Source: Bacteroides sp. (GTDB taxonomy: Bacteria; Bacteroidota; Bacteroidia; Bacteroidales; Muribaculaceae). Taken from it: a stretch of 49,892 bases of DNA. This document shows positions 1 through 49,892 of this stretch, piece after piece. Below the pieces are notes generated by a model. That model had not been told where the DNA came from. It did not search any database and worked only from the letters and a program-made list of their open reading frames with translations. The stretch lies in the NCBI GenBank assembly GCA_014802425.1, contig JAAVCH010000023.1, forward strand, positions 105,415 through 155,306. Direction: 5' to 3'. How positions within the stretch are numbered: position 1 is the stretch's first letter; each line of letters begins with the position of its first letter. The translations under genes were made by a program, and so were the position numbers.

Positions 1-519
1 TGCTATACATTCGCCGTCGGCGAGATCGACCCCAAGACCGAGCGCCTCCTCCGCATCACCAAGGAATCCCTCTACCGCGGCATCGCCGCCGCCCGCGGCG
101 GCAAGCGGGTGGGGGATGTCTCCAACGCCGTGCAGACATTCTGCGAGCATGAAGGCTACAGCGTCGTACGCGAGATGTGCGGCCACGGCATCGGACGGAG
201 CATGCACGAAGACCCCGAGGTGCCCAACTACGGACGCCGGGGCACGGGCCCCGTGCTCAAGCCCGGCATGATCATCTGCATCGAGCCCATGATCAACCTC
301 GGAAGCAAGAACATCGTCATCGAGCGCGACGGCTGGCAATGCCGCACGCGTGACCGCAAGCCCTCGGCCCATTTCGAGCACACCCTGCTCATCACTCCCG
401 AGGACCCGGAGATACTCACCACCTTCGACTACATCCACGAGGCCCTGGCCTCGAGAGGCCTCGATGAGTTCGGCCAGCCCCTGCGGGCCGACTCTCCCGC
501 CGAGGCCCCGGAAGCATGA
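1..519 (+). CDS. map: Type I methionine aminopeptidase, 5'-truncated
   Basis: Cytosolic metalloprotease that removes the initiator methionine from new proteins. The frame is open from base 1 (CYTFAVGEI...), so the gene starts upstream and 172 residues remain. Family metal-site motifs are visible: GHGIG with its metal-binding His and the following HEDPEVPNYG, then IEPM with a metal-ligand Glu, and a late EHTLLIT segment that supplies the last acidic ligand. The C-terminus runs slightly past the catalytic fold with an acidic, Pro/Ala-rich tail. It lies just upstream of infA and rpmJ, the usual secY-map-infA-rpmJ order of the spc/alpha operon. The first in-frame ATG (109) is internal and is not the start. 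Confidence 0.95.
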   Translation, partial: CYTFAVGEIDPKTERLLRITKESLYRGIAAARGGKRVGDVSNAVQTFCEHEGYSVVREMCGHGIGRSMHEDPEVPNYGRRGTGPVLKPGMIICIEPMINLGSKNIVIERDGWQCRTRDRKPSAHFEHTLLITPEDPEILTTFDYIHEALASRGLDEFGQPLRADSPAEAPEA

Positions 520-633
520 GAAGCCAAGTGAAGGCCCGCCCGGGTGCCGGCGCGGGCCATGACCCAAAGGTAGAAAAAATCGAAATCCAGAAGGCGCCCC
601 ACGGGGCACCGGCCTAAAACTCCAACTCAGAAT

Positions 634-852
634 ATGGCAAAACAAGCTGCAATCGAACAGGACGGCGTGATTCTCGAAGCGCTCTCGAACGCAATGTTCA
701 AGGTCGAACTCGAGAACGGCCACGAAATCACGGCCCACATCTCGGGCAAGATGCGAATGCACTACATAAAGATTCTTCCCGGCGACAAGGTCAGAGTCGA
801 AATGTCGCCCTACGACCTCAGCAAGGGGAGAATCGCTTTCAGATACAAATAA
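634..852 (+). CDS. infA: Translation initiation factor IF-1
   Basis: IF-1 occupies the A site of the 30S subunit during initiation. The 72-residue length is exactly typical. The single OB-fold is recognisable from the [25 protein letters not shown] start, the [17 protein letters not shown] core and the [13 protein letters not shown] end, which are near-universal in bacteria. It sits between map and rpmJ and is cotranscribed with the ribosomal protein genes. The 114-bp gap from map is GC-rich, then turns A-rich just before the ATG, as is common for Bacteroidota start regions that lack a strong Shine-Dalgarno. Confidence 0.97.
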
Positions 853-870
853 TATCCAATCCAACAAGAT

Positions 871-987
871 ATGAAAGTTAGAGCATCAATTAAAAAGCGC
901 ACCCCGGACAGCAAGATCGTACGCCGGAAGGGCCGACTTTATGTAATCAACAAAAAGAACCCGAAGTTGAAACAACGTCAGGGATAA
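871..987 (+). CDS. rpmJ: 50S ribosomal protein bL36, cysteine-free form
   Basis: A 38-residue protein, [19 protein letters not shown] at the start and NPKLKQRQG at the end, which is the bL36 signature. It starts 18 bp after infA and precedes rpsM, the normal operon position. Canonical bL36 binds zinc through a C-x2-C...C...H set. Here none of the cysteines is present: the segment reads TPDSK, where relatives often keep at least one Cys. The protein is therefore a zinc-independent (C-minus) type, a form known in many bacteria as a paralogue that replaces the zinc form when zinc is scarce. It is too short for many ORF callers, but operon position and motif leave little doubt. Confidence 0.95.
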
Positions 988-1020
988 TCATCAACCTTTG
1001 CAAAAAAATATCATAGCAAT

Positions 1021-1401
1021 ATGGCAGTAAGAATAGTCGGCGTTGATTTGCCGCAGAACAAGCGAGGCGAGATTGCCTTGACATACATCTTCGGGATTGG
1101 CCGCAGCGCAGCCAATTCGATTTTGAGCAAAGCCGGCGTTGACCGTGACATCAAAGTCAAGGACTGGACTGATGAACAGGCCGCCGCAGTACGTGAAGTG
1201 ATCCAGACCGAGCACAAGGTCGAAGGCGACCTCCGCACTGAGATCCAGCTCAACATCAAGCGTCTCATGGACATCGGCTGCTACCGCGGCATCCGCCACC
1301 GTCTCGGCCTCCCAGTGCGCGGTCAGAGCACCAAGAACAACGCCCGCACCCGCAAGGGACGCAAGAAAACAGTCGCTAACAAGAAGAAAGCTACTAAATA
1401 A
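1021..1401 (+). CDS. rpsM: 30S ribosomal protein uS13
   Basis: uS13 sits in the 30S head and contacts the P-site tRNA and uL5. The 126 residues begin [27 protein letters not shown] and include the helix-two-turn-helix region, with [16 protein letters not shown] followed by [10 protein letters not shown], diagnostic of S13. The extreme C-terminus is Lys-rich ([13 protein letters not shown]) and would reach between tRNAs. It is 33 bp after rpmJ and 9 bp before rpsK, in the classic alpha-operon order. Nothing unusual is seen. Confidence 0.98.
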
Positions 1402-1410
1402 TTTTAGATC

Positions 1411-1800
1411 ATGGCAAAAAAGACAGTCGCAGCAAAAAAGAGAAATGTCAAGGTTGACGCAATGGGTCAGCTCCACGTGCATAGCTCTTTCAACAACATC
1501 ATCGTGTGTCTGGCCAACTCCGAGGGTCAGGTCATCTCCTGGTCGTCGGCCGGCAAGATGGGCTTCCGCGGATCGAAGAAGAACACTCCCTACGCAGCCC
1601 AGATGGCCGCTCAGGATTGTGCGAAGGTCGCTTACGACCTCGGCCTGCGCAAAGTAAAGGCATACGTCAAGGGTCCCGGCAACGGCCGTGAGTCCGCAAT
1701 CCGTACGGTACACGGCGCCGGCATCGAAGTCGTGGAGATCGTCGACGTGACTCCGCTGCCCCACAATGGCTGCCGTCCTCCCAAGAGAAGAAGAGTCTAA
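1411..1800 (+). CDS. rpsK: 30S ribosomal protein uS11
   Basis: uS11 lies on the 30S platform near the E site. The 129-residue protein has the standard core: [31 protein letters not shown], then [30 protein letters not shown] and the C-terminal [17 protein letters not shown]. The first 14 residues are basic and variable, as usual. It follows rpsM by 9 bp. The next gene, rpsD, is separated by an unusually long 328-bp spacer, so translation is unlikely to be coupled to it. Confidence 0.98.
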
Positions 1801-2128
1801 GATTTACGAATCCTCCAAAAGCAAGAATCTTAATCATCATCTCAATCAGGCGGCATAAACGGAATGCGGCGTGATGGCCTGAGACAGGAAATCTTTGAGG
1901 GAACGGTTTCGGAATGCGAATAGACTATCCGAACAATTGATGCTTCAAACGATATACTCCAAGCCGAGTCTCCGGCCCGCCCGGAGGCGATAGGCGCGTT
2001 ACAGAACCATGACGTTCGATCGGTAACTTTCTCTCGATAGTCGCGGCTGCGCTAACGAAAGCTGTTCCGGATTTCCGGCAGGCATCCCCGCACGCACCGA
2101 GTGCCGCCCCATAAAAGCAAACACAGAA
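1801..2128 (+). promoter_or_regulatory. Long untranslated leader between rpsK and rpsD, candidate S4 control element
   Basis: No credible gene is seen in these 328 bp, although alpha-operon spacers are usually much shorter. Visible structure: a clean hairpin at 1970-1986 (CTCCGG, 5-nt loop, CCGGAG), a repeated CGGAATGCG at 1860-1868 and 1910-1918, and a second structured stretch around 2010-2060. There is no clear TAnnTTTG promoter. uS4 is the autoregulator of this operon in many bacteria, and structured leaders in front of rpsD are known, so an S4-binding leader is the natural guess. The function is inferred, not shown. Confidence 0.45.
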
Positions 2129-2734
2129 ATGGCAAGATACACAGGTCCCAAATCAAGAATCGCCCGTAAATTCGGCGAGGCCATCTATGGCGAGGATAAA
2201 GTTCTGGTCAAGAAGAACTATCCCCCGGGCCAGCATGGCCAGAACCGTCGCAGAAAGACTTCGGAGTACGGCATGCAGCTCCGCGAGAAGCAGAAAGCCA
2301 AATACACTTACGGTGTGCTGGAGCGTCAGTTCCGCAATCTCTTCGAGAAGGCTGCCCGCACCAAGGGCATCACCGGTGAGGTGCTCCTTCAGCTTCTCGA
2401 AAGCCGTCTTGACAACGTTGTCTACCGTCTGGGCATCGCCCCGACGCGCCCTGCGGCCCGTCAGCTCGTGCTCCACAAGCACATCACCGTCAACGGCCAG
2501 GTCGTCAACATCGCTTCCTATCAGGTAAAGCCCGGCGACGTGATCGGCGTGCGCGAGAAGGCCAAGAGCCTTGAGGTCATCGCCGACGCACTCGCAGGCT
2601 TCAACCACAGCAAGTATCCCTGGATCGAATGGGACGAAAGCTCCAAGAGCGGACGCTTCCTCCACGTGCCGACGCGCGAGGATATCCCCGAGACAATTAA
2701 GGAACAGTTGATTGTCGAGTTGTATTCTAAATAA
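2129..2734 (+). CDS. rpsD: 30S ribosomal protein uS4
   Basis: uS4 nucleates 30S assembly at the five-way junction of 16S rRNA and represses its own operon in several bacteria. The 201 residues begin [17 protein letters not shown]. The middle [35 protein letters not shown] is the S4 RNA-binding domain (about residues 91-155). The C-terminus ends [12 protein letters not shown], as in Bacteroidota S4. The N-terminal region lacks the four-Cys zinc knuckle found in some S4 proteins. It is followed after 16 bp by rpoA. Confidence 0.98.
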
Positions 2735-2750
2735 TAAACAATAGAGCCCC

Positions 2751-3749
2751 ATGCCAATTTTAGCATTTCAGAAGCCTGAAAAGGTCATCATGCTTGAGGC
2801 CGACAATTCATTCGGAAAGTTTGAATTTCGTCCGCTTGAGCCGGGTTACGGCCAGACCATAGGCAACGCGCTGCGACGCATCCTTCTGTCGTCGCTCGGC
2901 GGATTCGCCATCAATTCGATCAAGATCGAAGGCGTTGCCCATGAGCTCGACACCATCCCCGGAGTGAAGGAGGATGTCATTAACATGATCCTCAACCTTA
3001 AACAAGTGCGTTTCAAGCAGCTGACCCTGGACATTGAAGCCGAAACAGCTGTGGTGGAAGTGTCGGGCACAGATGTGTTCAAAGCCGGCGACTTGGGTAA
3101 GGTGCTTACGGGTTTCGAAGTCCTGAATCCGGAGCTGGTCATCTGCCATCTCGATCCCAAAGCGAGCTTCAAGATGGAATTCTCGATCAACAAAGGACGC
3201 GGATGGGTGCCCGCTGACGAAAACCGCGAGATGATCGGCGACGCCGATCCCGGGATAATCGCCATCGACTCCATCTACACCCCGATCAAGAATGTGAAAT
3301 ACACCGTCGAGAACTACCGCGTGGAGCAAAAGACCGACTACGAAAAGCTCATACTCGAAGTCACCACCGATGGCTCTATTCTTCCGAAAGACGCCCTTAA
3401 GGAGGCTGCCAAGATCCTTATCCACCACTTCATGCTCTTCTCCGACGAGAAGATGACCCTTGAGGCTCCGACCGACGTCGAGAGCGAGGAATTCGACGAG
3501 GAGGTGCTCCACATGCGCCAGCTCCTCAAGACCAAGCTCAGCGAGATGGACCTCAGCGTCCGCGCGCTCAACTGCCTCAAGAGCGCCGAAGTGGAGACTC
3601 TTGGCGAACTCGTGGTATTCAACAAGAACGACCTGTTGAAATTCCGCAACTTCGGCCGCAAGTCGCTCACAGAGCTTGACGACCTTCTGGCCAACCTCAA
3701 CCTCTCTTTCGGGATGGATATTTCAAAATATAAATTAGACAAAGACTAA
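2751..3749 (+). CDS. rpoA: DNA-directed RNA polymerase alpha subunit
   Basis: Alpha dimerises to start assembly of RNA polymerase, and its C-terminal domain binds upstream DNA and activators. The 332-residue length is normal. The N-terminal domain (about 1-230) shows the dimer-interface motif [14 protein letters not shown]. The C-terminal domain (about 255-325) has the two helix-hairpin-helix parts, [20 protein letters not shown] and [16 protein letters not shown]. The start [18 protein letters not shown] matches the family in Bacteroidota, where the extension before the first strand is a little longer than in Escherichia coli. It lies 16 bp after rpsD and 6 bp before rplQ. Confidence 0.98.
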
Positions 3750-3755
3750 ACAGCG

Positions 3756-4244
3756 ATGAGACACAATAAGAAATTCAATCATCTCAGCCGCAAGAAGGGC
3801 CATCGCGAGGCGCTCCTCAGCAACATGGCTATCTCGCTCATCGAGCACAAGCGCATCTTCACCACCGAGGCCAAGGCTAAGGCGCTCCGCAAGTATGCCG
3901 AGCCTATCATCACACGCGCCAAGAAGGACGACATGCAGAACCGCCGCCTCGTCTTCAGCTACCTCCAGAACAAGGAAGCTATCAAGGAGCTCTTCGGCCC
4001 CATCGCCGAAAAGATCGCCGACCGTCCCGGTGGCTACCTCCGCATCCTTCACACCGGCCACCGTCTGGGTGACAACGCCGAAGTGTGCATGATCGAGTTC
4101 GTCGACTTCAACGAGAGCATGCTCGCAGCCGCAGGCGAGGGCAAGAAGGTCAAGAAGACCCGCCGCTCCCGCAGCAAGAAGGCGGCCGCTCCCGTAGCAG
4201 AGGCTCCCGCCGCAGAAGCAGCTGAGGCTCCCGCAGCAGAGTGA
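3756..4244 (+). CDS. rplQ: 50S ribosomal protein bL17
   Basis: bL17 lies near the exit of the peptide tunnel. The first 120 residues carry the family core, [34 protein letters not shown], then [23 protein letters not shown] and the [10 protein letters not shown] strand. Residues about 125-162 form a basic stretch followed by an Ala/Pro/Glu-rich tail ([18 protein letters not shown]), a low-complexity extension common in Bacteroidota. It is the last gene of the alpha operon and is followed at once by a hairpin terminator. Confidence 0.97.
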
Positions 4245-4273
4245 TCCGCACGTTCGGATACAACCGTCATATG

Positions 4274-4306
4274 AAGAGTGCCCCGGATTCCTCCGGAGCA
4301 CTCTTT
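4274..4306 (+). terminator. Intrinsic terminator of the alpha operon
   Basis: Stem AAGAGTGC...GCACTCTT with an inner CCGGA/TCCGG helix and a TTCC loop, ending in a short T run. It lies 30 bp after the rplQ stop, so it most likely ends the ribosomal protein operon. Confidence 0.8.
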
Positions 4307-4321
4307 CACTATATGGCCGGT

Positions 4322-4376
4322 TTATTGACAGTTTTACCGGTTTATCGACAGGTTATTGACAGGGTATGTCAATAAC
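4322..4376 (+). promoter_or_regulatory. Operator candidate: repeated TTATYGACA and a perfect 10-bp palindrome
   Basis: TTATTGACA occurs at 4322-4330, TTATCGACA at 4342-4350 and TTATTGACA again at 4353-4361. The third copy is the left arm of a perfect inverted repeat, GTTATTGACA at 4352-4361 and TGTCAATAAC at 4367-4376, with a 5-bp centre. The cluster lies 30-85 bp before the start at 4406. Four similarly sized half-sites suggest a repressor or activator binding region for that gene. No regulator gene is adjacent, and the protein that binds is unknown. Confidence 0.5.
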
Positions 4377-4405
4377 TTTCACAATTAATTGAACATCAAG
4401 GATAT

Positions 4406-4819
4406 ATGAAACCTCTCGAAACGCGCCGTGAAGAGGCCCTGCGCCTCAGGAAAGAGGGCTACAACTGCGCCCAGAGCGTGTTGCTCCCGTTCGACGACGT
4501 CACCGGGCTCCCCCGTGAGCTCGCCGCCAGAATCACCTCCGGCCTCGGCACCGGCGTCGGCGCCACCCGTGAAATCTGCGGCGTGGTCAACGCCATGGCC
4601 CTTGCCCAGGGGATGCTCCAGAGCCCCGAGGCCTCAGGCAAAGCCGCCTCGATGAAATGCGCCGGAAGCCTGGCGCGCCGCTTCGCCGACGCCAACTGCG
4701 GATGCCTCCGCTGCGAAGACCTCAAGGGGAAGCCTGGGCGTCCAACCTGCGAACAGCTCGTGCTCCAGGGCGTGGAGATACTCCACCGCCACTTCGAAGA
4801 GGGCGCCCCCGCAGAATGA
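4406..4819 (+). CDS. C_GCAxxG_C_C family protein (putative redox-active)
   Basis: 137 residues, no signal peptide. It resembles the family with the profile name C_GCAxxG_C_C, short Cys-rich proteins thought to be redox or metal active but with no proven reaction. Visible features are EGYNCAQSVLLPF near residues 17-29, a Gly-rich stretch GLGTGVGATREICGVVNAMALAQG (about 47-70), then a C-terminal cluster, MKCAGSLARRFADANCGCLRCEDLKG and PTCEQLV, giving seven Cys in all. The first Cys of the usual Gly-rich motif is missing. The upstream palindrome cluster suggests dedicated regulation. The next gene follows after 25 bp but appears unrelated in role. Confidence 0.75.
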   Translation: MKPLETRREEALRLRKEGYNCAQSVLLPFDDVTGLPRELAARITSGLGTGVGATREICGVVNAMALAQGMLQSPEASGKAASMKCAGSLARRFADANCGCLRCEDLKGKPGRPTCEQLVLQGVEILHRHFEEGAPAE

Positions 4820-4844
4820 CCCTAAAGACCAGATAACGTCCCGC

Positions 4845-6146
4845 ATGATGAAACACCGTCAAGCCATACGCCCGGCCATCCTCGCCCTTGTCCTCGCCCT
4901 GGGAGCGCTCCGCTCCGCCGGCGCGCAGCCCGACACCTCCACCCGCATATTCCATCCACTGGCGCGCACGCTTACCGTCACCGTCGCCGACGACCTCATG
5001 CGCCCCGCCGTGCTGACTCCCGCCGACGCCGACCGGCTCACGTTCAGCTTCGACATCATAGGCGATGACCGCCGCTACCTGCGCTGCCGCCTCCTGCACT
5101 GCGACGCCGACTGGCGCCCCTCGCGTCTGGTGGAAAGCGAGTACGTCGACGGCTTCAACGAAGCCGAAATCGGGAACTACGCCTTCAGCTCCAACACCTA
5201 CGTGCATTACGTCAACTACCGCTTCACCATCGCCGACGACGGCCTGCGTCCGCTCGTCAGCGGCAACTACCTATGGCAGGTCTACGACGAGTCCGACCCG
5301 GACGACATCCTGCTCCAGGCGCGCTTCCGGGTGGCGGAGCAGAGCGTCGGAATAGGAGGCTACGCCGACGGCCGCACCTCGCGCGGCGTCAACACCGGCT
5401 TCCAGCAGCTGCGCCTCGAAGTCAACGTGGCCAACGCCGGAGTGCCTAACCCCTATACCGACTTGATAGTGGAGGTGACCCGCAACGACCGCCCCGACAC
5501 ACGCCGCCTCATCATGCACCCCCAGCGGGTGGAGGGCACGAAAGTGGTCTACGACTACGACCCCGCGCTCATCTTCGCGGCCGGCAACGAATACCGCCGC
5601 TTCGAGACCGTGCGCGTCAACTACGAAGGGATGCACATCGCCGAGGCCGGCTTCGACGGCCGCATGCACTACGCCCTCGTGGCCACCGACTCCGAACGCG
5701 CCTCGCACCCCTACATATATGATTCCACCCAAAGGGGACGTTATAAGATCGACGAGTACAACGCCACCGACCCCGACCTCGGCGCCGACTACGTGCTCAC
5801 CGCCTTCACCCTCGACTACCCCGAAATCATGGACGGCGACGTCTACGTGGAGGGAGACCTCGCCCTGCGCGGCTACACTGACCTCAACCGCATGAAGTAC
5901 GACCGCGATTCGGGCGCCTACACCCTCACCCTGCCGCTCAAGCAGGGCTCCTACAATTACCAGTACGCCGTCCTCCCCAAAGAAGGGGGCTCCGCGGGGC
6001 TCGCCGCCCCCGCCGCCGACGACGCCCTGATCGAGGGGAACCATTACGAAACCGTCAACGAATACAACGTCTACGTCTATCAGCGCACCCCCGGCGCCCG
6101 CTACGACCGCCTCCTCGGAGCCGCCACGATAGTGTCGGGCCGGTAG
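4845..6146 (+). CDS. Type IX secretion system Plug protein (DUF5103 family)
   Basis: 433 residues with a signal peptide ending near SAGAQ (residues 1-28). The rest matches the DUF5103 family: an N-terminal beta domain with LTFSFDIIGDDRRYLRCRLLHCDADWRPS and YVDGFNEAEIGNYAFS, and a later DYVLTAFTLDYPEIMDGDVYVEGDL strand-rich domain. Work on Flavobacterium showed that proteins of this family plug the SprA translocon pore of the type IX system from the periplasmic side. The start is MMKH, and the second Met three bases on is equally possible. No other type IX gene is adjacent, which is common because these genes are scattered. porQ begins at 49318. Confidence 0.85.
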   Translation: MMKHRQAIRPAILALVLALGALRSAGAQPDTSTRIFHPLARTLTVTVADDLMRPAVLTPADADRLTFSFDIIGDDRRYLRCRLLHCDADWRPSRLVESEYVDGFNEAEIGNYAFSSNTYVHYVNYRFTIADDGLRPLVSGNYLWQVYDESDPDDILLQARFRVAEQSVGIGGYADGRTSRGVNTGFQQLRLEVNVANAGVPNPYTDLIVEVTRNDRPDTRRLIMHPQRVEGTKVVYDYDPALIFAAGNEYRRFETVRVNYEGMHIAEAGFDGRMHYALVATDSERASHPYIYDSTQRGRYKIDEYNATDPDLGADYVLTAFTLDYPEIMDGDVYVEGDLALRGYTDLNRMKYDRDSGAYTLTLPLKQGSYNYQYAVLPKEGGSAGLAAPAADDALIEGNHYETVNEYNVYVYQRTPGARYDRLLGAATIVSGR

Positions 6147-6197
6147 GGGCCTTCCGCACCCGGCGTGCGCCGGCAGACGCATAATCCGAAAACAACA

Positions 6198-6794
6198 ATG
6201 CTACAGATAGGAGAGAACACACTTGTCTCGCTCGACCTCGTGGAGCGCTACTTCCATTGCGACCTCGACGACTGCCTCGGCGAATGCTGCGTGGCCGGCG
6301 ACGCCGGAGCGCCCCTCACCCCGGAGGAGGACGCCGAACTCCGCCGCCTCGCGCCGCGCATACTCCCTTACCTCACTCCCGGCGCCCGCAGGGCCGTGGA
6401 GGAGGAGGGCGTGAGCTATATCGATCAGGAAGGCGACCTCGTCACCCAGCTCGTGGGGGGCGCCAACTGCGTCTTCACCACCTTCACCCCCGACGGCAAA
6501 TGCCTCTGCGCCCTCGAAAAGGCGCGCCGCGAAGGGGAGACCGACTTCTTCAAGCCGATCAGCTGCGCCCTTTACCCGGTGCGCCTCAAGGAATACCCAT
6601 CATTCACCGCCGTTAACTTCCACCGCTGGAAGATATGCAAGGGAGCCGAAGTAATGGGGCGTGCCCGGGGCATCAGGGCCTACGAGTTCCTGCGCGAGCC
6701 GCTTGAAAGGAGGTTCGGCAGGGAATGGTACGCCGAACTTGCCCTCACCGCCGGAGAATATCTGAGGCAGAAGGGGGAGAAGTCTGATAATTAA
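6198..6794 (+). CDS. DUF3109 family cysteine-rich protein
   Basis: The best start is the ATG at 6198 (MLQIGENTLVSLDLVERYF), giving 198 residues. An upstream in-frame ATG at 6165 would add 11 non-conserved residues. The family signature is a Cys set: CDLDDCLGECCV near residues 21-32, a middle CVF, KCLCALE, and later ISCALYPVRL and KICKGA. Such spacing suggests a metal or Fe-S site, as in the distantly similar YkgJ-type zinc/iron-chelating proteins, but no reaction is established. It lacks a signal peptide, so it is cytosolic. It follows the Plug gene by 51 bp and may be cotranscribed with it. Confidence 0.8.
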   Translation: MLQIGENTLVSLDLVERYFHCDLDDCLGECCVAGDAGAPLTPEEDAELRRLAPRILPYLTPGARRAVEEEGVSYIDQEGDLVTQLVGGANCVFTTFTPDGKCLCALEKARREGETDFFKPISCALYPVRLKEYPSFTAVNFHRWKICKGAEVMGRARGIRAYEFLREPLERRFGREWYAELALTAGEYLRQKGEKSDN

Positions 6795-6814
6795 CATATA
6801 TTAACGCGCGGACT

Positions 6815-6846
6815 CTTGCATACTACGGATAAAAGCACTACTTTTG
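6815..6846 (+). promoter_or_regulatory. Bacteroidota-type promoter
   Basis: -33 element CTTG (6815-6818), 20-nt spacer and -7 element TACTTTTG (6839-6846), a full match to TAnnTTTG. Transcription should start near 6852. It heads the short leader unit described next and, by read-through, cls. Confidence 0.75.
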
Positions 6847-6852
6847 TGCAGG

Positions 6853-6942
6853 TAAAAAAAGCCTATGAACCTAGCATGTAAGAATTTATTTAGTTAAGCC
6901 AAAGAGTATGAGATGATTGTGAAATTATCTCATATTTTTTTT
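6853..6942 (+). ncRNA. Short leader RNA or attenuator with a 10-codon uORF, upstream of cls
   Basis: Between the promoter and a strong terminator lies a transcript of about 90 nt. It contains a tiny ORF at 6865-6897 (MNLACKNLFS, stop TAA) preceded by an A-rich stretch. The cls start is 85 bp past the terminator, and no second clear promoter is seen between them. Either this is a free small RNA, or cls is controlled by attenuation through translation of the uORF. The sequence does not decide between these. Confidence 0.4.
6907..6942 (+). terminator. Intrinsic terminator inside the cls leader
   Basis: TATGAGAT at 6907-6914 pairs perfectly with ATCTCATA at 6927-6934, followed by eight T. The form is a textbook rho-independent terminator, placed only about 55 nt after the expected transcript start and 85 bp before cls. 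Confidence 0.75.
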
Positions 6943-7027
6943 ACCCTTACCGCAATCCATGCAGGGGTAGGCCCGACACCGGATGAAACATCCTCCGCTG
7001 ACCCCGGAGAAAAAAACATGACATGAA

Positions 7028-8482
7028 ATGACCGTCGACCTCAACATATTGGCCTTTCCGAGCATCGGCCCCTGGACGGCCCTGGCCGTGGGGGTCTACT
7101 ATATCGTGGTCGTGATGTGCATCCTCGTCATCCTTTCCGAAAACCGCAACCCCATCCGCTCCCTGGCATGGGTGATAGCCCTTCTGGCCCTCCCCGGCAT
7201 CGGCATCATATTCTACCTCTTCTTCGGCCGGAGCATGAAGGGGCGCCACATGATCTCGCGCCACAACAAGCGCCGCCTCCTCCACAACTTCGTCGTCAGA
7301 AGCGCCGACATGGACTCCCTCCCGCTCTCGGCCGCCGCCCGGCAGCTCGTGAAGCTCGCCTTCTCGCTCACCAAAGCCCCCCTTACGGTCAACAACCGCA
7401 TACGCATCTTCACCGTGGGAGCCGACAAATTCGAGACCCTGCTCAAGGACCTGGAGGGGGCCCGCCGGTCGATTTACCTGCAATACTACATCTTCAACGA
7501 CGACGAGCTCGGCACCCGTGTGGCCGACCTCCTCATCGCCAAGGCCGCCGAGGGGGTATGCGTTAAGGTCATCTACGACCATGTGGGGAGCTTCTCGGCC
7601 TCCAACCGCTTTTTCCGACGCATGAAGGAGGGGGGAGTCGACATCCATCCCTTCTTCCGCGTCACCTTCCCGCAGCTGGCCAACCGCATCAACTGGCGCA
7701 ACCACCGCAAGCTCGTCATCATCGACAACCGCATCGGCTACATCGGCGGAATGAACATCGCCGACCGCTACGTGCGCGGCCTCGCCGACGGCGGAGCCTG
7801 GCGCGACACCCACTTCCGCCTCGAAGGCGACATCGTGCAGAACCTCATCTACAGCTTCGCCGTCGACTGGTACTTCCTCCGCAACCCAAGCTCCGACCTG
7901 CCGCTCGACATCCCTCCCTCCGGCTTCCGCAACGACTGCGCCATGCAGCTCGTCACGTCCGGGCCCGTCGACTCATGGCAGAACATCGCCCTCTGCTTCC
8001 TCAAGGCCATCTCCGGAGCGCGGAAATCGATCTACATACAGACCCCGTACTTCCTCCCGACCGACACACTGATGAACGCCCTTGAGGCCGCCGCCCTCTC
8101 GAAAGTGGACGTGCGCGTGATGATACCCTCGAAGTCCGACTCCCGGCTCCTCCAGCTCGCCACCTACAGCTACGTCACCCGCTGCCTGAAAGCCGGGATA
8201 AAGGTCTACAGCTACAACCCAGGGATGCTCCACGCCAAGTCGATGACCGTCGACGAAACCTTCACCACGGCCGGAAGCACCAACTTCGACTTCCGCTCCT
8301 TTGAAAACAACTTCGAGGGAAACCTCCTCATCTACGACCGCGACGTCAACCGCTCGATGCGCGACATCTTCTTCCGCGACCTCTCCGACTGCCGCAAGCT
8401 CCGCTACAGCGAGTGGAAATCGCGCCCGCTGCCGCAGCGGATGCTCGAAAGCCTCGTGCGCCTCTTCGCGCCCCTGCTGTAG
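7028..8482 (+). CDS. cls: Cardiolipin synthase
   Basis: Membrane enzyme of the phospholipase D superfamily that condenses phosphatidylglycerol (or a related donor) into cardiolipin. 484 residues, normal for the family. Two N-terminal membrane helices (about residues 12-35 and 44-64, VYYIVVVMCILVIL and WVIALLALPGIGIIFYLFFG) precede two HKD motifs. The first is NHRKLVIIDNRIGYIGGMN near residue 225 and the second is MLHAKSMTVDETFTTAGSTNFD near residue 402. Both catalytic His and Lys are present. It follows a leader with an intrinsic terminator, so expression may be conditional. ung starts 81 bp later. Confidence 0.95.
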   Translation: MTVDLNILAFPSIGPWTALAVGVYYIVVVMCILVILSENRNPIRSLAWVIALLALPGIGIIFYLFFGRSMKGRHMISRHNKRRLLHNFVVRSADMDSLPLSAAARQLVKLAFSLTKAPLTVNNRIRIFTVGADKFETLLKDLEGARRSIYLQYYIFNDDELGTRVADLLIAKAAEGVCVKVIYDHVGSFSASNRFFRRMKEGGVDIHPFFRVTFPQLANRINWRNHRKLVIIDNRIGYIGGMNIADRYVRGLADGGAWRDTHFRLEGDIVQNLIYSFAVDWYFLRNPSSDLPLDIPPSGFRNDCAMQLVTSGPVDSWQNIALCFLKAISGARKSIYIQTPYFLPTDTLMNALEAAALSKVDVRVMIPSKSDSRLLQLATYSYVTRCLKAGIKVYSYNPGMLHAKSMTVDETFTTAGSTNFDFRSFENNFEGNLLIYDRDVNRSMRDIFFRDLSDCRKLRYSEWKSRPLPQRMLESLVRLFAPLL

Positions 8483-8563
8483 GGAAGGGGGGAGGGGGCG
8501 GAAGGACCGATCCTGCGGCGTCATACCGTGGTGTGCTGACCCCGTACATAAACATCTCCAGAC

Positions 8564-9235
8564 ATGGACAAGGACAAGGTAAAAATGGAACCCGGCTGGA
8601 AAGAGGCCCTGAGCGAGGAGTTCGCCCAGCCGTACTTCGATGCGCTCACATCGCGCGTGCGCTCCGATTACGCCGCCGGCCCGGTGTATCCCCCGGCCCG
8701 CAGCATATTCGCGGCATTCGACGCCTCGCCGTTCGAGAGCACCAAAGTCGTAATAATAGGACAGGACCCCTATCACGGGCCCGGGCAGGCCAACGGCCTT
8801 GCCTTCTCCGTGAACCCCGGCGTGCCGCTCCCCCCCTCGCTGCGCAACATCCTGGCCGAAGTGCAGGCCGACACCGGAGCCCCCGCGCCTCCCGACGGCG
8901 ACCTCACCCGCTGGGCCCGCCAGGGAGTGCTGCTGCTCAACACCTCCCTCACCGTCAGGGCCGGCCAGCCCAAGTCGCATTCAGGCATAGGGTGGGAGCG
9001 CCTCACCGACGCCGCCGTGCGGGCCCTCGCCCGGCGGCGCGAGGGACTCGTCTTCATCCTCTGGGGAGCCGACGCGGCGCGCAAGGCGCAGATGATCGAC
9101 CCGCAGCGCCACCTCGTGCTCACCTCCGTCCATCCCTCGCCGCTTTCGGCCCACCGGGGCTTCTTCGGCAACCATCATTTCTCTCGCGCCAACGAATACC
9201 TCCTCTCGCAGGGCAAGGCGCCGATAGAATGGTAA
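8564..9235 (+). CDS. ung: Uracil-DNA glycosylase, family 1
   Basis: Removes uracil from DNA in base-excision repair. 223 residues, the normal size. The water-activating motif GQDPYHGPGQANGLAFSV lies near residues 66-83, and the leucine-loop motif HPSPLSAHRGFFG with the catalytic His near residue 190. LLLNTSLTV and FILWGADAARK are further family segments. The start at 8564 is the first ATG; an in-frame ATG eight codons on is also possible, and the extra residues are only basic and acidic. The gene is followed at once by a strong hairpin terminator. Confidence 0.97.
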   Translation: MDKDKVKMEPGWKEALSEEFAQPYFDALTSRVRSDYAAGPVYPPARSIFAAFDASPFESTKVVIIGQDPYHGPGQANGLAFSVNPGVPLPPSLRNILAEVQADTGAPAPPDGDLTRWARQGVLLLNTSLTVRAGQPKSHSGIGWERLTDAAVRALARRREGLVFILWGADAARKAQMIDPQRHLVLTSVHPSPLSAHRGFFGNHHFSRANEYLLSQGKAPIEW

Positions 9236-9280
9236 GAATCCGCCCGGGCGCCCTTTACGGCCGCCCGGGCGGATTCTTCA
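9236..9280. terminator. Bidirectional hairpin terminator between ung and pulA
   Basis: GAATCCGCCCGGGCG at 9236-9250 pairs with CGCCCGGGCGGATTC at 9262-9276, a perfect 15-bp stem. It lies directly after the ung stop and 75 bp beyond the 3' end of the opposing pullulanase gene, so it can serve both. Confidence 0.8.
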
Positions 9281-9353
9281 ATATGGTCCTTCAGTATGGA
9301 TGACGGGGGATTGCCCACCCTCTCTTTTCAGCTTAAAGCCTCACGCGGGCGCC

Positions 9354-11393
9354 TCACTCGCGGGCGAGGATGAGGGCCGAGTAGGGGGCCACTTCGGTGC
9401 GCCCTCCCTTCGAAGTGCCGAGAAGGCCTTCGGGAGAGATCTTGCCGTCGGCGGCCACTATCAGCCAGTTCCCCTTGGGGATATTGACGCTCTGGGCATG
9501 GTCGGCACCGTTGAACACCACCTTGATTTCCTTCCAGGCGTCGCCGTTGGCGTTGTCCTTGAGGGAATAGGAGATGAGGTTGGGCTGCTTCGAGGAGTCG
9601 ATTCTGTCGAACACCAGATGCTTCGCAATCTCCTGCGCCGTAGTCATGCGGAAAGCCGGATGGGCCTTGCGCAGGGCCGTCAGTCCCTTGTAGTAGTCGA
9701 AGAGGTCATGGTTGAGCGTCTTGAGGTTCCAGTCGATGGCGTTGATCGAGTCGGGGGAGATGTAGGAGTTGTGTACCCCCTTCTTGTCGCGGAACACCTC
9801 TTCGCCGGCAAACATGAACGGAGTGCCCTGCGAAGTGAAGACGATAGTCTGCGCGAGCTTGGCGGCCGCCTGGCGCACGGAGTCGCTCTCGGCCGGCATC
9901 GACTTGCGGAGCTTGTCGGTGAGGGTGAGGTCGTCGTGGCAGGAGACGTAGTTCACTATCATCTCGGGCGAGGCCGCGTAGGGGAACTTCGAGTTGTTGC
10001 CCTTCGAGTAGTCCACCTGCGGATGGGCCGTGGCGGCCACGATGCCGATCTTCACCGTCTCCTCGTTGCCGGGCTTGCCGGTGGCGAATCCGCGGTCTTC
10101 GGCGGCGGTATAGTGTCCCTTCACGGCGTCGCGGATGTCGTCGGAGAAGACCGCGATGTCCGTCATCTTCGACACATTCTCCTTAAGCGCCCTGCGCTCC
10201 ACGGCCAGCGGGGAGTCGCCGGCCGTCCATCCCTCGCCGTAGACGAAAATCGAGGGATTGATCTTCTTCAGCTCGGCGGCCACTTCGTTCATCGTCTCGA
10301 TGTCGTGGATAGCCATCAGGTCGAAGCGGAAGCCGTCGATATGGTACTCGTCGGCCCAGTACTTCACCGAGTTCACGATATAGTCGCGCATCTGCCGGCG
10401 GTCGGAGGCGGTCTCGTTGCCGCATCCGGAGGCGTCGGAATAGCGGCCGTCGTCCCAGTGGCGGTGGTAGTAGCCGGGGGCCGTCAGCTCGAAGTTGGAG
10501 CCGTCGTTCTCGGCCGTGTGGTTGTAGACCACGTCCATGATCACGCCGATGCCGGCGTCGTGGAGGGCTTTCACCATCTGCTTCATCTCGCGCACACGTG
10601 TCGCCGGGTCGCTCGGATTGGTGGAGTAGGATCCCTCGGGGGCGTTGTAGTTCTGCGGGTCATATCCCCAGTTGTACTGGTTGGCGGGCAGATTGGCCTC
10701 GTCGACCGAATTGTAGTCGTACGACGGGAGTATGTGCACATGCGTGATGCCGAGCTCCTTGAGATGGTCGATGCCCGTGGCCAGGCCGTCGGCGTTGGTG
10801 GTGCCCGGCTCGGTCAGGGCCAGGAACTTACCCTTGTTGGCGATGCCCGACGAGGGATCCACCGAGAAGTCGCGGTGATGCATCTCATACACTATCACGT
10901 CGGAGAAATTCTTCACCTCCGGGCCCTTGTCGCAGCACCAGTGGGCCGGATCCGTCTTCGTGAAATCGATTATCGCGGCGCGCTTGCCGTTGACTCCCAC
11001 GGCCTTCGCCCATACGCCTGGAGTCTCGTCGAGCCATTTGCCGTCCTGCTTTACCTGGAATGTATAGTACTTGCCGTAGAGCGCCTTCGGCACACCGGCC
11101 GACCATGTGCCCGTCGCGGCGTCGAAAGTCATGGGGAGTGTCTCGTAGGCCTGTCCGGTGTGGCCGTTGTCATAGAGCTTCACCACTGCCTCCTGGGCCT
11201 TGGGACTCCACAGACGGAAGGATGTGGCGTCGGGGGTGACGGTTAGTTCGAGGTCGTCGCCGCCATAGGTGGGGTAGTCCGCAAACTGCGCGTCGTAGGC
11301 CGACTGTGCCCTGGCGGCCGTGCCGGTGCCTATCACCGGAGCAAGACCTAAAAGAGTGAAAGCCATCGCTGACGATAAGAAAAGATTCTTCAT
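9354..11393 (-). CDS. pulA: Secreted type I pullulanase (GH13)
   Basis: Debranching enzyme that cleaves alpha-1,6 links in pullulan and branched starch fragments. 679 residues. A signal peptide ends near AAARAQ (about residue 30), so it is exported, not cytosolic. A CBM48-like domain follows (about 45-140, TSFRLWSPKAQEAVVKLYDNG). The GH13 barrel shows the YNWGYDPQNYNAPEGSY motif of pullulanases, VIMDVVYNHTA, GFRFDLMAIHD with the nucleophile Asp near 357, VYGEGW with the acid/base Glu near 386, and SCHDDLTL with the third Asp near 486. A small C-terminal beta domain closes it. Nearby fimbrial subunits carry starch-binding-like modules, hinting at shared substrates. Confidence 0.95.
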   Translation of the reverse strand: MKNLFLSSAMAFTLLGLAPVIGTGTAARAQSAYDAQFADYPTYGGDDLELTVTPDATSFRLWSPKAQEAVVKLYDNGHTGQAYETLPMTFDAATGTWSAGVPKALYGKYYTFQVKQDGKWLDETPGVWAKAVGVNGKRAAIIDFTKTDPAHWCCDKGPEVKNFSDVIVYEMHHRDFSVDPSSGIANKGKFLALTEPGTTNADGLATGIDHLKELGITHVHILPSYDYNSVDEANLPANQYNWGYDPQNYNAPEGSYSTNPSDPATRVREMKQMVKALHDAGIGVIMDVVYNHTAENDGSNFELTAPGYYHRHWDDGRYSDASGCGNETASDRRQMRDYIVNSVKYWADEYHIDGFRFDLMAIHDIETMNEVAAELKKINPSIFVYGEGWTAGDSPLAVERRALKENVSKMTDIAVFSDDIRDAVKGHYTAAEDRGFATGKPGNEETVKIGIVAATAHPQVDYSKGNNSKFPYAASPEMIVNYVSCHDDLTLTDKLRKSMPAESDSVRQAAAKLAQTIVFTSQGTPFMFAGEEVFRDKKGVHNSYISPDSINAIDWNLKTLNHDLFDYYKGLTALRKAHPAFRMTTAQEIAKHLVFDRIDSSKQPNLISYSLKDNANGDAWKEIKVVFNGADHAQSVNIPKGNWLIVAADGKISPEGLLGTSKGGRTEVAPYSALILARE

Positions 11394-11555
11394 GCAGAAA
11401 TTTAAAAATACGTTTTTGTCTGAATTTTGAGTCGGATCAGTCCGGATGTCTCCGGCTATCTGATTAACGCGGCCGATTTCCGTATAGTTTGTCGGTATTC
11501 ATAAAAAACGCTAATGTTTTACGGCATAGGCGCCTCAGGCATACATTTTTTTCAC

Positions 11556-11563
11556 TATATTTG
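11556..11563 (+). promoter_or_regulatory. -7 promoter element upstream of the beta-barrel receptor gene
   Basis: TATATTTG matches TAnnTTTG. No good -33 TTTG is found at 19-21 nt, so the promoter is weak or needs an activator. It lies 111 bp before the start at 11674. Confidence 0.5.
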
Positions 11564-11594
11564 CATTACGTAACACACACAGTGTGGTGAAATA

Positions 11595-11632
11595 GGCAGG
11601 CGCTCCCTGCCGCCCCTCTGACTCCCGGGGCG
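11595..11632 (+). promoter_or_regulatory. Two adjacent hairpins in the 5' leader of the receptor gene
   Basis: GGCAGG (11595-11600) pairs with CCTGCC (11606-11611), and CGCCCC (11611-11616) pairs with GGGGCG (11627-11632). The hairpins abut and share one base. They lie in the expected leader and could shape translation or RNA stability. There is no match to a riboswitch I recognise. Confidence 0.35.
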
Positions 11633-11673
11633 CTCCCGATAATATAAGAATACCCGTCAACACCGTAACCGTC

Positions 11674-13971
11674 ATGAAATTACACACATCATTGCCTCTT
11701 CTCCTGCTTCTTACTACGTGCATCGTCTCTCAGGCCCGCGTATTCTACGGCCGTGTCCTTTCCGAATCCGACTCCACGTCTGTGTCCGGCGCCGCATGCG
11801 TGCTCACGGCTCCCGACAGGAGCGTGCTCTGCCGCGACACTACGCGCCGCGACGGCCGGTTCGCCATCCGTACCGAAGCCACCGGCATCCTCGACCTCGT
11901 GATCTCCAGTCCGGGCTACGCCGATATCCGCGCCATGATCGAGTCCCCCCTTGAGGAAATCAACCTCGGGACCCTGTGGATGTCGGAGGCCACGGTGCTC
12001 GACGAGTTCGTGGTCGAGGGGCGCATCGAAACCGACGCCGCCGGGCGCACCATCGTCTATCCGAGCCTCTCGCAGGTCAAGGCATCGGCCAACTCCCTCG
12101 ACCTCTTCATGAAGCTCAACCTTCCGGGGCTTGTGGCCGATCCCGTCAACCGCAGCATGAACGTCCTGGGCGATGCCCCGGTGATAATCATCGACGGCGT
12201 CCCTTCCACTATGAGCGATTTCCTCTCGATCGCGCCCTCCAGGATAGCCAAGATCGAATACTCCATCCTCCCCCCGGCCAAATACGCCCCCACGGGGCAG
12301 AACGGCTACATCAGCGTCACCCTCAAGGAGCGCACCGACGGCGGCTCCGTCTACCTCTGGGGACGCTCGGCCCTGCAGACCGCCTTCATGGACGGCTCCT
12401 TCGCAGCCTCCTACCATCAGGGCCCTTCGGAATTCAAGCTCAGCTACTCCCCGAGCTGGCGCAACTACCATGACGTCCACGACGAGATGACCGGCGCCTA
12501 TATCGGCGACGACTTCCGCGTCGATCTCAGCTCGACCGACCGCAACCCCTTCCACTACTTCACGTCGCCCGTCAGCCTGAGGTATATATTCAGCCCGAAG
12601 GTCTCCACGCTTTTCTCCGCCACCTTCAACGTCTATTCCTCCGCCTCCCACCGCCGTCAGTACGGCGACATGCACGACAGCGTGGCCGGCGACTACGAAT
12701 TCCATAACGAGACCGACGACAAGGACCTCTCCACCTCCCTCGACCTCTACTTCAAGCGCGACTTCAACGAGAAGAACACGCTCGAAGTCGACATGGTCGG
12801 CACCATCAGCGACAACCGTTACTGGCGTGACAACAACTACCTTTACCCCACGCGGCCGGACGAAAACTACAGGATCGACGTCGACGGCGCCCGTAAGTCG
12901 CTCATCACAAGCGCCACCTACCAGCATAGCTTCGCCCGGCAGACAGCCCTGTCGGCGGGCCTGACCAACACCCTGTCGCACAACCGCAACAAGTACGTGA
13001 CCACCGACTACGTGCCCGTCCTGACCGAGAACAACAACTACGCCTACGTCTCCTTCACCCATCTCATCGGCAGGTTCTACTTCAACGTCTCCACGGGCCT
13101 CAGCCTCTACTGGATGAAGAACGACGACGTGCGCCGCCATTACTTCCGCAACAACTCCCGGGCCACCCTTCAGTGGACCCCCTCGCAGGTGTTCTCTCTG
13201 ACCGGGTCCTTCAACTACAACTCAGGCATTCCGGGCCTGTCGTCGCTTACCGACTACATGCAGCAGATATCCCCCTACCTGTTCTCCAACGGCAACCCTG
13301 ACCTTAAGACGAGCTACTCGCTCTTCTACTCCCTGCGTCCCACGGTGCGCTACCGATGGTTCACCGCCCTTCTCACGGCCTATTATTCCTCGCGCCCGAA
13401 CGCCGTGTTCAACGACATCACCTATATTGGCGACGGAAAGTTCCTCTCGCAGTCGATCAACGCGCGCAAGAGTTCCAACGGGGGAGTAGCCGTTCAGCTG
13501 GGCGTCAACGACCTTCACGGCTTCGGCTGCGGCGCCACGGTAAACTACGCGCATTATACCTCGGCCGGTCCTGACTGGAGCCATGTGCTCGACAGCTGGT
13601 CGGGCTCGGTGCAGGCGTGGTACACGCTCAGGCACTTCACGCTTGAGGCGTGGTACAGGATTCCGGGCAAGTATCTCAACGGCCATAACGTAGGGCAGGA
13701 AGAGAACGGCAGCATGCTCTCGCTGATGTACCGTCCCGACAAGCGTTGGAGCTTCACCGCCTCCTGGATGTATATCTTCGACCGCGGCACGAAATACCCG
13801 TCATGGAACTACTCCGAAGTCAATCCCTCGGCCTCGCGCCGCTGGATAGGCAACAACGCCAACATGGTCACCCTCACCGTCTGCTACCAGACCGACTTCG
13901 GCTCCATCTTCCGTACCGGCCGGCGCACGCTCGAGAACTCCGACTCCGGCTCCTCGATCCTGAAATTCTGA
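11674..13971 (+). CDS. Outer-membrane beta-barrel family protein (TonB-dependent receptor-like)
   Basis: 765 residues with a signal peptide ending near SQA (residue 21). Residues 22-110 form a carboxypeptidase-regulatory-like beta domain (VFYGRVLSESDSTSVSGAACVL...). Residues about 115-220 resemble a reduced plug domain (LPGLVADPVNRSMNVLGDAPVIIIDGVP, then IEYSILPPAKYAPTGQNGYISVTL). The rest is a barrel of aromatic-rich alternating strands ending SGSSILKF. This matches the outer-membrane beta-barrel family near TonB-dependent receptors, found widely in Bacteroidota. No SusD partner is adjacent, so it is not a standard glycan-uptake pair. The substrate is unknown. Confidence 0.85.
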   Translation: MKLHTSLPLLLLLTTCIVSQARVFYGRVLSESDSTSVSGAACVLTAPDRSVLCRDTTRRDGRFAIRTEATGILDLVISSPGYADIRAMIESPLEEINLGTLWMSEATVLDEFVVEGRIETDAAGRTIVYPSLSQVKASANSLDLFMKLNLPGLVADPVNRSMNVLGDAPVIIIDGVPSTMSDFLSIAPSRIAKIEYSILPPAKYAPTGQNGYISVTLKERTDGGSVYLWGRSALQTAFMDGSFAASYHQGPSEFKLSYSPSWRNYHDVHDEMTGAYIGDDFRVDLSSTDRNPFHYFTSPVSLRYIFSPKVSTLFSATFNVYSSASHRRQYGDMHDSVAGDYEFHNETDDKDLSTSLDLYFKRDFNEKNTLEVDMVGTISDNRYWRDNNYLYPTRPDENYRIDVDGARKSLITSATYQHSFARQTALSAGLTNTLSHNRNKYVTTDYVPVLTENNNYAYVSFTHLIGRFYFNVSTGLSLYWMKNDDVRRHYFRNNSRATLQWTPSQVFSLTGSFNYNSGIPGLSSLTDYMQQISPYLFSNGNPDLKTSYSLFYSLRPTVRYRWFTALLTAYYSSRPNAVFNDITYIGDGKFLSQSINARKSSNGGVAVQLGVNDLHGFGCGATVNYAHYTSAGPDWSHVLDSWSGSVQAWYTLRHFTLEAWYRIPGKYLNGHNVGQEENGSMLSLMYRPDKRWSFTASWMYIFDRGTKYPSWNYSEVNPSASRRWIGNNANMVTLTVCYQTDFGSIFRTGRRTLENSDSGSSILKF

Positions 13972-14030
13972 GCCGCTCAGTCCGGCTTAATTGTGCCGGC
14001 ATGGTCATATAATCGAGTGTCTGCATTAAA

Positions 14031-14064
14031 AAAGTAGATAAAGAATCAAAGTAGATAAGGAATC
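14031..14064. repeat. Tandem 17-bp direct repeat
   Basis: Two copies of AAAGTAGATAARGAATC (14031-14047 and 14048-14064) lie head to tail with one mismatch, ending 23 bp before the regulator start at 14088. The copies may be a regulatory duplication or simple slippage. Confidence 0.7.
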
Positions 14065-14087
14065 GGATGTTTATGCATCTTTGTAAA

Positions 14088-16004
14088 ATGCGAAGGATTG
14101 TACACTGGATATTCGCGCTGATGTCCATGGCGCTTGCGTCGTGCGGCCATACAGCCGGTTGGGCGGAACTCGACCGCGCCGACTCCCTCATCCTGGAGCG
14201 TCCCGACTCGGCGCTGGCCATCATAGAGGCACTGGACTCCTCCGCCTTGCGGGGCCGGGAGGAGCGCGCCCGCTATGCGCTGCTCCATTCCATGGCCCTT
14301 GACAAGAACGCCCTGTTCCGGGAGGACTTCGATGTCCTCCAGCCGGCCATTGACTACTACACCGACCACGGCACCCCCGACGAACGCCTCCGCATGAACT
14401 ACTACCGCGGCCGCATCCACCAGAATAGGGGAGAGACCCACCTCGCCCTCACATCCTTCATGCATGGCGAGGAGCTTCGCGGTAAGGTTACGGACACGCT
14501 TACGTTTGCCAATATGTTGGTTTGTCATGGTATGATTTTGCACGTGCATACCATGTTCGACGAGATGAACGCGCTTTTTAAGGAGGCGCTTCCGCTCTAT
14601 GAGGCAATCGGAAGAGAATCCCACAGGCTCGACTGCCTTGCCAAACTGCTTAACGGAGCGGTGATGGTGGAGGACAAGGCGTTGGCCGACAGCGTAATCG
14701 CAGTGCTGAATGCAAGCGACGCGTCGCCTGAGTTGAAGAACCGGATGATTTATCCCGATCTCATCTCCTATGCGGTATACATGGCCGATAAAGACAGCGT
14801 ACCCTCCATTCTCCGAATGCTTCCTCCGGATTCTTTGCTCGACGGTTACACCGCTCCGCCCATGGCGATGCTATATGCCCGTATCGGGCAGGCGGAAAGA
14901 GGGAGAAGGCTTCTGGAATCGTCGGAAATCCTTGATTCGGCGAAATATTACTCCATCGCCATGGTGGTGTACGATTCCCTGCATGACTATCGACGGGCCT
15001 ATGAAGCCCATGCTGCATTCACACTGCTGGACGGCGATGAACATCTCACGAATCTTGAAAAGACCTATGCTTTCAGTAATATCGAATATAAACTGATGCG
15101 GGATAAAGAGGGGGAAGTACATTCCCGCGATGTCACGATTATGCTTGTTACGGCGTGTGTGGTGATCCTTGTGCTTATGGTCATCCTTCTGTTGATAAAA
15201 ATCCGGTCCAATAGGTTGCATAGGCAGAATATGCAGCTTACGATAGACAATCAGAGGCTTCAGGCCAATGAGTCCGTCATCATATTGGCCCGTGAGAAAG
15301 CCGAACGTCATAATCAGCAGCTTGAACTGGAGAAGCGAAATCTGGAAAATGAGAGACAGCAGGCCGAGCTGGAAAAGCAGAAACTGGAGAATCAGAAACG
15401 TGAGGCGGAACTGGAAAGGACCCGGATTGAAAAGAAAACCCAGCAACTGGAAATCGACAACCTGCGGTGGAGACTCCGGGCCGTGGAGGATGAACGCGAC
15501 CGCATACAGGAAATACTTGACATCAGAACCGATACCCGTACGGACATAAACGACGAAAGGATCTATACCCTGTTGCGTAGCCAGGTCGAGAAGTTGAACG
15601 AAATCCTTAGGATCGGCTTCGAGGAGACGGTTCCGAACGGTTCCAGGTTTAAGGAATGGTATGTGAAGTACACTGAGAACAGGGAGGAATTCCTGACATC
15701 CCTCATAGAGCGCTACCGTATTCTCTACCCCGGTTTCATCGAGTATCTTGAATCAAGCGGCCTCGATTTCAAGGAGAAGGGATTCACCTGTCTTGTGGCG
15801 TTCGGGCTACGTAATAAAGCCATCGGTAACTACTTCTCCTCTACACGCCACAATCATATGAGTGTCTCCATCCGCAGCAAACTCAGAATCACCTCCTCCC
15901 GCATCAGCGCCGGGATTCAGGACCTCCTGAAGCAATTCGATCCGCAGTACAAAGGGGGAAACAGTAATGACCAAAGCCGCCCACTTGACGGGGACTTGGA
16001 ATAG
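14088..16004 (+). CDS. Membrane-anchored TPR protein with C-terminal helix-turn-helix-like region (DUF6377-type regulator)
   Basis: The start at 14088 (MRRIVHW...) gives a compact lipoprotein signal with ALASC at residues 15-19. The ATG at 14067 would add seven residues. Residues about 20-320 are helical TPR-like repeats (ADSLILERPDSALAIIEALD...). A transmembrane helix (about 357-377, VTACVVILVLMVILLLIKI) is followed by a long coiled coil rich in Glu, Lys and Gln (about 395-485). The C-terminal segment FKEKGFTCLVAFGLRNKAIGNYF...VSIRSKLRI resembles a DNA-binding helix-turn-helix. The layout matches a Bacteroidota family of membrane-spanning regulators without proven targets. The lipobox is odd for a protein with a later membrane helix. 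It precedes the C10 protease island and may control it. Confidence 0.75.
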   Translation: MRRIVHWIFALMSMALASCGHTAGWAELDRADSLILERPDSALAIIEALDSSALRGREERARYALLHSMALDKNALFREDFDVLQPAIDYYTDHGTPDERLRMNYYRGRIHQNRGETHLALTSFMHGEELRGKVTDTLTFANMLVCHGMILHVHTMFDEMNALFKEALPLYEAIGRESHRLDCLAKLLNGAVMVEDKALADSVIAVLNASDASPELKNRMIYPDLISYAVYMADKDSVPSILRMLPPDSLLDGYTAPPMAMLYARIGQAERGRRLLESSEILDSAKYYSIAMVVYDSLHDYRRAYEAHAAFTLLDGDEHLTNLEKTYAFSNIEYKLMRDKEGEVHSRDVTIMLVTACVVILVLMVILLLIKIRSNRLHRQNMQLTIDNQRLQANESVIILAREKAERHNQQLELEKRNLENERQQAELEKQKLENQKREAELERTRIEKKTQQLEIDNLRWRLRAVEDERDRIQEILDIRTDTRTDINDERIYTLLRSQVEKLNEILRIGFEETVPNGSRFKEWYVKYTENREEFLTSLIERYRILYPGFIEYLESSGLDFKEKGFTCLVAFGLRNKAIGNYFSSTRHNHMSVSIRSKLRITSSRISAGIQDLLKQFDPQYKGGNSNDQSRPLDGDLE

Positions 16005-16152
16005 ACATGGATTCTTTAGAGGAGGGCGCAGGATCCACTCATCCCGGCTGTTTTGTCATATTCCGGCGCCCGTTGTCATGTTAGAGCCATTCTGCTGTTT
16101 TGTAATATGCTTATTCTCAGTATAATAAAAATTCACGTGTCATATTTTTTAA

Positions 16153-16185
16153 TTTGGAGGCATATGGATTGATTTTATAACTTTG
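16153..16185 (+). promoter_or_regulatory. Bacteroidota promoter of the C10 protease cassette
   Basis: TTTG (16153-16156), 21-nt spacer and TAACTTTG (16178-16185), a full consensus match. The predicted transcript starts about 25 bp before the gene at 16217. A degenerate copy of the same region occurs at 19836-19868, upstream of the second cassette. Confidence 0.85.
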
Positions 16186-16216
16186 CAACTGAGAACCTTC
16201 AATCCACCCCCGCATT

Positions 16217-16582
16217 ATGAAGAGAATTCTAATAGTATTTCTGATTGCCTTAATTGTGGCGCCGTTTGTATCGGGTGCTCCAATAAGGGTTAATCCTACC
16301 GTTAAGAGTAAACGCCCTGTGACATCCAACATCCCACTCCTGCCGTTTGATCCTCCGGTCGAAATCACCTACGACCCGGACACCCGTGTGATTGAGGTCA
16401 CAGGCGACAACGACTGGCTCGACCATATCTTCCTATGTGATGAGTTCGGCAACTGGTTTCATGACGATAACTGGCTCCCGTATACATTCACTATTCCTGC
16501 CGACCATTCAGGAATCTGGGTCATTCGCATCTATGGTGCTGATAGTGATGACTGGGATATCTACGCAAAGATTGCCGTATGA
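16217..16582 (+). CDS. Small secreted protein, possible inhibitor of the adjacent C10 protease
   Basis: 121 residues with a clear signal peptide (MKRILIVFLIALIVAPFVSG, residues 1-20). The mature part of about 100 residues alternates short beta strands (VEITYDPDTRVIEVTGDND, LPYTFTIPADHSGIWVIRIYG), suggesting a small beta sandwich or barrel like DUF3244-type proteins. No Cys in the core except one. It is the first gene after a strong promoter and 51 bp before a C10 protease. In Bacteroides fragilis, C10 proteases are encoded next to small staphostatin-like inhibitors, so an inhibitor role is a reasonable inference from position and size. I cannot show sequence identity to a known inhibitor. Confidence 0.6.
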   Translation: MKRILIVFLIALIVAPFVSGAPIRVNPTVKSKRPVTSNIPLLPFDPPVEITYDPDTRVIEVTGDNDWLDHIFLCDEFGNWFHDDNWLPYTFTIPADHSGIWVIRIYGADSDDWDIYAKIAV

Positions 16583-16633
16583 GGAAAAACGAATGAAATC
16601 CTTTAATAACCTTTAATACTAACCCATCAGATT

Positions 16634-17971
16634 ATGAGAGTAAATTACTTTCTAATGGCATCATTGGGCCTGTTGCTTATTGGCGGATGCAACAGTGCCG
16701 GTGAGATGGAGTATCTGACTCAGTCGGATACTCCCGAAAGTCAGGAACATTCCGTTCCGACACGTTCCGTAGACGAAGCCATCGGTATTGCGGCCGAATG
16801 GTTCCGGATGGAGACCCCTACCCGGAGTGAAGACGCTAAAAGTATCGCTAACGTGGAATATCTCACTGCAGTGAGACCCGGTTCTGCGGCATCCGATACT
16901 TTACTGTATCTTATCAACTATACCGGCGAACGAGGATTTGCCATTGTCGGAGCACCGGTGACTTCTGACAACATCTATGCTTTTTCGGAAAAGGGAAGCA
17001 TATCATTGGCTGACACCGTTTCCAACAAGGGATTCGCGTCCTTTATTCATGCTACTGGAGCCGCGGTGTATGCCAGTATGGCTGAATCTGTTTCCGAGAC
17101 ACGTGTGTCTATTATAGATCCGGGTATAGGAATCAATCCACCTTCCACAACCTATTCTAAGCTTATTCGCGAAGCGAAACCTATGCTTCCGGAATCAGTT
17201 GCGAATTGGACTCAAGAATATCCCTATAATCAGTACTGTCCGTTCATTAACGGTGTTCAAGGAGTGGTCGGGTGTGTGCCCCTTGCAATCGGCCAGCTTT
17301 TAGCCTACTATAAGGCTCCCGAATCAATCTCAGGGACCAAGCTGAATTGGGATGCCATCAACAACGGAAATGTCACCATGATATCTTTTCTATTACAGGA
17401 GTTGGCATCTTCCAACTATTGTAATTCTTATTATAAGGCTATATTTGAAGGTGATAAAGTGGTTGGGTATGATCCCACCGTTCGGTCGACTGCTGCCAGA
17501 AAAGAATCTGTAGTTTTTTCAAAGCTAGGATTTGGAGTTGATAACTGCTTTGATAATTTTTCTATGTCTACTGAGGCTAATCGTGATAAGATTTTTGGAT
17601 TCATGGATGGGTCACTCAGTGAATCAAGATATCCCAAAGCTCCTATTATAATAGAGGGTAGTTTTTATGATACTGATAATGATAAGTCTTCTGGTCGTCA
17701 CTGTTTTGTTGTAGATGGGTATCAGGAGATAGGTACCTATTCGACCATATTTGAAGGAAATCCTCTTATGTCGGTTACCATATATTTACATTGCATATGG
17801 GGAGACAATCGTCCGGGAGCCAATGGATATTATAGATTTTATCCTGATGCAGATAAAATCGGAAATATGAATTCTACCGGTTTTAATTACGGATATTACT
17901 ATCTTAAGCCTGAGGTGTATGGTAAGTACATACCTCCTGTGAGTATAGGAGCAGGGATTGTAAAACCATAA
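16634..17971 (+). CDS. C10 family cysteine protease (streptopain-like), lipoprotein
   Basis: 445 residues. A lipoprotein signal ends LLIGGC (Cys19). Residues about 40-140 form the Spi/streptopain pro-domain (SVDEAIGIAAEWFRMET, VEYLTAVRPGS, LLYLINYTGERGFAIVGAP). The protease domain begins near the NWTQEYPYNQYCPF stretch. The catalytic Cys is Cys214 in VVGCVPLAIGQLLAYY, and His356 lies in SGRHCFVVDGY. The later HCIWGDNRPGANGYY holds the conserved Trp. All key residues are present, so the enzyme should be active after removal of the pro-domain. The coding part from about 17400 is AT-rich with codons unlike neighbouring genes, which suggests transfer. The exact targets are unknown. Confidence 0.9.
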   Translation: MRVNYFLMASLGLLLIGGCNSAGEMEYLTQSDTPESQEHSVPTRSVDEAIGIAAEWFRMETPTRSEDAKSIANVEYLTAVRPGSAASDTLLYLINYTGERGFAIVGAPVTSDNIYAFSEKGSISLADTVSNKGFASFIHATGAAVYASMAESVSETRVSIIDPGIGINPPSTTYSKLIREAKPMLPESVANWTQEYPYNQYCPFINGVQGVVGCVPLAIGQLLAYYKAPESISGTKLNWDAINNGNVTMISFLLQELASSNYCNSYYKAIFEGDKVVGYDPTVRSTAARKESVVFSKLGFGVDNCFDNFSMSTEANRDKIFGFMDGSLSESRYPKAPIIIEGSFYDTDNDKSSGRHCFVVDGYQEIGTYSTIFEGNPLMSVTIYLHCIWGDNRPGANGYYRFYPDADKIGNMNSTGFNYGYYYLKPEVYGKYIPPVSIGAGIVKP

Positions 17972-18095
17972 GATGAATGCCAGTATATTGGGTAATAAGG
18001 CATCATGGTAATAGATGGGAGATATTCCTCTTTAAGCAATTTGTGTACTGTGTTTTGGTGTTTATAGTGCCCTATACGTTTAAAATACTGATGAT

Positions 18096-18884
18096 ATGAA
18101 AAAACTATTACTTTTTTTGGCTGCCTTTATGTGCTTTGCATATAGCGGCGCGCAGGAGAATCCCGTCAACCTGAAGCAAGGCCTCCGCTACATTGAGGAG
18201 CAGACTGTACTCGCAAAGCCGTCAACATTTTACGGTTATCTGATTGACGGTACGACCACTATTGCCGGAAAGAAGGCGCTGCAGGTCTGGAACATCTCCG
18301 TCCCCACCTATGAGAAACGCGAAGTGGCGGCATATCTTCATGTCGACGGCACTAAGGTGTACCAGCTCGGATATGAGGGTACCGAAGGTGAGGACACGTG
18401 GTTCCTGATCTATGATTTCGGGCTTCAACCCGGAGATGAGATGGAAGGGTACGGCCTCCTGTCGGCTACTCCGGAAAAGTATCTGTACAAGTGTGTTGAA
18501 GTTAAGGAAGACCCTAAGTATAATGGCTTGAAGGTCATGACTCTGACCGCGGCCTCTGCCGAATCCCCTGACTACTGGACGGACGGCATGGAGAATCCGC
18601 AATGGATTGTAGGCGTTGGTAGCACCGGAGGATTGTTGAACCCCACCTCCGCTTTCTGGGTAAGCGACAGTGCATCTCATCTGGAAGAGGTTTCGGACGG
18701 GACGGAAGTACTCTTCTCTTTCCTTGGCAATAGCGCGGTAGAGGAGTTGGAGAGCGGTCTTAGCGGGACTGAGGCTGTCTATGACCTTAACGGCAGTAAG
18801 CTACCGATGTCGCCCGATGCTCTTCAACCGGGGGTGTATGTCGTACGTGACGGTGGTGCTACCCGCAAGATAATGGTAAAGTAA
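18096..18884 (+). CDS. Secreted protein with type IX-like C-terminal sorting tail, first copy
   Basis: 262 residues with a signal peptide ending near SGAQ (residue 20). The body contains FLIYDFGLQPGDEMEGY (about 104-120) and PQWIVGVGSTGGLL (about 168-181). Similar DF-L-PGD and W-I-G-GS motifs recur in secreted Bacteroidota proteins of unknown role. The last 37 residues (AVYDLNGSKLPMSPDALQPG, then VYVV and RKIMVK) have the form of a short type A sorting domain used for type IX secretion. A homologue lies at 20475. It follows the C10 protease by 124 bp and may be part of its cassette. I assign no enzymatic function. Confidence 0.75.
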   Translation: MKKLLLFLAAFMCFAYSGAQENPVNLKQGLRYIEEQTVLAKPSTFYGYLIDGTTTIAGKKALQVWNISVPTYEKREVAAYLHVDGTKVYQLGYEGTEGEDTWFLIYDFGLQPGDEMEGYGLLSATPEKYLYKCVEVKEDPKYNGLKVMTLTAASAESPDYWTDGMENPQWIVGVGSTGGLLNPTSAFWVSDSASHLEEVSDGTEVLFSFLGNSAVEELESGLSGTEAVYDLNGSKLPMSPDALQPGVYVVRDGGATRKIMVK

Positions 18885-18992
18885 ATTTTGGCCGGCTGAT
18901 ACGGCGGAAAAATGAATCTCTCCGTACTGTCCCGGATATTTAAGCATACCGGTGAATCCTGGAAGACTTCAATTCCGATAGATAAGTAGTGA

Positions 18993-19031
18993 TGTGGCCT
19001 GTCGCGTTATTTTTGACTGCGGCGGGCCACA
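18993..19031. repeat. Long hairpin 3' of the first cassette
   Basis: TGTGGCCTGTCGC (18993-19005) pairs with GCGGCGGGCCACA (19019-19031), 13 pairs including two G-T. It has no good T run, so termination is uncertain. A related hairpin with a similar GTCGC...GCGGCGGG core and the same AAGTAGTGA just before it lies at 21304-21337. Confidence 0.6.
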
Positions 19032-19093
19032 GGTTTCATCGTCTATGCGGCAGCCGGACTGAGATATGATAAAATCAACTGAACATTTAAGAT

Positions 19094-19708
19094 ATGAATA
19101 GAGTGACAAAGTATGCTGACGTTGCGAAAAGAGTGCTGGTCGTCGCAGGGATGTGTATTGCAGGTCTTTCGTCGGAGTCCCGCACTCCGGGGGAAACGCC
19201 GGAGCTGCCGCCGTATAAGGGGCAGGTGCTGTACGAGTGTACCCCGGCGGTGAAGGAGGTGAGGCTCACCACGAAGGATCCTCTTGCACGTAAGAAAAAG
19301 GTGAAGTTCATGCCCGACGGACAGATCAGCCAGTCGATGCTTACGTACGACACGGAAGGATACCCGATAGGGTGCCATCTCACTTTCCACGGCAACAGTA
19401 TGGGGGTGGCGATTGCCTATGATTCCATACGTCGCCCTTCCGGCATAGAGATTGAAAGCAACTTCATAGGAGCCCGGGACACCGTGCGTGTCGAAAACCG
19501 CTATGCGGCCGACGGCCATCTTGCCGGGCGCCGGGCTGTAAACCCCAATACAGGTCGTCTTCTCATGGAATACGATTACTCCGAGACGCACACCGACACT
19601 GCGGGCAACTGGATTTCCCGCCAAGTGCGTCAGATCCGCCATTCGGCGAAATCCGGTGTGGCCGACACCACCTCCTACACCGAAACGCGCAGGCTCAAGT
19701 ATTTTTAG
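19094..19708 (+). CDS. Secreted protein of unknown function
   Basis: 204 residues with a plausible signal peptide (VLVVAGMCIAGLSS, about residues 13-26) after a basic N-terminus. The mature part has repeated short beta-hairpin patterns (KVKFMPDGQISQSMLTYDTEGYPIG, RVENRYAADGHLAG, LLMEYDYSETHTDTAGNWISRQV, ETRRLKYF), the G-NW and ETR-L-Y ending being a style seen in many Bacteroidales exported proteins with RHS-like or MORN-like strands. Only one or two Cys, no catalytic motif recognised. It sits between the two C10 cassettes and is more GC-rich than they are. The start at 19094 has the best upstream spacing. Confidence 0.65.
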   Translation: MNRVTKYADVAKRVLVVAGMCIAGLSSESRTPGETPELPPYKGQVLYECTPAVKEVRLTTKDPLARKKKVKFMPDGQISQSMLTYDTEGYPIGCHLTFHGNSMGVAIAYDSIRRPSGIEIESNFIGARDTVRVENRYAADGHLAGRRAVNPNTGRLLMEYDYSETHTDTAGNWISRQVRQIRHSAKSGVADTTSYTETRRLKYF

Positions 19709-19835
19709 ACCGTCAGGCGTGCGTTCTGCGCCCGCCTGTCATAATTTAAAACGGGGTGTCATGTCAGGTGAGGAATCAGAGGATGTAATGCGCTGATTGA
19801 TAGTAATATAAAATTCGGATTGTCATATTATTATA

Positions 19836-19868
19836 TTTGGATGCATATTGCTTTCCTACTTATCGTTG
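19836..19868 (+). promoter_or_regulatory. Degenerate copy of the C10 cassette promoter
   Basis: TTTG (19836-19839), 21-nt spacer and TATCGTTG (19861-19868), one base off TAnnTTTG. Flanking bases (TGTCATATT before, and TTTGGAKGCATAT across the -33) match the intact promoter at 16153-16185, so the two share ancestry. Activity of this copy may be lowered by the altered -7. It lies 137 bp before the pseudogene at 20005; the 296-bp gap holds no gene. Confidence 0.5.
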
Positions 19869-20004
19869 TAACCGTAAAACTGTTCAATCTCGCTGATATG
19901 AGAAAGTTGAGACGGCACGGATAGGACCCTACAGGCAATCATCCTAATTAAAATCTCGGAATAAGTTTAAACAACTTCAATAATAACCTTTAAATTCACC
20001 CGCT

Positions 20005-20412
20005 ATGAAGAGATTTTACTTCTTCGTACTGATAGGCGTATTGATTGGCGCCATCGGATGCAGTAGGTAGGATCTTCCTCTCTCACAAGCTGAGTTACAG
20101 CCGGAAGCTTCTGCCGTTCCGGCAAACATGCGTTCGCTCGACGAAGCCCTGATTGAAGCTCAGGATATCATCGCGGCGATGACAGGAGAAGACGGTGTCC
20201 GCGCCACACAAGAACGGGCAATCAAGAGTGTGGAACTTGTCACCAACAGCACCGTTACCCGTGGCGCAGAAACCGACACAGTCCTTTACCTTGTCAACTA
20301 TCAGGAAGGAGGCTTTGCCCTTCTTGGACGCCCGAAGCTGTCACGACCCGTCTACGCCTTCTCAGATGAAGGGAGTGTCTTTCTAAGGAGTCAAAAGAAG
20401 GCTGTGATATAG
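20005..20412 (+). pseudogene. Broken C10 protease remnant: signal and pro-domain only, with an in-frame TAG
   Basis: An ATG at 20005 starts a lipoprotein signal (MKRFYFFVLIGVLIGAIGC). A TAG stop follows three codons after the lipobox Cys (20068-20070). The same frame then continues without a break through a Spi/streptopain pro-domain (MRSLDEALIEAQDIIA, TDTVLYLVNYQEGGFALLG, PVYAFSDEGSVFL) and stops at 20412. The protease domain is absent. The pro-domain matches that of the intact gene at 16634. Either this is decay of a second C10 gene, or a stand-alone pro-domain (which could act as an inhibitor, as the Streptococcus Spi protein does) made by read-through. Decay is more likely. Confidence 0.8.
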
Positions 20413-20474
20413 GAGGTCTTCAAGCCAAGAACTTAAGAATCTATGGTCGTTTTGGAATCAATAAGTAAGCATAT

Positions 20475-21260
20475 ATGAAAACACGAATTTTACTATTCGG
20501 AATCTTCTGCATGATTGCGGGAGTCTTCTCTATGAAGGGAGCTGAGGTCGCTCAGCCGGAGAACGTTCAGGAGGGGATGACATATAGGGTATGTTATTCC
20601 ACACTTCCGACTCCTGCCAGCGGCATATTACTAAACTATGCTGTGTTTAAAGTCGATGGGAAAGAAACCCTCGGAGGGGTAGAGGCATATAAAGTGTTGC
20701 AGTTAAATGCTTTTTATGATGCAGATTTGGTGGTAGGCCATATCTCTACAATCGGAAAGAAGCTTTATCTTCGGCATGAACAGGAGTGGAGGCTGATATG
20801 TGACTTCGGTCTTCAACCCGGAGAAACCGTGGAAGGATATGTAAGCAATAATTTTGGCAAGCGTCTGTTCAAATGCCTCTCCATTCAGGACAGTCCCCGT
20901 TATGGCGGTTGGAAAACAATGACCATCGCAATGCTGGATCCTGAAAAATCGGATATGGACTGGGAGAAGGCCGAAACGACCGAATGGATAATCGGTGTCG
21001 GTGTGAGCCAAGAGGTGGTATATCAGTCACCTGTCGGTATGAAGGGTGAACATCTTATGGACCTTGAGTCTCTCAATTGGGAAGGTGAGACAATCTTTAA
21101 TGCCCCCACTGCGGAAGTGGAAATGATTACGGCGCCTTCGGAAGGCGGGGAAGTCTACGACCTGAGCGGCCGGCGTGTACTCGCCTCGCCCGACGCTCTT
21201 CCCGCCGGCATCTACATCCTCCGTACCGGAGCGTATGCCCGTAAGATCACAGTGCGGTGA
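20475..21260 (+). CDS. Secreted protein with type IX-like C-terminal sorting tail, second copy
   Basis: 261 residues with a signal peptide of about 23 residues. It is a homologue of the protein at 18096: LICDFGLQPGETVEGY (about 108-123), TEWIIGVGV (about 173-181) and a C-terminal tail VYDLSGRRVLASPDALPAG, with YILR and RKITVR, align with it. The tail is a closer match to a type A sorting domain than in the first copy. The body has diverged strongly, so the duplication is old or the copies were acquired separately. It lies 62 bp after the broken C10 remnant and ends the island. Confidence 0.75.
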   Translation: MKTRILLFGIFCMIAGVFSMKGAEVAQPENVQEGMTYRVCYSTLPTPASGILLNYAVFKVDGKETLGGVEAYKVLQLNAFYDADLVVGHISTIGKKLYLRHEQEWRLICDFGLQPGETVEGYVSNNFGKRLFKCLSIQDSPRYGGWKTMTIAMLDPEKSDMDWEKAETTEWIIGVGVSQEVVYQSPVGMKGEHLMDLESLNWEGETIFNAPTAEVEMITAPSEGGEVYDLSGRRVLASPDALPAGIYILRTGAYARKITVR

Positions 21261-21303
21261 TGTCGCCGGCTCCCGTCCTGCGTAAGCATTGTAAGTAGTG
21301 ACG

Positions 21304-21337
21304 GCGTCCCGTCGCAGCCTCGGCCGCGGCGGGACGC
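21304..21337. repeat. Long hairpin 3' of the second cassette
   Basis: GCGTCCCGTCGC (21304-21315) pairs with GCGGCGGGACGC (21326-21337), 12 pairs with one G-T. It sits 43 bp after the stop and is related in core and left flank to the hairpin at 18993-19031. It may act as a terminator or processing site. Confidence 0.6.
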
Positions 21338-21365
21338 TAAGCGTAATGGGAAGGCGCTGCAATAT

Positions 21366-21402
21366 GGAGAAAGGGCTGAATGGCGGTTAAGCCATTCAGC
21401 CC
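21366..21402 (-). terminator. Terminator of tRNA-Arg
   Basis: A perfect 12-bp stem, GGGCTGAATGGC (21373-21384) with GCCATTCAGCCC (21391-21402). On the minus strand the stem is followed by TTTCTCC, a short T-rich end. It lies 23 bp beyond the 3' end of the tRNA. Confidence 0.75.
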
Positions 21403-21425
21403 GATGACACGGAAGTCAGTGCCTG

Positions 21426-21497
21426 TACCCCCGTGGGGAGTCGAACCCCAATCGATGGAACCGGAATCCATTATTCTATCCATTGAACTACGGAGGC
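21426..21497 (-). tRNA. tRNA-Arg (anticodon CCG)
   Basis: The minus strand folds into a full cloverleaf: acceptor GCCTCCG with CGGGGGT, anticodon stem ATGGA/TCCAT around the loop TTCCGGT (anticodon CCG, reading CGG), and T arm TGGGG TTCGACT CCCCA. The discriminator is A. CCA is not encoded and must be added. It has its own promoter and terminator. Confidence 0.95.
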
Positions 21498-21533
21498 GTG
21501 CAGGGCGGAAGCCTGCGGATTCGGTTTGAGTTG

Positions 21534-21565
21534 CAAAGTTAATGATTAATTCGGGAGTTTGCAAC
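21534..21565 (-). promoter_or_regulatory. Promoter of tRNA-Arg
   Basis: On the minus strand: GTTG (21565-21562), 20-nt spacer and TAACTTTG (21541-21534). The expected transcript start is about 30 bp upstream of the tRNA. Confidence 0.8.
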
Positions 21566-21665
21566 GCTTTCCGCGAATTTATGGTTGATCAGCGTGATTT
21601 TTCGGCGCCGCGCACCGGCCTTCGCCCGGCAGACCCGGCTGAAATATGCTTCTGGATTCAGGCGA

Positions 21666-21697
21666 TTTGCGTATGTCGTGGAAAATTGGTAACTTTG
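21666..21697 (+). promoter_or_regulatory. Promoter of rpsO
   Basis: TTTG (21666-21669), 20-nt spacer and TAACTTTG (21690-21697), an exact match to the Bacteroidota form. The predicted start near 21704 leaves a leader of about 97 nt. Confidence 0.85.
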
Positions 21698-21711
21698 CGT
21701 GCTTTTTGAGT

Positions 21712-21755
21712 AAAGGCCGGCCGAGGACGGGAGATCCGAGGCCGCAAAGGCCTTT
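21712..21755 (+). promoter_or_regulatory. Structured rpsO leader, candidate S15 autoregulatory element
   Basis: AAAGGCC (21712-21718) pairs with GGCCTTT (21749-21755). Inside it GGCC (21719-21722) pairs with GGCC (21740-21743), and GGA/TCC can close an apical loop. The outer stem is followed by a fourth T, so it could also act as a weak terminator. S15 represses its own mRNA through structured leaders in several phyla. The Bacteroidota form is inferred here. Confidence 0.5.
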
Positions 21756-21800
21756 TGATAAAGGTGAAATCCTACAATAATCATTTAATTATCTCCAATC

Positions 21801-22076
21801 ATGCATCTTTCCACTGAAGAAAAGAAGGAAATCTTCGCAAAGTACGGTCAGGGCGCCAATGACACCGGCAGCCCCGAAAGCCAGATCGCTCTCTTCTCCG
21901 TGCGCATCAAGCACCTCACGGAGCACCTTAAGGCCAACCACAAGGACTACGCTACAGCACGCGCCCTGAAGGCCCTCGTAGGTCAGCGCCGCAGCCTCCT
22001 TGACTACCTCATCCGCAAGGACATCAACCGTTACCGCGCGATCATCGCCCAGAAAGAACTCGGTATCCGCAAATAA
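21801..22076 (+). CDS. rpsO: 30S ribosomal protein uS15
   Basis: uS15 binds 16S helices 20-22 and helps bridge the subunits. 91 residues, close to the usual 89. Family landmarks: GANDTGSPESQIALFSVRIKHLTEHLK and KDYATARALKALVGQRRSLLDYL, then RYRAIIAQKELGIRK. Single-gene operon with its own promoter, structured leader and downstream terminator. Confidence 0.98.
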   Translation: MHLSTEEKKEIFAKYGQGANDTGSPESQIALFSVRIKHLTEHLKANHKDYATARALKALVGQRRSLLDYLIRKDINRYRAIIAQKELGIRK

Positions 22077-22103
22077 GCCGGGTACGCCGACAACGACTCA
22101 TGC

Positions 22104-22149
22104 CACGCGCCGGAGAGATGCATTCTCACCGGCGCGTGCTGTTTTTTTT
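22104..22149 (+). terminator. Intrinsic terminator of rpsO
   Basis: CACGCGCCGG and CCGGCGCGTG form a long stem with inner GAG/CTC pairs, followed after CTG by eight T (to 22149). It lies 27 bp after the rpsO stop. Confidence 0.9.
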
Positions 22150-22193
22150 ACCATTTTTTCCACGCGGATATCACAAAAGTTAACTTTTTTTTG

Positions 22194-22236
22194 TAGCTTT
22201 GCCTTATTTTACGGGCGACCCTACTGCGGCAGGGTC
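22194..22236 (+). promoter_or_regulatory. -7 element and leader hairpin upstream of the VanZ gene
   Basis: TAGCTTTG at 22194-22201 is a good -7 match, but the -33 is poor. In the leader, GACCCT (22217-22222) pairs perfectly with AGGGTC (22231-22236) around an 8-nt loop, 33 bp before the start codon. This probably starts the VanZ-tamB-tamL transcript. Confidence 0.55.
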
Positions 22237-22268
22237 ATATCCCCTGTGACCTAACAGCTTTACTCCGG

Positions 22269-22721
22269 ATGCATTCTTCAGCAGTAGAGAAAATACACCG
22301 GCTCATGAGCCGTGTGCCCCACTGGCTTCTCACCGCCGTGTGCCTCGCGGCGATCCTGTACCTGACGCTCGTGCCCGACCCGCTCGGCGACGACAGTCCG
22401 TCGCTCTTCGAGGGAGCCGACAAGGTGGCCCACGGCATCATGTTCTTCGGCCTCGTGCTCTGCGCCCTCTTCGACGCGCAGCGCGCCCGCGGCTGGCGCG
22501 CGGTGCCGTTGCCGGGGGTGGCTCTGGCCACCGTTCTCGGCATGGGCGCCGGCATCGGCATAGAATACCTCCAGCGGGCGATGGACCTCGGCCGCGGATT
22601 CGAGGGCGCCGACATGGCCGCCGACGCAGTCGGGGCCGTAGTGGCCGGCGCCCTCTGGACATTCATCGGCGGCGCCCTGTGCGCCGGCCCCTCCCGCCAC
22701 GATACTTCTGACAACAGCTAA
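22269..22721 (+). CDS. VanZ family membrane protein
   Basis: 150 residues with about four membrane helices. VanZ-family motifs are visible: LYLTLVPDP after the first helix, ADKVAHGIMFFGL (about 49-61) and IEYLQRAMDLGRGFEGADMAADAVGA (about 99-124). The founding VanZ gives low-level teicoplanin resistance, but most family members are housekeeping membrane proteins of unknown role, so a resistance call is not justified. It lies 21 bp upstream of tamB and is likely cotranscribed. Confidence 0.85.
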   Translation: MHSSAVEKIHRLMSRVPHWLLTAVCLAAILYLTLVPDPLGDDSPSLFEGADKVAHGIMFFGLVLCALFDAQRARGWRAVPLPGVALATVLGMGAGIGIEYLQRAMDLGRGFEGADMAADAVGAVVAGALWTFIGGALCAGPSRHDTSDNS

Positions 22722-22742
22722 GCCCAACGACCTCACTCCCTT

Positions 22743-25700
22743 ATGGAAGACAACAATACGACCCCGGCACCCGGCAACGTGACCCCGCAGGACCCCGCCA
22801 CCGGCCCCGCAAAGCCCGCCGCGAAGCGGCGCCGCATGTCAAGATGGATCAGGATTCCGCTCGTCATCCTGCTCGTGCTTCTGGTGACGGTGCTCCTGAT
22901 TCCCGTGGCACTCTACATACCCGCCGTGCAGACAGCCGTCAAGAACGTAGCCACCGGCATCGTGCGCGACAAGACCGGCATGGACATCGGCATCGGGAAG
23001 CTACGGCTCAAGTTCCCCCTCGACCTCAGTCTGGAGGAGGTGCATGTGGTGGAGGCACAGGGCGACACTATGGTGCGCGCCCGCGAAGTGATAGCCGACG
23101 TCCGGCTCATGCCCCTGCTGAAGCTCGACGTGCGCATCAACCGCCTCCGCCTCCTCGACGGCTACTACCGCATGGTGTCGCCCGACTCCTCGATGATAAT
23201 GAAGGTCAGGGCCGGCCTCCTTGAGGTCGACGACCGGAGCAGCATGGACATACGCACCAGCCGCCTGCTCATCCACAAGGCCCGGCTGGCCGACGGCGAT
23301 GTGGCGCTCTACATGAACGTATGGCGCCAGCAGCAGACCCCGAAAGACAGCACCTCGACACCTTTCTACATTCAGGCCGACATGCTCGACGTGGAGCGCA
23401 TACGGTTCGGGATGTCGATGCTCCCCACCATCGACACCCTCATGCTCGACGCCGGGCGCCTATCCCTGCGCGACGGAGTCATCGACCTCGCCTCCAACGA
23501 CATCACCGCCTCCCTCCTGCAGCTCCGCTCCGGCTCGGCCACCTACATCGCGCCCACACCGGAATACGTGGCGGCGCATCCGGCTCCCGCCGCCGACTCC
23601 ACCTCCGCCCAGCCCGCCTCGCCACCCATGACGATCAGGGCCGACAGCATCTCGCTCGACGGATTCTCGGCCCTCTACACCACCGCCGGCGCCCGCCCCC
23701 TGCCGGGATTCGACGCCGGGTACATCCAGGTGAGCGACCTCGCCATCGGCCTGCGCCATTTCTTCAACCGTCAGACCGCCCTGCGGCTCCCCGTCACGCG
23801 CCTGAGCGCCACGGAGCGCAGCGGCCTTAAGATAACGCGCGGCACCGGCACAGTGGCCCTCGACTCGGCCGGCATAAAGCTCGACGCGCTCGACGTCAGC
23901 ACGCCGTTCTCCCACGTGGCGGCCACGGCCGACGTGCCCTTCGCACTGATGCAGCTCCAGCCCTCGGCTCCGGTCGAGGCGAGCCTCGACGCGTCGCTGG
24001 GCATCACCGACATCAATTCCTTCATGCCCTCCCTGGCGGAATACACCCGCAAGCTCCCCGGAGCGCCGCTCATCGCGCGCCTTGCGGCCGAGGGGCGCCT
24101 CGACAACGTCGACATAAAGACGCTCGACCTCCGGATGCCCGGATCGTTCACCCTCAGCGCCTACGGCACAGCACGCAACGCCCTCGACATGAAGAATCTC
24201 GTGGCCGGGGTGACGCTCGAGGGGGCCGTCGACAATCCCGGAATCATCCGCGGATTCGTGCCCGACATCCCGTTCGACATCCCGCGCCTCTACGTGGAGG
24301 GCACACTCGGAGCCGACCATGAGGAATACTCCGCCGACATCGGCCTCGTCACCCCGAAGGGGAGCCTCGTGGCCGAGGGGAGGGTAGGGCTCAACAGCGA
24401 GGCCTACCGCGCCGACCTCCGTGTGACCGACCTCGATGTGGACCACTTCATGCCCGACCTCGGAATCGGACGCCTCACGGCCACCGTCCATGCCGCGGGC
24501 GCCGGCTTCAATCCCACGCTGCCGAAGGCCCACACCGACTTCGACGTCCATGTGGCCAGCATCGTCTACAACAAAAAGCCCCTGCGCGACATCACCCTCT
24601 CCGGACGCCTCGCCTCATCGGCTTTCATCGTGGACCTCGACTCACCCAACCCCGACCTCAACCTCAACGCCCACATCACCGGCACCCTCCGCCCCGACGA
24701 CTACTGCGCCGAGGGACTGATGCGGGTCTACAACGCCGACCTCATGGCCCTCGGATTCATGGAGGACACGTGCTACGGCGCGGCCGACCTTGAGTTCGAC
24801 GTCACGGCACGCCCCTCCGCATGGCTCTACGACGCCAACATGCAGATACACTCCGTGAGCTGGCACCTCCCCACGATGGACCTCGACCTTCCCGACGGAC
24901 TCGGGCTCAACTTCATCGCCGAGGCCGACAACGTGAGCTGCGACGTGACGGCGCGCAAGACGGCCCTGACCTTCGAATCGCCGCGCGGGCTGGAGGAGAT
25001 AACCGCCTCCTTCACCCGGGGAATTGACGCCGCCATGGCCCAGATCCGGAAGAAGGACCTCGACATCGAGGAACTCCAGCACAACCTTCCCCCCTTCACC
25101 CTCGACGCCCGGGCCTCCGGGGCCGGCCTGATGCGCGACCTGCTCGAACCCCACGGAATGTACCTCGACACCCTCTCCCTCAGCCTGAGCAACGACTCCC
25201 TGATACACGGCGACATCCTGGCGCGCCGCTTCATGACCTCCGGCATGACCCTCGACACCATCACCCTCGCCCTCAACGAGCGCGGCAAACTGATGGACTA
25301 CCGCTTCCACCTCGGCAACCGCCCCGGCACGCTCGACGAGTTCGCCTGCGTCAACCTCAACGGATACGTAGGCTCCAACCGTCTGTCGGCCTTCCTCAAC
25401 CAGCAGAACCTGGCGGGAGAGACCGGCTACCGCCTCGGTTTCACGGCCGGCTTCGCCAACGACAGCATCGTCTCCCTCCATTTCACCCCGCTCAAGTCGA
25501 CCATCGCCTACCTGCCATGGACCTTCAATGAGGACAACCATATCGACTATCAGTTCTCCAGCCGCCGGGTCAACGCCAACCTCCGGGCCAGCAGCAACGA
25601 AAGCAGCCTGCTGATCATGACCGAGCCCGCGGCCTCCGGCGAGGGGGACGACCTGCACCTTAACCTCACCAACATCAAGGTGCAGGACTTCCTGCGGATG

Positions 25701-27671
25701 TCGATCACCGCGCCGCCGCTCCTGGCCACCGTCAACGGCGACCTCCGCGTGCACTACGACGGCAAGACCCTCTCCGGCAAGGGAGACATCGGAGTGACCG
25801 ACCTCTACTACGACCGTATGCGCGTCGGCGACCTCGACCTCCGCCTCAACGCCGGCGTCGACCTCTCCGGCGACTCCAACATCGAGGCCTCCCTGAAGGT
25901 GGACGGCCACGAGGACGCCATGGTGCTCTCCACGGTGCTCGCCCAGGGCACCGCCGGACTGGAGCCGAAAGACATGAAGCTGGCCCTCAACAGCTTCCCG
26001 CTCAGTGTGGCCAACCCGTTCCTCGGAGCCGACGTGGCCTCGCTCAGCGGCGGCCTCACGGGTTCGCTCAGCATGGCGGGGAGCCTGACGGCCCCGGTGG
26101 TCAACGGCAGCGTCGCGCTCGACTCCGTAGGGGTGCGGGTGCCGATGATAGGGAGCACCCTGAAGCTGCGCGGCCTCCCGCTCAGCATCAAGGACAATGT
26201 GCTTGACATACCCGACTTCAACGTGTTCGGCGCCAACGCCAATCCGCTCCACCTCCAGGGCACCGTCGACGCCACGAGCCTCTCCGGCATGAAGTTCGAC
26301 CTCAAGGCCAATGCCTCCAATTTCCAGGTCATCAACACCGACCGCCGATCCGGAGGCGACCTCTACGGCAAGCTCTTCCTCAACCTCGACGCCGCCGTCA
26401 AGGGCCCGATGCAGCACTTCGACGTGACGGCCAGCGCCTCGATACTCAACACGACCGACGTCACCTACGTGGTGGACATGGCTCCTGCGTCGGCGCTCGG
26501 CGGCACGTCGTCGGCGGATGTGGTGAAGTTCGTCAACTTCGCCGACACCGTCCAGACCACCCGCGCCGATTCCATAGCCCCTCCCTCGATGGCCATGCGC
26601 ATAAAGGCCTCGCTCAACATAGTGCCCGGCACGCACGTGGCAGTCGACCTTGGCGGCCAGGGCAAGGCTGAGCTCGCGCCCTCGGGCACGCTGACCTACA
26701 ACCAGAACTTCATGGGCGACATGACCGTCAACGGCCAGCTCTTCCTCGGCGAGGGATTCGTCACCTACAAGGTGCCGGTGATGGGCACCAAGACATTCCA
26801 CTTCGACCCGCAGAGCTCCGTCACCTTCAACGGCGACATGATGAACCCCACCCTCGACATAACCGCCACCGACTATGTCAAGACCAACATCATCAACTCC
26901 TCGGGCAACAGCAACCTCATCGACTTCCTCGTGACCCTCGACATCACCGACACCCTCGCCAGTCCGGGAATAGCCTTCGACCTCTCGACCGACGACGACA
27001 TGACCGTCAAGAACGAGCTTCAGTCCATGACCCCCGACCAGCGCGCCCAGCAGGCCATGTACCTCCTCATGACCGGACAGTACAGCGGCGCGGGCACCAA
27101 GACCGCCTCCTCCAACCTCGTTGAGAGCCAGCTCTACGGCCTCCTCGAGAACCAGCTCAACAACCTCGCCTCAAAGGTGGTGAAGGGTGTCGACCTCTCC
27201 TTCGGCATCGACAACTACAACAAGACCACCGACGGCTCCACGTCCAACACCACGAGCTACAGCTACCAGATGTCGAAATCACTCTTCAGCAACCGCTTCA
27301 AGATCGTGGTGGGGGGCAATTACTCGACCGACACCACCAGCGAGGACGACATAGCGCAGAACCTCGTGAGCGACATCTCCTTCGAATACACCCTCAAGCA
27401 GACCAACACGCTCACCATGCTCGTGCGCCTCTTCCGCCATATGGGCTACGAGAGCGTGCTTGAAGGCGAGGTGACGGAGATGGGTGTGGGCTTCGCCATG
27501 CGCCGTCGCCTCTCCGACCTGCGCCGCATCTTCCGCGTACACTGGGGCAAGAGCCGCCGCGAACGCGAGGCCGAGGCCGCCGCCAAGGCCGCGAAGGAGG
27601 CCGCCGCACGCGAGCCCGAAGACCCGACCAAACAAGAGAATCCACAGACGAATGACACGACTCAGCAATAG
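22743..27671 (+). CDS. tamB: TamB-like translocation and assembly protein
   Basis: 1642 residues. An N-terminal inner-membrane helix (about 37-60, IPLVILLVLLVTVLLIPVALYIP) follows a Pro/Ala-rich cytosolic start. A very long periplasmic beta region, of the AsmA/TamB type, spans the envelope. The C-terminal TamB domain (DUF490, about 1250-1560) includes NQNFMGDMTVNGQLFLGEGFVTYKV and VTFNGDMMNPTLDITATD. The end is a charged Ala/Glu tail (REREAEAAAKAAKEAAA). TamB proteins bridge inner and outer membranes, help in outer-membrane protein assembly and are proposed to move phospholipids. The next gene, encoding the outer-membrane partner, overlaps by 20 bp. Confidence 0.93.
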   Translation: MEDNNTTPAPGNVTPQDPATGPAKPAAKRRRMSRWIRIPLVILLVLLVTVLLIPVALYIPAVQTAVKNVATGIVRDKTGMDIGIGKLRLKFPLDLSLEEVHVVEAQGDTMVRAREVIADVRLMPLLKLDVRINRLRLLDGYYRMVSPDSSMIMKVRAGLLEVDDRSSMDIRTSRLLIHKARLADGDVALYMNVWRQQQTPKDSTSTPFYIQADMLDVERIRFGMSMLPTIDTLMLDAGRLSLRDGVIDLASNDITASLLQLRSGSATYIAPTPEYVAAHPAPAADSTSAQPASPPMTIRADSISLDGFSALYTTAGARPLPGFDAGYIQVSDLAIGLRHFFNRQTALRLPVTRLSATERSGLKITRGTGTVALDSAGIKLDALDVSTPFSHVAATADVPFALMQLQPSAPVEASLDASLGITDINSFMPSLAEYTRKLPGAPLIARLAAEGRLDNVDIKTLDLRMPGSFTLSAYGTARNALDMKNLVAGVTLEGAVDNPGIIRGFVPDIPFDIPRLYVEGTLGADHEEYSADIGLVTPKGSLVAEGRVGLNSEAYRADLRVTDLDVDHFMPDLGIGRLTATVHAAGAGFNPTLPKAHTDFDVHVASIVYNKKPLRDITLSGRLASSAFIVDLDSPNPDLNLNAHITGTLRPDDYCAEGLMRVYNADLMALGFMEDTCYGAADLEFDVTARPSAWLYDANMQIHSVSWHLPTMDLDLPDGLGLNFIAEADNVSCDVTARKTALTFESPRGLEEITASFTRGIDAAMAQIRKKDLDIEELQHNLPPFTLDARASGAGLMRDLLEPHGMYLDTLSLSLSNDSLIHGDILARRFMTSGMTLDTITLALNERGKLMDYRFHLGNRPGTLDEFACVNLNGYVGSNRLSAFLNQQNLAGETGYRLGFTAGFANDSIVSLHFTPLKSTIAYLPWTFNEDNHIDYQFSSRRVNANLRASSNESSLLIMTEPAASGEGDDLHLNLTNIKVQDFLRMSITAPPLLATVNGDLRVHYDGKTLSGKGDIGVTDLYYDRMRVGDLDLRLNAGVDLSGDSNIEASLKVDGHEDAMVLSTVLAQGTAGLEPKDMKLALNSFPLSVANPFLGADVASLSGGLTGSLSMAGSLTAPVVNGSVALDSVGVRVPMIGSTLKLRGLPLSIKDNVLDIPDFNVFGANANPLHLQGTVDATSLSGMKFDLKANASNFQVINTDRRSGGDLYGKLFLNLDAAVKGPMQHFDVTASASILNTTDVTYVVDMAPASALGGTSSADVVKFVNFADTVQTTRADSIAPPSMAMRIKASLNIVPGTHVAVDLGGQGKAELAPSGTLTYNQNFMGDMTVNGQLFLGEGFVTYKVPVMGTKTFHFDPQSSVTFNGDMMNPTLDITATDYVKTNIINSSGNSNLIDFLVTLDITDTLASPGIAFDLSTDDDMTVKNELQSMTPDQRAQQAMYLLMTGQYSGAGTKTASSNLVESQLYGLLENQLNNLASKVVKGVDLSFGIDNYNKTTDGSTSNTTSYSYQMSKSLFSNRFKIVVGGNYSTDTTSEDDIAQNLVSDISFEYTLKQTNTLTMLVRLFRHMGYESVLEGEVTEMGVGFAMRRRLSDLRRIFRVHWGKSRREREAEAAAKAAKEAAAREPEDPTKQENPQTNDTTQQ

Positions 27672-30003
27672 ACTCCGCCGCACCCTGTGGCGCCATGCCG
27701 GCTCCTGGCTGGCCGTAGTGACGCTCCTCCAGCTGCTCGGCGCGTGCTCCACCACATCGAGGCTCGCCGAAGGGGAGGTGCTGTACACCGGCGTCAAGAA
27801 ACTCCAGGTCAATCCCACCGACGGCGAACAGCTCCCCTCCGGGATGATAGCCGACCTCAAGGAGGCCATCAACGTGGCCCCCAACAATCCGATGCCCTTC
27901 CTGTCGCCCTACTACCGGACGCCGTTTCCGATCGGCCTCTGGGTCTACAACCACATGAACGACTCGGCCAAGGGGCTGAAGGGGTGGCTCTACCGCAAGC
28001 TGGTGTCCTATCCGGTGCTGGTCAACGACGTGCGCCCCGACCTCCGCATACATCTGCTGAAGGAGGTGCTCGACAACAACGGCTACTTCGGCTCCACGGC
28101 CAGCTACGACCTCGTCTACAGCAAGAGCAATCCCAAGAAGGCGCAGATACTCTACACCGTCGACGTCTCGCGCCCGTACCTCATCGACTCCGTGCGGCTG
28201 CTCCGGCGCCCTGACGACCGCATGTGCCGCTTCATCGACTCGGTGGCCATGCGCGGAAGCTATCTCCGCCCGGGGGTGATATTCAACGTCGATTCGCTTT
28301 CGGCCGAACGGGTGCGCATAGCCAACGCCATGCGCAACAGGGGCTACTACTATTTCCGCCCGGAGTACATAGAGTTCGAGGCCGACTCCCTTATGGCGCC
28401 CCAGCGCATAGCGCTGCGGATGACTCTGGCCGAGAACACCCCGCGCCTCTCGGAACTGGCCTACCGCACCCGCAACATCACCACAACGCTCCTGAAGCGC
28501 AGCACGCGCAAGCCCGGCACCCCCGACACGCTCGACACGAGCAAGGGCGACCTCATCGTGATGCGCCCCCAGCGGCTGCGTCCGGGCATGATAACCTCGG
28601 CCATCACCTTCCGCGAGGGGAAGCTCTTCTCCGTGCGCGACATGGACCGTACGCAGGCGCGCCTGGCCCGGCTCGGTATCTTCAGCAACATCAACATCCA
28701 GCCGGTGCCGGTCGACACGTCGGGACGCAATCCCGAGATGGACGTCTACATCACGGCGCAGTACGACCGTCCGATCGAGGCCTCGATCGAGGTCAACGCC
28801 ACCTCGAAGTCCAACTCCTACATCGGCCCCTCGCTGACGCTCGGCCTGACCCACCACAACCTCTTCGGCGGCGCCGAGAAGCTCAACGTGTCGTTCACCG
28901 GCTCCTATGAATGGCAGACGGGAAAGGGTAACGACAACGGCGTCTTCAACAGCTACGAGTTCGGCCTGACCGGCTCGCTTGCCTTCCCGCGCCTGCTTGC
29001 CCCGGCCTTCATACGCCGCCGCAACTTCGACCTCAACTGGACCACCGTCACGCTGAGCGCCGAGATCCTCAACCGTCCGCACTACTTCAAGCTGGCTTCG
29101 TTCAACACCGGCATCACCTACGAATGGCGTGCCACGCGCAACGCCATGAACCAGTTCACGCCCTTCAAGCTGACCTACACGAAACTGATGCACACCACTC
29201 CGGAGTTCGACGAGGTGATGGCGAAGAATCCGGCCGTGGCGCTGAGCTTCCGCAGCCAGTTCATCCCCCAGCTCAGCTATACCTACACCCTCGACAAATA
29301 CCTTGAGCGTGCCGCCATCAACGGCATCAACTTCACGGCCACCTTCACCGAAGCCGGCAACATCTTCGCCGGCATCTACCGCCTCTGCGGAGTGAAGGGG
29401 GAAAAGAGGCTCTTCGGCACGCCGTTCTCGCAGTTCGTAAAGGGCACGGCGCAGCTCGTATATTCGCGGCGGCTGGTGCGCGGGTCCGACCAGTGGCTTG
29501 TGTCGCGCGTGTTCCTCGGCGCCGAGCATGCCTACGGCAATTCCAGCGAGGTGCCGTATTCGGAGCAGTTCTATATCGGCGGCGCCAACTCGATACGTGC
29601 CTTTACGGTGCGCTCCATCGGCCCGGGCAGCTACCGGGCGCCGCAGGATCTGGAGAACGGCTATTTCGACCAGACGGGTACGTTTAAGCTGGAGCTCAAC
29701 TCGGAGTACCGCTTCCCGATCATCAGCGTGCTGCACGGGGCGGTGTTTGTCGACGCGGGCAATATCTGGCTACTGAAGGACGACCCCATGCGCCCGGGAG
29801 GGCAGCTTAAGGCGTCGACGTTCCTGCGCGACATCGCGCTGGGCACCGGCGTGGGCCTGCGCATCGACATCGGAATGCTCGTGCTCCGCGGCGACCTCGG
29901 CTATGGCCTCCACGACCCGGCCGGCTACTCCGGCGGCCATTATTTCAACGTCCCCTTCAAGAAGGCGTTCGCCTTCCATCTGGCCATAGGCTATCCCTTC
30001 TGA
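27652..30003 (+). CDS. BamA/TamA family outer-membrane lipoprotein (TamL type)
   Basis: The ATG at 27652 is chosen because it overlaps the tamB end by 20 bp and begins a lipoprotein signal with LLGAC (Cys32). It gives 783 residues. After STTSRLAEGEVLYTGVKKL come POTRA-like domains (VLDNNGYFGSTASYDL, IDSVRLLRRPDDRM), then an Omp85-type barrel with IGPSLTLGLTHHNLFGGAEKLNVSFTGSYEW, the FYIGGANSIRAFTVRSIGPGSY loop, and the terminal AFHLAIGYPF. A lipid-anchored TamA relative paired with TamB is the TamL arrangement described for Bacteroidota. It should act in the outer membrane with TamB. An open frame extends further upstream inside tamB but is not coding. Confidence 0.93.
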   Translation: MTRLSNRLRRTLWRHAGSWLAVVTLLQLLGACSTTSRLAEGEVLYTGVKKLQVNPTDGEQLPSGMIADLKEAINVAPNNPMPFLSPYYRTPFPIGLWVYNHMNDSAKGLKGWLYRKLVSYPVLVNDVRPDLRIHLLKEVLDNNGYFGSTASYDLVYSKSNPKKAQILYTVDVSRPYLIDSVRLLRRPDDRMCRFIDSVAMRGSYLRPGVIFNVDSLSAERVRIANAMRNRGYYYFRPEYIEFEADSLMAPQRIALRMTLAENTPRLSELAYRTRNITTTLLKRSTRKPGTPDTLDTSKGDLIVMRPQRLRPGMITSAITFREGKLFSVRDMDRTQARLARLGIFSNINIQPVPVDTSGRNPEMDVYITAQYDRPIEASIEVNATSKSNSYIGPSLTLGLTHHNLFGGAEKLNVSFTGSYEWQTGKGNDNGVFNSYEFGLTGSLAFPRLLAPAFIRRRNFDLNWTTVTLSAEILNRPHYFKLASFNTGITYEWRATRNAMNQFTPFKLTYTKLMHTTPEFDEVMAKNPAVALSFRSQFIPQLSYTYTLDKYLERAAINGINFTATFTEAGNIFAGIYRLCGVKGEKRLFGTPFSQFVKGTAQLVYSRRLVRGSDQWLVSRVFLGAEHAYGNSSEVPYSEQFYIGGANSIRAFTVRSIGPGSYRAPQDLENGYFDQTGTFKLELNSEYRFPIISVLHGAVFVDAGNIWLLKDDPMRPGGQLKASTFLRDIALGTGVGLRIDIGMLVLRGDLGYGLHDPAGYSGGHYFNVPFKKAFAFHLAIGYPF

Positions 30004-30004
30004 C

Positions 30005-30334
30005 ATGAAGCCGCGTCTGTCATCGCGTGAGCGCGCGGGGCTGCTGTACTTCGCGGCCACCGTACTGCTCTGCCTCATGCTGGGGCCTCTGGCCCGGCAG
30101 TGGGGGTGTACGCGCGGCACGGCGCCGGTCGCCGTGGAGTGCGCGCCGGGACTGGCCGACTCCCTTGCGGCCGATTCCCTTGCGGCCGATTCCCTTGCGG
30201 CCGATTCCCTCCGCGTCCCCTCCGGCGCTCCCTCCTCCCGGCGTGCCGGTAAGTCACGCTCCCGGAGGCGCACTTCGGGCGTCGCGCCCGAGCGCCGCTC
30301 CTTCCGTGACGAGCCCGTCGGCCCCGGTGACTGA
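30005..30334 (+). CDS. Small membrane protein with a repeated ADSLA tract
   Basis: 109 residues starting one base after the tamL stop, so translation is coupled. One membrane helix (about 10-30, AGLLYFAATVLLCLMLGPL). Then four copies of the pentapeptide ADSLA/ADSLR (about 51-70), followed by a basic Arg/Ser-rich tail. The N-terminus weakly recalls the membrane start of Bacteroidota helix-hairpin-helix proteins, but that domain is absent, so it may be a truncated relative. Function unknown. A terminator follows. Confidence 0.55.
   Translation: MKPRLSSRERAGLLYFAATVLLCLMLGPLARQWGCTRGTAPVAVECAPGLADSLAADSLAADSLAADSLRVPSGAPSSRRAGKSRSRRRTSGVAPERRSFRDEPVGPGD
30155..30214. repeat. 15-bp tandem repeat, four copies, in frame
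   Basis: Units GCCGAYTCCCTTGCG at 30155-30169, 30170-30184, 30185-30199 and a slightly changed fourth at 30200-30214. The unit is five codons, so copy number can change by slippage without breaking the frame. Confidence 0.9.
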
Positions 30335-30358
30335 CATCGGACCTGACTGACACATGAT

Positions 30359-30398
30359 ATAAAGAGCCGGATTCCAACCACGGAATCCGGCTCTTTAT
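30359..30398. terminator. Strong bidirectional terminator
   Basis: A perfect 17-bp stem. Arms are ATAAAGAGCCGGATTCC (30359-30375) and GGAATCCGGCTCTTTAT (30382-30398), with a 6-nt loop. A T-rich stretch closes the stem on both strands. It ends the VanZ-tamB-tamL operon and can also stop typA read-through. The gap 30399-30572 holds no gene. Confidence 0.9.
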
Positions 30399-30572
30399 GT
30401 GTAACGGTATGTGTATAGGTCTGTACTGAACGGATGCTCCGCGCGGGGCCTACAACAGTACTTCGCGTCCTGGGAGGATTGCCCGCCGTTTCTTCCTTTC
30501 TATGGTTGAACGCCGGGGAAGGGGGGATTGTTCATCCCGGGGAGGATTTCTTCCAGGGGGGCGGAGAGGTTG

Positions 30573-32369
<1,797 letters not shown>

Positions 32370-32470
32370 AATTGGGTTGAGGTTACCGCGCCTGTTTGAG
32401 GGGAGCGGAATCCTTGCGGGCGGATTCCGTCGGCGTTGCCGGAGACTCCGGCGCGGGGAGTTTCCGTCTG

Positions 32471-32478
32471 CAAAGTTA
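32471..32478 (-). promoter_or_regulatory. -7 promoter element of typA
   Basis: TAACTTTG on the minus strand. The nearest TTG lies 16 nt upstream, shorter than the usual 19-21, so only the -7 is certain. Confidence 0.55.
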
Positions 32479-32618
32479 CAAAATATATGTTAAACAACAT
32501 ATAAAACTCTACTATATAATACGTCGGCGGCGGCATCAAAGTTCGGCGCAGCCGCATGGCTTCGCCTCCTTTCCTGCTCCGGGGCTATAAAATACGCTGC
32601 TTGGCCATCCGGTCGGGA

Positions 32619-32663
32619 TAAAAAAGAATACGCTCCGGGGCGGATGGCTCCGGAGCGTATTCT
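32619..32663 (-). terminator. Intrinsic terminator of the winged-helix gene
   Basis: AGAATACGCTCCGG (from 32625) pairs with CCGGAGCGTATTCT (to 32663). On the minus strand the stem is followed by six T. It lies 36 bp past the gene end. Confidence 0.85.
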
Positions 32664-32699
32664 ATTCGTTTTCCCTGACCGTCAGGACTGGCTTGGGCA

Positions 32700-32909
32700 T
32701 CAGTCCACGAGGGTGGCCACGGTTTCTTCGTCTTCGGTAGTGATGAGGAGCTTGCCTTCGCGGGCGAGCCAGCCGAAGGCGGCCATGAGTTCGTCTTTTT
32801 TCAGCTTGGTGGCTTTCTTGATGGCCTTCAGGCCGAGAGTGTGGGTGTCAGCTGCTTCGAGAGCCTTGTAGACCTCTCCGGCCCAGGTTCCGATTGATTC
32901 GATGTTCAT
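32700..32909 (-). CDS. Small winged helix-turn-helix protein (DUF2582 type)
   Basis: 69 residues. MNIESIGTWAGEVYKALEAADTHTLGLKAIKKATKLKKDELMAAFGWLAREGKLLI has the helix-helix-turn-helix and wing arrangement, and matches the small DUF2582 winged-helix family widespread in Bacteroidota. The conserved GWLAREGK stretch is present. It may bind DNA, but no target is known. It is transcribed alone, with its own -7 element and terminator. Confidence 0.85.
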   Translation of the reverse strand: MNIESIGTWAGEVYKALEAADTHTLGLKAIKKATKLKKDELMAAFGWLAREGKLLITTEDEETVATLVD

Positions 32910-33033
32910 AACTTTACTTATTTTTAATGGTTTTGAATTATATCCACGTAATTTCCTTGCTTGCTCCGCCGGAAGGGCGGAATAAAACGGTGAAAATAGA
33001 GTGCTGACGCGGATGATTTTTGGATTGAAAACG

Positions 33034-33041
33034 CAAAGTTA
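33034..33041 (-). promoter_or_regulatory. -7 promoter element of the winged-helix gene
   Basis: TAACTTTG on the minus strand, 125 bp before the start. The -33 has only a partial match. Confidence 0.5.
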
Positions 33042-33231
33042 ATGAAAAAAAACGAATTTTCACGCATTTACGCCCCAAAACGTGCCTCACGGCTCCGTTT
33101 TCACCGTCATCTTTATATCTATAACACGCTGAGAGGCTGAATTGTTAACTCGTCAGCCTCCATACGGACCTCAGGAGGAGGTGGGGGGATGGGAATGTGG
33201 CTGACGGGCGGCCGACGATACGACGGCCTAC

Positions 33232-33264
33232 AGCAAGGGGACGTTGTCACAACGTCCCCTTGCT
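33232..33264 (-). terminator. Long hairpin at the 3' end of the fimbrial operon
   Basis: AGCAAGGGGACGTTG (33232-33246) pairs perfectly with CAACGTCCCCTTGCT (33250-33264) with a 3-nt loop. It lies 157 bp beyond the last fimbrial stop. No T run is present on the minus strand, so it may protect the 3' end rather than terminate. Confidence 0.55.
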
Positions 33265-33421
33265 AAAACTAACTAAATAATAACTAACGCCAACAAAGTT
33301 GGCTCAGAACATATATCACTATATGCTTTATCGTGGTGCCTTTACGGGTGTATTGCATCCAACTCGGGTTTATCGTAATCATCGGCTCAAGTAGAGCGAC
33401 ATAGGGCGAATTGCATTACAC

Positions 33422-36400
33422 TCAACCGGGTAATATGAAGATCTGCGTTTTGGAATGATCGACCGCATTACCATTACCCTTGTTGAGAATTACGTATATA
33501 GTCGTGTTACGTGTCAGCGTATTACCGATGTTCTTACTATTGTCTCCGGATGTCATGGTTTCATAGGATTCGGTATCGAATTCGTCGTTTTCGTTCGAGA
33601 TTCCGTAATTGTAATAGGCATCCCAGTCGCCGTCATAGATTTTCCAGCCCGCTGCGAAATCTCCAGTCAATGTAATGCTGTAGACATTCCGGTTCTGAGT
33701 CATTTTATAAGTGCCATTTTGGGCCCAGCCGGTAGTGTTGCCTACAAGCCACAAATCGTGGGACTCGGGATCCCATGTGGGTTGCGGAAGCTGCACTGAG
33801 CTTGCGAGGAGGTTATGGTTGTTGTGGCGTACGCAAGTACTGTTGCCGGTAGGATCGAGGATGCACTCCCAGTAGTCGCGGAGGCGCGTCGTGTCGCCGT
33901 GGGGGCATGGTTCTCCGATTACTTTCCAGCCCTGAAGGTTGAGTTTTACGGAGCCATCGGCGGCGATGGTGGCGGGGGAGAGGTTGGTGGTGACACGGGC
34001 TCCGGTGCCGTCGGCTCCCTTACTGAATGTGTTGATGCGGTCTGAAGAATCCACGAAGTTGAAGATCACATACAGGTTGTCGGGGTCGAAAGCGGTGGAC
34101 TGATAGTAGAAGTTGAACCAGTCCAGCGATGCGGTTTCAGAGGTGGTGATAGCCACTCCGGGCCATTCCGTCACGGCTGCGCCTGCCGCATTGTAGAGGT
34201 AGACGTGCGTCACTCCCTTTACGAAGAAGTCAGTGGTCATCGACGTTGCTGTAGTGCCGGTGGAGGCGATGCAGCGAACGGGCATCGCGTAACCGGCGTT
34301 ACCGTCCTTGCCGTAGACCTGCGCGTTGATGTAGGTGGTAGCGTTTCCGACGATACTGAACGCCCTCAGCCAGTTGCCGATCTCGGCTTTCTCCATTCCG
34401 CTCGCCGGGGTGCGTGTCCAGTAGTAGCCGGCACGCGACTCTCCCTGCCAGTCGTCGGTGGAAGTGCCCCGGCAGCCGATTTTCGGGAAATACACGTTGC
34501 CGTGTCCGGTGGCCGACACGAAATGGGTCGTGTAGTAGGAGCCGACGTCTTCGGTGTGGAAACGGCTTGACTTGCGGAGCAGTCCCCACTCCGTATCTAC
34601 CGGGATGGCATATCCCGGCGGACAGAGTGCGGAGTTGAATTCCGGGTCTTGATAGTTATTGTTGTTTGTATCGGTGCCGTATTTTGCCACGCGGTAACAA
34701 TAGCCTCCGGCGCTTTTGTCGCCGTAGAACGCCTGACCGTCGCTCATCTCGATATATAGCCCTGATGAAGTCGCGCCGAGGTTACGGTCGAGCCAGTAGT
34801 TGCCGTCGGTAAGCTCCACCACTTCGTAGTAGGTATAGGAACTCTCGCGGCTGATCGAGCCTCCGGGCACATAATCCTCTCTGACGTCCTTATGGAAGAA
34901 ACCGGTGTGGTAAAGCGTCAGCGGATAAGTTATGTCAAGGTCGGTGCCGTCGGGAGTGACGGTGAGGATAAGCTCGCCGACGGTGTAGGCATAGGAGGAA
35001 TTGCCGGAGTTGCGCAGGCGTATCGTCGGGCCGGTCGTGGCGGTGGCCTCGATTGTACCGGAAGGAGAGGACAATGTGTTGCCGCCTGCATCCACAAACT
35101 CCACCAGGCCCTTCATGTTGTCGGAGATTTCGGCGCGCCATGTATATTTGCTGTCGCCTCCGAGGTCCCTGTAAGTGATGGCGTAGGTGTAGGTGGTGCC
35201 GGTACCGTAGGGCATGGGGAAGTGAAGCCCCTCGTTGCGGGATAGTCCGTTGTTGTCGGCTGCCTTCACTCCCTTTACCCGGGCGTTCCCCCTGTCGTTG
35301 TCTTCATCTGGTATGAAGCCGTCGGTCAGTATGGATCCATCGTCGGCATAGGTGTCGAAGTAATCGACCGACGTGATGTTGACGTAAGAATCCGACGGGG
35401 AGTTGATGGTGAGTTTCACGGCCTCCAGCATCTGGTCGGCGCGGAAGGTGCGGTCCCATACCACAGGCACCTCACGGCTCAGGCCGCCCCATGTCACAAG
35501 AATGTTCCCCTTGAGGTCGCCGGCATCCATGGGCCGGGTGAAAGTCAAGGTCACCAGATAGACCGTACCGGCGTCGTTGACATCGGGATTCTGCACCGGG
35601 GAGCCGGAGGCGTATGCGCCGTCGCCATAGGTGGCGTCGGTGCCGGATATGGCCGTGCCGGGACTATCCGCCGGTCTTACTTCGGTGATGCTCATCCATG
35701 AGGAGCCGGAAGTCACACGGAAATTCTCTTTGGTGAGCGCCGTGAGACCTGAGCTGTCGGTGACCGATTTGTCGAGTACCTTCACGTAGAACGTCTGTAC
35801 GCCGGCGTCGGAGACGGTGCGCGTCACCGTGTGGGGCACACCGAGTTCGCGTACTCCGTCGGAAATCATGTTGTAGATTTCGGGTGCGTGGTCATGGATG
35901 CAATAGGTCACTCCGGAGTCATCGGCTCCGGCACGGAATGGGTGCAGTGCCGCCTCTGCGGGATTTGTGTATCCCTTGCATCCGACGCTTTTCACCACCA
36001 ATTCATAATGATGGTTGGATTCGATGTCGTAGACCGTCGAGGCATCGGCTATGTCGAGACGGTAATAATACCGGTTGCCGTCGGAGTATGGGAGTCTGGC
36101 GATTACATGTACGTCGCCCGAGGAGGCGTTGGCCGTGGGGTGCATATAGACGGGTCCTACCGTAGCGGACACGTCCAGGTCGGGGTACGACTGTTCGTAG
36201 GAGGTATCCGTCACGGGCGGCGCCGTAATGGTGTAGGCGCCGGCTATCACCGGTGAGGAGGCGGCCTGGCCGTAGACCCTGTAAGGTACGGCCTCTACTC
36301 CGGTCCCGTCGCCCGCATCAAGGGTGAGTGTCACTTTCGCAGCGTTGCGCACGAGGGGCACCGAGCTGTAGGAGAGGAGCTGACCGAGTGTGATTCTGCC

Positions 36401-36856
36401 GCTCATCAGCATGAGGTCTTCCTGAGAGTCCCCGATGGTGTGATTTTCCCAAAGGACTCCCATATTGTAGTCGGAGTCAGGTGCCTTAAGATTCTCCAGT
36501 GTCTCTCCCTCGGGGAAAAACGATTCGTCGATGACATTGGAATTGGCTATGAATACGAATTCCAGCCCCGTCTTCTTACGGAGTTCCTGTTTGAGCGTTA
36601 TGGTGCAGGAGAGGTCGGCCGCGGGGGTCACGGCGGAGGCTTGCGCGAGGGTACCCCCGTCGAACACCAGCATAAGGGCGTTGGCCACCGATGTGTCGTC
36701 GGCGCGGGTGCGTACGGTCTTCATCTCAGGTACCGCAAACCGTATGTTGAGTTCACCGTCCTCGGGTACACCCTGCATCATAGGCTCCATCATATCGTCG
36801 CTGCATGCGCCGAGCAAGGCCAGGGGGAGGAGGTATGTCAGAAGTTTCTTAGACAT
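33422..36856 (-). CDS. Giant fimbrial tip-like lipoprotein with FISUMP and starch-binding-like modules
   Basis: 1144 residues. Lipoprotein signal LLGAC (Cys18), then KTVRTR with Arg51, the kind of site where fimbrillins are cut before assembly. Residues about 30-310 resemble a fimbrillin fold (ALMLVFDGG..., VRNAAKVTLTL). An Ig/BACON-like middle follows. Residues about 680-865 form a FISUMP domain (YWLDRNLGATSSG, GYCYRVAKYG, LCPPGYAIPVDTEWGLL, GYYWTRTPASG, YAMPVRCI). Residues about 870-980 resemble a CBM26 starch-binding domain (VTHVYLYNAAGAAVTEWPG, LYVIFNFVDSS). The last 115 (HDLWLVGNTTGWAQNGTYKMTQ...) resemble a SusE/SusF carbohydrate-binding domain. Last gene of the operon. As in Porphyromonas Mfa5-type systems, it is probably a tip subunit. 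The binding ligand is inferred. Confidence 0.8.
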   Translation of the reverse strand: MSKKLLTYLLPLALLGACSDDMMEPMMQGVPEDGELNIRFAVPEMKTVRTRADDTSVANALMLVFDGGTLAQASAVTPAADLSCTITLKQELRKKTGLEFVFIANSNVIDESFFPEGETLENLKAPDSDYNMGVLWENHTIGDSQEDLMLMSGRITLGQLLSYSSVPLVRNAAKVTLTLDAGDGTGVEAVPYRVYGQAASSPVIAGAYTITAPPVTDTSYEQSYPDLDVSATVGPVYMHPTANASSGDVHVIARLPYSDGNRYYYRLDIADASTVYDIESNHHYELVVKSVGCKGYTNPAEAALHPFRAGADDSGVTYCIHDHAPEIYNMISDGVRELGVPHTVTRTVSDAGVQTFYVKVLDKSVTDSSGLTALTKENFRVTSGSSWMSITEVRPADSPGTAISGTDATYGDGAYASGSPVQNPDVNDAGTVYLVTLTFTRPMDAGDLKGNILVTWGGLSREVPVVWDRTFRADQMLEAVKLTINSPSDSYVNITSVDYFDTYADDGSILTDGFIPDEDNDRGNARVKGVKAADNNGLSRNEGLHFPMPYGTGTTYTYAITYRDLGGDSKYTWRAEISDNMKGLVEFVDAGGNTLSSPSGTIEATATTGPTIRLRNSGNSSYAYTVGELILTVTPDGTDLDITYPLTLYHTGFFHKDVREDYVPGGSISRESSYTYYEVVELTDGNYWLDRNLGATSSGLYIEMSDGQAFYGDKSAGGYCYRVAKYGTDTNNNNYQDPEFNSALCPPGYAIPVDTEWGLLRKSSRFHTEDVGSYYTTHFVSATGHGNVYFPKIGCRGTSTDDWQGESRAGYYWTRTPASGMEKAEIGNWLRAFSIVGNATTYINAQVYGKDGNAGYAMPVRCIASTGTTATSMTTDFFVKGVTHVYLYNAAGAAVTEWPGVAITTSETASLDWFNFYYQSTAFDPDNLYVIFNFVDSSDRINTFSKGADGTGARVTTNLSPATIAADGSVKLNLQGWKVIGEPCPHGDTTRLRDYWECILDPTGNSTCVRHNNHNLLASSVQLPQPTWDPESHDLWLVGNTTGWAQNGTYKMTQNRNVYSITLTGDFAAGWKIYDGDWDAYYNYGISNENDEFDTESYETMTSGDNSKNIGNTLTRNTTIYVILNKGNGNAVDHSKTQIFILPG

Positions 36857-36875
36857 TGTCGTAGGTATGGTTCGG

Positions 36876-39866
36876 TTATTTGGATGTCACCTTGGTGGCT
36901 TCGGTGGAGTTATAGGTATTGTATTCGTCGTTTATATCGATGTCCGGGGTTTGGTTGTTGCCGTTGTTGCTGAATACGAGGCCTGTCGTACCGATAGGAA
37001 TGTCATAGTACCAGTTGCCGTTACCGTCTTGCTGCATGGCTTTGCCGGGCCATGACGAGTTGCTGGCTCCTCCCCAATAGTGTACATAAGGGGGATTCCA
37101 GCCGGAAGGATTTTCGAAATATATCCTGCCCATTCCATTGACGGCTGTGGATTTCCAGTCATACGGGCGGTTGTCGGGATTTTCGGGGAGGAATGTCTTT
37201 GACTCCCAGTCAAACCATCCTTCGCGCGACGGATAGTCGAAAAGCGGCACGCCGGGTTCATTGTCCTTTGGATAGCGATTGTGGGCCCAGTCTCCATTGT
37301 TTCCGTCGTTCATGGCATGGCCGTCTCGCCACATCATAAGTGTCTTTCCCGGGTCGGCTATTCCTGTGAGTTCGATTTTCCACCATCCGTCTGTCCCGGG
37401 TTCTTTCTCCATCATGATTCCGGGCCACATACGATTGTAGCCGTTATCTTCTCCAGGCTGGTTCGCATATTCCTTGCGGCAATTTTCACAATCACACTTA
37501 TAGTGGCCGTAGATATCCTTGCCGTTGCGGTAGGAATCCATGAAATCGTAGTCGAAATAATAATGATTGGCGGCGTCATTATCCTTGATATTCAGTTTCG
37601 CGGATTCGAGTTTGACAAAACCGCCATCCATTGATTTGGTGCCTTTCAGTGCGGTGAGGTTACTTTCGTTATCCCATCCCTTGAAGGCGATCTTGCCTGT
37701 GAATGAATACTCCAGAGCGGCCTTCATGCCGTAATCATAGTAGCCTACGGTCTTCGATGCGAATTGGGCGTCATATTCGTTGCCGGTGATGGCCGTCAGG
37801 TTGGCGGGCATGGCGAGGCACTGGTATATGTAGATATGGGGCTGGACAGCATCAGTGCCTGCGCGAGACCATGGAGCCCCCGGCTTGAAGTGGATGATGT
37901 AGTTGTCGTTGGAGGCTACGGTGTTGACGGTCACGGTTGAGGGATTGACGTAGTCATCTCCGGTAAAGCCTTCGTTGTCGACGCCGAGACGGAGCTTGAA
38001 GGCGCCCGAGCCGGTGTGTGAGGTGTCCCAGAAATCGATGTTGGATGTGTTGAGGTCTGTGTAGTGTACACGGAGTTTGAGTTCGCCGTCGGGATAGTCG
38101 GACTCCATGGAGAATGTAGCGGGTACCGTTACGGCCACGGCACTCCCGTCCGGCTTTACGATTTCGAGGTAGAGAGGGTCGTTGCCGGAGGTCCAGTTGG
38201 CGGAGGTAAGGTTGATTTGCCCGATGTTGCTTTCGATGTCGATGTCGAAAGATCCTTCATACTGCATCGAGCTGACGATTTCGCGTACACCGACGGTGAT
38301 GACGTTGGGTGTCACGTTCATATAGCGGTTGAGCACGAGGTCGTCGATCTCCACTGCCTTGTAGATTTTGCCGGCCACGAGGTGAAAGCGCCTGTACCTG
38401 TCGATGTCATCGCGGAGAGCTGGATAATACTCCGATTTCAGTCCGGGATTGACCGATATGTAGACGCGCCCGCCGCGGGTTTCGAAGTCGAAGACGTCGA
38501 TTTCCTCACCGTCGGGGGTGAGGTACTTCGGACTGTCCCACCGCAGGCCGTCGGCGGCGTTGGTGGAGTAGCCTATCGATACCTCTTCGCCGGCCTGGAG
38601 GCTTTCGATGCGTGTGGCGTCGATGTCGAGATAGACGTTGTCGCTGATGGTATAGTTGAGGGTCTGAGAGGTCCAGGGATTGACTACGACCATATTCGTC
38701 CTCAGCGTATGCAGTCCGGTTACGCTGGCTGTGATGTCGTATGCTCGGGCGCGCTCTATTCCGGTAAGCTCCTCATTGGCATCGTCGGCGGGCACGAGGG
38801 GGAGTTCGTAGGTGAGTTCCTGGCCGTCGATGCCGTCGAGTGTGGCGGTAAGGCGGAGGGTGGTGCGGCGGTCGGAATCGAGGTTCTCGGGGATGTAGAC
38901 CGTGCCCTGCCACGCCCGTGTGTCGCCTGAGGGAGTGATGGAGGGGAGGGGCACGAATCGCTGCTCTTCGGTGGGATATGTGGCCGGATTGCCAGGGTAC
39001 TCGACTCCGGAGAGGGAAATGGCGCAGTCGGAGAAGGATTCGTCGGTGGATGTGGCGGCCCCGCTTACTTTGGTGCATCCGTGGTTGACATCGGTGAGCG
39101 TGGCTCCGGTCAGAGTGAGGCGGTTGTCGCCGAAGACGGAGGCGGAGTGACCCTCGGGCGAGGCATCGAAAAGGATCGTGAAGCGCATCTTGGCGCAGAG
39201 GAAGCGTAGGTCGGCGTGGACGATGGCCTGTTTGTTTTTCTCGATCGTCACTGTTCCCTGTCCTACATTGCCGGTGGTGTTGTCGGCTCCGGTGAAGTCC
39301 ATCTCACTGCTGAGGCATGCCATGGGGAGGGCGGGCACGTCATCGGATGAGGAGCTCATGAGGATGGATGCGCCGTCGGAGTCGAGGAAGTCGAGAATAG
39401 TGTCTTTAAGCGCGTCCTCATCGGCGGGAGATGACCAGCCGGAGGCGTAGCTGTCGAGATTGGCCACGAGGTATAGGTGGTAGGAGCCTTCGGGCAGGAG
39501 TTGGGCGAGGCTGTAGTCCACGTGGCTGTCGTGGGTGTTGAGGTGTCCGTCGGCGGGTACCGCTTCGGCGAGGTCGATGGATTTCTTGAGTTGCCTGGTG
39601 GTGGGGTCGAACGCGAAAAGATGGAGCGAGGAGATGCGGCCTTCGTTCTCCATAAGGGCGATCTGGCTGTCGTTGTCGCCTGTGCGCGTGGTGCGTGATG
39701 CGGTGCCTCCGGGATTGGGTATGCGTAGCACTGTGCCTTGCGGCAGTGCTACGGTACGGTTGAAATCCAGGTCGTCGGCGCAGCCCGTTGCGAGCAGGGT
39801 CAGCAGCGAGCCGAAAAGCGGGAGGGTTGCGCGGCGGCGTGAGAAGTATTTCGTGAGTCGTTTCAT
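36876..39866 (-). CDS. Large fimbrial accessory lipoprotein with C-terminal starch-binding-like modules
   Basis: 996 residues. Lipoprotein signal LLATGC (Cys29). The N-terminal part looks fimbrillin-like (ISSLHLFAFDPTTRQLKK, SYHLYLVANLDSY). Several Ig-like segments follow, including NMVVVNPWTSQTLNYTI. The C-terminal third holds two modules with the Trp-Pro-Gly feature of CBM26-like domains: one near 765-845 (YYFDYDF, MWPGIMMEKEPGTDGWWKIEL) and one near 913-975 (GRIYFENPSGW, WGGASNSSWPGKAMQQD, LVFSNNGNNQTPDID). A CxCxxC cluster (CDCENC, about 789-794) lies inside the first. It is 19 bp upstream of the 1144-residue gene and 49 bp after the 397-residue subunit. Likely a minor or tip component of the pilus. 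Confidence 0.8.
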   Translation of the reverse strand: MKRLTKYFSRRRATLPLFGSLLTLLATGCADDLDFNRTVALPQGTVLRIPNPGGTASRTTRTGDNDSQIALMENEGRISSLHLFAFDPTTRQLKKSIDLAEAVPADGHLNTHDSHVDYSLAQLLPEGSYHLYLVANLDSYASGWSSPADEDALKDTILDFLDSDGASILMSSSSDDVPALPMACLSSEMDFTGADNTTGNVGQGTVTIEKNKQAIVHADLRFLCAKMRFTILFDASPEGHSASVFGDNRLTLTGATLTDVNHGCTKVSGAATSTDESFSDCAISLSGVEYPGNPATYPTEEQRFVPLPSITPSGDTRAWQGTVYIPENLDSDRRTTLRLTATLDGIDGQELTYELPLVPADDANEELTGIERARAYDITASVTGLHTLRTNMVVVNPWTSQTLNYTISDNVYLDIDATRIESLQAGEEVSIGYSTNAADGLRWDSPKYLTPDGEEIDVFDFETRGGRVYISVNPGLKSEYYPALRDDIDRYRRFHLVAGKIYKAVEIDDLVLNRYMNVTPNVITVGVREIVSSMQYEGSFDIDIESNIGQINLTSANWTSGNDPLYLEIVKPDGSAVAVTVPATFSMESDYPDGELKLRVHYTDLNTSNIDFWDTSHTGSGAFKLRLGVDNEGFTGDDYVNPSTVTVNTVASNDNYIIHFKPGAPWSRAGTDAVQPHIYIYQCLAMPANLTAITGNEYDAQFASKTVGYYDYGMKAALEYSFTGKIAFKGWDNESNLTALKGTKSMDGGFVKLESAKLNIKDNDAANHYYFDYDFMDSYRNGKDIYGHYKCDCENCRKEYANQPGEDNGYNRMWPGIMMEKEPGTDGWWKIELTGIADPGKTLMMWRDGHAMNDGNNGDWAHNRYPKDNEPGVPLFDYPSREGWFDWESKTFLPENPDNRPYDWKSTAVNGMGRIYFENPSGWNPPYVHYWGGASNSSWPGKAMQQDGNGNWYYDIPIGTTGLVFSNNGNNQTPDIDINDEYNTYNSTEATKVTSK

Positions 39867-39915
39867 CTGCGGCGGATGTTATGGATTGGGGCTTTGGATT
39901 CTGAGGAGGGGAGGT

Positions 39916-41109
39916 CTATAGCTCGGTATGGCGCTCTTCGTAGGTCCACTTGCGGACGGAGAGCTGGATTTCGGGAGTGTAGGAGGCGGCCACGCCGATG
40001 ATGGTGTATTCGTAGATATGGTTGCGGATGATGTGGTACTGGTTGGCCGCCGAGGCCACTCCCGTCTCGCTGTACGGACGGAAGTAGATGGAGCCGGTGC
40101 GGGGCGTGTCGTCGCCGTCGACGGTGTAGGTGGCCGTGAGCACCAGCTCGTCGGCCGCGGCCGGAGTGGTGGAGTTCTCGGTCTCCGGCAGATAGAAGGT
40201 CAGGGTCTTCCGCAGCGAGGCGTCGGTGCCGGCGCTGACCGTGTAGCCGGTCACTTCCCCCAAAGCCCCTGCGGAGGAGAAGGCGTTGGGGGTGTCGGTC
40301 ACGCCCAGTGTGCTGATGGAGGCTATGGAGGTCCAGTCGAGCCGGGGAAGTATGAGGCCTGTGGGCTGCAGGCGGTTGATGGAGAGGGACTGCAGGCGCA
40401 CCTCGCGCTCCTCCCACATCTCGTCCGACACGGTGAGGCGCACCTGGGCCATGGCGCGGAGCAGGGGGATGTCACCCATCATGAAGCTCGTGCCGAGGCG
40501 GATGCCGTCGAAGTCCACGTCGGCCACTCCCCACATCGGAATGCCGGAGAAGGTCGTGGCGTTGTCGCCGCTGCCGATGGTCTGGCCCGGGGTGCCGTAG
40601 GCGGTGAATGAGCCGGGATTCATCAGGGTCAGGGCGGTGGCGCCCGGATTATGGTTGGCGAATACGGCTATGCGGAAATCGTGGGAGGTGAGGTAGTCCA
40701 CGTTCAGGGCATCGTCGGAGATCTGGCCGGCCACAGGCTCCAGCACTCCGTCGATACGGTAGACGGCCTTGCCGTCGGAGCTTTTGACGAGCGAGGACGA
40801 CGTGCGGGCCATCCTGGCCACGGCCGATGATGCGGCGCCGTTGGCTCCGACCCTGTACAGCACCGGATATATGTCCTTTATGGCGCAGTCGAACGTGGAG
40901 CCGTTTTCGGCGGGGGTATAGTCGTCGCCCCAGGTGCCTGAGTAGACTTCTCCGGCGCGTGTGGGCGCCGGGGCGTCGACCGTCAGGTTGAGGGTGATGA
41001 GCAGGCGCTCCCGGTCCGGCGCCCCGGCGGAGGGCTCATTGCTGTCGGCGCACCCGCCGGCCGTCAGGGCCGCAAGTGGCAGCATGAGGTATAGCAGACT
41101 GTTTTTCAT
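39916..41109 (-). CDS. Fimbrillin family accessory subunit
   Basis: Start chosen at the ATG at 41109 (MKNSLLYLMLPLAALTAGGC). The open frame continues to a TTG nine bases upstream, which is less likely. 397 residues. Lipobox LTAGGC (Cys20), then APTR with Arg51, a likely maturation cut site. The body is a two-domain fimbrillin pattern (IYPVLYRVGANG, HDFRIAVFANHNPG, MAQVRLTVSDEM), with the C-terminal IIRNHIYEYTIIGVAAS and LSVRKWTYEERHTEL typical of the last strands of a FimA/Mfa-type subunit. It should be added to the pilus through donor-strand exchange. It lies 19 bp after the anchor gene, third in the operon. Confidence 0.85.
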   Translation of the reverse strand: MKNSLLYLMLPLAALTAGGCADSNEPSAGAPDRERLLITLNLTVDAPAPTRAGEVYSGTWGDDYTPAENGSTFDCAIKDIYPVLYRVGANGAASSAVARMARTSSSLVKSSDGKAVYRIDGVLEPVAGQISDDALNVDYLTSHDFRIAVFANHNPGATALTLMNPGSFTAYGTPGQTIGSGDNATTFSGIPMWGVADVDFDGIRLGTSFMMGDIPLLRAMAQVRLTVSDEMWEEREVRLQSLSINRLQPTGLILPRLDWTSIASISTLGVTDTPNAFSSAGALGEVTGYTVSAGTDASLRKTLTFYLPETENSTTPAAADELVLTATYTVDGDDTPRTGSIYFRPYSETGVASAANQYHIIRNHIYEYTIIGVAASYTPEIQLSVRKWTYEERHTEL

Positions 41110-41128
41110 GATGAGCAAGCCAAAAGAA

Positions 41129-42145
41129 TCATTCGAAAATCACGTCCGACATCAGCACCACCCTCCAGGAATTGACGTAGAGCACGGCCCCGCTCCATGT
41201 GCCGTCGGAAGAGACGTCGAAGGAGAACGTGTGCGAGTCCTGACGGTCGAGGTATTCCTGGTCGTCCATGGCGTGGCCGTAGTTGTCCTTCACTTTCAGG
41301 GCCAGGGAGGTGATCGACACGTTGTCGACCACCTTGCGCCCCGAGGCGTCGGTGACGGTGAGCGCCGCGTGGCGGTCGGCCATGAGGCGGCAGACGTCGA
41401 AGTCGGCCGCCACTCCCGTGGCCCGGGTCTCGCCTACGGCGAAGGGATGGTAGGTTATCGGTTCGTCATCGAGGAGGGAGTTGTCGTGATGCAGGAGGCC
41501 GTTGGCCTCGGTGATGGTGTATGTGTACGCGGCGGGGTCGAGCGCCTCGCCCGTTTCGGAGCGGAGCTCGACGTGTACGCGGTTGGTGTCTTTCTTAAGG
41601 TCGAGCAGATAGGAGTGGTGTCCTGTCTTGTCGGGGTTGTCGTCGCCGTAGACGGTCATGGAGGTCACGCCGTGGAAGAGGTCGTGGAGGCGGGAGGAGG
41701 AGTGGTGCGAGCCGTCTTCGCGCACTTCGCGCTCCATGCGGCACTGCAGCTGGTAGAGTGTGGAGGATCCGACGGTCATGTCGGAGAGGGTGAATGAGTC
41801 GGGGAGGTCGTCGGAGTCGTTTTCCACGCCGCACCATGCCACGACGCTGTACTCTCCGGCGGGCACTCCGTCCAGGTCGACGGCGAAACGGTCGGCGGCC
41901 AGGGCTTCCCCTTTTTCAGTGCGGATCCATCGGAGCACCTGTGTGTCGCGGTCGAAGCCGTAGAGGCTCACCGAGCGCACGCTTTCGGCAAACCGGTCGG
42001 AGAAGTCCATGTTGTGGTCCCACACGAAGCGCACGTCGTGGGTGGCCACGCAGAGGGGGAGGTCTTCGTAGATTACGGAGTCGCACGAGGCGAGGGTCGC
42101 GGCGAGGCAGAGTGAAAGAAGTATGTCGGAAAACTTATAGGCCAT
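41129..42145 (-). CDS. FimB/Mfa2 family fimbrial anchor subunit
   Basis: 338 residues. Lipobox ATLASC (Cys21) and then CDSVIYEDLPLC, the opening typical of FimB/Mfa2 proteins. VRFVWDHNMDFSDRFAESVRSVSLYGFD, GEYSVVAWCGVEN and TRATGVAADFDVCRLM are further family segments. FimB/Mfa2 proteins hold the fimbria to the outer membrane and limit its length. The C-terminus reads LYVNSWRVVLMSDVIFE, close to the major subunit's VNSWRVV strand. No cut-site Arg is conserved near residue 50, fitting a protein that stays lipid-anchored. Second gene, 114 bp after the stalk gene. Confidence 0.9.
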   Translation of the reverse strand: MAYKFSDILLSLCLAATLASCDSVIYEDLPLCVATHDVRFVWDHNMDFSDRFAESVRSVSLYGFDRDTQVLRWIRTEKGEALAADRFAVDLDGVPAGEYSVVAWCGVENDSDDLPDSFTLSDMTVGSSTLYQLQCRMEREVREDGSHHSSSRLHDLFHGVTSMTVYGDDNPDKTGHHSYLLDLKKDTNRVHVELRSETGEALDPAAYTYTITEANGLLHHDNSLLDDEPITYHPFAVGETRATGVAADFDVCRLMADRHAALTVTDASGRKVVDNVSITSLALKVKDNYGHAMDDQEYLDRQDSHTFSFDVSSDGTWSGAVLYVNSWRVVLMSDVIFE

Positions 42146-42259
42146 TGTCGTGGTGGGGAGAGCGCAGAGGGGGGTGATGAAGGTTGTGTGGTCCGCCGGG
42201 GCACGGGGTACGGCCCCGGCGGAATGATGTATGGGATGCTTTGGGATTTTTTCCGGAAC

Positions 42260-43897
42260 TTACTCGAAAGTGACGGGCTGCTTCACCACGCGCCATGAAT
42301 TGACGGAGATCTTGGCGGCCACGTAACGGGTTTCGTCAGAGTCGGAGGGCTTTTCGGGTGTGATTTCCTCGCCGGGATGGGGCACGGGAGTACCGAGGCC
42401 CCTTATACCCTGAATCTCGATTTCGTAGACATTGTTGCGGATCACGCCATACTGAAAGTCTTCGACCGCGCTGTTCTCGATTTCCACAAAGTAATAGCAC
42501 TTGCCCTGGTTCCAGTACTGGCAGGTATAGAGGGCTTCCTTCAGCATATTGTTGATTTCGGCAAGCTTGTCGGCTGCGACAGTGCCTGAGCCGGTTGCGG
42601 GAGAGCACACCAAGAAAGTCTTGTAGGCGTGAATAGTGCTGGCGTTGACTGCATTCGTGTGCTGGGTCTGGGTGGCGAAGGCGAAGTCAGCTGCAGTGAA
42701 GAGTTGGTCTTCTCCATTGAGACTCTTTCTATAGCCCTTTTCATTGACATTGGATACGATGCGGTTGATATAGCGCTCGGGAGTCATGTAGAGGCCTGCG
42801 AATTTCACGAAGTCGACCGCTTCGTCATCTTCATTCTTGAGTGTCGCGGCGATGATCATGCCGGTCTTGTGCTCCTGGTCGGTGTTCTCAAGGGTATAGA
42901 AGGATTTGGCCACCTTTGATGTGTACGCATAGTTTGAGCCGGCAAGTGTAGTCCATGAAGCGTTGTTCCACTGGGTGTCGGTTGTGACGTTATCGGTTTC
43001 TTTTTCTGGAATATCTGCCCAGTTGATGCGGTAGTTGTCGGCATCGTAGACCGAAGCGTCCCAGGTTGCCTGGGCTTTCTTCGAGAGGAAGCTCTGGTTG
43101 ATGCGGTTGTAGAGGTAGATGCCGTTGATGGTGGGAGTAAGGGTAAGCTGTGTCTCGCCGTTGTCATCGGGGTCATCGGCATTCGCCACAGAGTTGAATG
43201 TGATGGATTCGGGAGAGATGACCATGCCTGCCTCTGGCTCCGTGTATCTTACCTTGGAGGTGACGCGCTCCACATAGACTGTCATCGGGTCGGCTTTAGC
43301 TTCGGCTTCGGTAGTGTAGATGTGGCCGGTGAGTCTTGCTCCCGTTACGAGGCGTCCGTCTGCAAGATAGGGTGAGTTGGTCATGACAAAGCCGGTGGTC
43401 TCGTTGGTGACTGTGGCAAGACCCACCACCATACGTCTTACGTCTGTAATAGTGGCGTTGTTGGCCTTTAGGGTGGCATCGGTAGTGGCGATGCTGTTGT
43501 TGTCGTTGAGCACCACCAGAAGTCGGTTTGACTTAAGCGAGGTGGCGCCGTTGATTACCAGTACGGCGTTTGTGAGTTCGGCAGCGGTACCGTCTTCGGT
43601 GCTGCTGTCATGTGTGAAGTCGCTGTTAGTGATGGTGATGGTGGGCTGGCCTACATAGTTGCCGTTGCTGTCGAAAAGCAGGAATGTGGCGTTGTTGATT
43701 GTGTTCTCAGGGGTGGTGCCGTATTCGAAGCTCTCGGTGAGGGCACGTGTGGCGGTGGGCATGGCGATGCGTACCGCGATGTACTGGTCTTCACCGGAAG
43801 TTTCATTATCGGCGGAGTTGATGACGGGGTCTTCCGTCGAGCAGCTGGCGAGTGACAGGAGGGCACTCATGGCTGCTAATCCATAAATCTTTTTCAT
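42260..43897 (-). CDS. Mfa1/FimA-type major fimbrial subunit
   Basis: 545 residues. Lipoprotein signal SLASC (Cys19), then AMPTATRALTES with a cut-site-like Arg51. Fimbrillin N-domain: NATFLLFDSNGNYVGQPTI, LVVLNDNNSI, then VERVTSKVRYTEPE. The C-domain ends with GVIRNNVYEIEIQGIRGLGTPVPHPGEE, EKPSDSDETRYVAAKISVNSWRVVKQPVTFE, the Mfa1-type fimbrillin C-terminal pattern. It is the first gene of the operon and has no static promoter visible in the 222 bp before the inverted repeat. Once exported, trimmed and polymerised, it would form the shaft. Confidence 0.9.
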   Translation of the reverse strand: MKKIYGLAAMSALLSLASCSTEDPVINSADNETSGEDQYIAVRIAMPTATRALTESFEYGTTPENTINNATFLLFDSNGNYVGQPTITITNSDFTHDSSTEDGTAAELTNAVLVINGATSLKSNRLLVVLNDNNSIATTDATLKANNATITDVRRMVVGLATVTNETTGFVMTNSPYLADGRLVTGARLTGHIYTTEAEAKADPMTVYVERVTSKVRYTEPEAGMVISPESITFNSVANADDPDDNGETQLTLTPTINGIYLYNRINQSFLSKKAQATWDASVYDADNYRINWADIPEKETDNVTTDTQWNNASWTTLAGSNYAYTSKVAKSFYTLENTDQEHKTGMIIAATLKNEDDEAVDFVKFAGLYMTPERYINRIVSNVNEKGYRKSLNGEDQLFTAADFAFATQTQHTNAVNASTIHAYKTFLVCSPATGSGTVAADKLAEINNMLKEALYTCQYWNQGKCYYFVEIENSAVEDFQYGVIRNNVYEIEIQGIRGLGTPVPHPGEEITPEKPSDSDETRYVAAKISVNSWRVVKQPVTFE

Positions 43898-44119
43898 GGG
43901 AGTGAAAAAATTTGGTTAGTGAATGATTATTTTGTTAAGAAATGATTTCAAGGTTTGGGGTATGGAGTGGTTGCTACCCGGTGGCGGGATGCCGGATGGC
44001 AGGTGAGGGACCATGGTGGTGACAGGCGGGCATAAAGCACCGTAATAGATTGAAAGATAGTCGTTTGCTCTAATGTCTGCATGTATGCCTTGGTGTGTCG
44101 TAAGCCATGATTTTAAGTG

Positions 44120-44147
44120 TCTCTTGATAAGAGATACTTGTCTCGGG
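44120..44147. repeat. Left inverted repeat of the fimbrial switch
   Basis: TCTCTTGATAAGAGATACTT (44120-44139), two mismatched bases, then CTCGGG (44142-44147). It matches the reverse complement of 44336-44363 over 26 of 28 positions. The core is itself nearly palindromic (CTCTT, GAT, AAGAG), as expected for paired binding arms of a tyrosine recombinase. Confidence 0.9.
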
Positions 44148-44302
44148 CAATCGTCTGGTTTACAATCGGATATGAGCGTACTTTCCGGGGTTCCGGCAAT
44201 CCTGTCTAAAATCCCTCCGTCAAAATCCCTTGACGCTAGCTCATCCTTTATGGCCTTTGTTCGCGAATGTCATAAAAATTATTGTAAAACATATGGAAAA
44301 AA

Positions 44303-44333
44303 TTTGGTGGATTATAGAAATTGCTTAACTTTG
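44303..44333 (+). promoter_or_regulatory. Promoter inside the invertible segment, OFF orientation
   Basis: TTTG (44303-44306), 19-nt spacer and TAACTTTG (44326-44333), a full consensus. It points right, away from the fimbrial genes on the minus strand, and its start point would fall at the right repeat. If the segment 44120-44363 inverts, it will point left at the 545-residue stalk gene with a leader of about 240 nt. No CAAAnnTA (a minus-strand -7) is seen in the segment or in 43898-44119. Confidence 0.85.
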
Positions 44334-44335
44334 CA

Positions 44336-44363
44336 CCCGAGTTAAGTATCTCTTATCAAGAGA
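44336..44363. repeat. Right inverted repeat of the fimbrial switch
   Basis: CCCGAG (44336-44341), two mismatched bases, then AAGTATCTCTTATCAAGAGA (44344-44363), the inverse of 44120-44147. The unique DNA between the repeats is 188 bp. A further half-site-like AAGAGATATT lies at 44386-44395. Confidence 0.9.
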
Positions 44364-44426
44364 TTTGGATTCATCGATTATCCGTAAGAGATATTGACGC
44401 CCATAGGGTATGGGATTTCCCGTCCA

Positions 44427-44454
44427 CGAAGGCCCCGCGTCAGCGGGGCCTTCG
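44427..44454 (+). terminator. Hairpin that would stop OFF-state transcription
   Basis: CGAAGGCCCCGC (44427-44438) pairs perfectly with GCGGGGCCTTCG (44443-44454), loop GTCA. It lies about 90 bp past the outward-facing promoter and could prevent antisense reading of the recombinase gene. A T run is lacking, so strength is uncertain. Confidence 0.6.
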
Positions 44455-44480
44455 CGTTAACGGGGCTATATCATATAATC

Positions 44481-44585
44481 CCGCTATGCGGGATGTGGAT
44501 TACATTATTGCATATGCAGACCCGCACCGGGGAACCGCTACGCGGACGCCCCGATACGGGCCTGACACATATGCCCGCTACGCGG
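44481..44585. repeat. Three short palindromes CCGCTAYGCGG
   Basis: Copies at 44481-44491, 44535-44545 and 44575-44585. The flanks extend two of them to longer stems (ATCCCGC/GCGGGAT and GCCCGC/GCGGGC). They lie in the 3' region of the recombinase gene and resemble REP-like or terminator hairpins. Confidence 0.7.
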
Positions 44586-44590
44586 GCCCA

Positions 44591-44686
44591 TCGACAATGG
44601 AAGGGAATATCCTCCCGGGTCGTCGACAATGGAATGGATTACCCCCGGGTCATCGGCCGGGAAATGGAATACGCTCCGGGGTGCGG
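44591..44686. repeat. Degenerate 30-34-bp tandem repeat, three units
   Basis: Units start at 44591, 44623 and 44653. Each holds (T)CGACAATGGAA-like bases, an AT-rich middle and CCCGGGTC-like bases; the third is the most changed. They end four bases before the recombinase stop. No function is known. Confidence 0.6.
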
Positions 44687-44689
44687 GGG

Positions 44690-45655
44690 TCAGAGGGCGT
44701 TGAGGATTAGGTCGTTGGCACGGTCTACGGCTGAGGTGTCGAGGTCGGCGAGATAGATGCGGGTGGTCTTCTCGCTGTCGTGCCCCATGCCTTCGCTTAT
44801 CACACTCAGCGGCACCCCTTTGGCTTGGGCCGCCGACGCCCAGCTGTGGCGCGCCACGTAGAGCGTCAGCGGAATGTCAAGACCCAGGCATCCGCCTATG
44901 CGCTTCAGGGAGCGGTTGATGTTGTAGCCGGCGTTGCGGTAGGCCGCCCGCTCGTTGAGGCCACGGCGCCGGATGATGGGCAGCAGATAGTCCGACTCGT
45001 TTTCCGGATAGCGCTCCAGAATGGACTGCATGTTGGCGGTCCAGGCGATGCGCAGCGTCTGGCCGGTCTTGCGCCGGCTGTAGGTGAGGGTGCCGTGGCA
45101 AAGATCCGACTTCCGGAGAAACGCCATGTCCACGAAACTCATGCCCCGCAGCATGAAACTCATCATGAACATGTCGCGTGCGAAAGCCTCGGGGGAGTCC
45201 GGAGAAAGGTCGAGCGAGCGGATGCGGCGGATCGCCTCTATAGGCAGAGCCCGCTTCACGGTCTTCGCGATACCGGTATAGACATGGCGGAAAGGGGAGC
45301 GGTCACGTATAAGCCCCTCCTCCACGGCGCGGTTGTAGATGGCCCTCAGGATACGGAGATAAAAAGATATGGAATTGGGCACCACACCCCGGCTGCGGAG
45401 CCATCCCTCATAGCATTGCATGAGTTCGGAAGTGATGCGGTCGAGCCGGAGGTCGCCGGTGGCTGCGGAGAAGGAGGGGCGCCGTATGACCGGCGCGTCG
45501 GGATCGGCGATGAAGCGGAGCAGGCTGTTGAGGGCCGTGGTATAGGTCTCGGCGGTGCGTAGCCGTCCGGAGGCGCGCAGGCCAGTGATAAGACGCTCCG
45601 TGTGGCGGCGGAGCGACAGGCGGTGGTTTCTGGAAGTATTGTTCGTTGTGGTCAT
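44690..45655 (-). CDS. Tyrosine site-specific recombinase, likely the fimbrial invertase
   Basis: The ATG at 45655 gives 321 residues. The open frame extends to a TTG at 45682, but that codon overlaps a good -7 promoter element and is rejected as start. N-terminal SAM-like domain about residues 20-110 (AETYTTALNSLLRFI..., SISFYLRILRAIYNRAVEEG). The catalytic domain has MLRGMSFVDMAFL with the first Arg, YSRRKTGQ with Lys, LYVARHSWASAA with the HxxR box changed to YxxRH as in many Bacteroides invertases, GMGHDSEKTTRIYL with His and the nucleophile Tyr. Bacteroidales enzymes of this size invert promoters of capsule and surface genes. Placement beside the inverted repeats makes it the probable invertase. 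Confidence 0.9.
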   Translation of the reverse strand: MTTTNNTSRNHRLSLRRHTERLITGLRASGRLRTAETYTTALNSLLRFIADPDAPVIRRPSFSAATGDLRLDRITSELMQCYEGWLRSRGVVPNSISFYLRILRAIYNRAVEEGLIRDRSPFRHVYTGIAKTVKRALPIEAIRRIRSLDLSPDSPEAFARDMFMMSFMLRGMSFVDMAFLRKSDLCHGTLTYSRRKTGQTLRIAWTANMQSILERYPENESDYLLPIIRRRGLNERAAYRNAGYNINRSLKRIGGCLGLDIPLTLYVARHSWASAAQAKGVPLSVISEGMGHDSEKTTRIYLADLDTSAVDRANDLILNAL

Positions 45656-45679
45656 TGATGTATTGATAATGAAGTCGTC

Positions 45680-45687
45680 CAAACTTA
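45680..45687 (-). promoter_or_regulatory. -7 promoter element of the recombinase gene
   Basis: TAAGTTTG on the minus strand, 25 bp before the ATG. The nearest TTG lies 23 nt upstream, somewhat far. The short leader supports the ATG at 45655 as start. Confidence 0.5.
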
Positions 45688-45746
45688 TTTGCGATTGGAA
45701 ATATTCACTTCAATGGCTGCGATGCAAAAAAGCATGCCGCCGCCGG

Positions 45747-45768
45747 GATTATCCGTATAATCATTGAC
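45747..45768. repeat. Direct repeat flanking the recombinase gene
   Basis: GATTATCCGTA, 5 bp, ATTGAC. A matching copy, GATTATCCGTA, 6 bp, ATTGAC, lies at 44376-44398 on the other side of the gene in the same orientation. The copy here also forms a small hairpin (GATTAT, CCGT, ATAATC). It could be a recombinase arm site or the edge of an inserted block. Confidence 0.5.
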
Positions 45769-45818
45769 CCGGCCTCACCTTCCGAAACATATTCCGGCTG
45801 GAATCGTTATAGAGATGT

Positions 45819-46823
45819 ATGGCGAAAAAGAAAAGCAAGGCACCCGCCTCCGGCGGACAGCTCGAAAAGATAGCGCCCCGCACGGGGCGCGTCATCAAAA
45901 ACACCGGCAGCAGTTACCTCGTGCGTCTCGACGACGGAGAGGAGGCCCTCTGCCGCATCAAGGGGAACTTCCGCATCAAGGGAATCCGCACCACCAACCC
46001 CGTGGCCGTGGGTGACCTTGTCGAAATCTCCCTGCGCGACTCCGACGCGCAGTACATCACCTCCATCCTCCCGCGCAAGAACTACATAATACGCCGGGCC
46101 TCCAACCTCTCCAAGGAGAGCCATATACTCGCTTCCAATCTCGACGGGGCGATACTCGTGGCCTCCGTAGCGGACCCCGCGACTCCCACCACCTTCATCG
46201 ACCGGTTTCTCGCCACGGCCGAGGCCTACAACGTGCCCGCATCGGTGGTAATCAACAAATCGGACCTCTGGGACGCCGATACCCGGGCCTATGCCGAGGC
46301 CGTCAGGGCCCTGTATGAGTCGCTGGGCTACCGGACCCTTCTCGTCTCGGCCCGCACGGGGGAGGGGACCGACATCCTCCGCGACTGGACACGCGACCGC
46401 ATCACGCTCCTCGCCGGTAATTCCGGAGTGGGGAAATCATCCCTCATCAACGCCCTCGCCCCCGGGGCCGGCCTGCGTACGGGCGCCATCTCCGACCTCC
46501 ACCACACAGGCATGCACACCACCACCTTCTCCGAGATGGTCGACCTCCCTTACGGCGGCCAGCTCATCGACATACCGGGCGTCAAGGGGTTCGGCGTGAT
46601 AGATTTCGCCCCGGAAGAGGTGTCGCATTTTTTCCCCGAGATATTCCGCCGAGGGCGCGAATGCCGCTATTCCGACTGCAAGCACACCGGCGAGCCCGGC
46701 TGCGCGGTGGTGCCCGCCGTGGAACGCCACGAAATATCGGAAAGCCGCTACGCCTCCTACCTCTCCATCCTCGAAGAGGCCATGGAGACTCCCGAATCCG
46801 ACAAATACCGCAAGCCTTTCTGA
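45819..46823 (+). CDS. rsgA: Ribosome small subunit-dependent GTPase RsgA
   Basis: RsgA is a circularly permuted GTPase that checks late 30S assembly. 334 residues with a Lys-rich start (MAKKKSKAP). The OB domain (about 22-90) shows RVIKNTGSSYLVRLDDGEEALCRIKG and NPVAVGDLVEI. G4 VINKSDLW precedes G1 GNSGVGKSSLINAL (about 200-213), the permuted order. DIPGVKGFGV is G3. A zinc site CRYSDCKHTGEPGC begins near residue 282. It has no visible promoter of its own beyond a leader with a small hairpin, and converges on cdaA with only 7 bp between stops. Confidence 0.96.
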   Translation: MAKKKSKAPASGGQLEKIAPRTGRVIKNTGSSYLVRLDDGEEALCRIKGNFRIKGIRTTNPVAVGDLVEISLRDSDAQYITSILPRKNYIIRRASNLSKESHILASNLDGAILVASVADPATPTTFIDRFLATAEAYNVPASVVINKSDLWDADTRAYAEAVRALYESLGYRTLLVSARTGEGTDILRDWTRDRITLLAGNSGVGKSSLINALAPGAGLRTGAISDLHHTGMHTTTFSEMVDLPYGGQLIDIPGVKGFGVIDFAPEEVSHFFPEIFRRGRECRYSDCKHTGEPGCAVVPAVERHEISESRYASYLSILEEAMETPESDKYRKPF

Positions 46824-46830
46824 GGGAGCC

Positions 46831-47592
46831 CTAAAGCAGGTCGGAGAGCAGATGCTCCAGATTCATGCCCGACACCTTTATGGCGAACTCCCCGTCCTTG
46901 GCCACCGACACATTTCCCGTCTCCTCCGAGACGATTATGCACACCGCATCCGTCACCTGGCTCATTCCCAGCGCGGCGCGGTGGCGCAGTCCCAGTGACT
47001 TGGGTATGTTCATGTCGTGGCTCACGGGCAGGATGCATCCCACCGACTTGATGCGCTTGTCGGCTATGATCATGGCGCCGTCATGAAGGGGCGAATTCTT
47101 GAAGAAGATGTTCTCGATGAGGCGTGTGTTGATGTCGGCGTCGATTATGTCGCCCGTCTTCTCATAATCGGTCAGCGGCATCTTCCTTTGGAACACTATC
47201 AGCGCTCCGGTCTTGGACTTGGACATCGACATGCAGGCGTACACCACCTGCATTATCTGTTGATGGTTGTGCTCCCGCTGCTCGCCGTGGCGGAAGAGGT
47301 TCTTCAGCTTGTGCCATCTTCCCTGGCTGCCGAGGTCGATGAGGAAACGCTTTATCTGGTCCTGGAAAAGGACCACGAGCACGATCAGGCCGATCGACAT
47401 GAACTTGTCCATGATCGTGCCGGTAAGCCTCATGTTGAGTATTTCGGAGGCTATCACCCATACAGCCGTGAAGAAGAGCACGCCGTAGAAGAGGCTCAGG
47501 GAGCCGGAGCGCTTCATCAGGCGGTAGATGTAGTAGAGGAGGGTGGCTACGAGGAGGATGTCGATTATATCCTTTATTCCGAAGTGGAGCAT
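46831..47592 (-). CDS. cdaA: Diadenylate cyclase CdaA
   Basis: Makes cyclic di-AMP from two ATP at the inner membrane. 253 residues. Three N-terminal membrane helices (about 6-75, DIIDILLVATLLYYIYRLM, LFYGVLFFTAVWVIASEIL, MSIGLIVLVVLF) precede the DAC domain, which has DGAMIIADKRI (about 170-180) and LGLRHRAALGMSQ (about 199-211), the DGA and RHR catalytic motifs. The coupled factor CdaR is not adjacent, as is usual in Bacteroidota. It follows folP by 14 bp and is cotranscribed from the folP promoter. Confidence 0.96.
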   Translation of the reverse strand: MLHFGIKDIIDILLVATLLYYIYRLMKRSGSLSLFYGVLFFTAVWVIASEILNMRLTGTIMDKFMSIGLIVLVVLFQDQIKRFLIDLGSQGRWHKLKNLFRHGEQREHNHQQIMQVVYACMSMSKSKTGALIVFQRKMPLTDYEKTGDIIDADINTRLIENIFFKNSPLHDGAMIIADKRIKSVGCILPVSHDMNIPKSLGLRHRAALGMSQVTDAVCIIVSEETGNVSVAKDGEFAIKVSGMNLEHLLSDLL

Positions 47593-47606
47593 TTACGGTG
47601 GGGGAG

Positions 47607-48446
47607 TTAATGGTTATGGCGGAGGGCCTTGAAGAGGGCTGCGCACTGGGCGGCTTCCTTTACATCGTGGGCCCGGAGGATGTCGGCCCCTTTGAGGAGG
47701 GCGGCCATGTGGAGGGCGGTGGTGCCGTTGAGGCTTTCGTCGGGGGTGACGCCGAGGGTGCGCCAGACCATGCTTTTGCGCGAGACTCCGGCCAGCAGCG
47801 GCATGTCGAGCGCGGCGAAGGCGTCCATCTCTCCGAGCAGGCGCAGACTCTCCTCCGGAGTCTTGGCAAAGCCGAAGCCCGGGTCGAGGATGATGTCGGC
47901 CACTCCGGCCCGGCGCAGGGCGGCGGCCTTGAAGGCGAGGTCGGAGAGCACTTCCGCCGTCACGTCGGCATAGCCGGTGAGCGAGGCCATGGTCTGCGGG
48001 GTGCCTCGGGTGTGCATCAGCACGTAGGGCACCTGGAGGTCCGCCACCGTCTCCGCCATGCCGGGGTCGAGCGTGCCGCCGGAGATGTCGTTGATTATCT
48101 GCACCCCCCATTCCTCGACACACTTCCTGGCCACCGTGGCGCGGAACGTATCCACGGAAATGACGGCGTCCGGCGCCACACGGCGTATGGCCTCCAGTGC
48201 GCCGGCGAGGCGTGAGTACTCCTCGTCGGCCGGGATGTGCTCCGCGCCCGGGCGGCTGGAATACCCCCCCACGTCGAGGATGTCGGCGCCGTCGGCCAGA
48301 TGGCGGAGGGCCCGGCGGGCGGCCCCCTCGGCCTCGGGAGTGCGGCTGCCGGGAAAAAACGAATCAGGAGTGGCGTTGATTATCCCCATTATGCGCGGAG
48401 TGGAAAAATCCATCAGCCGGCCGTCGATGCATATCGTCTTTGCCAT
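47607..48446 (-). CDS. folP: Dihydropteroate synthase
   Basis: Joins 4-aminobenzoate to dihydropterin pyrophosphate in folate synthesis and is the target of sulfonamides. Start taken at the ATG 48446 (MAKTICIDGRLMDFSTPRIMGIINATPDSFF); an in-frame GTG three codons upstream is less likely. 279 residues. Pterin-binding motifs: NATPDSFF (about 24-31), DILDVGGYSSRPGAE, VISVDTF, INDISGGT, and MHTRGTP. DPGFGFAKTPEE and LAGVSRKSMV complete the barrel. No sulfonamide-resistance change can be judged by eye. It starts an operon with cdaA under a full consensus promoter. Confidence 0.96.
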   Translation of the reverse strand: MAKTICIDGRLMDFSTPRIMGIINATPDSFFPGSRTPEAEGAARRALRHLADGADILDVGGYSSRPGAEHIPADEEYSRLAGALEAIRRVAPDAVISVDTFRATVARKCVEEWGVQIINDISGGTLDPGMAETVADLQVPYVLMHTRGTPQTMASLTGYADVTAEVLSDLAFKAAALRRAGVADIILDPGFGFAKTPEESLRLLGEMDAFAALDMPLLAGVSRKSMVWRTLGVTPDESLNGTTALHMAALLKGADILRAHDVKEAAQCAALFKALRHNH

Positions 48447-48474
48447 AGATGTCACTTAATGTCTTTAGCGATGC

Positions 48475-48506
48475 CAAAGTTACAAAAAAAGAAAAACGCC
48501 CGCAAA
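48475..48506 (-). promoter_or_regulatory. Promoter of folP-cdaA
   Basis: On the minus strand: TTTG (48506-48503), 20-nt spacer and TAACTTTG (48482-48475). The predicted leader to the folP ATG is about 22 nt. Confidence 0.85.
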
Positions 48507-48563
48507 TGCAGGCGTATATTTTAGCGGCTTGTGCCGGGGGGAGGGGCGGCGCGTGGGGGCCGG

Positions 48564-49070
48564 TCAGCGGCGGAAGGGGACGCTGCGGATCACGCGCACG
48601 GGCACCGCGATGCCGTTGAGCCGTCCGGGGGTCCACGCCGGCATGAGCGCCAGGATGCGGAGGGCCTCCTCGTTGAGCGAGTCCTCAACGCTCTTTATGA
48701 CCCTCAGGTGCGACACCGCGCCGTCGGAATTGACCACGAACGAGCAGGTGACCCTTCCCTGCACCCCTGACTCATAGGCCCGCGCGGGGTACTGGCGGTG
48801 GGCGTTGATGAACTCCATGAATTTATCGTCGCCCCCCGGGAAGGAGGGCTTCTCGCTTACGAAATCGTATTCGTACACTTCCATATAGGCGCGCTGTCCG
48901 TCGGCATTGACGCCGAGATTGACGCGGCAGGTCTGGGCGGCCGCGCCCGGACCTGCGGCGGACACCGTCATTGACAGGGCGAGCAACGTGCTCCTGAAGA
49001 GAAGGGGAGTCCCGGAAATGCGCCTCCGGCACGAGGGCGTTGATGAGGTTTGTGATGGCGTAGAGCTCAT
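48564..49070 (-). CDS. Periplasmic protein with a TonB C-terminal domain
   Basis: 168 residues. The N-terminus is Ser/Thr-rich and then hydrophobic (LLFRSTLLALSMTVSAAG), a signal peptide ending near AAAQ. Residues about 70-165 form a TonB-type C-terminal domain: SFPGGDDKFMEFINAHRQYPARAYESGVQGRVTCSFVVNSDGAVSHLRVIKSVEDSLNEEALRILALMPAWTPG. There is no membrane anchor and no Pro-rich spanner, so it cannot act as a classic energy transducer. Many Bacteroidota have such stand-alone TonB-box proteins of unclear role. A good promoter is present. The start is the only ATG ahead of the hydrophobic stretch. Confidence 0.8.
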   Translation of the reverse strand: MSSTPSQTSSTPSCRRRISGTPLLFRSTLLALSMTVSAAGPGAAAQTCRVNLGVNADGQRAYMEVYEYDFVSEKPSFPGGDDKFMEFINAHRQYPARAYESGVQGRVTCSFVVNSDGAVSHLRVIKSVEDSLNEEALRILALMPAWTPGRLNGIAVPVRVIRSVPFRR

Positions 49071-49149
49071 GGGATTGTGTCAGGTAGAATGATGTGATCA
49101 AGTATATTTCCGACGGGTATGGAATCACGCCGTAGAAATCTACTTATGA

Positions 49150-49181
49150 CAAAGTTATAACTCCCCGGCCGATAATGCAAG
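49150..49181 (-). promoter_or_regulatory. Promoter of the TonB-domain gene
   Basis: On the minus strand: CTTG (49181-49178), 20-nt spacer and TAACTTTG (49157-49150). The leader to the ATG at 49070 is about 73 nt. Confidence 0.75.
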
Positions 49182-49317
49182 TGGCTCCGCGCGGATTTGG
49201 CCTCAATTAAGTTAGTTTAAACAATTTTAGCAATTCCCGCCACGGAGGCTTTTCCCCATGGGGCGCGACGCCGCCGCAGGGCAATAGAAGCGTGGCGCCT
49301 GCGTTCTATATGTTAGA

Positions 49318-49892
49318 ATGAATGCAGCTACTCAACTGATACGATATGTCTTTCCGGCCCGTGCGGCCGCTCTGGGCGCCTTGATGCTTGCCGCCGGAGC
49401 GCTGCGCGCGGAGTCGGCCTCGAACGCCTATGACTTCCTCGACATCCCCACTTCTTCGCGCGCCTACGCGCTCGGGAGCGGAGCCATAGCCGTCGTGGAC
49501 GGCGGCGTGACACTGGCCGACAGCAATCCGGCCCTGATCGGTCCGGAGATGGAGAAGGACGTGGCTTTCAGCTATATGCACTACATGGCTTCCGGCAATT
49601 TCGCCGGTGTGCGCTACGGCCAGGCCGCCGGCGAACGCGGAGCGTGGGCCGCCGGCATCCGCTATCTGGGCTACGGCAAGATGACGCAGTGGGACGCATC
49701 CGGAGTGAGCGGCGGCGAATTCTCCCCCTCCGACATCGTGTTCGAGGGGACTTACTCCCGCGACATCACCGACCGCTGGCGCGGCGGCATAAACCTCAAC
49801 GTGGTCTACAGCCACTATGGCGAGTACACCGCGTGGGCCATGGGGGTGGACCTCGGCGTCAATTACTACAACGACGAAAAGGACCTCTCCTT
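49318..49892 (+). CDS. porQ: Type IX secretion system protein PorQ, 3'-truncated by the window
   Basis: The frame is open from the ATG at 49318 to the window end (191 codons). A signal peptide of about 28 residues ends near LRAES. The mature start NAYDFLDIPTSSRAYALGSGAIAVVDGGVTLADSNPALIGPEM is the PorQ/PorV-like pattern of outer-membrane barrels in the FadL fold, and FAGVRYGQAAGERGAWAAGIRYLGYGKM and ITDRWRGGINLNVVYSHYGEYTAWA match PorQ. In Porphyromonas, PorQ works with PorV, PorU and PorZ in the complex that attaches cargo to A-LPS after type IX export. It pairs with the Plug gene at 4845 as evidence of a type IX system. No clear promoter is seen in 49182-49317. Confidence 0.88.
   Translation, partial: MNAATQLIRYVFPARAAALGALMLAAGALRAESASNAYDFLDIPTSSRAYALGSGAIAVVDGGVTLADSNPALIGPEMEKDVAFSYMHYMASGNFAGVRYGQAAGERGAWAAGIRYLGYGKMTQWDASGVSGGEFSPSDIVFEGTYSRDITDRWRGGINLNVVYSHYGEYTAWAMGVDLGVNYYNDEKDLS

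Follow-up and report, generated by a model that had tools for sequence, protein, structure and literature searches.

A predicted invertible promoter ahead of an Mfa1-type pilus operon in Muribaculaceae, and related recombination-site pairs across the family

The pilus operon, the repeats and the recombinase gene

The window, the whole stretch of 49,892 nucleotides that was analysed (G000:C23:105415-155306), belongs to a Muribaculaceae assembly of 2.79 Mb in 48 contigs (99.88% complete, 5.45% contaminated). Five codirectional minus-strand genes, running from 43897 down to 33422, form a pilus operon of the Mfa1 type (type V), with genes for both an Mfa1-family major pilin and an Mfa2-type anchor (Table 1). 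Neither of the two large pilus proteins has a PDB relative by sequence at E <= 0.001. Because the probable tip protein carries a CBM26 module, the operon perhaps encodes a phase-variable, starch-binding pilus. No Rfam family matched in 33000-49892.

A tyrosine recombinase gene had been placed about 330 bp to the right of the repeats, and its ORF lies 326 bp past the right arm. Its 3′ end faces the repeats, so that it is codirectional with the pilus operon. Core-binding and catalytic domains are both present (PF13102 and PF00589, above cut-off). In the alignment with 4a8e, the sole PDB relative (E 5.8e-6), the arginine of the RHS motif, the GH histidine and the tyrosine align; the column of the first arginine holds a serine, with an arginine three residues earlier, and the histidine of H-x-x-R is a tyrosine.

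Table 1. Features at the pilus locus and the adjoining recombinase gene (window coordinates).
Feature	Position	Strand	Remarks
Probable tip or accessory protein	33422..36856	-	Fib_succ_major domain
Probable tip protein	36876..39866	-	CBM26 starch-binding module; FimD similarity below cut-off
Third operon gene	39916..41118	-	FimD tip similarity far below cut-off
Mfa2-type anchor pilin	41129..42145	-	PF08842, E 1.7e-56
Mfa1-family major pilin (stalk)	42260..43897	-	NF038041, 178.7 bits (cut-off 130); PF15495
Leader between switch and pilin gene	43898..44118	-	no promoter match of 8/10 or better
Left recombination site (predicted)	44119..44135		GTCTCT-TGATA-AGAGAT; in left arm plus 1 base outside
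Invertible segment (predicted), both 28-bp arms included	44120..44363
Promoter TTTG-N19-TAACTTTG	44303..44333	+	faces right, OFF for pilus operon
Right recombination site (predicted)	44348..44364		ATCTCT-TATCA-AGAGAT on +; in right arm plus 1 base outside
12-bp perfect GC-rich hairpin, no T run	44427..44454		between switch and recombinase gene
Tyrosine recombinase, candidate invertase	44690..45682	-	SAM_5 and Phage_integrase domains; 3′ end faces switch

The imperfect 28-bp inverted repeat of the original prediction is confirmed to the nucleotide, its arms (44120-44147 and 44336-44363) agreeing at 26 of 28 positions as 20 identical, 2 mismatched and 6 identical. When the whole window was shuffled by mononucleotide three times, the best inverted repeat of the same arm length (spacer 60-400) reached only 20-21/28. 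The 188-nt interior does contain a full promoter of the Bacteroidales type (-33 TTTG and -7 TANNTTTG; consensus as given in PMC8748976), present as TTTG-N19-TAACTTTG, a form with four perfect matches in the 49.9 kb on both strands. It lies on the plus strand and points away from the pilus operon, as had been claimed. The arrangement is that of an inverton, in which inverted repeats enclose an intergenic promoter and a codirectional operon lies on one side. A 13-nt direct repeat, GAAAAAATTTGGT (43904 and 44296), was taken as chance.

Each recombination site is more likely a 17-bp quasi-palindrome than a whole 28-bp arm, and the working site is probably TCTCT-N5-AGAGA, to judge by the motif recurring elsewhere in the family. 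Its 5-nt centre, TGATA, is identical in the two sites. The recombinase would bind both sites, and strand exchange within the identical centres would flip the segment between them, so that TTTG-N19-TAACTTTG would face the pilus operon (ON); the -7 box would then end a computed 253 nt ahead of the pilin start codon. As assembled, the promoter faces away and the operon is OFF. On the minus strand of 43897-44363 the best promoter match is 7/10, with none at 8/10 or above, in keeping with the claim that the operon has no other visible promoter. The further claim that the operon should be silent is too strong, since an assembly displays one orientation only and transcripts of the recombinase gene may read through. 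The gap that separates the switch from the recombinase gene shows no intrinsic terminator in either direction; as the recombinase gene also reads toward the operon, low read-through in the OFF state is possible.

Site pairs and their matched centres

Exact pairs of TCTCT-N5-AGAGA are present in 89 of 297 Muribaculaceae genomes at a gap of 153-183 and in 14 of 297 at a gap of 200-230, with none in the reversed-letter control at either spacing. The centres were compared in an arms-only scan of 60 fetched stretches, covering 62 of at least 75 pairs, in which the centre played no part in finding the pairs. In 59 of the 62 the centres match in inverted orientation, in three they match directly, and in none are they unmatched; the remaining 13 of the 75 listed pairs have equal inverted centres by eye. 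At the gap of 200-230, equal inverted centres were seen by eye in 15 of 16 pairs, and the other (G156:C49:180966) differs at one centre base. The centres themselves are diverse (39 distinct among 93 switches in 66 genomes), and homologous loci may differ in centre, as in TGCTT/TGCTA (L195/L201) and TAATT/TGATT (L051/L052), with a match kept within each pair. In 60 of the 62 pairs the motif TAnnTTTG ends 13-16 nt inside one site.

Tyrosine recombinases demand matched crossover regions in their partner sites. The matched centres behave as such regions, and therefore argue against the alternative in which the promoter is fixed and the repeats on either side are operators bound by a protein, with nothing flipping. 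Each site is near-palindromic, as operators often are, yet operators would have no need of equal inverted centres; the present orientation of the promoter would moreover serve no codirectional gene, just the antisense strand of the recombinase gene. An inverted copy also exists: on two contigs of one genome (L216/L217), a 1780-bp left flank is colinear and 96.5% identical, and the 204-bp switch next to it is 90% identical and inverted. Past about 25 bp the right flanks diverge, which marks the two as copies rather than alleles. The operator model is very unlikely and was rejected on the matched centres of the 62 pairs. Opposite orientations also occur, over short matches, among more distant recombinase-linked loci (L054 and L173 versus L030, L031 and L202).

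No full-length relative of the window segment was found in 81 genomes of the genus, and for that reason the opposite orientation of the locus was not seen there. What mostly recurs in these genomes is 44326-44370, with the -7 box and the right site, and a GC-rich stretch near 44295-44340. One locus from the same genus as the window (L209, genome G235) equals another (L025) over the compared segment and flanks.

The pairs matched in direct orientation are L189, L190 and the first pair of L199, a locus with three sites; with their centres matched in this way, they should excise rather than invert. An avoidance of equal centres within a genome, as a kind of address code, was considered and dropped for lack of evidence (1/38 equal versus 1.28 expected by shuffling), on a list that omitted the direct pairs (G135, G178, one of G243 and one of the six of G378) and the unequal-centre pair of G156.

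In an order-wide draw of 159 genomes, pairs were present in 1 of 156 outside the family (G378); the same draw gave one reversed-letter control match (G387), so that this result would be weak but for the six pairs in G378. That genome, of 2.1 Mb and from another family of the order, has mostly different centres in its six pairs.

Recombinase linkage, a probable second switch and the genes behind the switches

Among the recombinase loci (the best 80 of 407 homologues), 34 have a matched site pair within 1.8 kb behind the gene, or 35 of 81 with the window. In the other 46 the limits used gave no matched pair; some of these lie near contig ends and some have deviating repeats. Of 128 family genomes that are at least 90% complete, 86 encode a recombinase homologue (E <= 1e-55). 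Site pairs are present in 45 of these 86 versus 1 of 20 listed genomes without the recombinase, a comparison (Fisher 8e-5) that left out 22 unlisted recombinase-negative genomes and overstates the association because the genomes are related. The one exception, G007, has two matched pairs (on C10 and C12; L223 and L224) and no homologue at E <= 1e-55, which suggests that another enzyme may use such sites.

For a list of switches, matched centres were required and exact duplicates dropped (94 to 87). In 40 of the 87 the stretch retrieved contains no recombinase homologue (E <= 1e-30), consistent with a single enzyme acting on several switches. Five loci (L022, L030, L031, L042 and L047) have two switches with different centres behind a single recombinase gene.

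These counts also bear on whether the recombinase could belong to a mobile element that had integrated here, the repeats being what is left of its attachment sites. Its domains are those of phage-type integrases. Against this, the combination of sites and promoter is found again behind the gene in the 34 of 80 loci and occurs without it in the 40 of 87 switches, and the scanned neighbours of the window gene are the pilus operon and rsgA. This origin is accordingly most improbable.

The interpretation as a phase switch is thus supported by the layout, the recombinase domains, the shared sites, the matched centres and one inverted copy in relatives. It is highly probable (about 0.88), from comparison of sequences, that the window segment is an invertible promoter switch flipped by the recombinase encoded at 44690-45682, with the pilus operon OFF as assembled. 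The flipping of this segment, the window recombinase as the agent, and its action on a second pair of sites in the same genome are the parts that we infer.

That second pair, at G000:C20:19173-19417 (L090 9174-9418), and the window pair are the only matches in the assembly to the 20-bp core with up to three mismatches; the reversed-letter control gave none. Both have an unusual spacing (230 versus 229 at the window), and the centre is TTATA, versus TGATA at the window. This switch is ON, its promoter facing a DUF1846 gene (NF010184 equivalog, PRK13663) 316 bp away. No recombinase homologue adjoins it, and the next-best homologues of the window recombinase in the genome match at 28-34% over part of the length. 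On the simplest reading the window enzyme would act on both switches of its own assembly, and it probably serves this second one, although contig C20 could be foreign given the contamination score of the assembly. GC-rich intergenic repeats of the type CGCTACGCGG adjoin both switches (window 44470-44640; L090 9009-9171).

For 38 linked switches, counting that of the window, the first genes downstream match FHA (7), zinc ribbon (4), SrfB (2) and NusG (2), with restriction-modification, TerD and other families as singletons. Fimbrillin_C occurs among them at the window only (among the matches listed, for 25 of 37 families). PADLOC models at the linked loci (L010-L088) comprise restriction-modification, SspB, PbeA, Mads, viperin-like and PD-T4-6, with one member per model; where linked switches lie ahead of such phage-defence genes, defence would be phase-variable and mostly OFF. 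For the 21 unlinked switches that have a single possible target, the first genes include those for NusG (5), TonB receptors (3) and a phage-integrase N-terminal domain (2), the last suggesting that some switches may drive a recombinase.

Orientation bias and likeness to known systems

Where a switch lies no more than 1.8 kb behind a recombinase gene, its promoter mostly faces the 3′ end of that gene (38 OFF, 6 ON and 3 unclear of 47), whereas unlinked switches with one possible target are evenly divided (10 ON, 10 OFF and 1 unclear of 21, with 19 ambiguous ones left out; Fisher p = 0.0039 for linked versus unlinked). With a relaxed -7 box the linked switches divide into 40 OFF and 7 ON. Counted once per cluster of recombinase identity, they give 34 OFF, 6 ON and 1 mixed of 41 at 90%, and 25 OFF, 5 ON and 2 mixed of 32 at 80%. 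Sense terminator-like hairpins follow the recombinase gene in 16 of 42 linked switches with a gap of up to 600, compared with 5% of shuffled gaps.

Promoter inversion ahead of surface genes is well established in Bacteroides. In Escherichia coli the order of the fim genes is fimE-fimS-fimA. The window resembles fim in combining a tyrosine recombinase, an invertible promoter, a fimbrial operon and an OFF bias, with the effect of fimS orientation on FimE output as a possible further likeness; fim differs in its unrelated pili, a 314-bp element with 9-bp repeats, two recombinases and the involvement of IHF, Lrp and H-NS (as described in PMC9993118 and PMC8777976). Also similar are a phase-variable pilin locus of Bacteroides fragilis, with an invertible promoter before type V pilin genes and with tyrosine recombinases (Weinacht 2004, as described in PMC12632263), and the fimbrillin genes that lie close to invertons in a defined gut community, likewise type V pilin genes with tyrosine recombinases (PMC11892184); the pilin systems described in these two sources are in other genera, and the likeness does not extend to a comparison of repeat sequences. 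The IP-ARG switches of Bacteroidales, as described in PMC8748976, have an invertible promoter of the -33 TTTG / -7 TANNTTTG type directly downstream of an invertase gene and are predominantly OFF in 92 of 96 cases, one class having two tandem regions; they differ from the window in occurring in human-gut Bacteroidales, often on conjugative elements and with other targets, and are likened here by features other than their repeats.

A close parallel in layout and orientation is Tsr19 (BF2766) of B. fragilis, where the invertible promoter IVp-I lies immediately downstream of the tyrosine recombinase gene and IVp-II is distant, the local promoter being mostly OFF and the distant one about evenly mixed (1.03% and 59.7% ON in one inoculum; PMC4747536). 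The likeness is one of arrangement, not of protein or site sequence, and the Tsr19 targets described there are an exopolysaccharide and a lipoprotein cluster rather than pili. The local bias vanished with a plasmid-borne recombinase, and its authors left open suppressed expression or a regulatory mechanism (PMC4747536).

Feedback in cis, an extension of the switch model, is one tentative explanation of the linked OFF excess. A promoter in the OFF orientation would direct transcription toward the 3′ end of the recombinase gene beside it, lowering the amount of enzyme by antisense RNA, polymerase collision or 3′-end effects on recombinase output, so that the local switch would rest OFF; once ON, the brake would be lifted and the enzyme would flip the local switch back, with unlinked switches unaffected. 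The contrast between linked and unlinked switches, the own assembly with its local switch OFF and its distant one ON, and the loss of the B. fragilis bias with the enzyme on a plasmid (PMC4747536) all point this way. However, in 8 of 36 OFF switches with a gap of at most 600, the OFF direction contains a terminator-like hairpin ahead of the recombinase gene (3% in shuffled gaps), which would stop the transcript before it reached that gene. The bias is not significantly stronger at short distances from the recombinase gene (25/2 versus 15/5, p = 0.12), and at 75% identity the clusters fall to 13 OFF, 5 ON and 2 mixed of 20.

A cost of expression predicts the identical bias. Selection alone, with the switch real, the recombinase unregulated and costly ON cells outgrown, is quite possible as the source of the OFF excess, if short of an even chance. 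The targets behind linked switches include restriction-modification and other defence genes, which may be costly, and the four predominantly ON resistance-gene switches among the 96 of PMC8748976 are read likewise by their authors. Cost does not, however, predict the loss of bias with a plasmid-borne enzyme in B. fragilis (PMC4747536), and the unlinked switches, which also lie before surface genes, divide 10/10. That the switch family is self-damping, the local operon staying OFF and distant switches, alike in arms but not in centres, drifting near 50:50, is a proposal that we regard as doubtful.

None of the matches listed from the open literature reports switches of this kind in the gut-dwelling family Muribaculaceae. 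The site rule of fixed arms, a free but matched 5-nt centre and a promoter 12-16 nt inside one site makes candidates findable in assemblies for which no reads are available, and together with the orientation bias it extends the finding beyond one locus. The contrast between linked and unlinked switches makes a testable model out of a puzzling published observation, in which one enzyme would keep one operon rare and another common. Self-damping, if true, would mean one enzyme with two dynamics set solely by gene position, and would explain the local bias of Tsr19.
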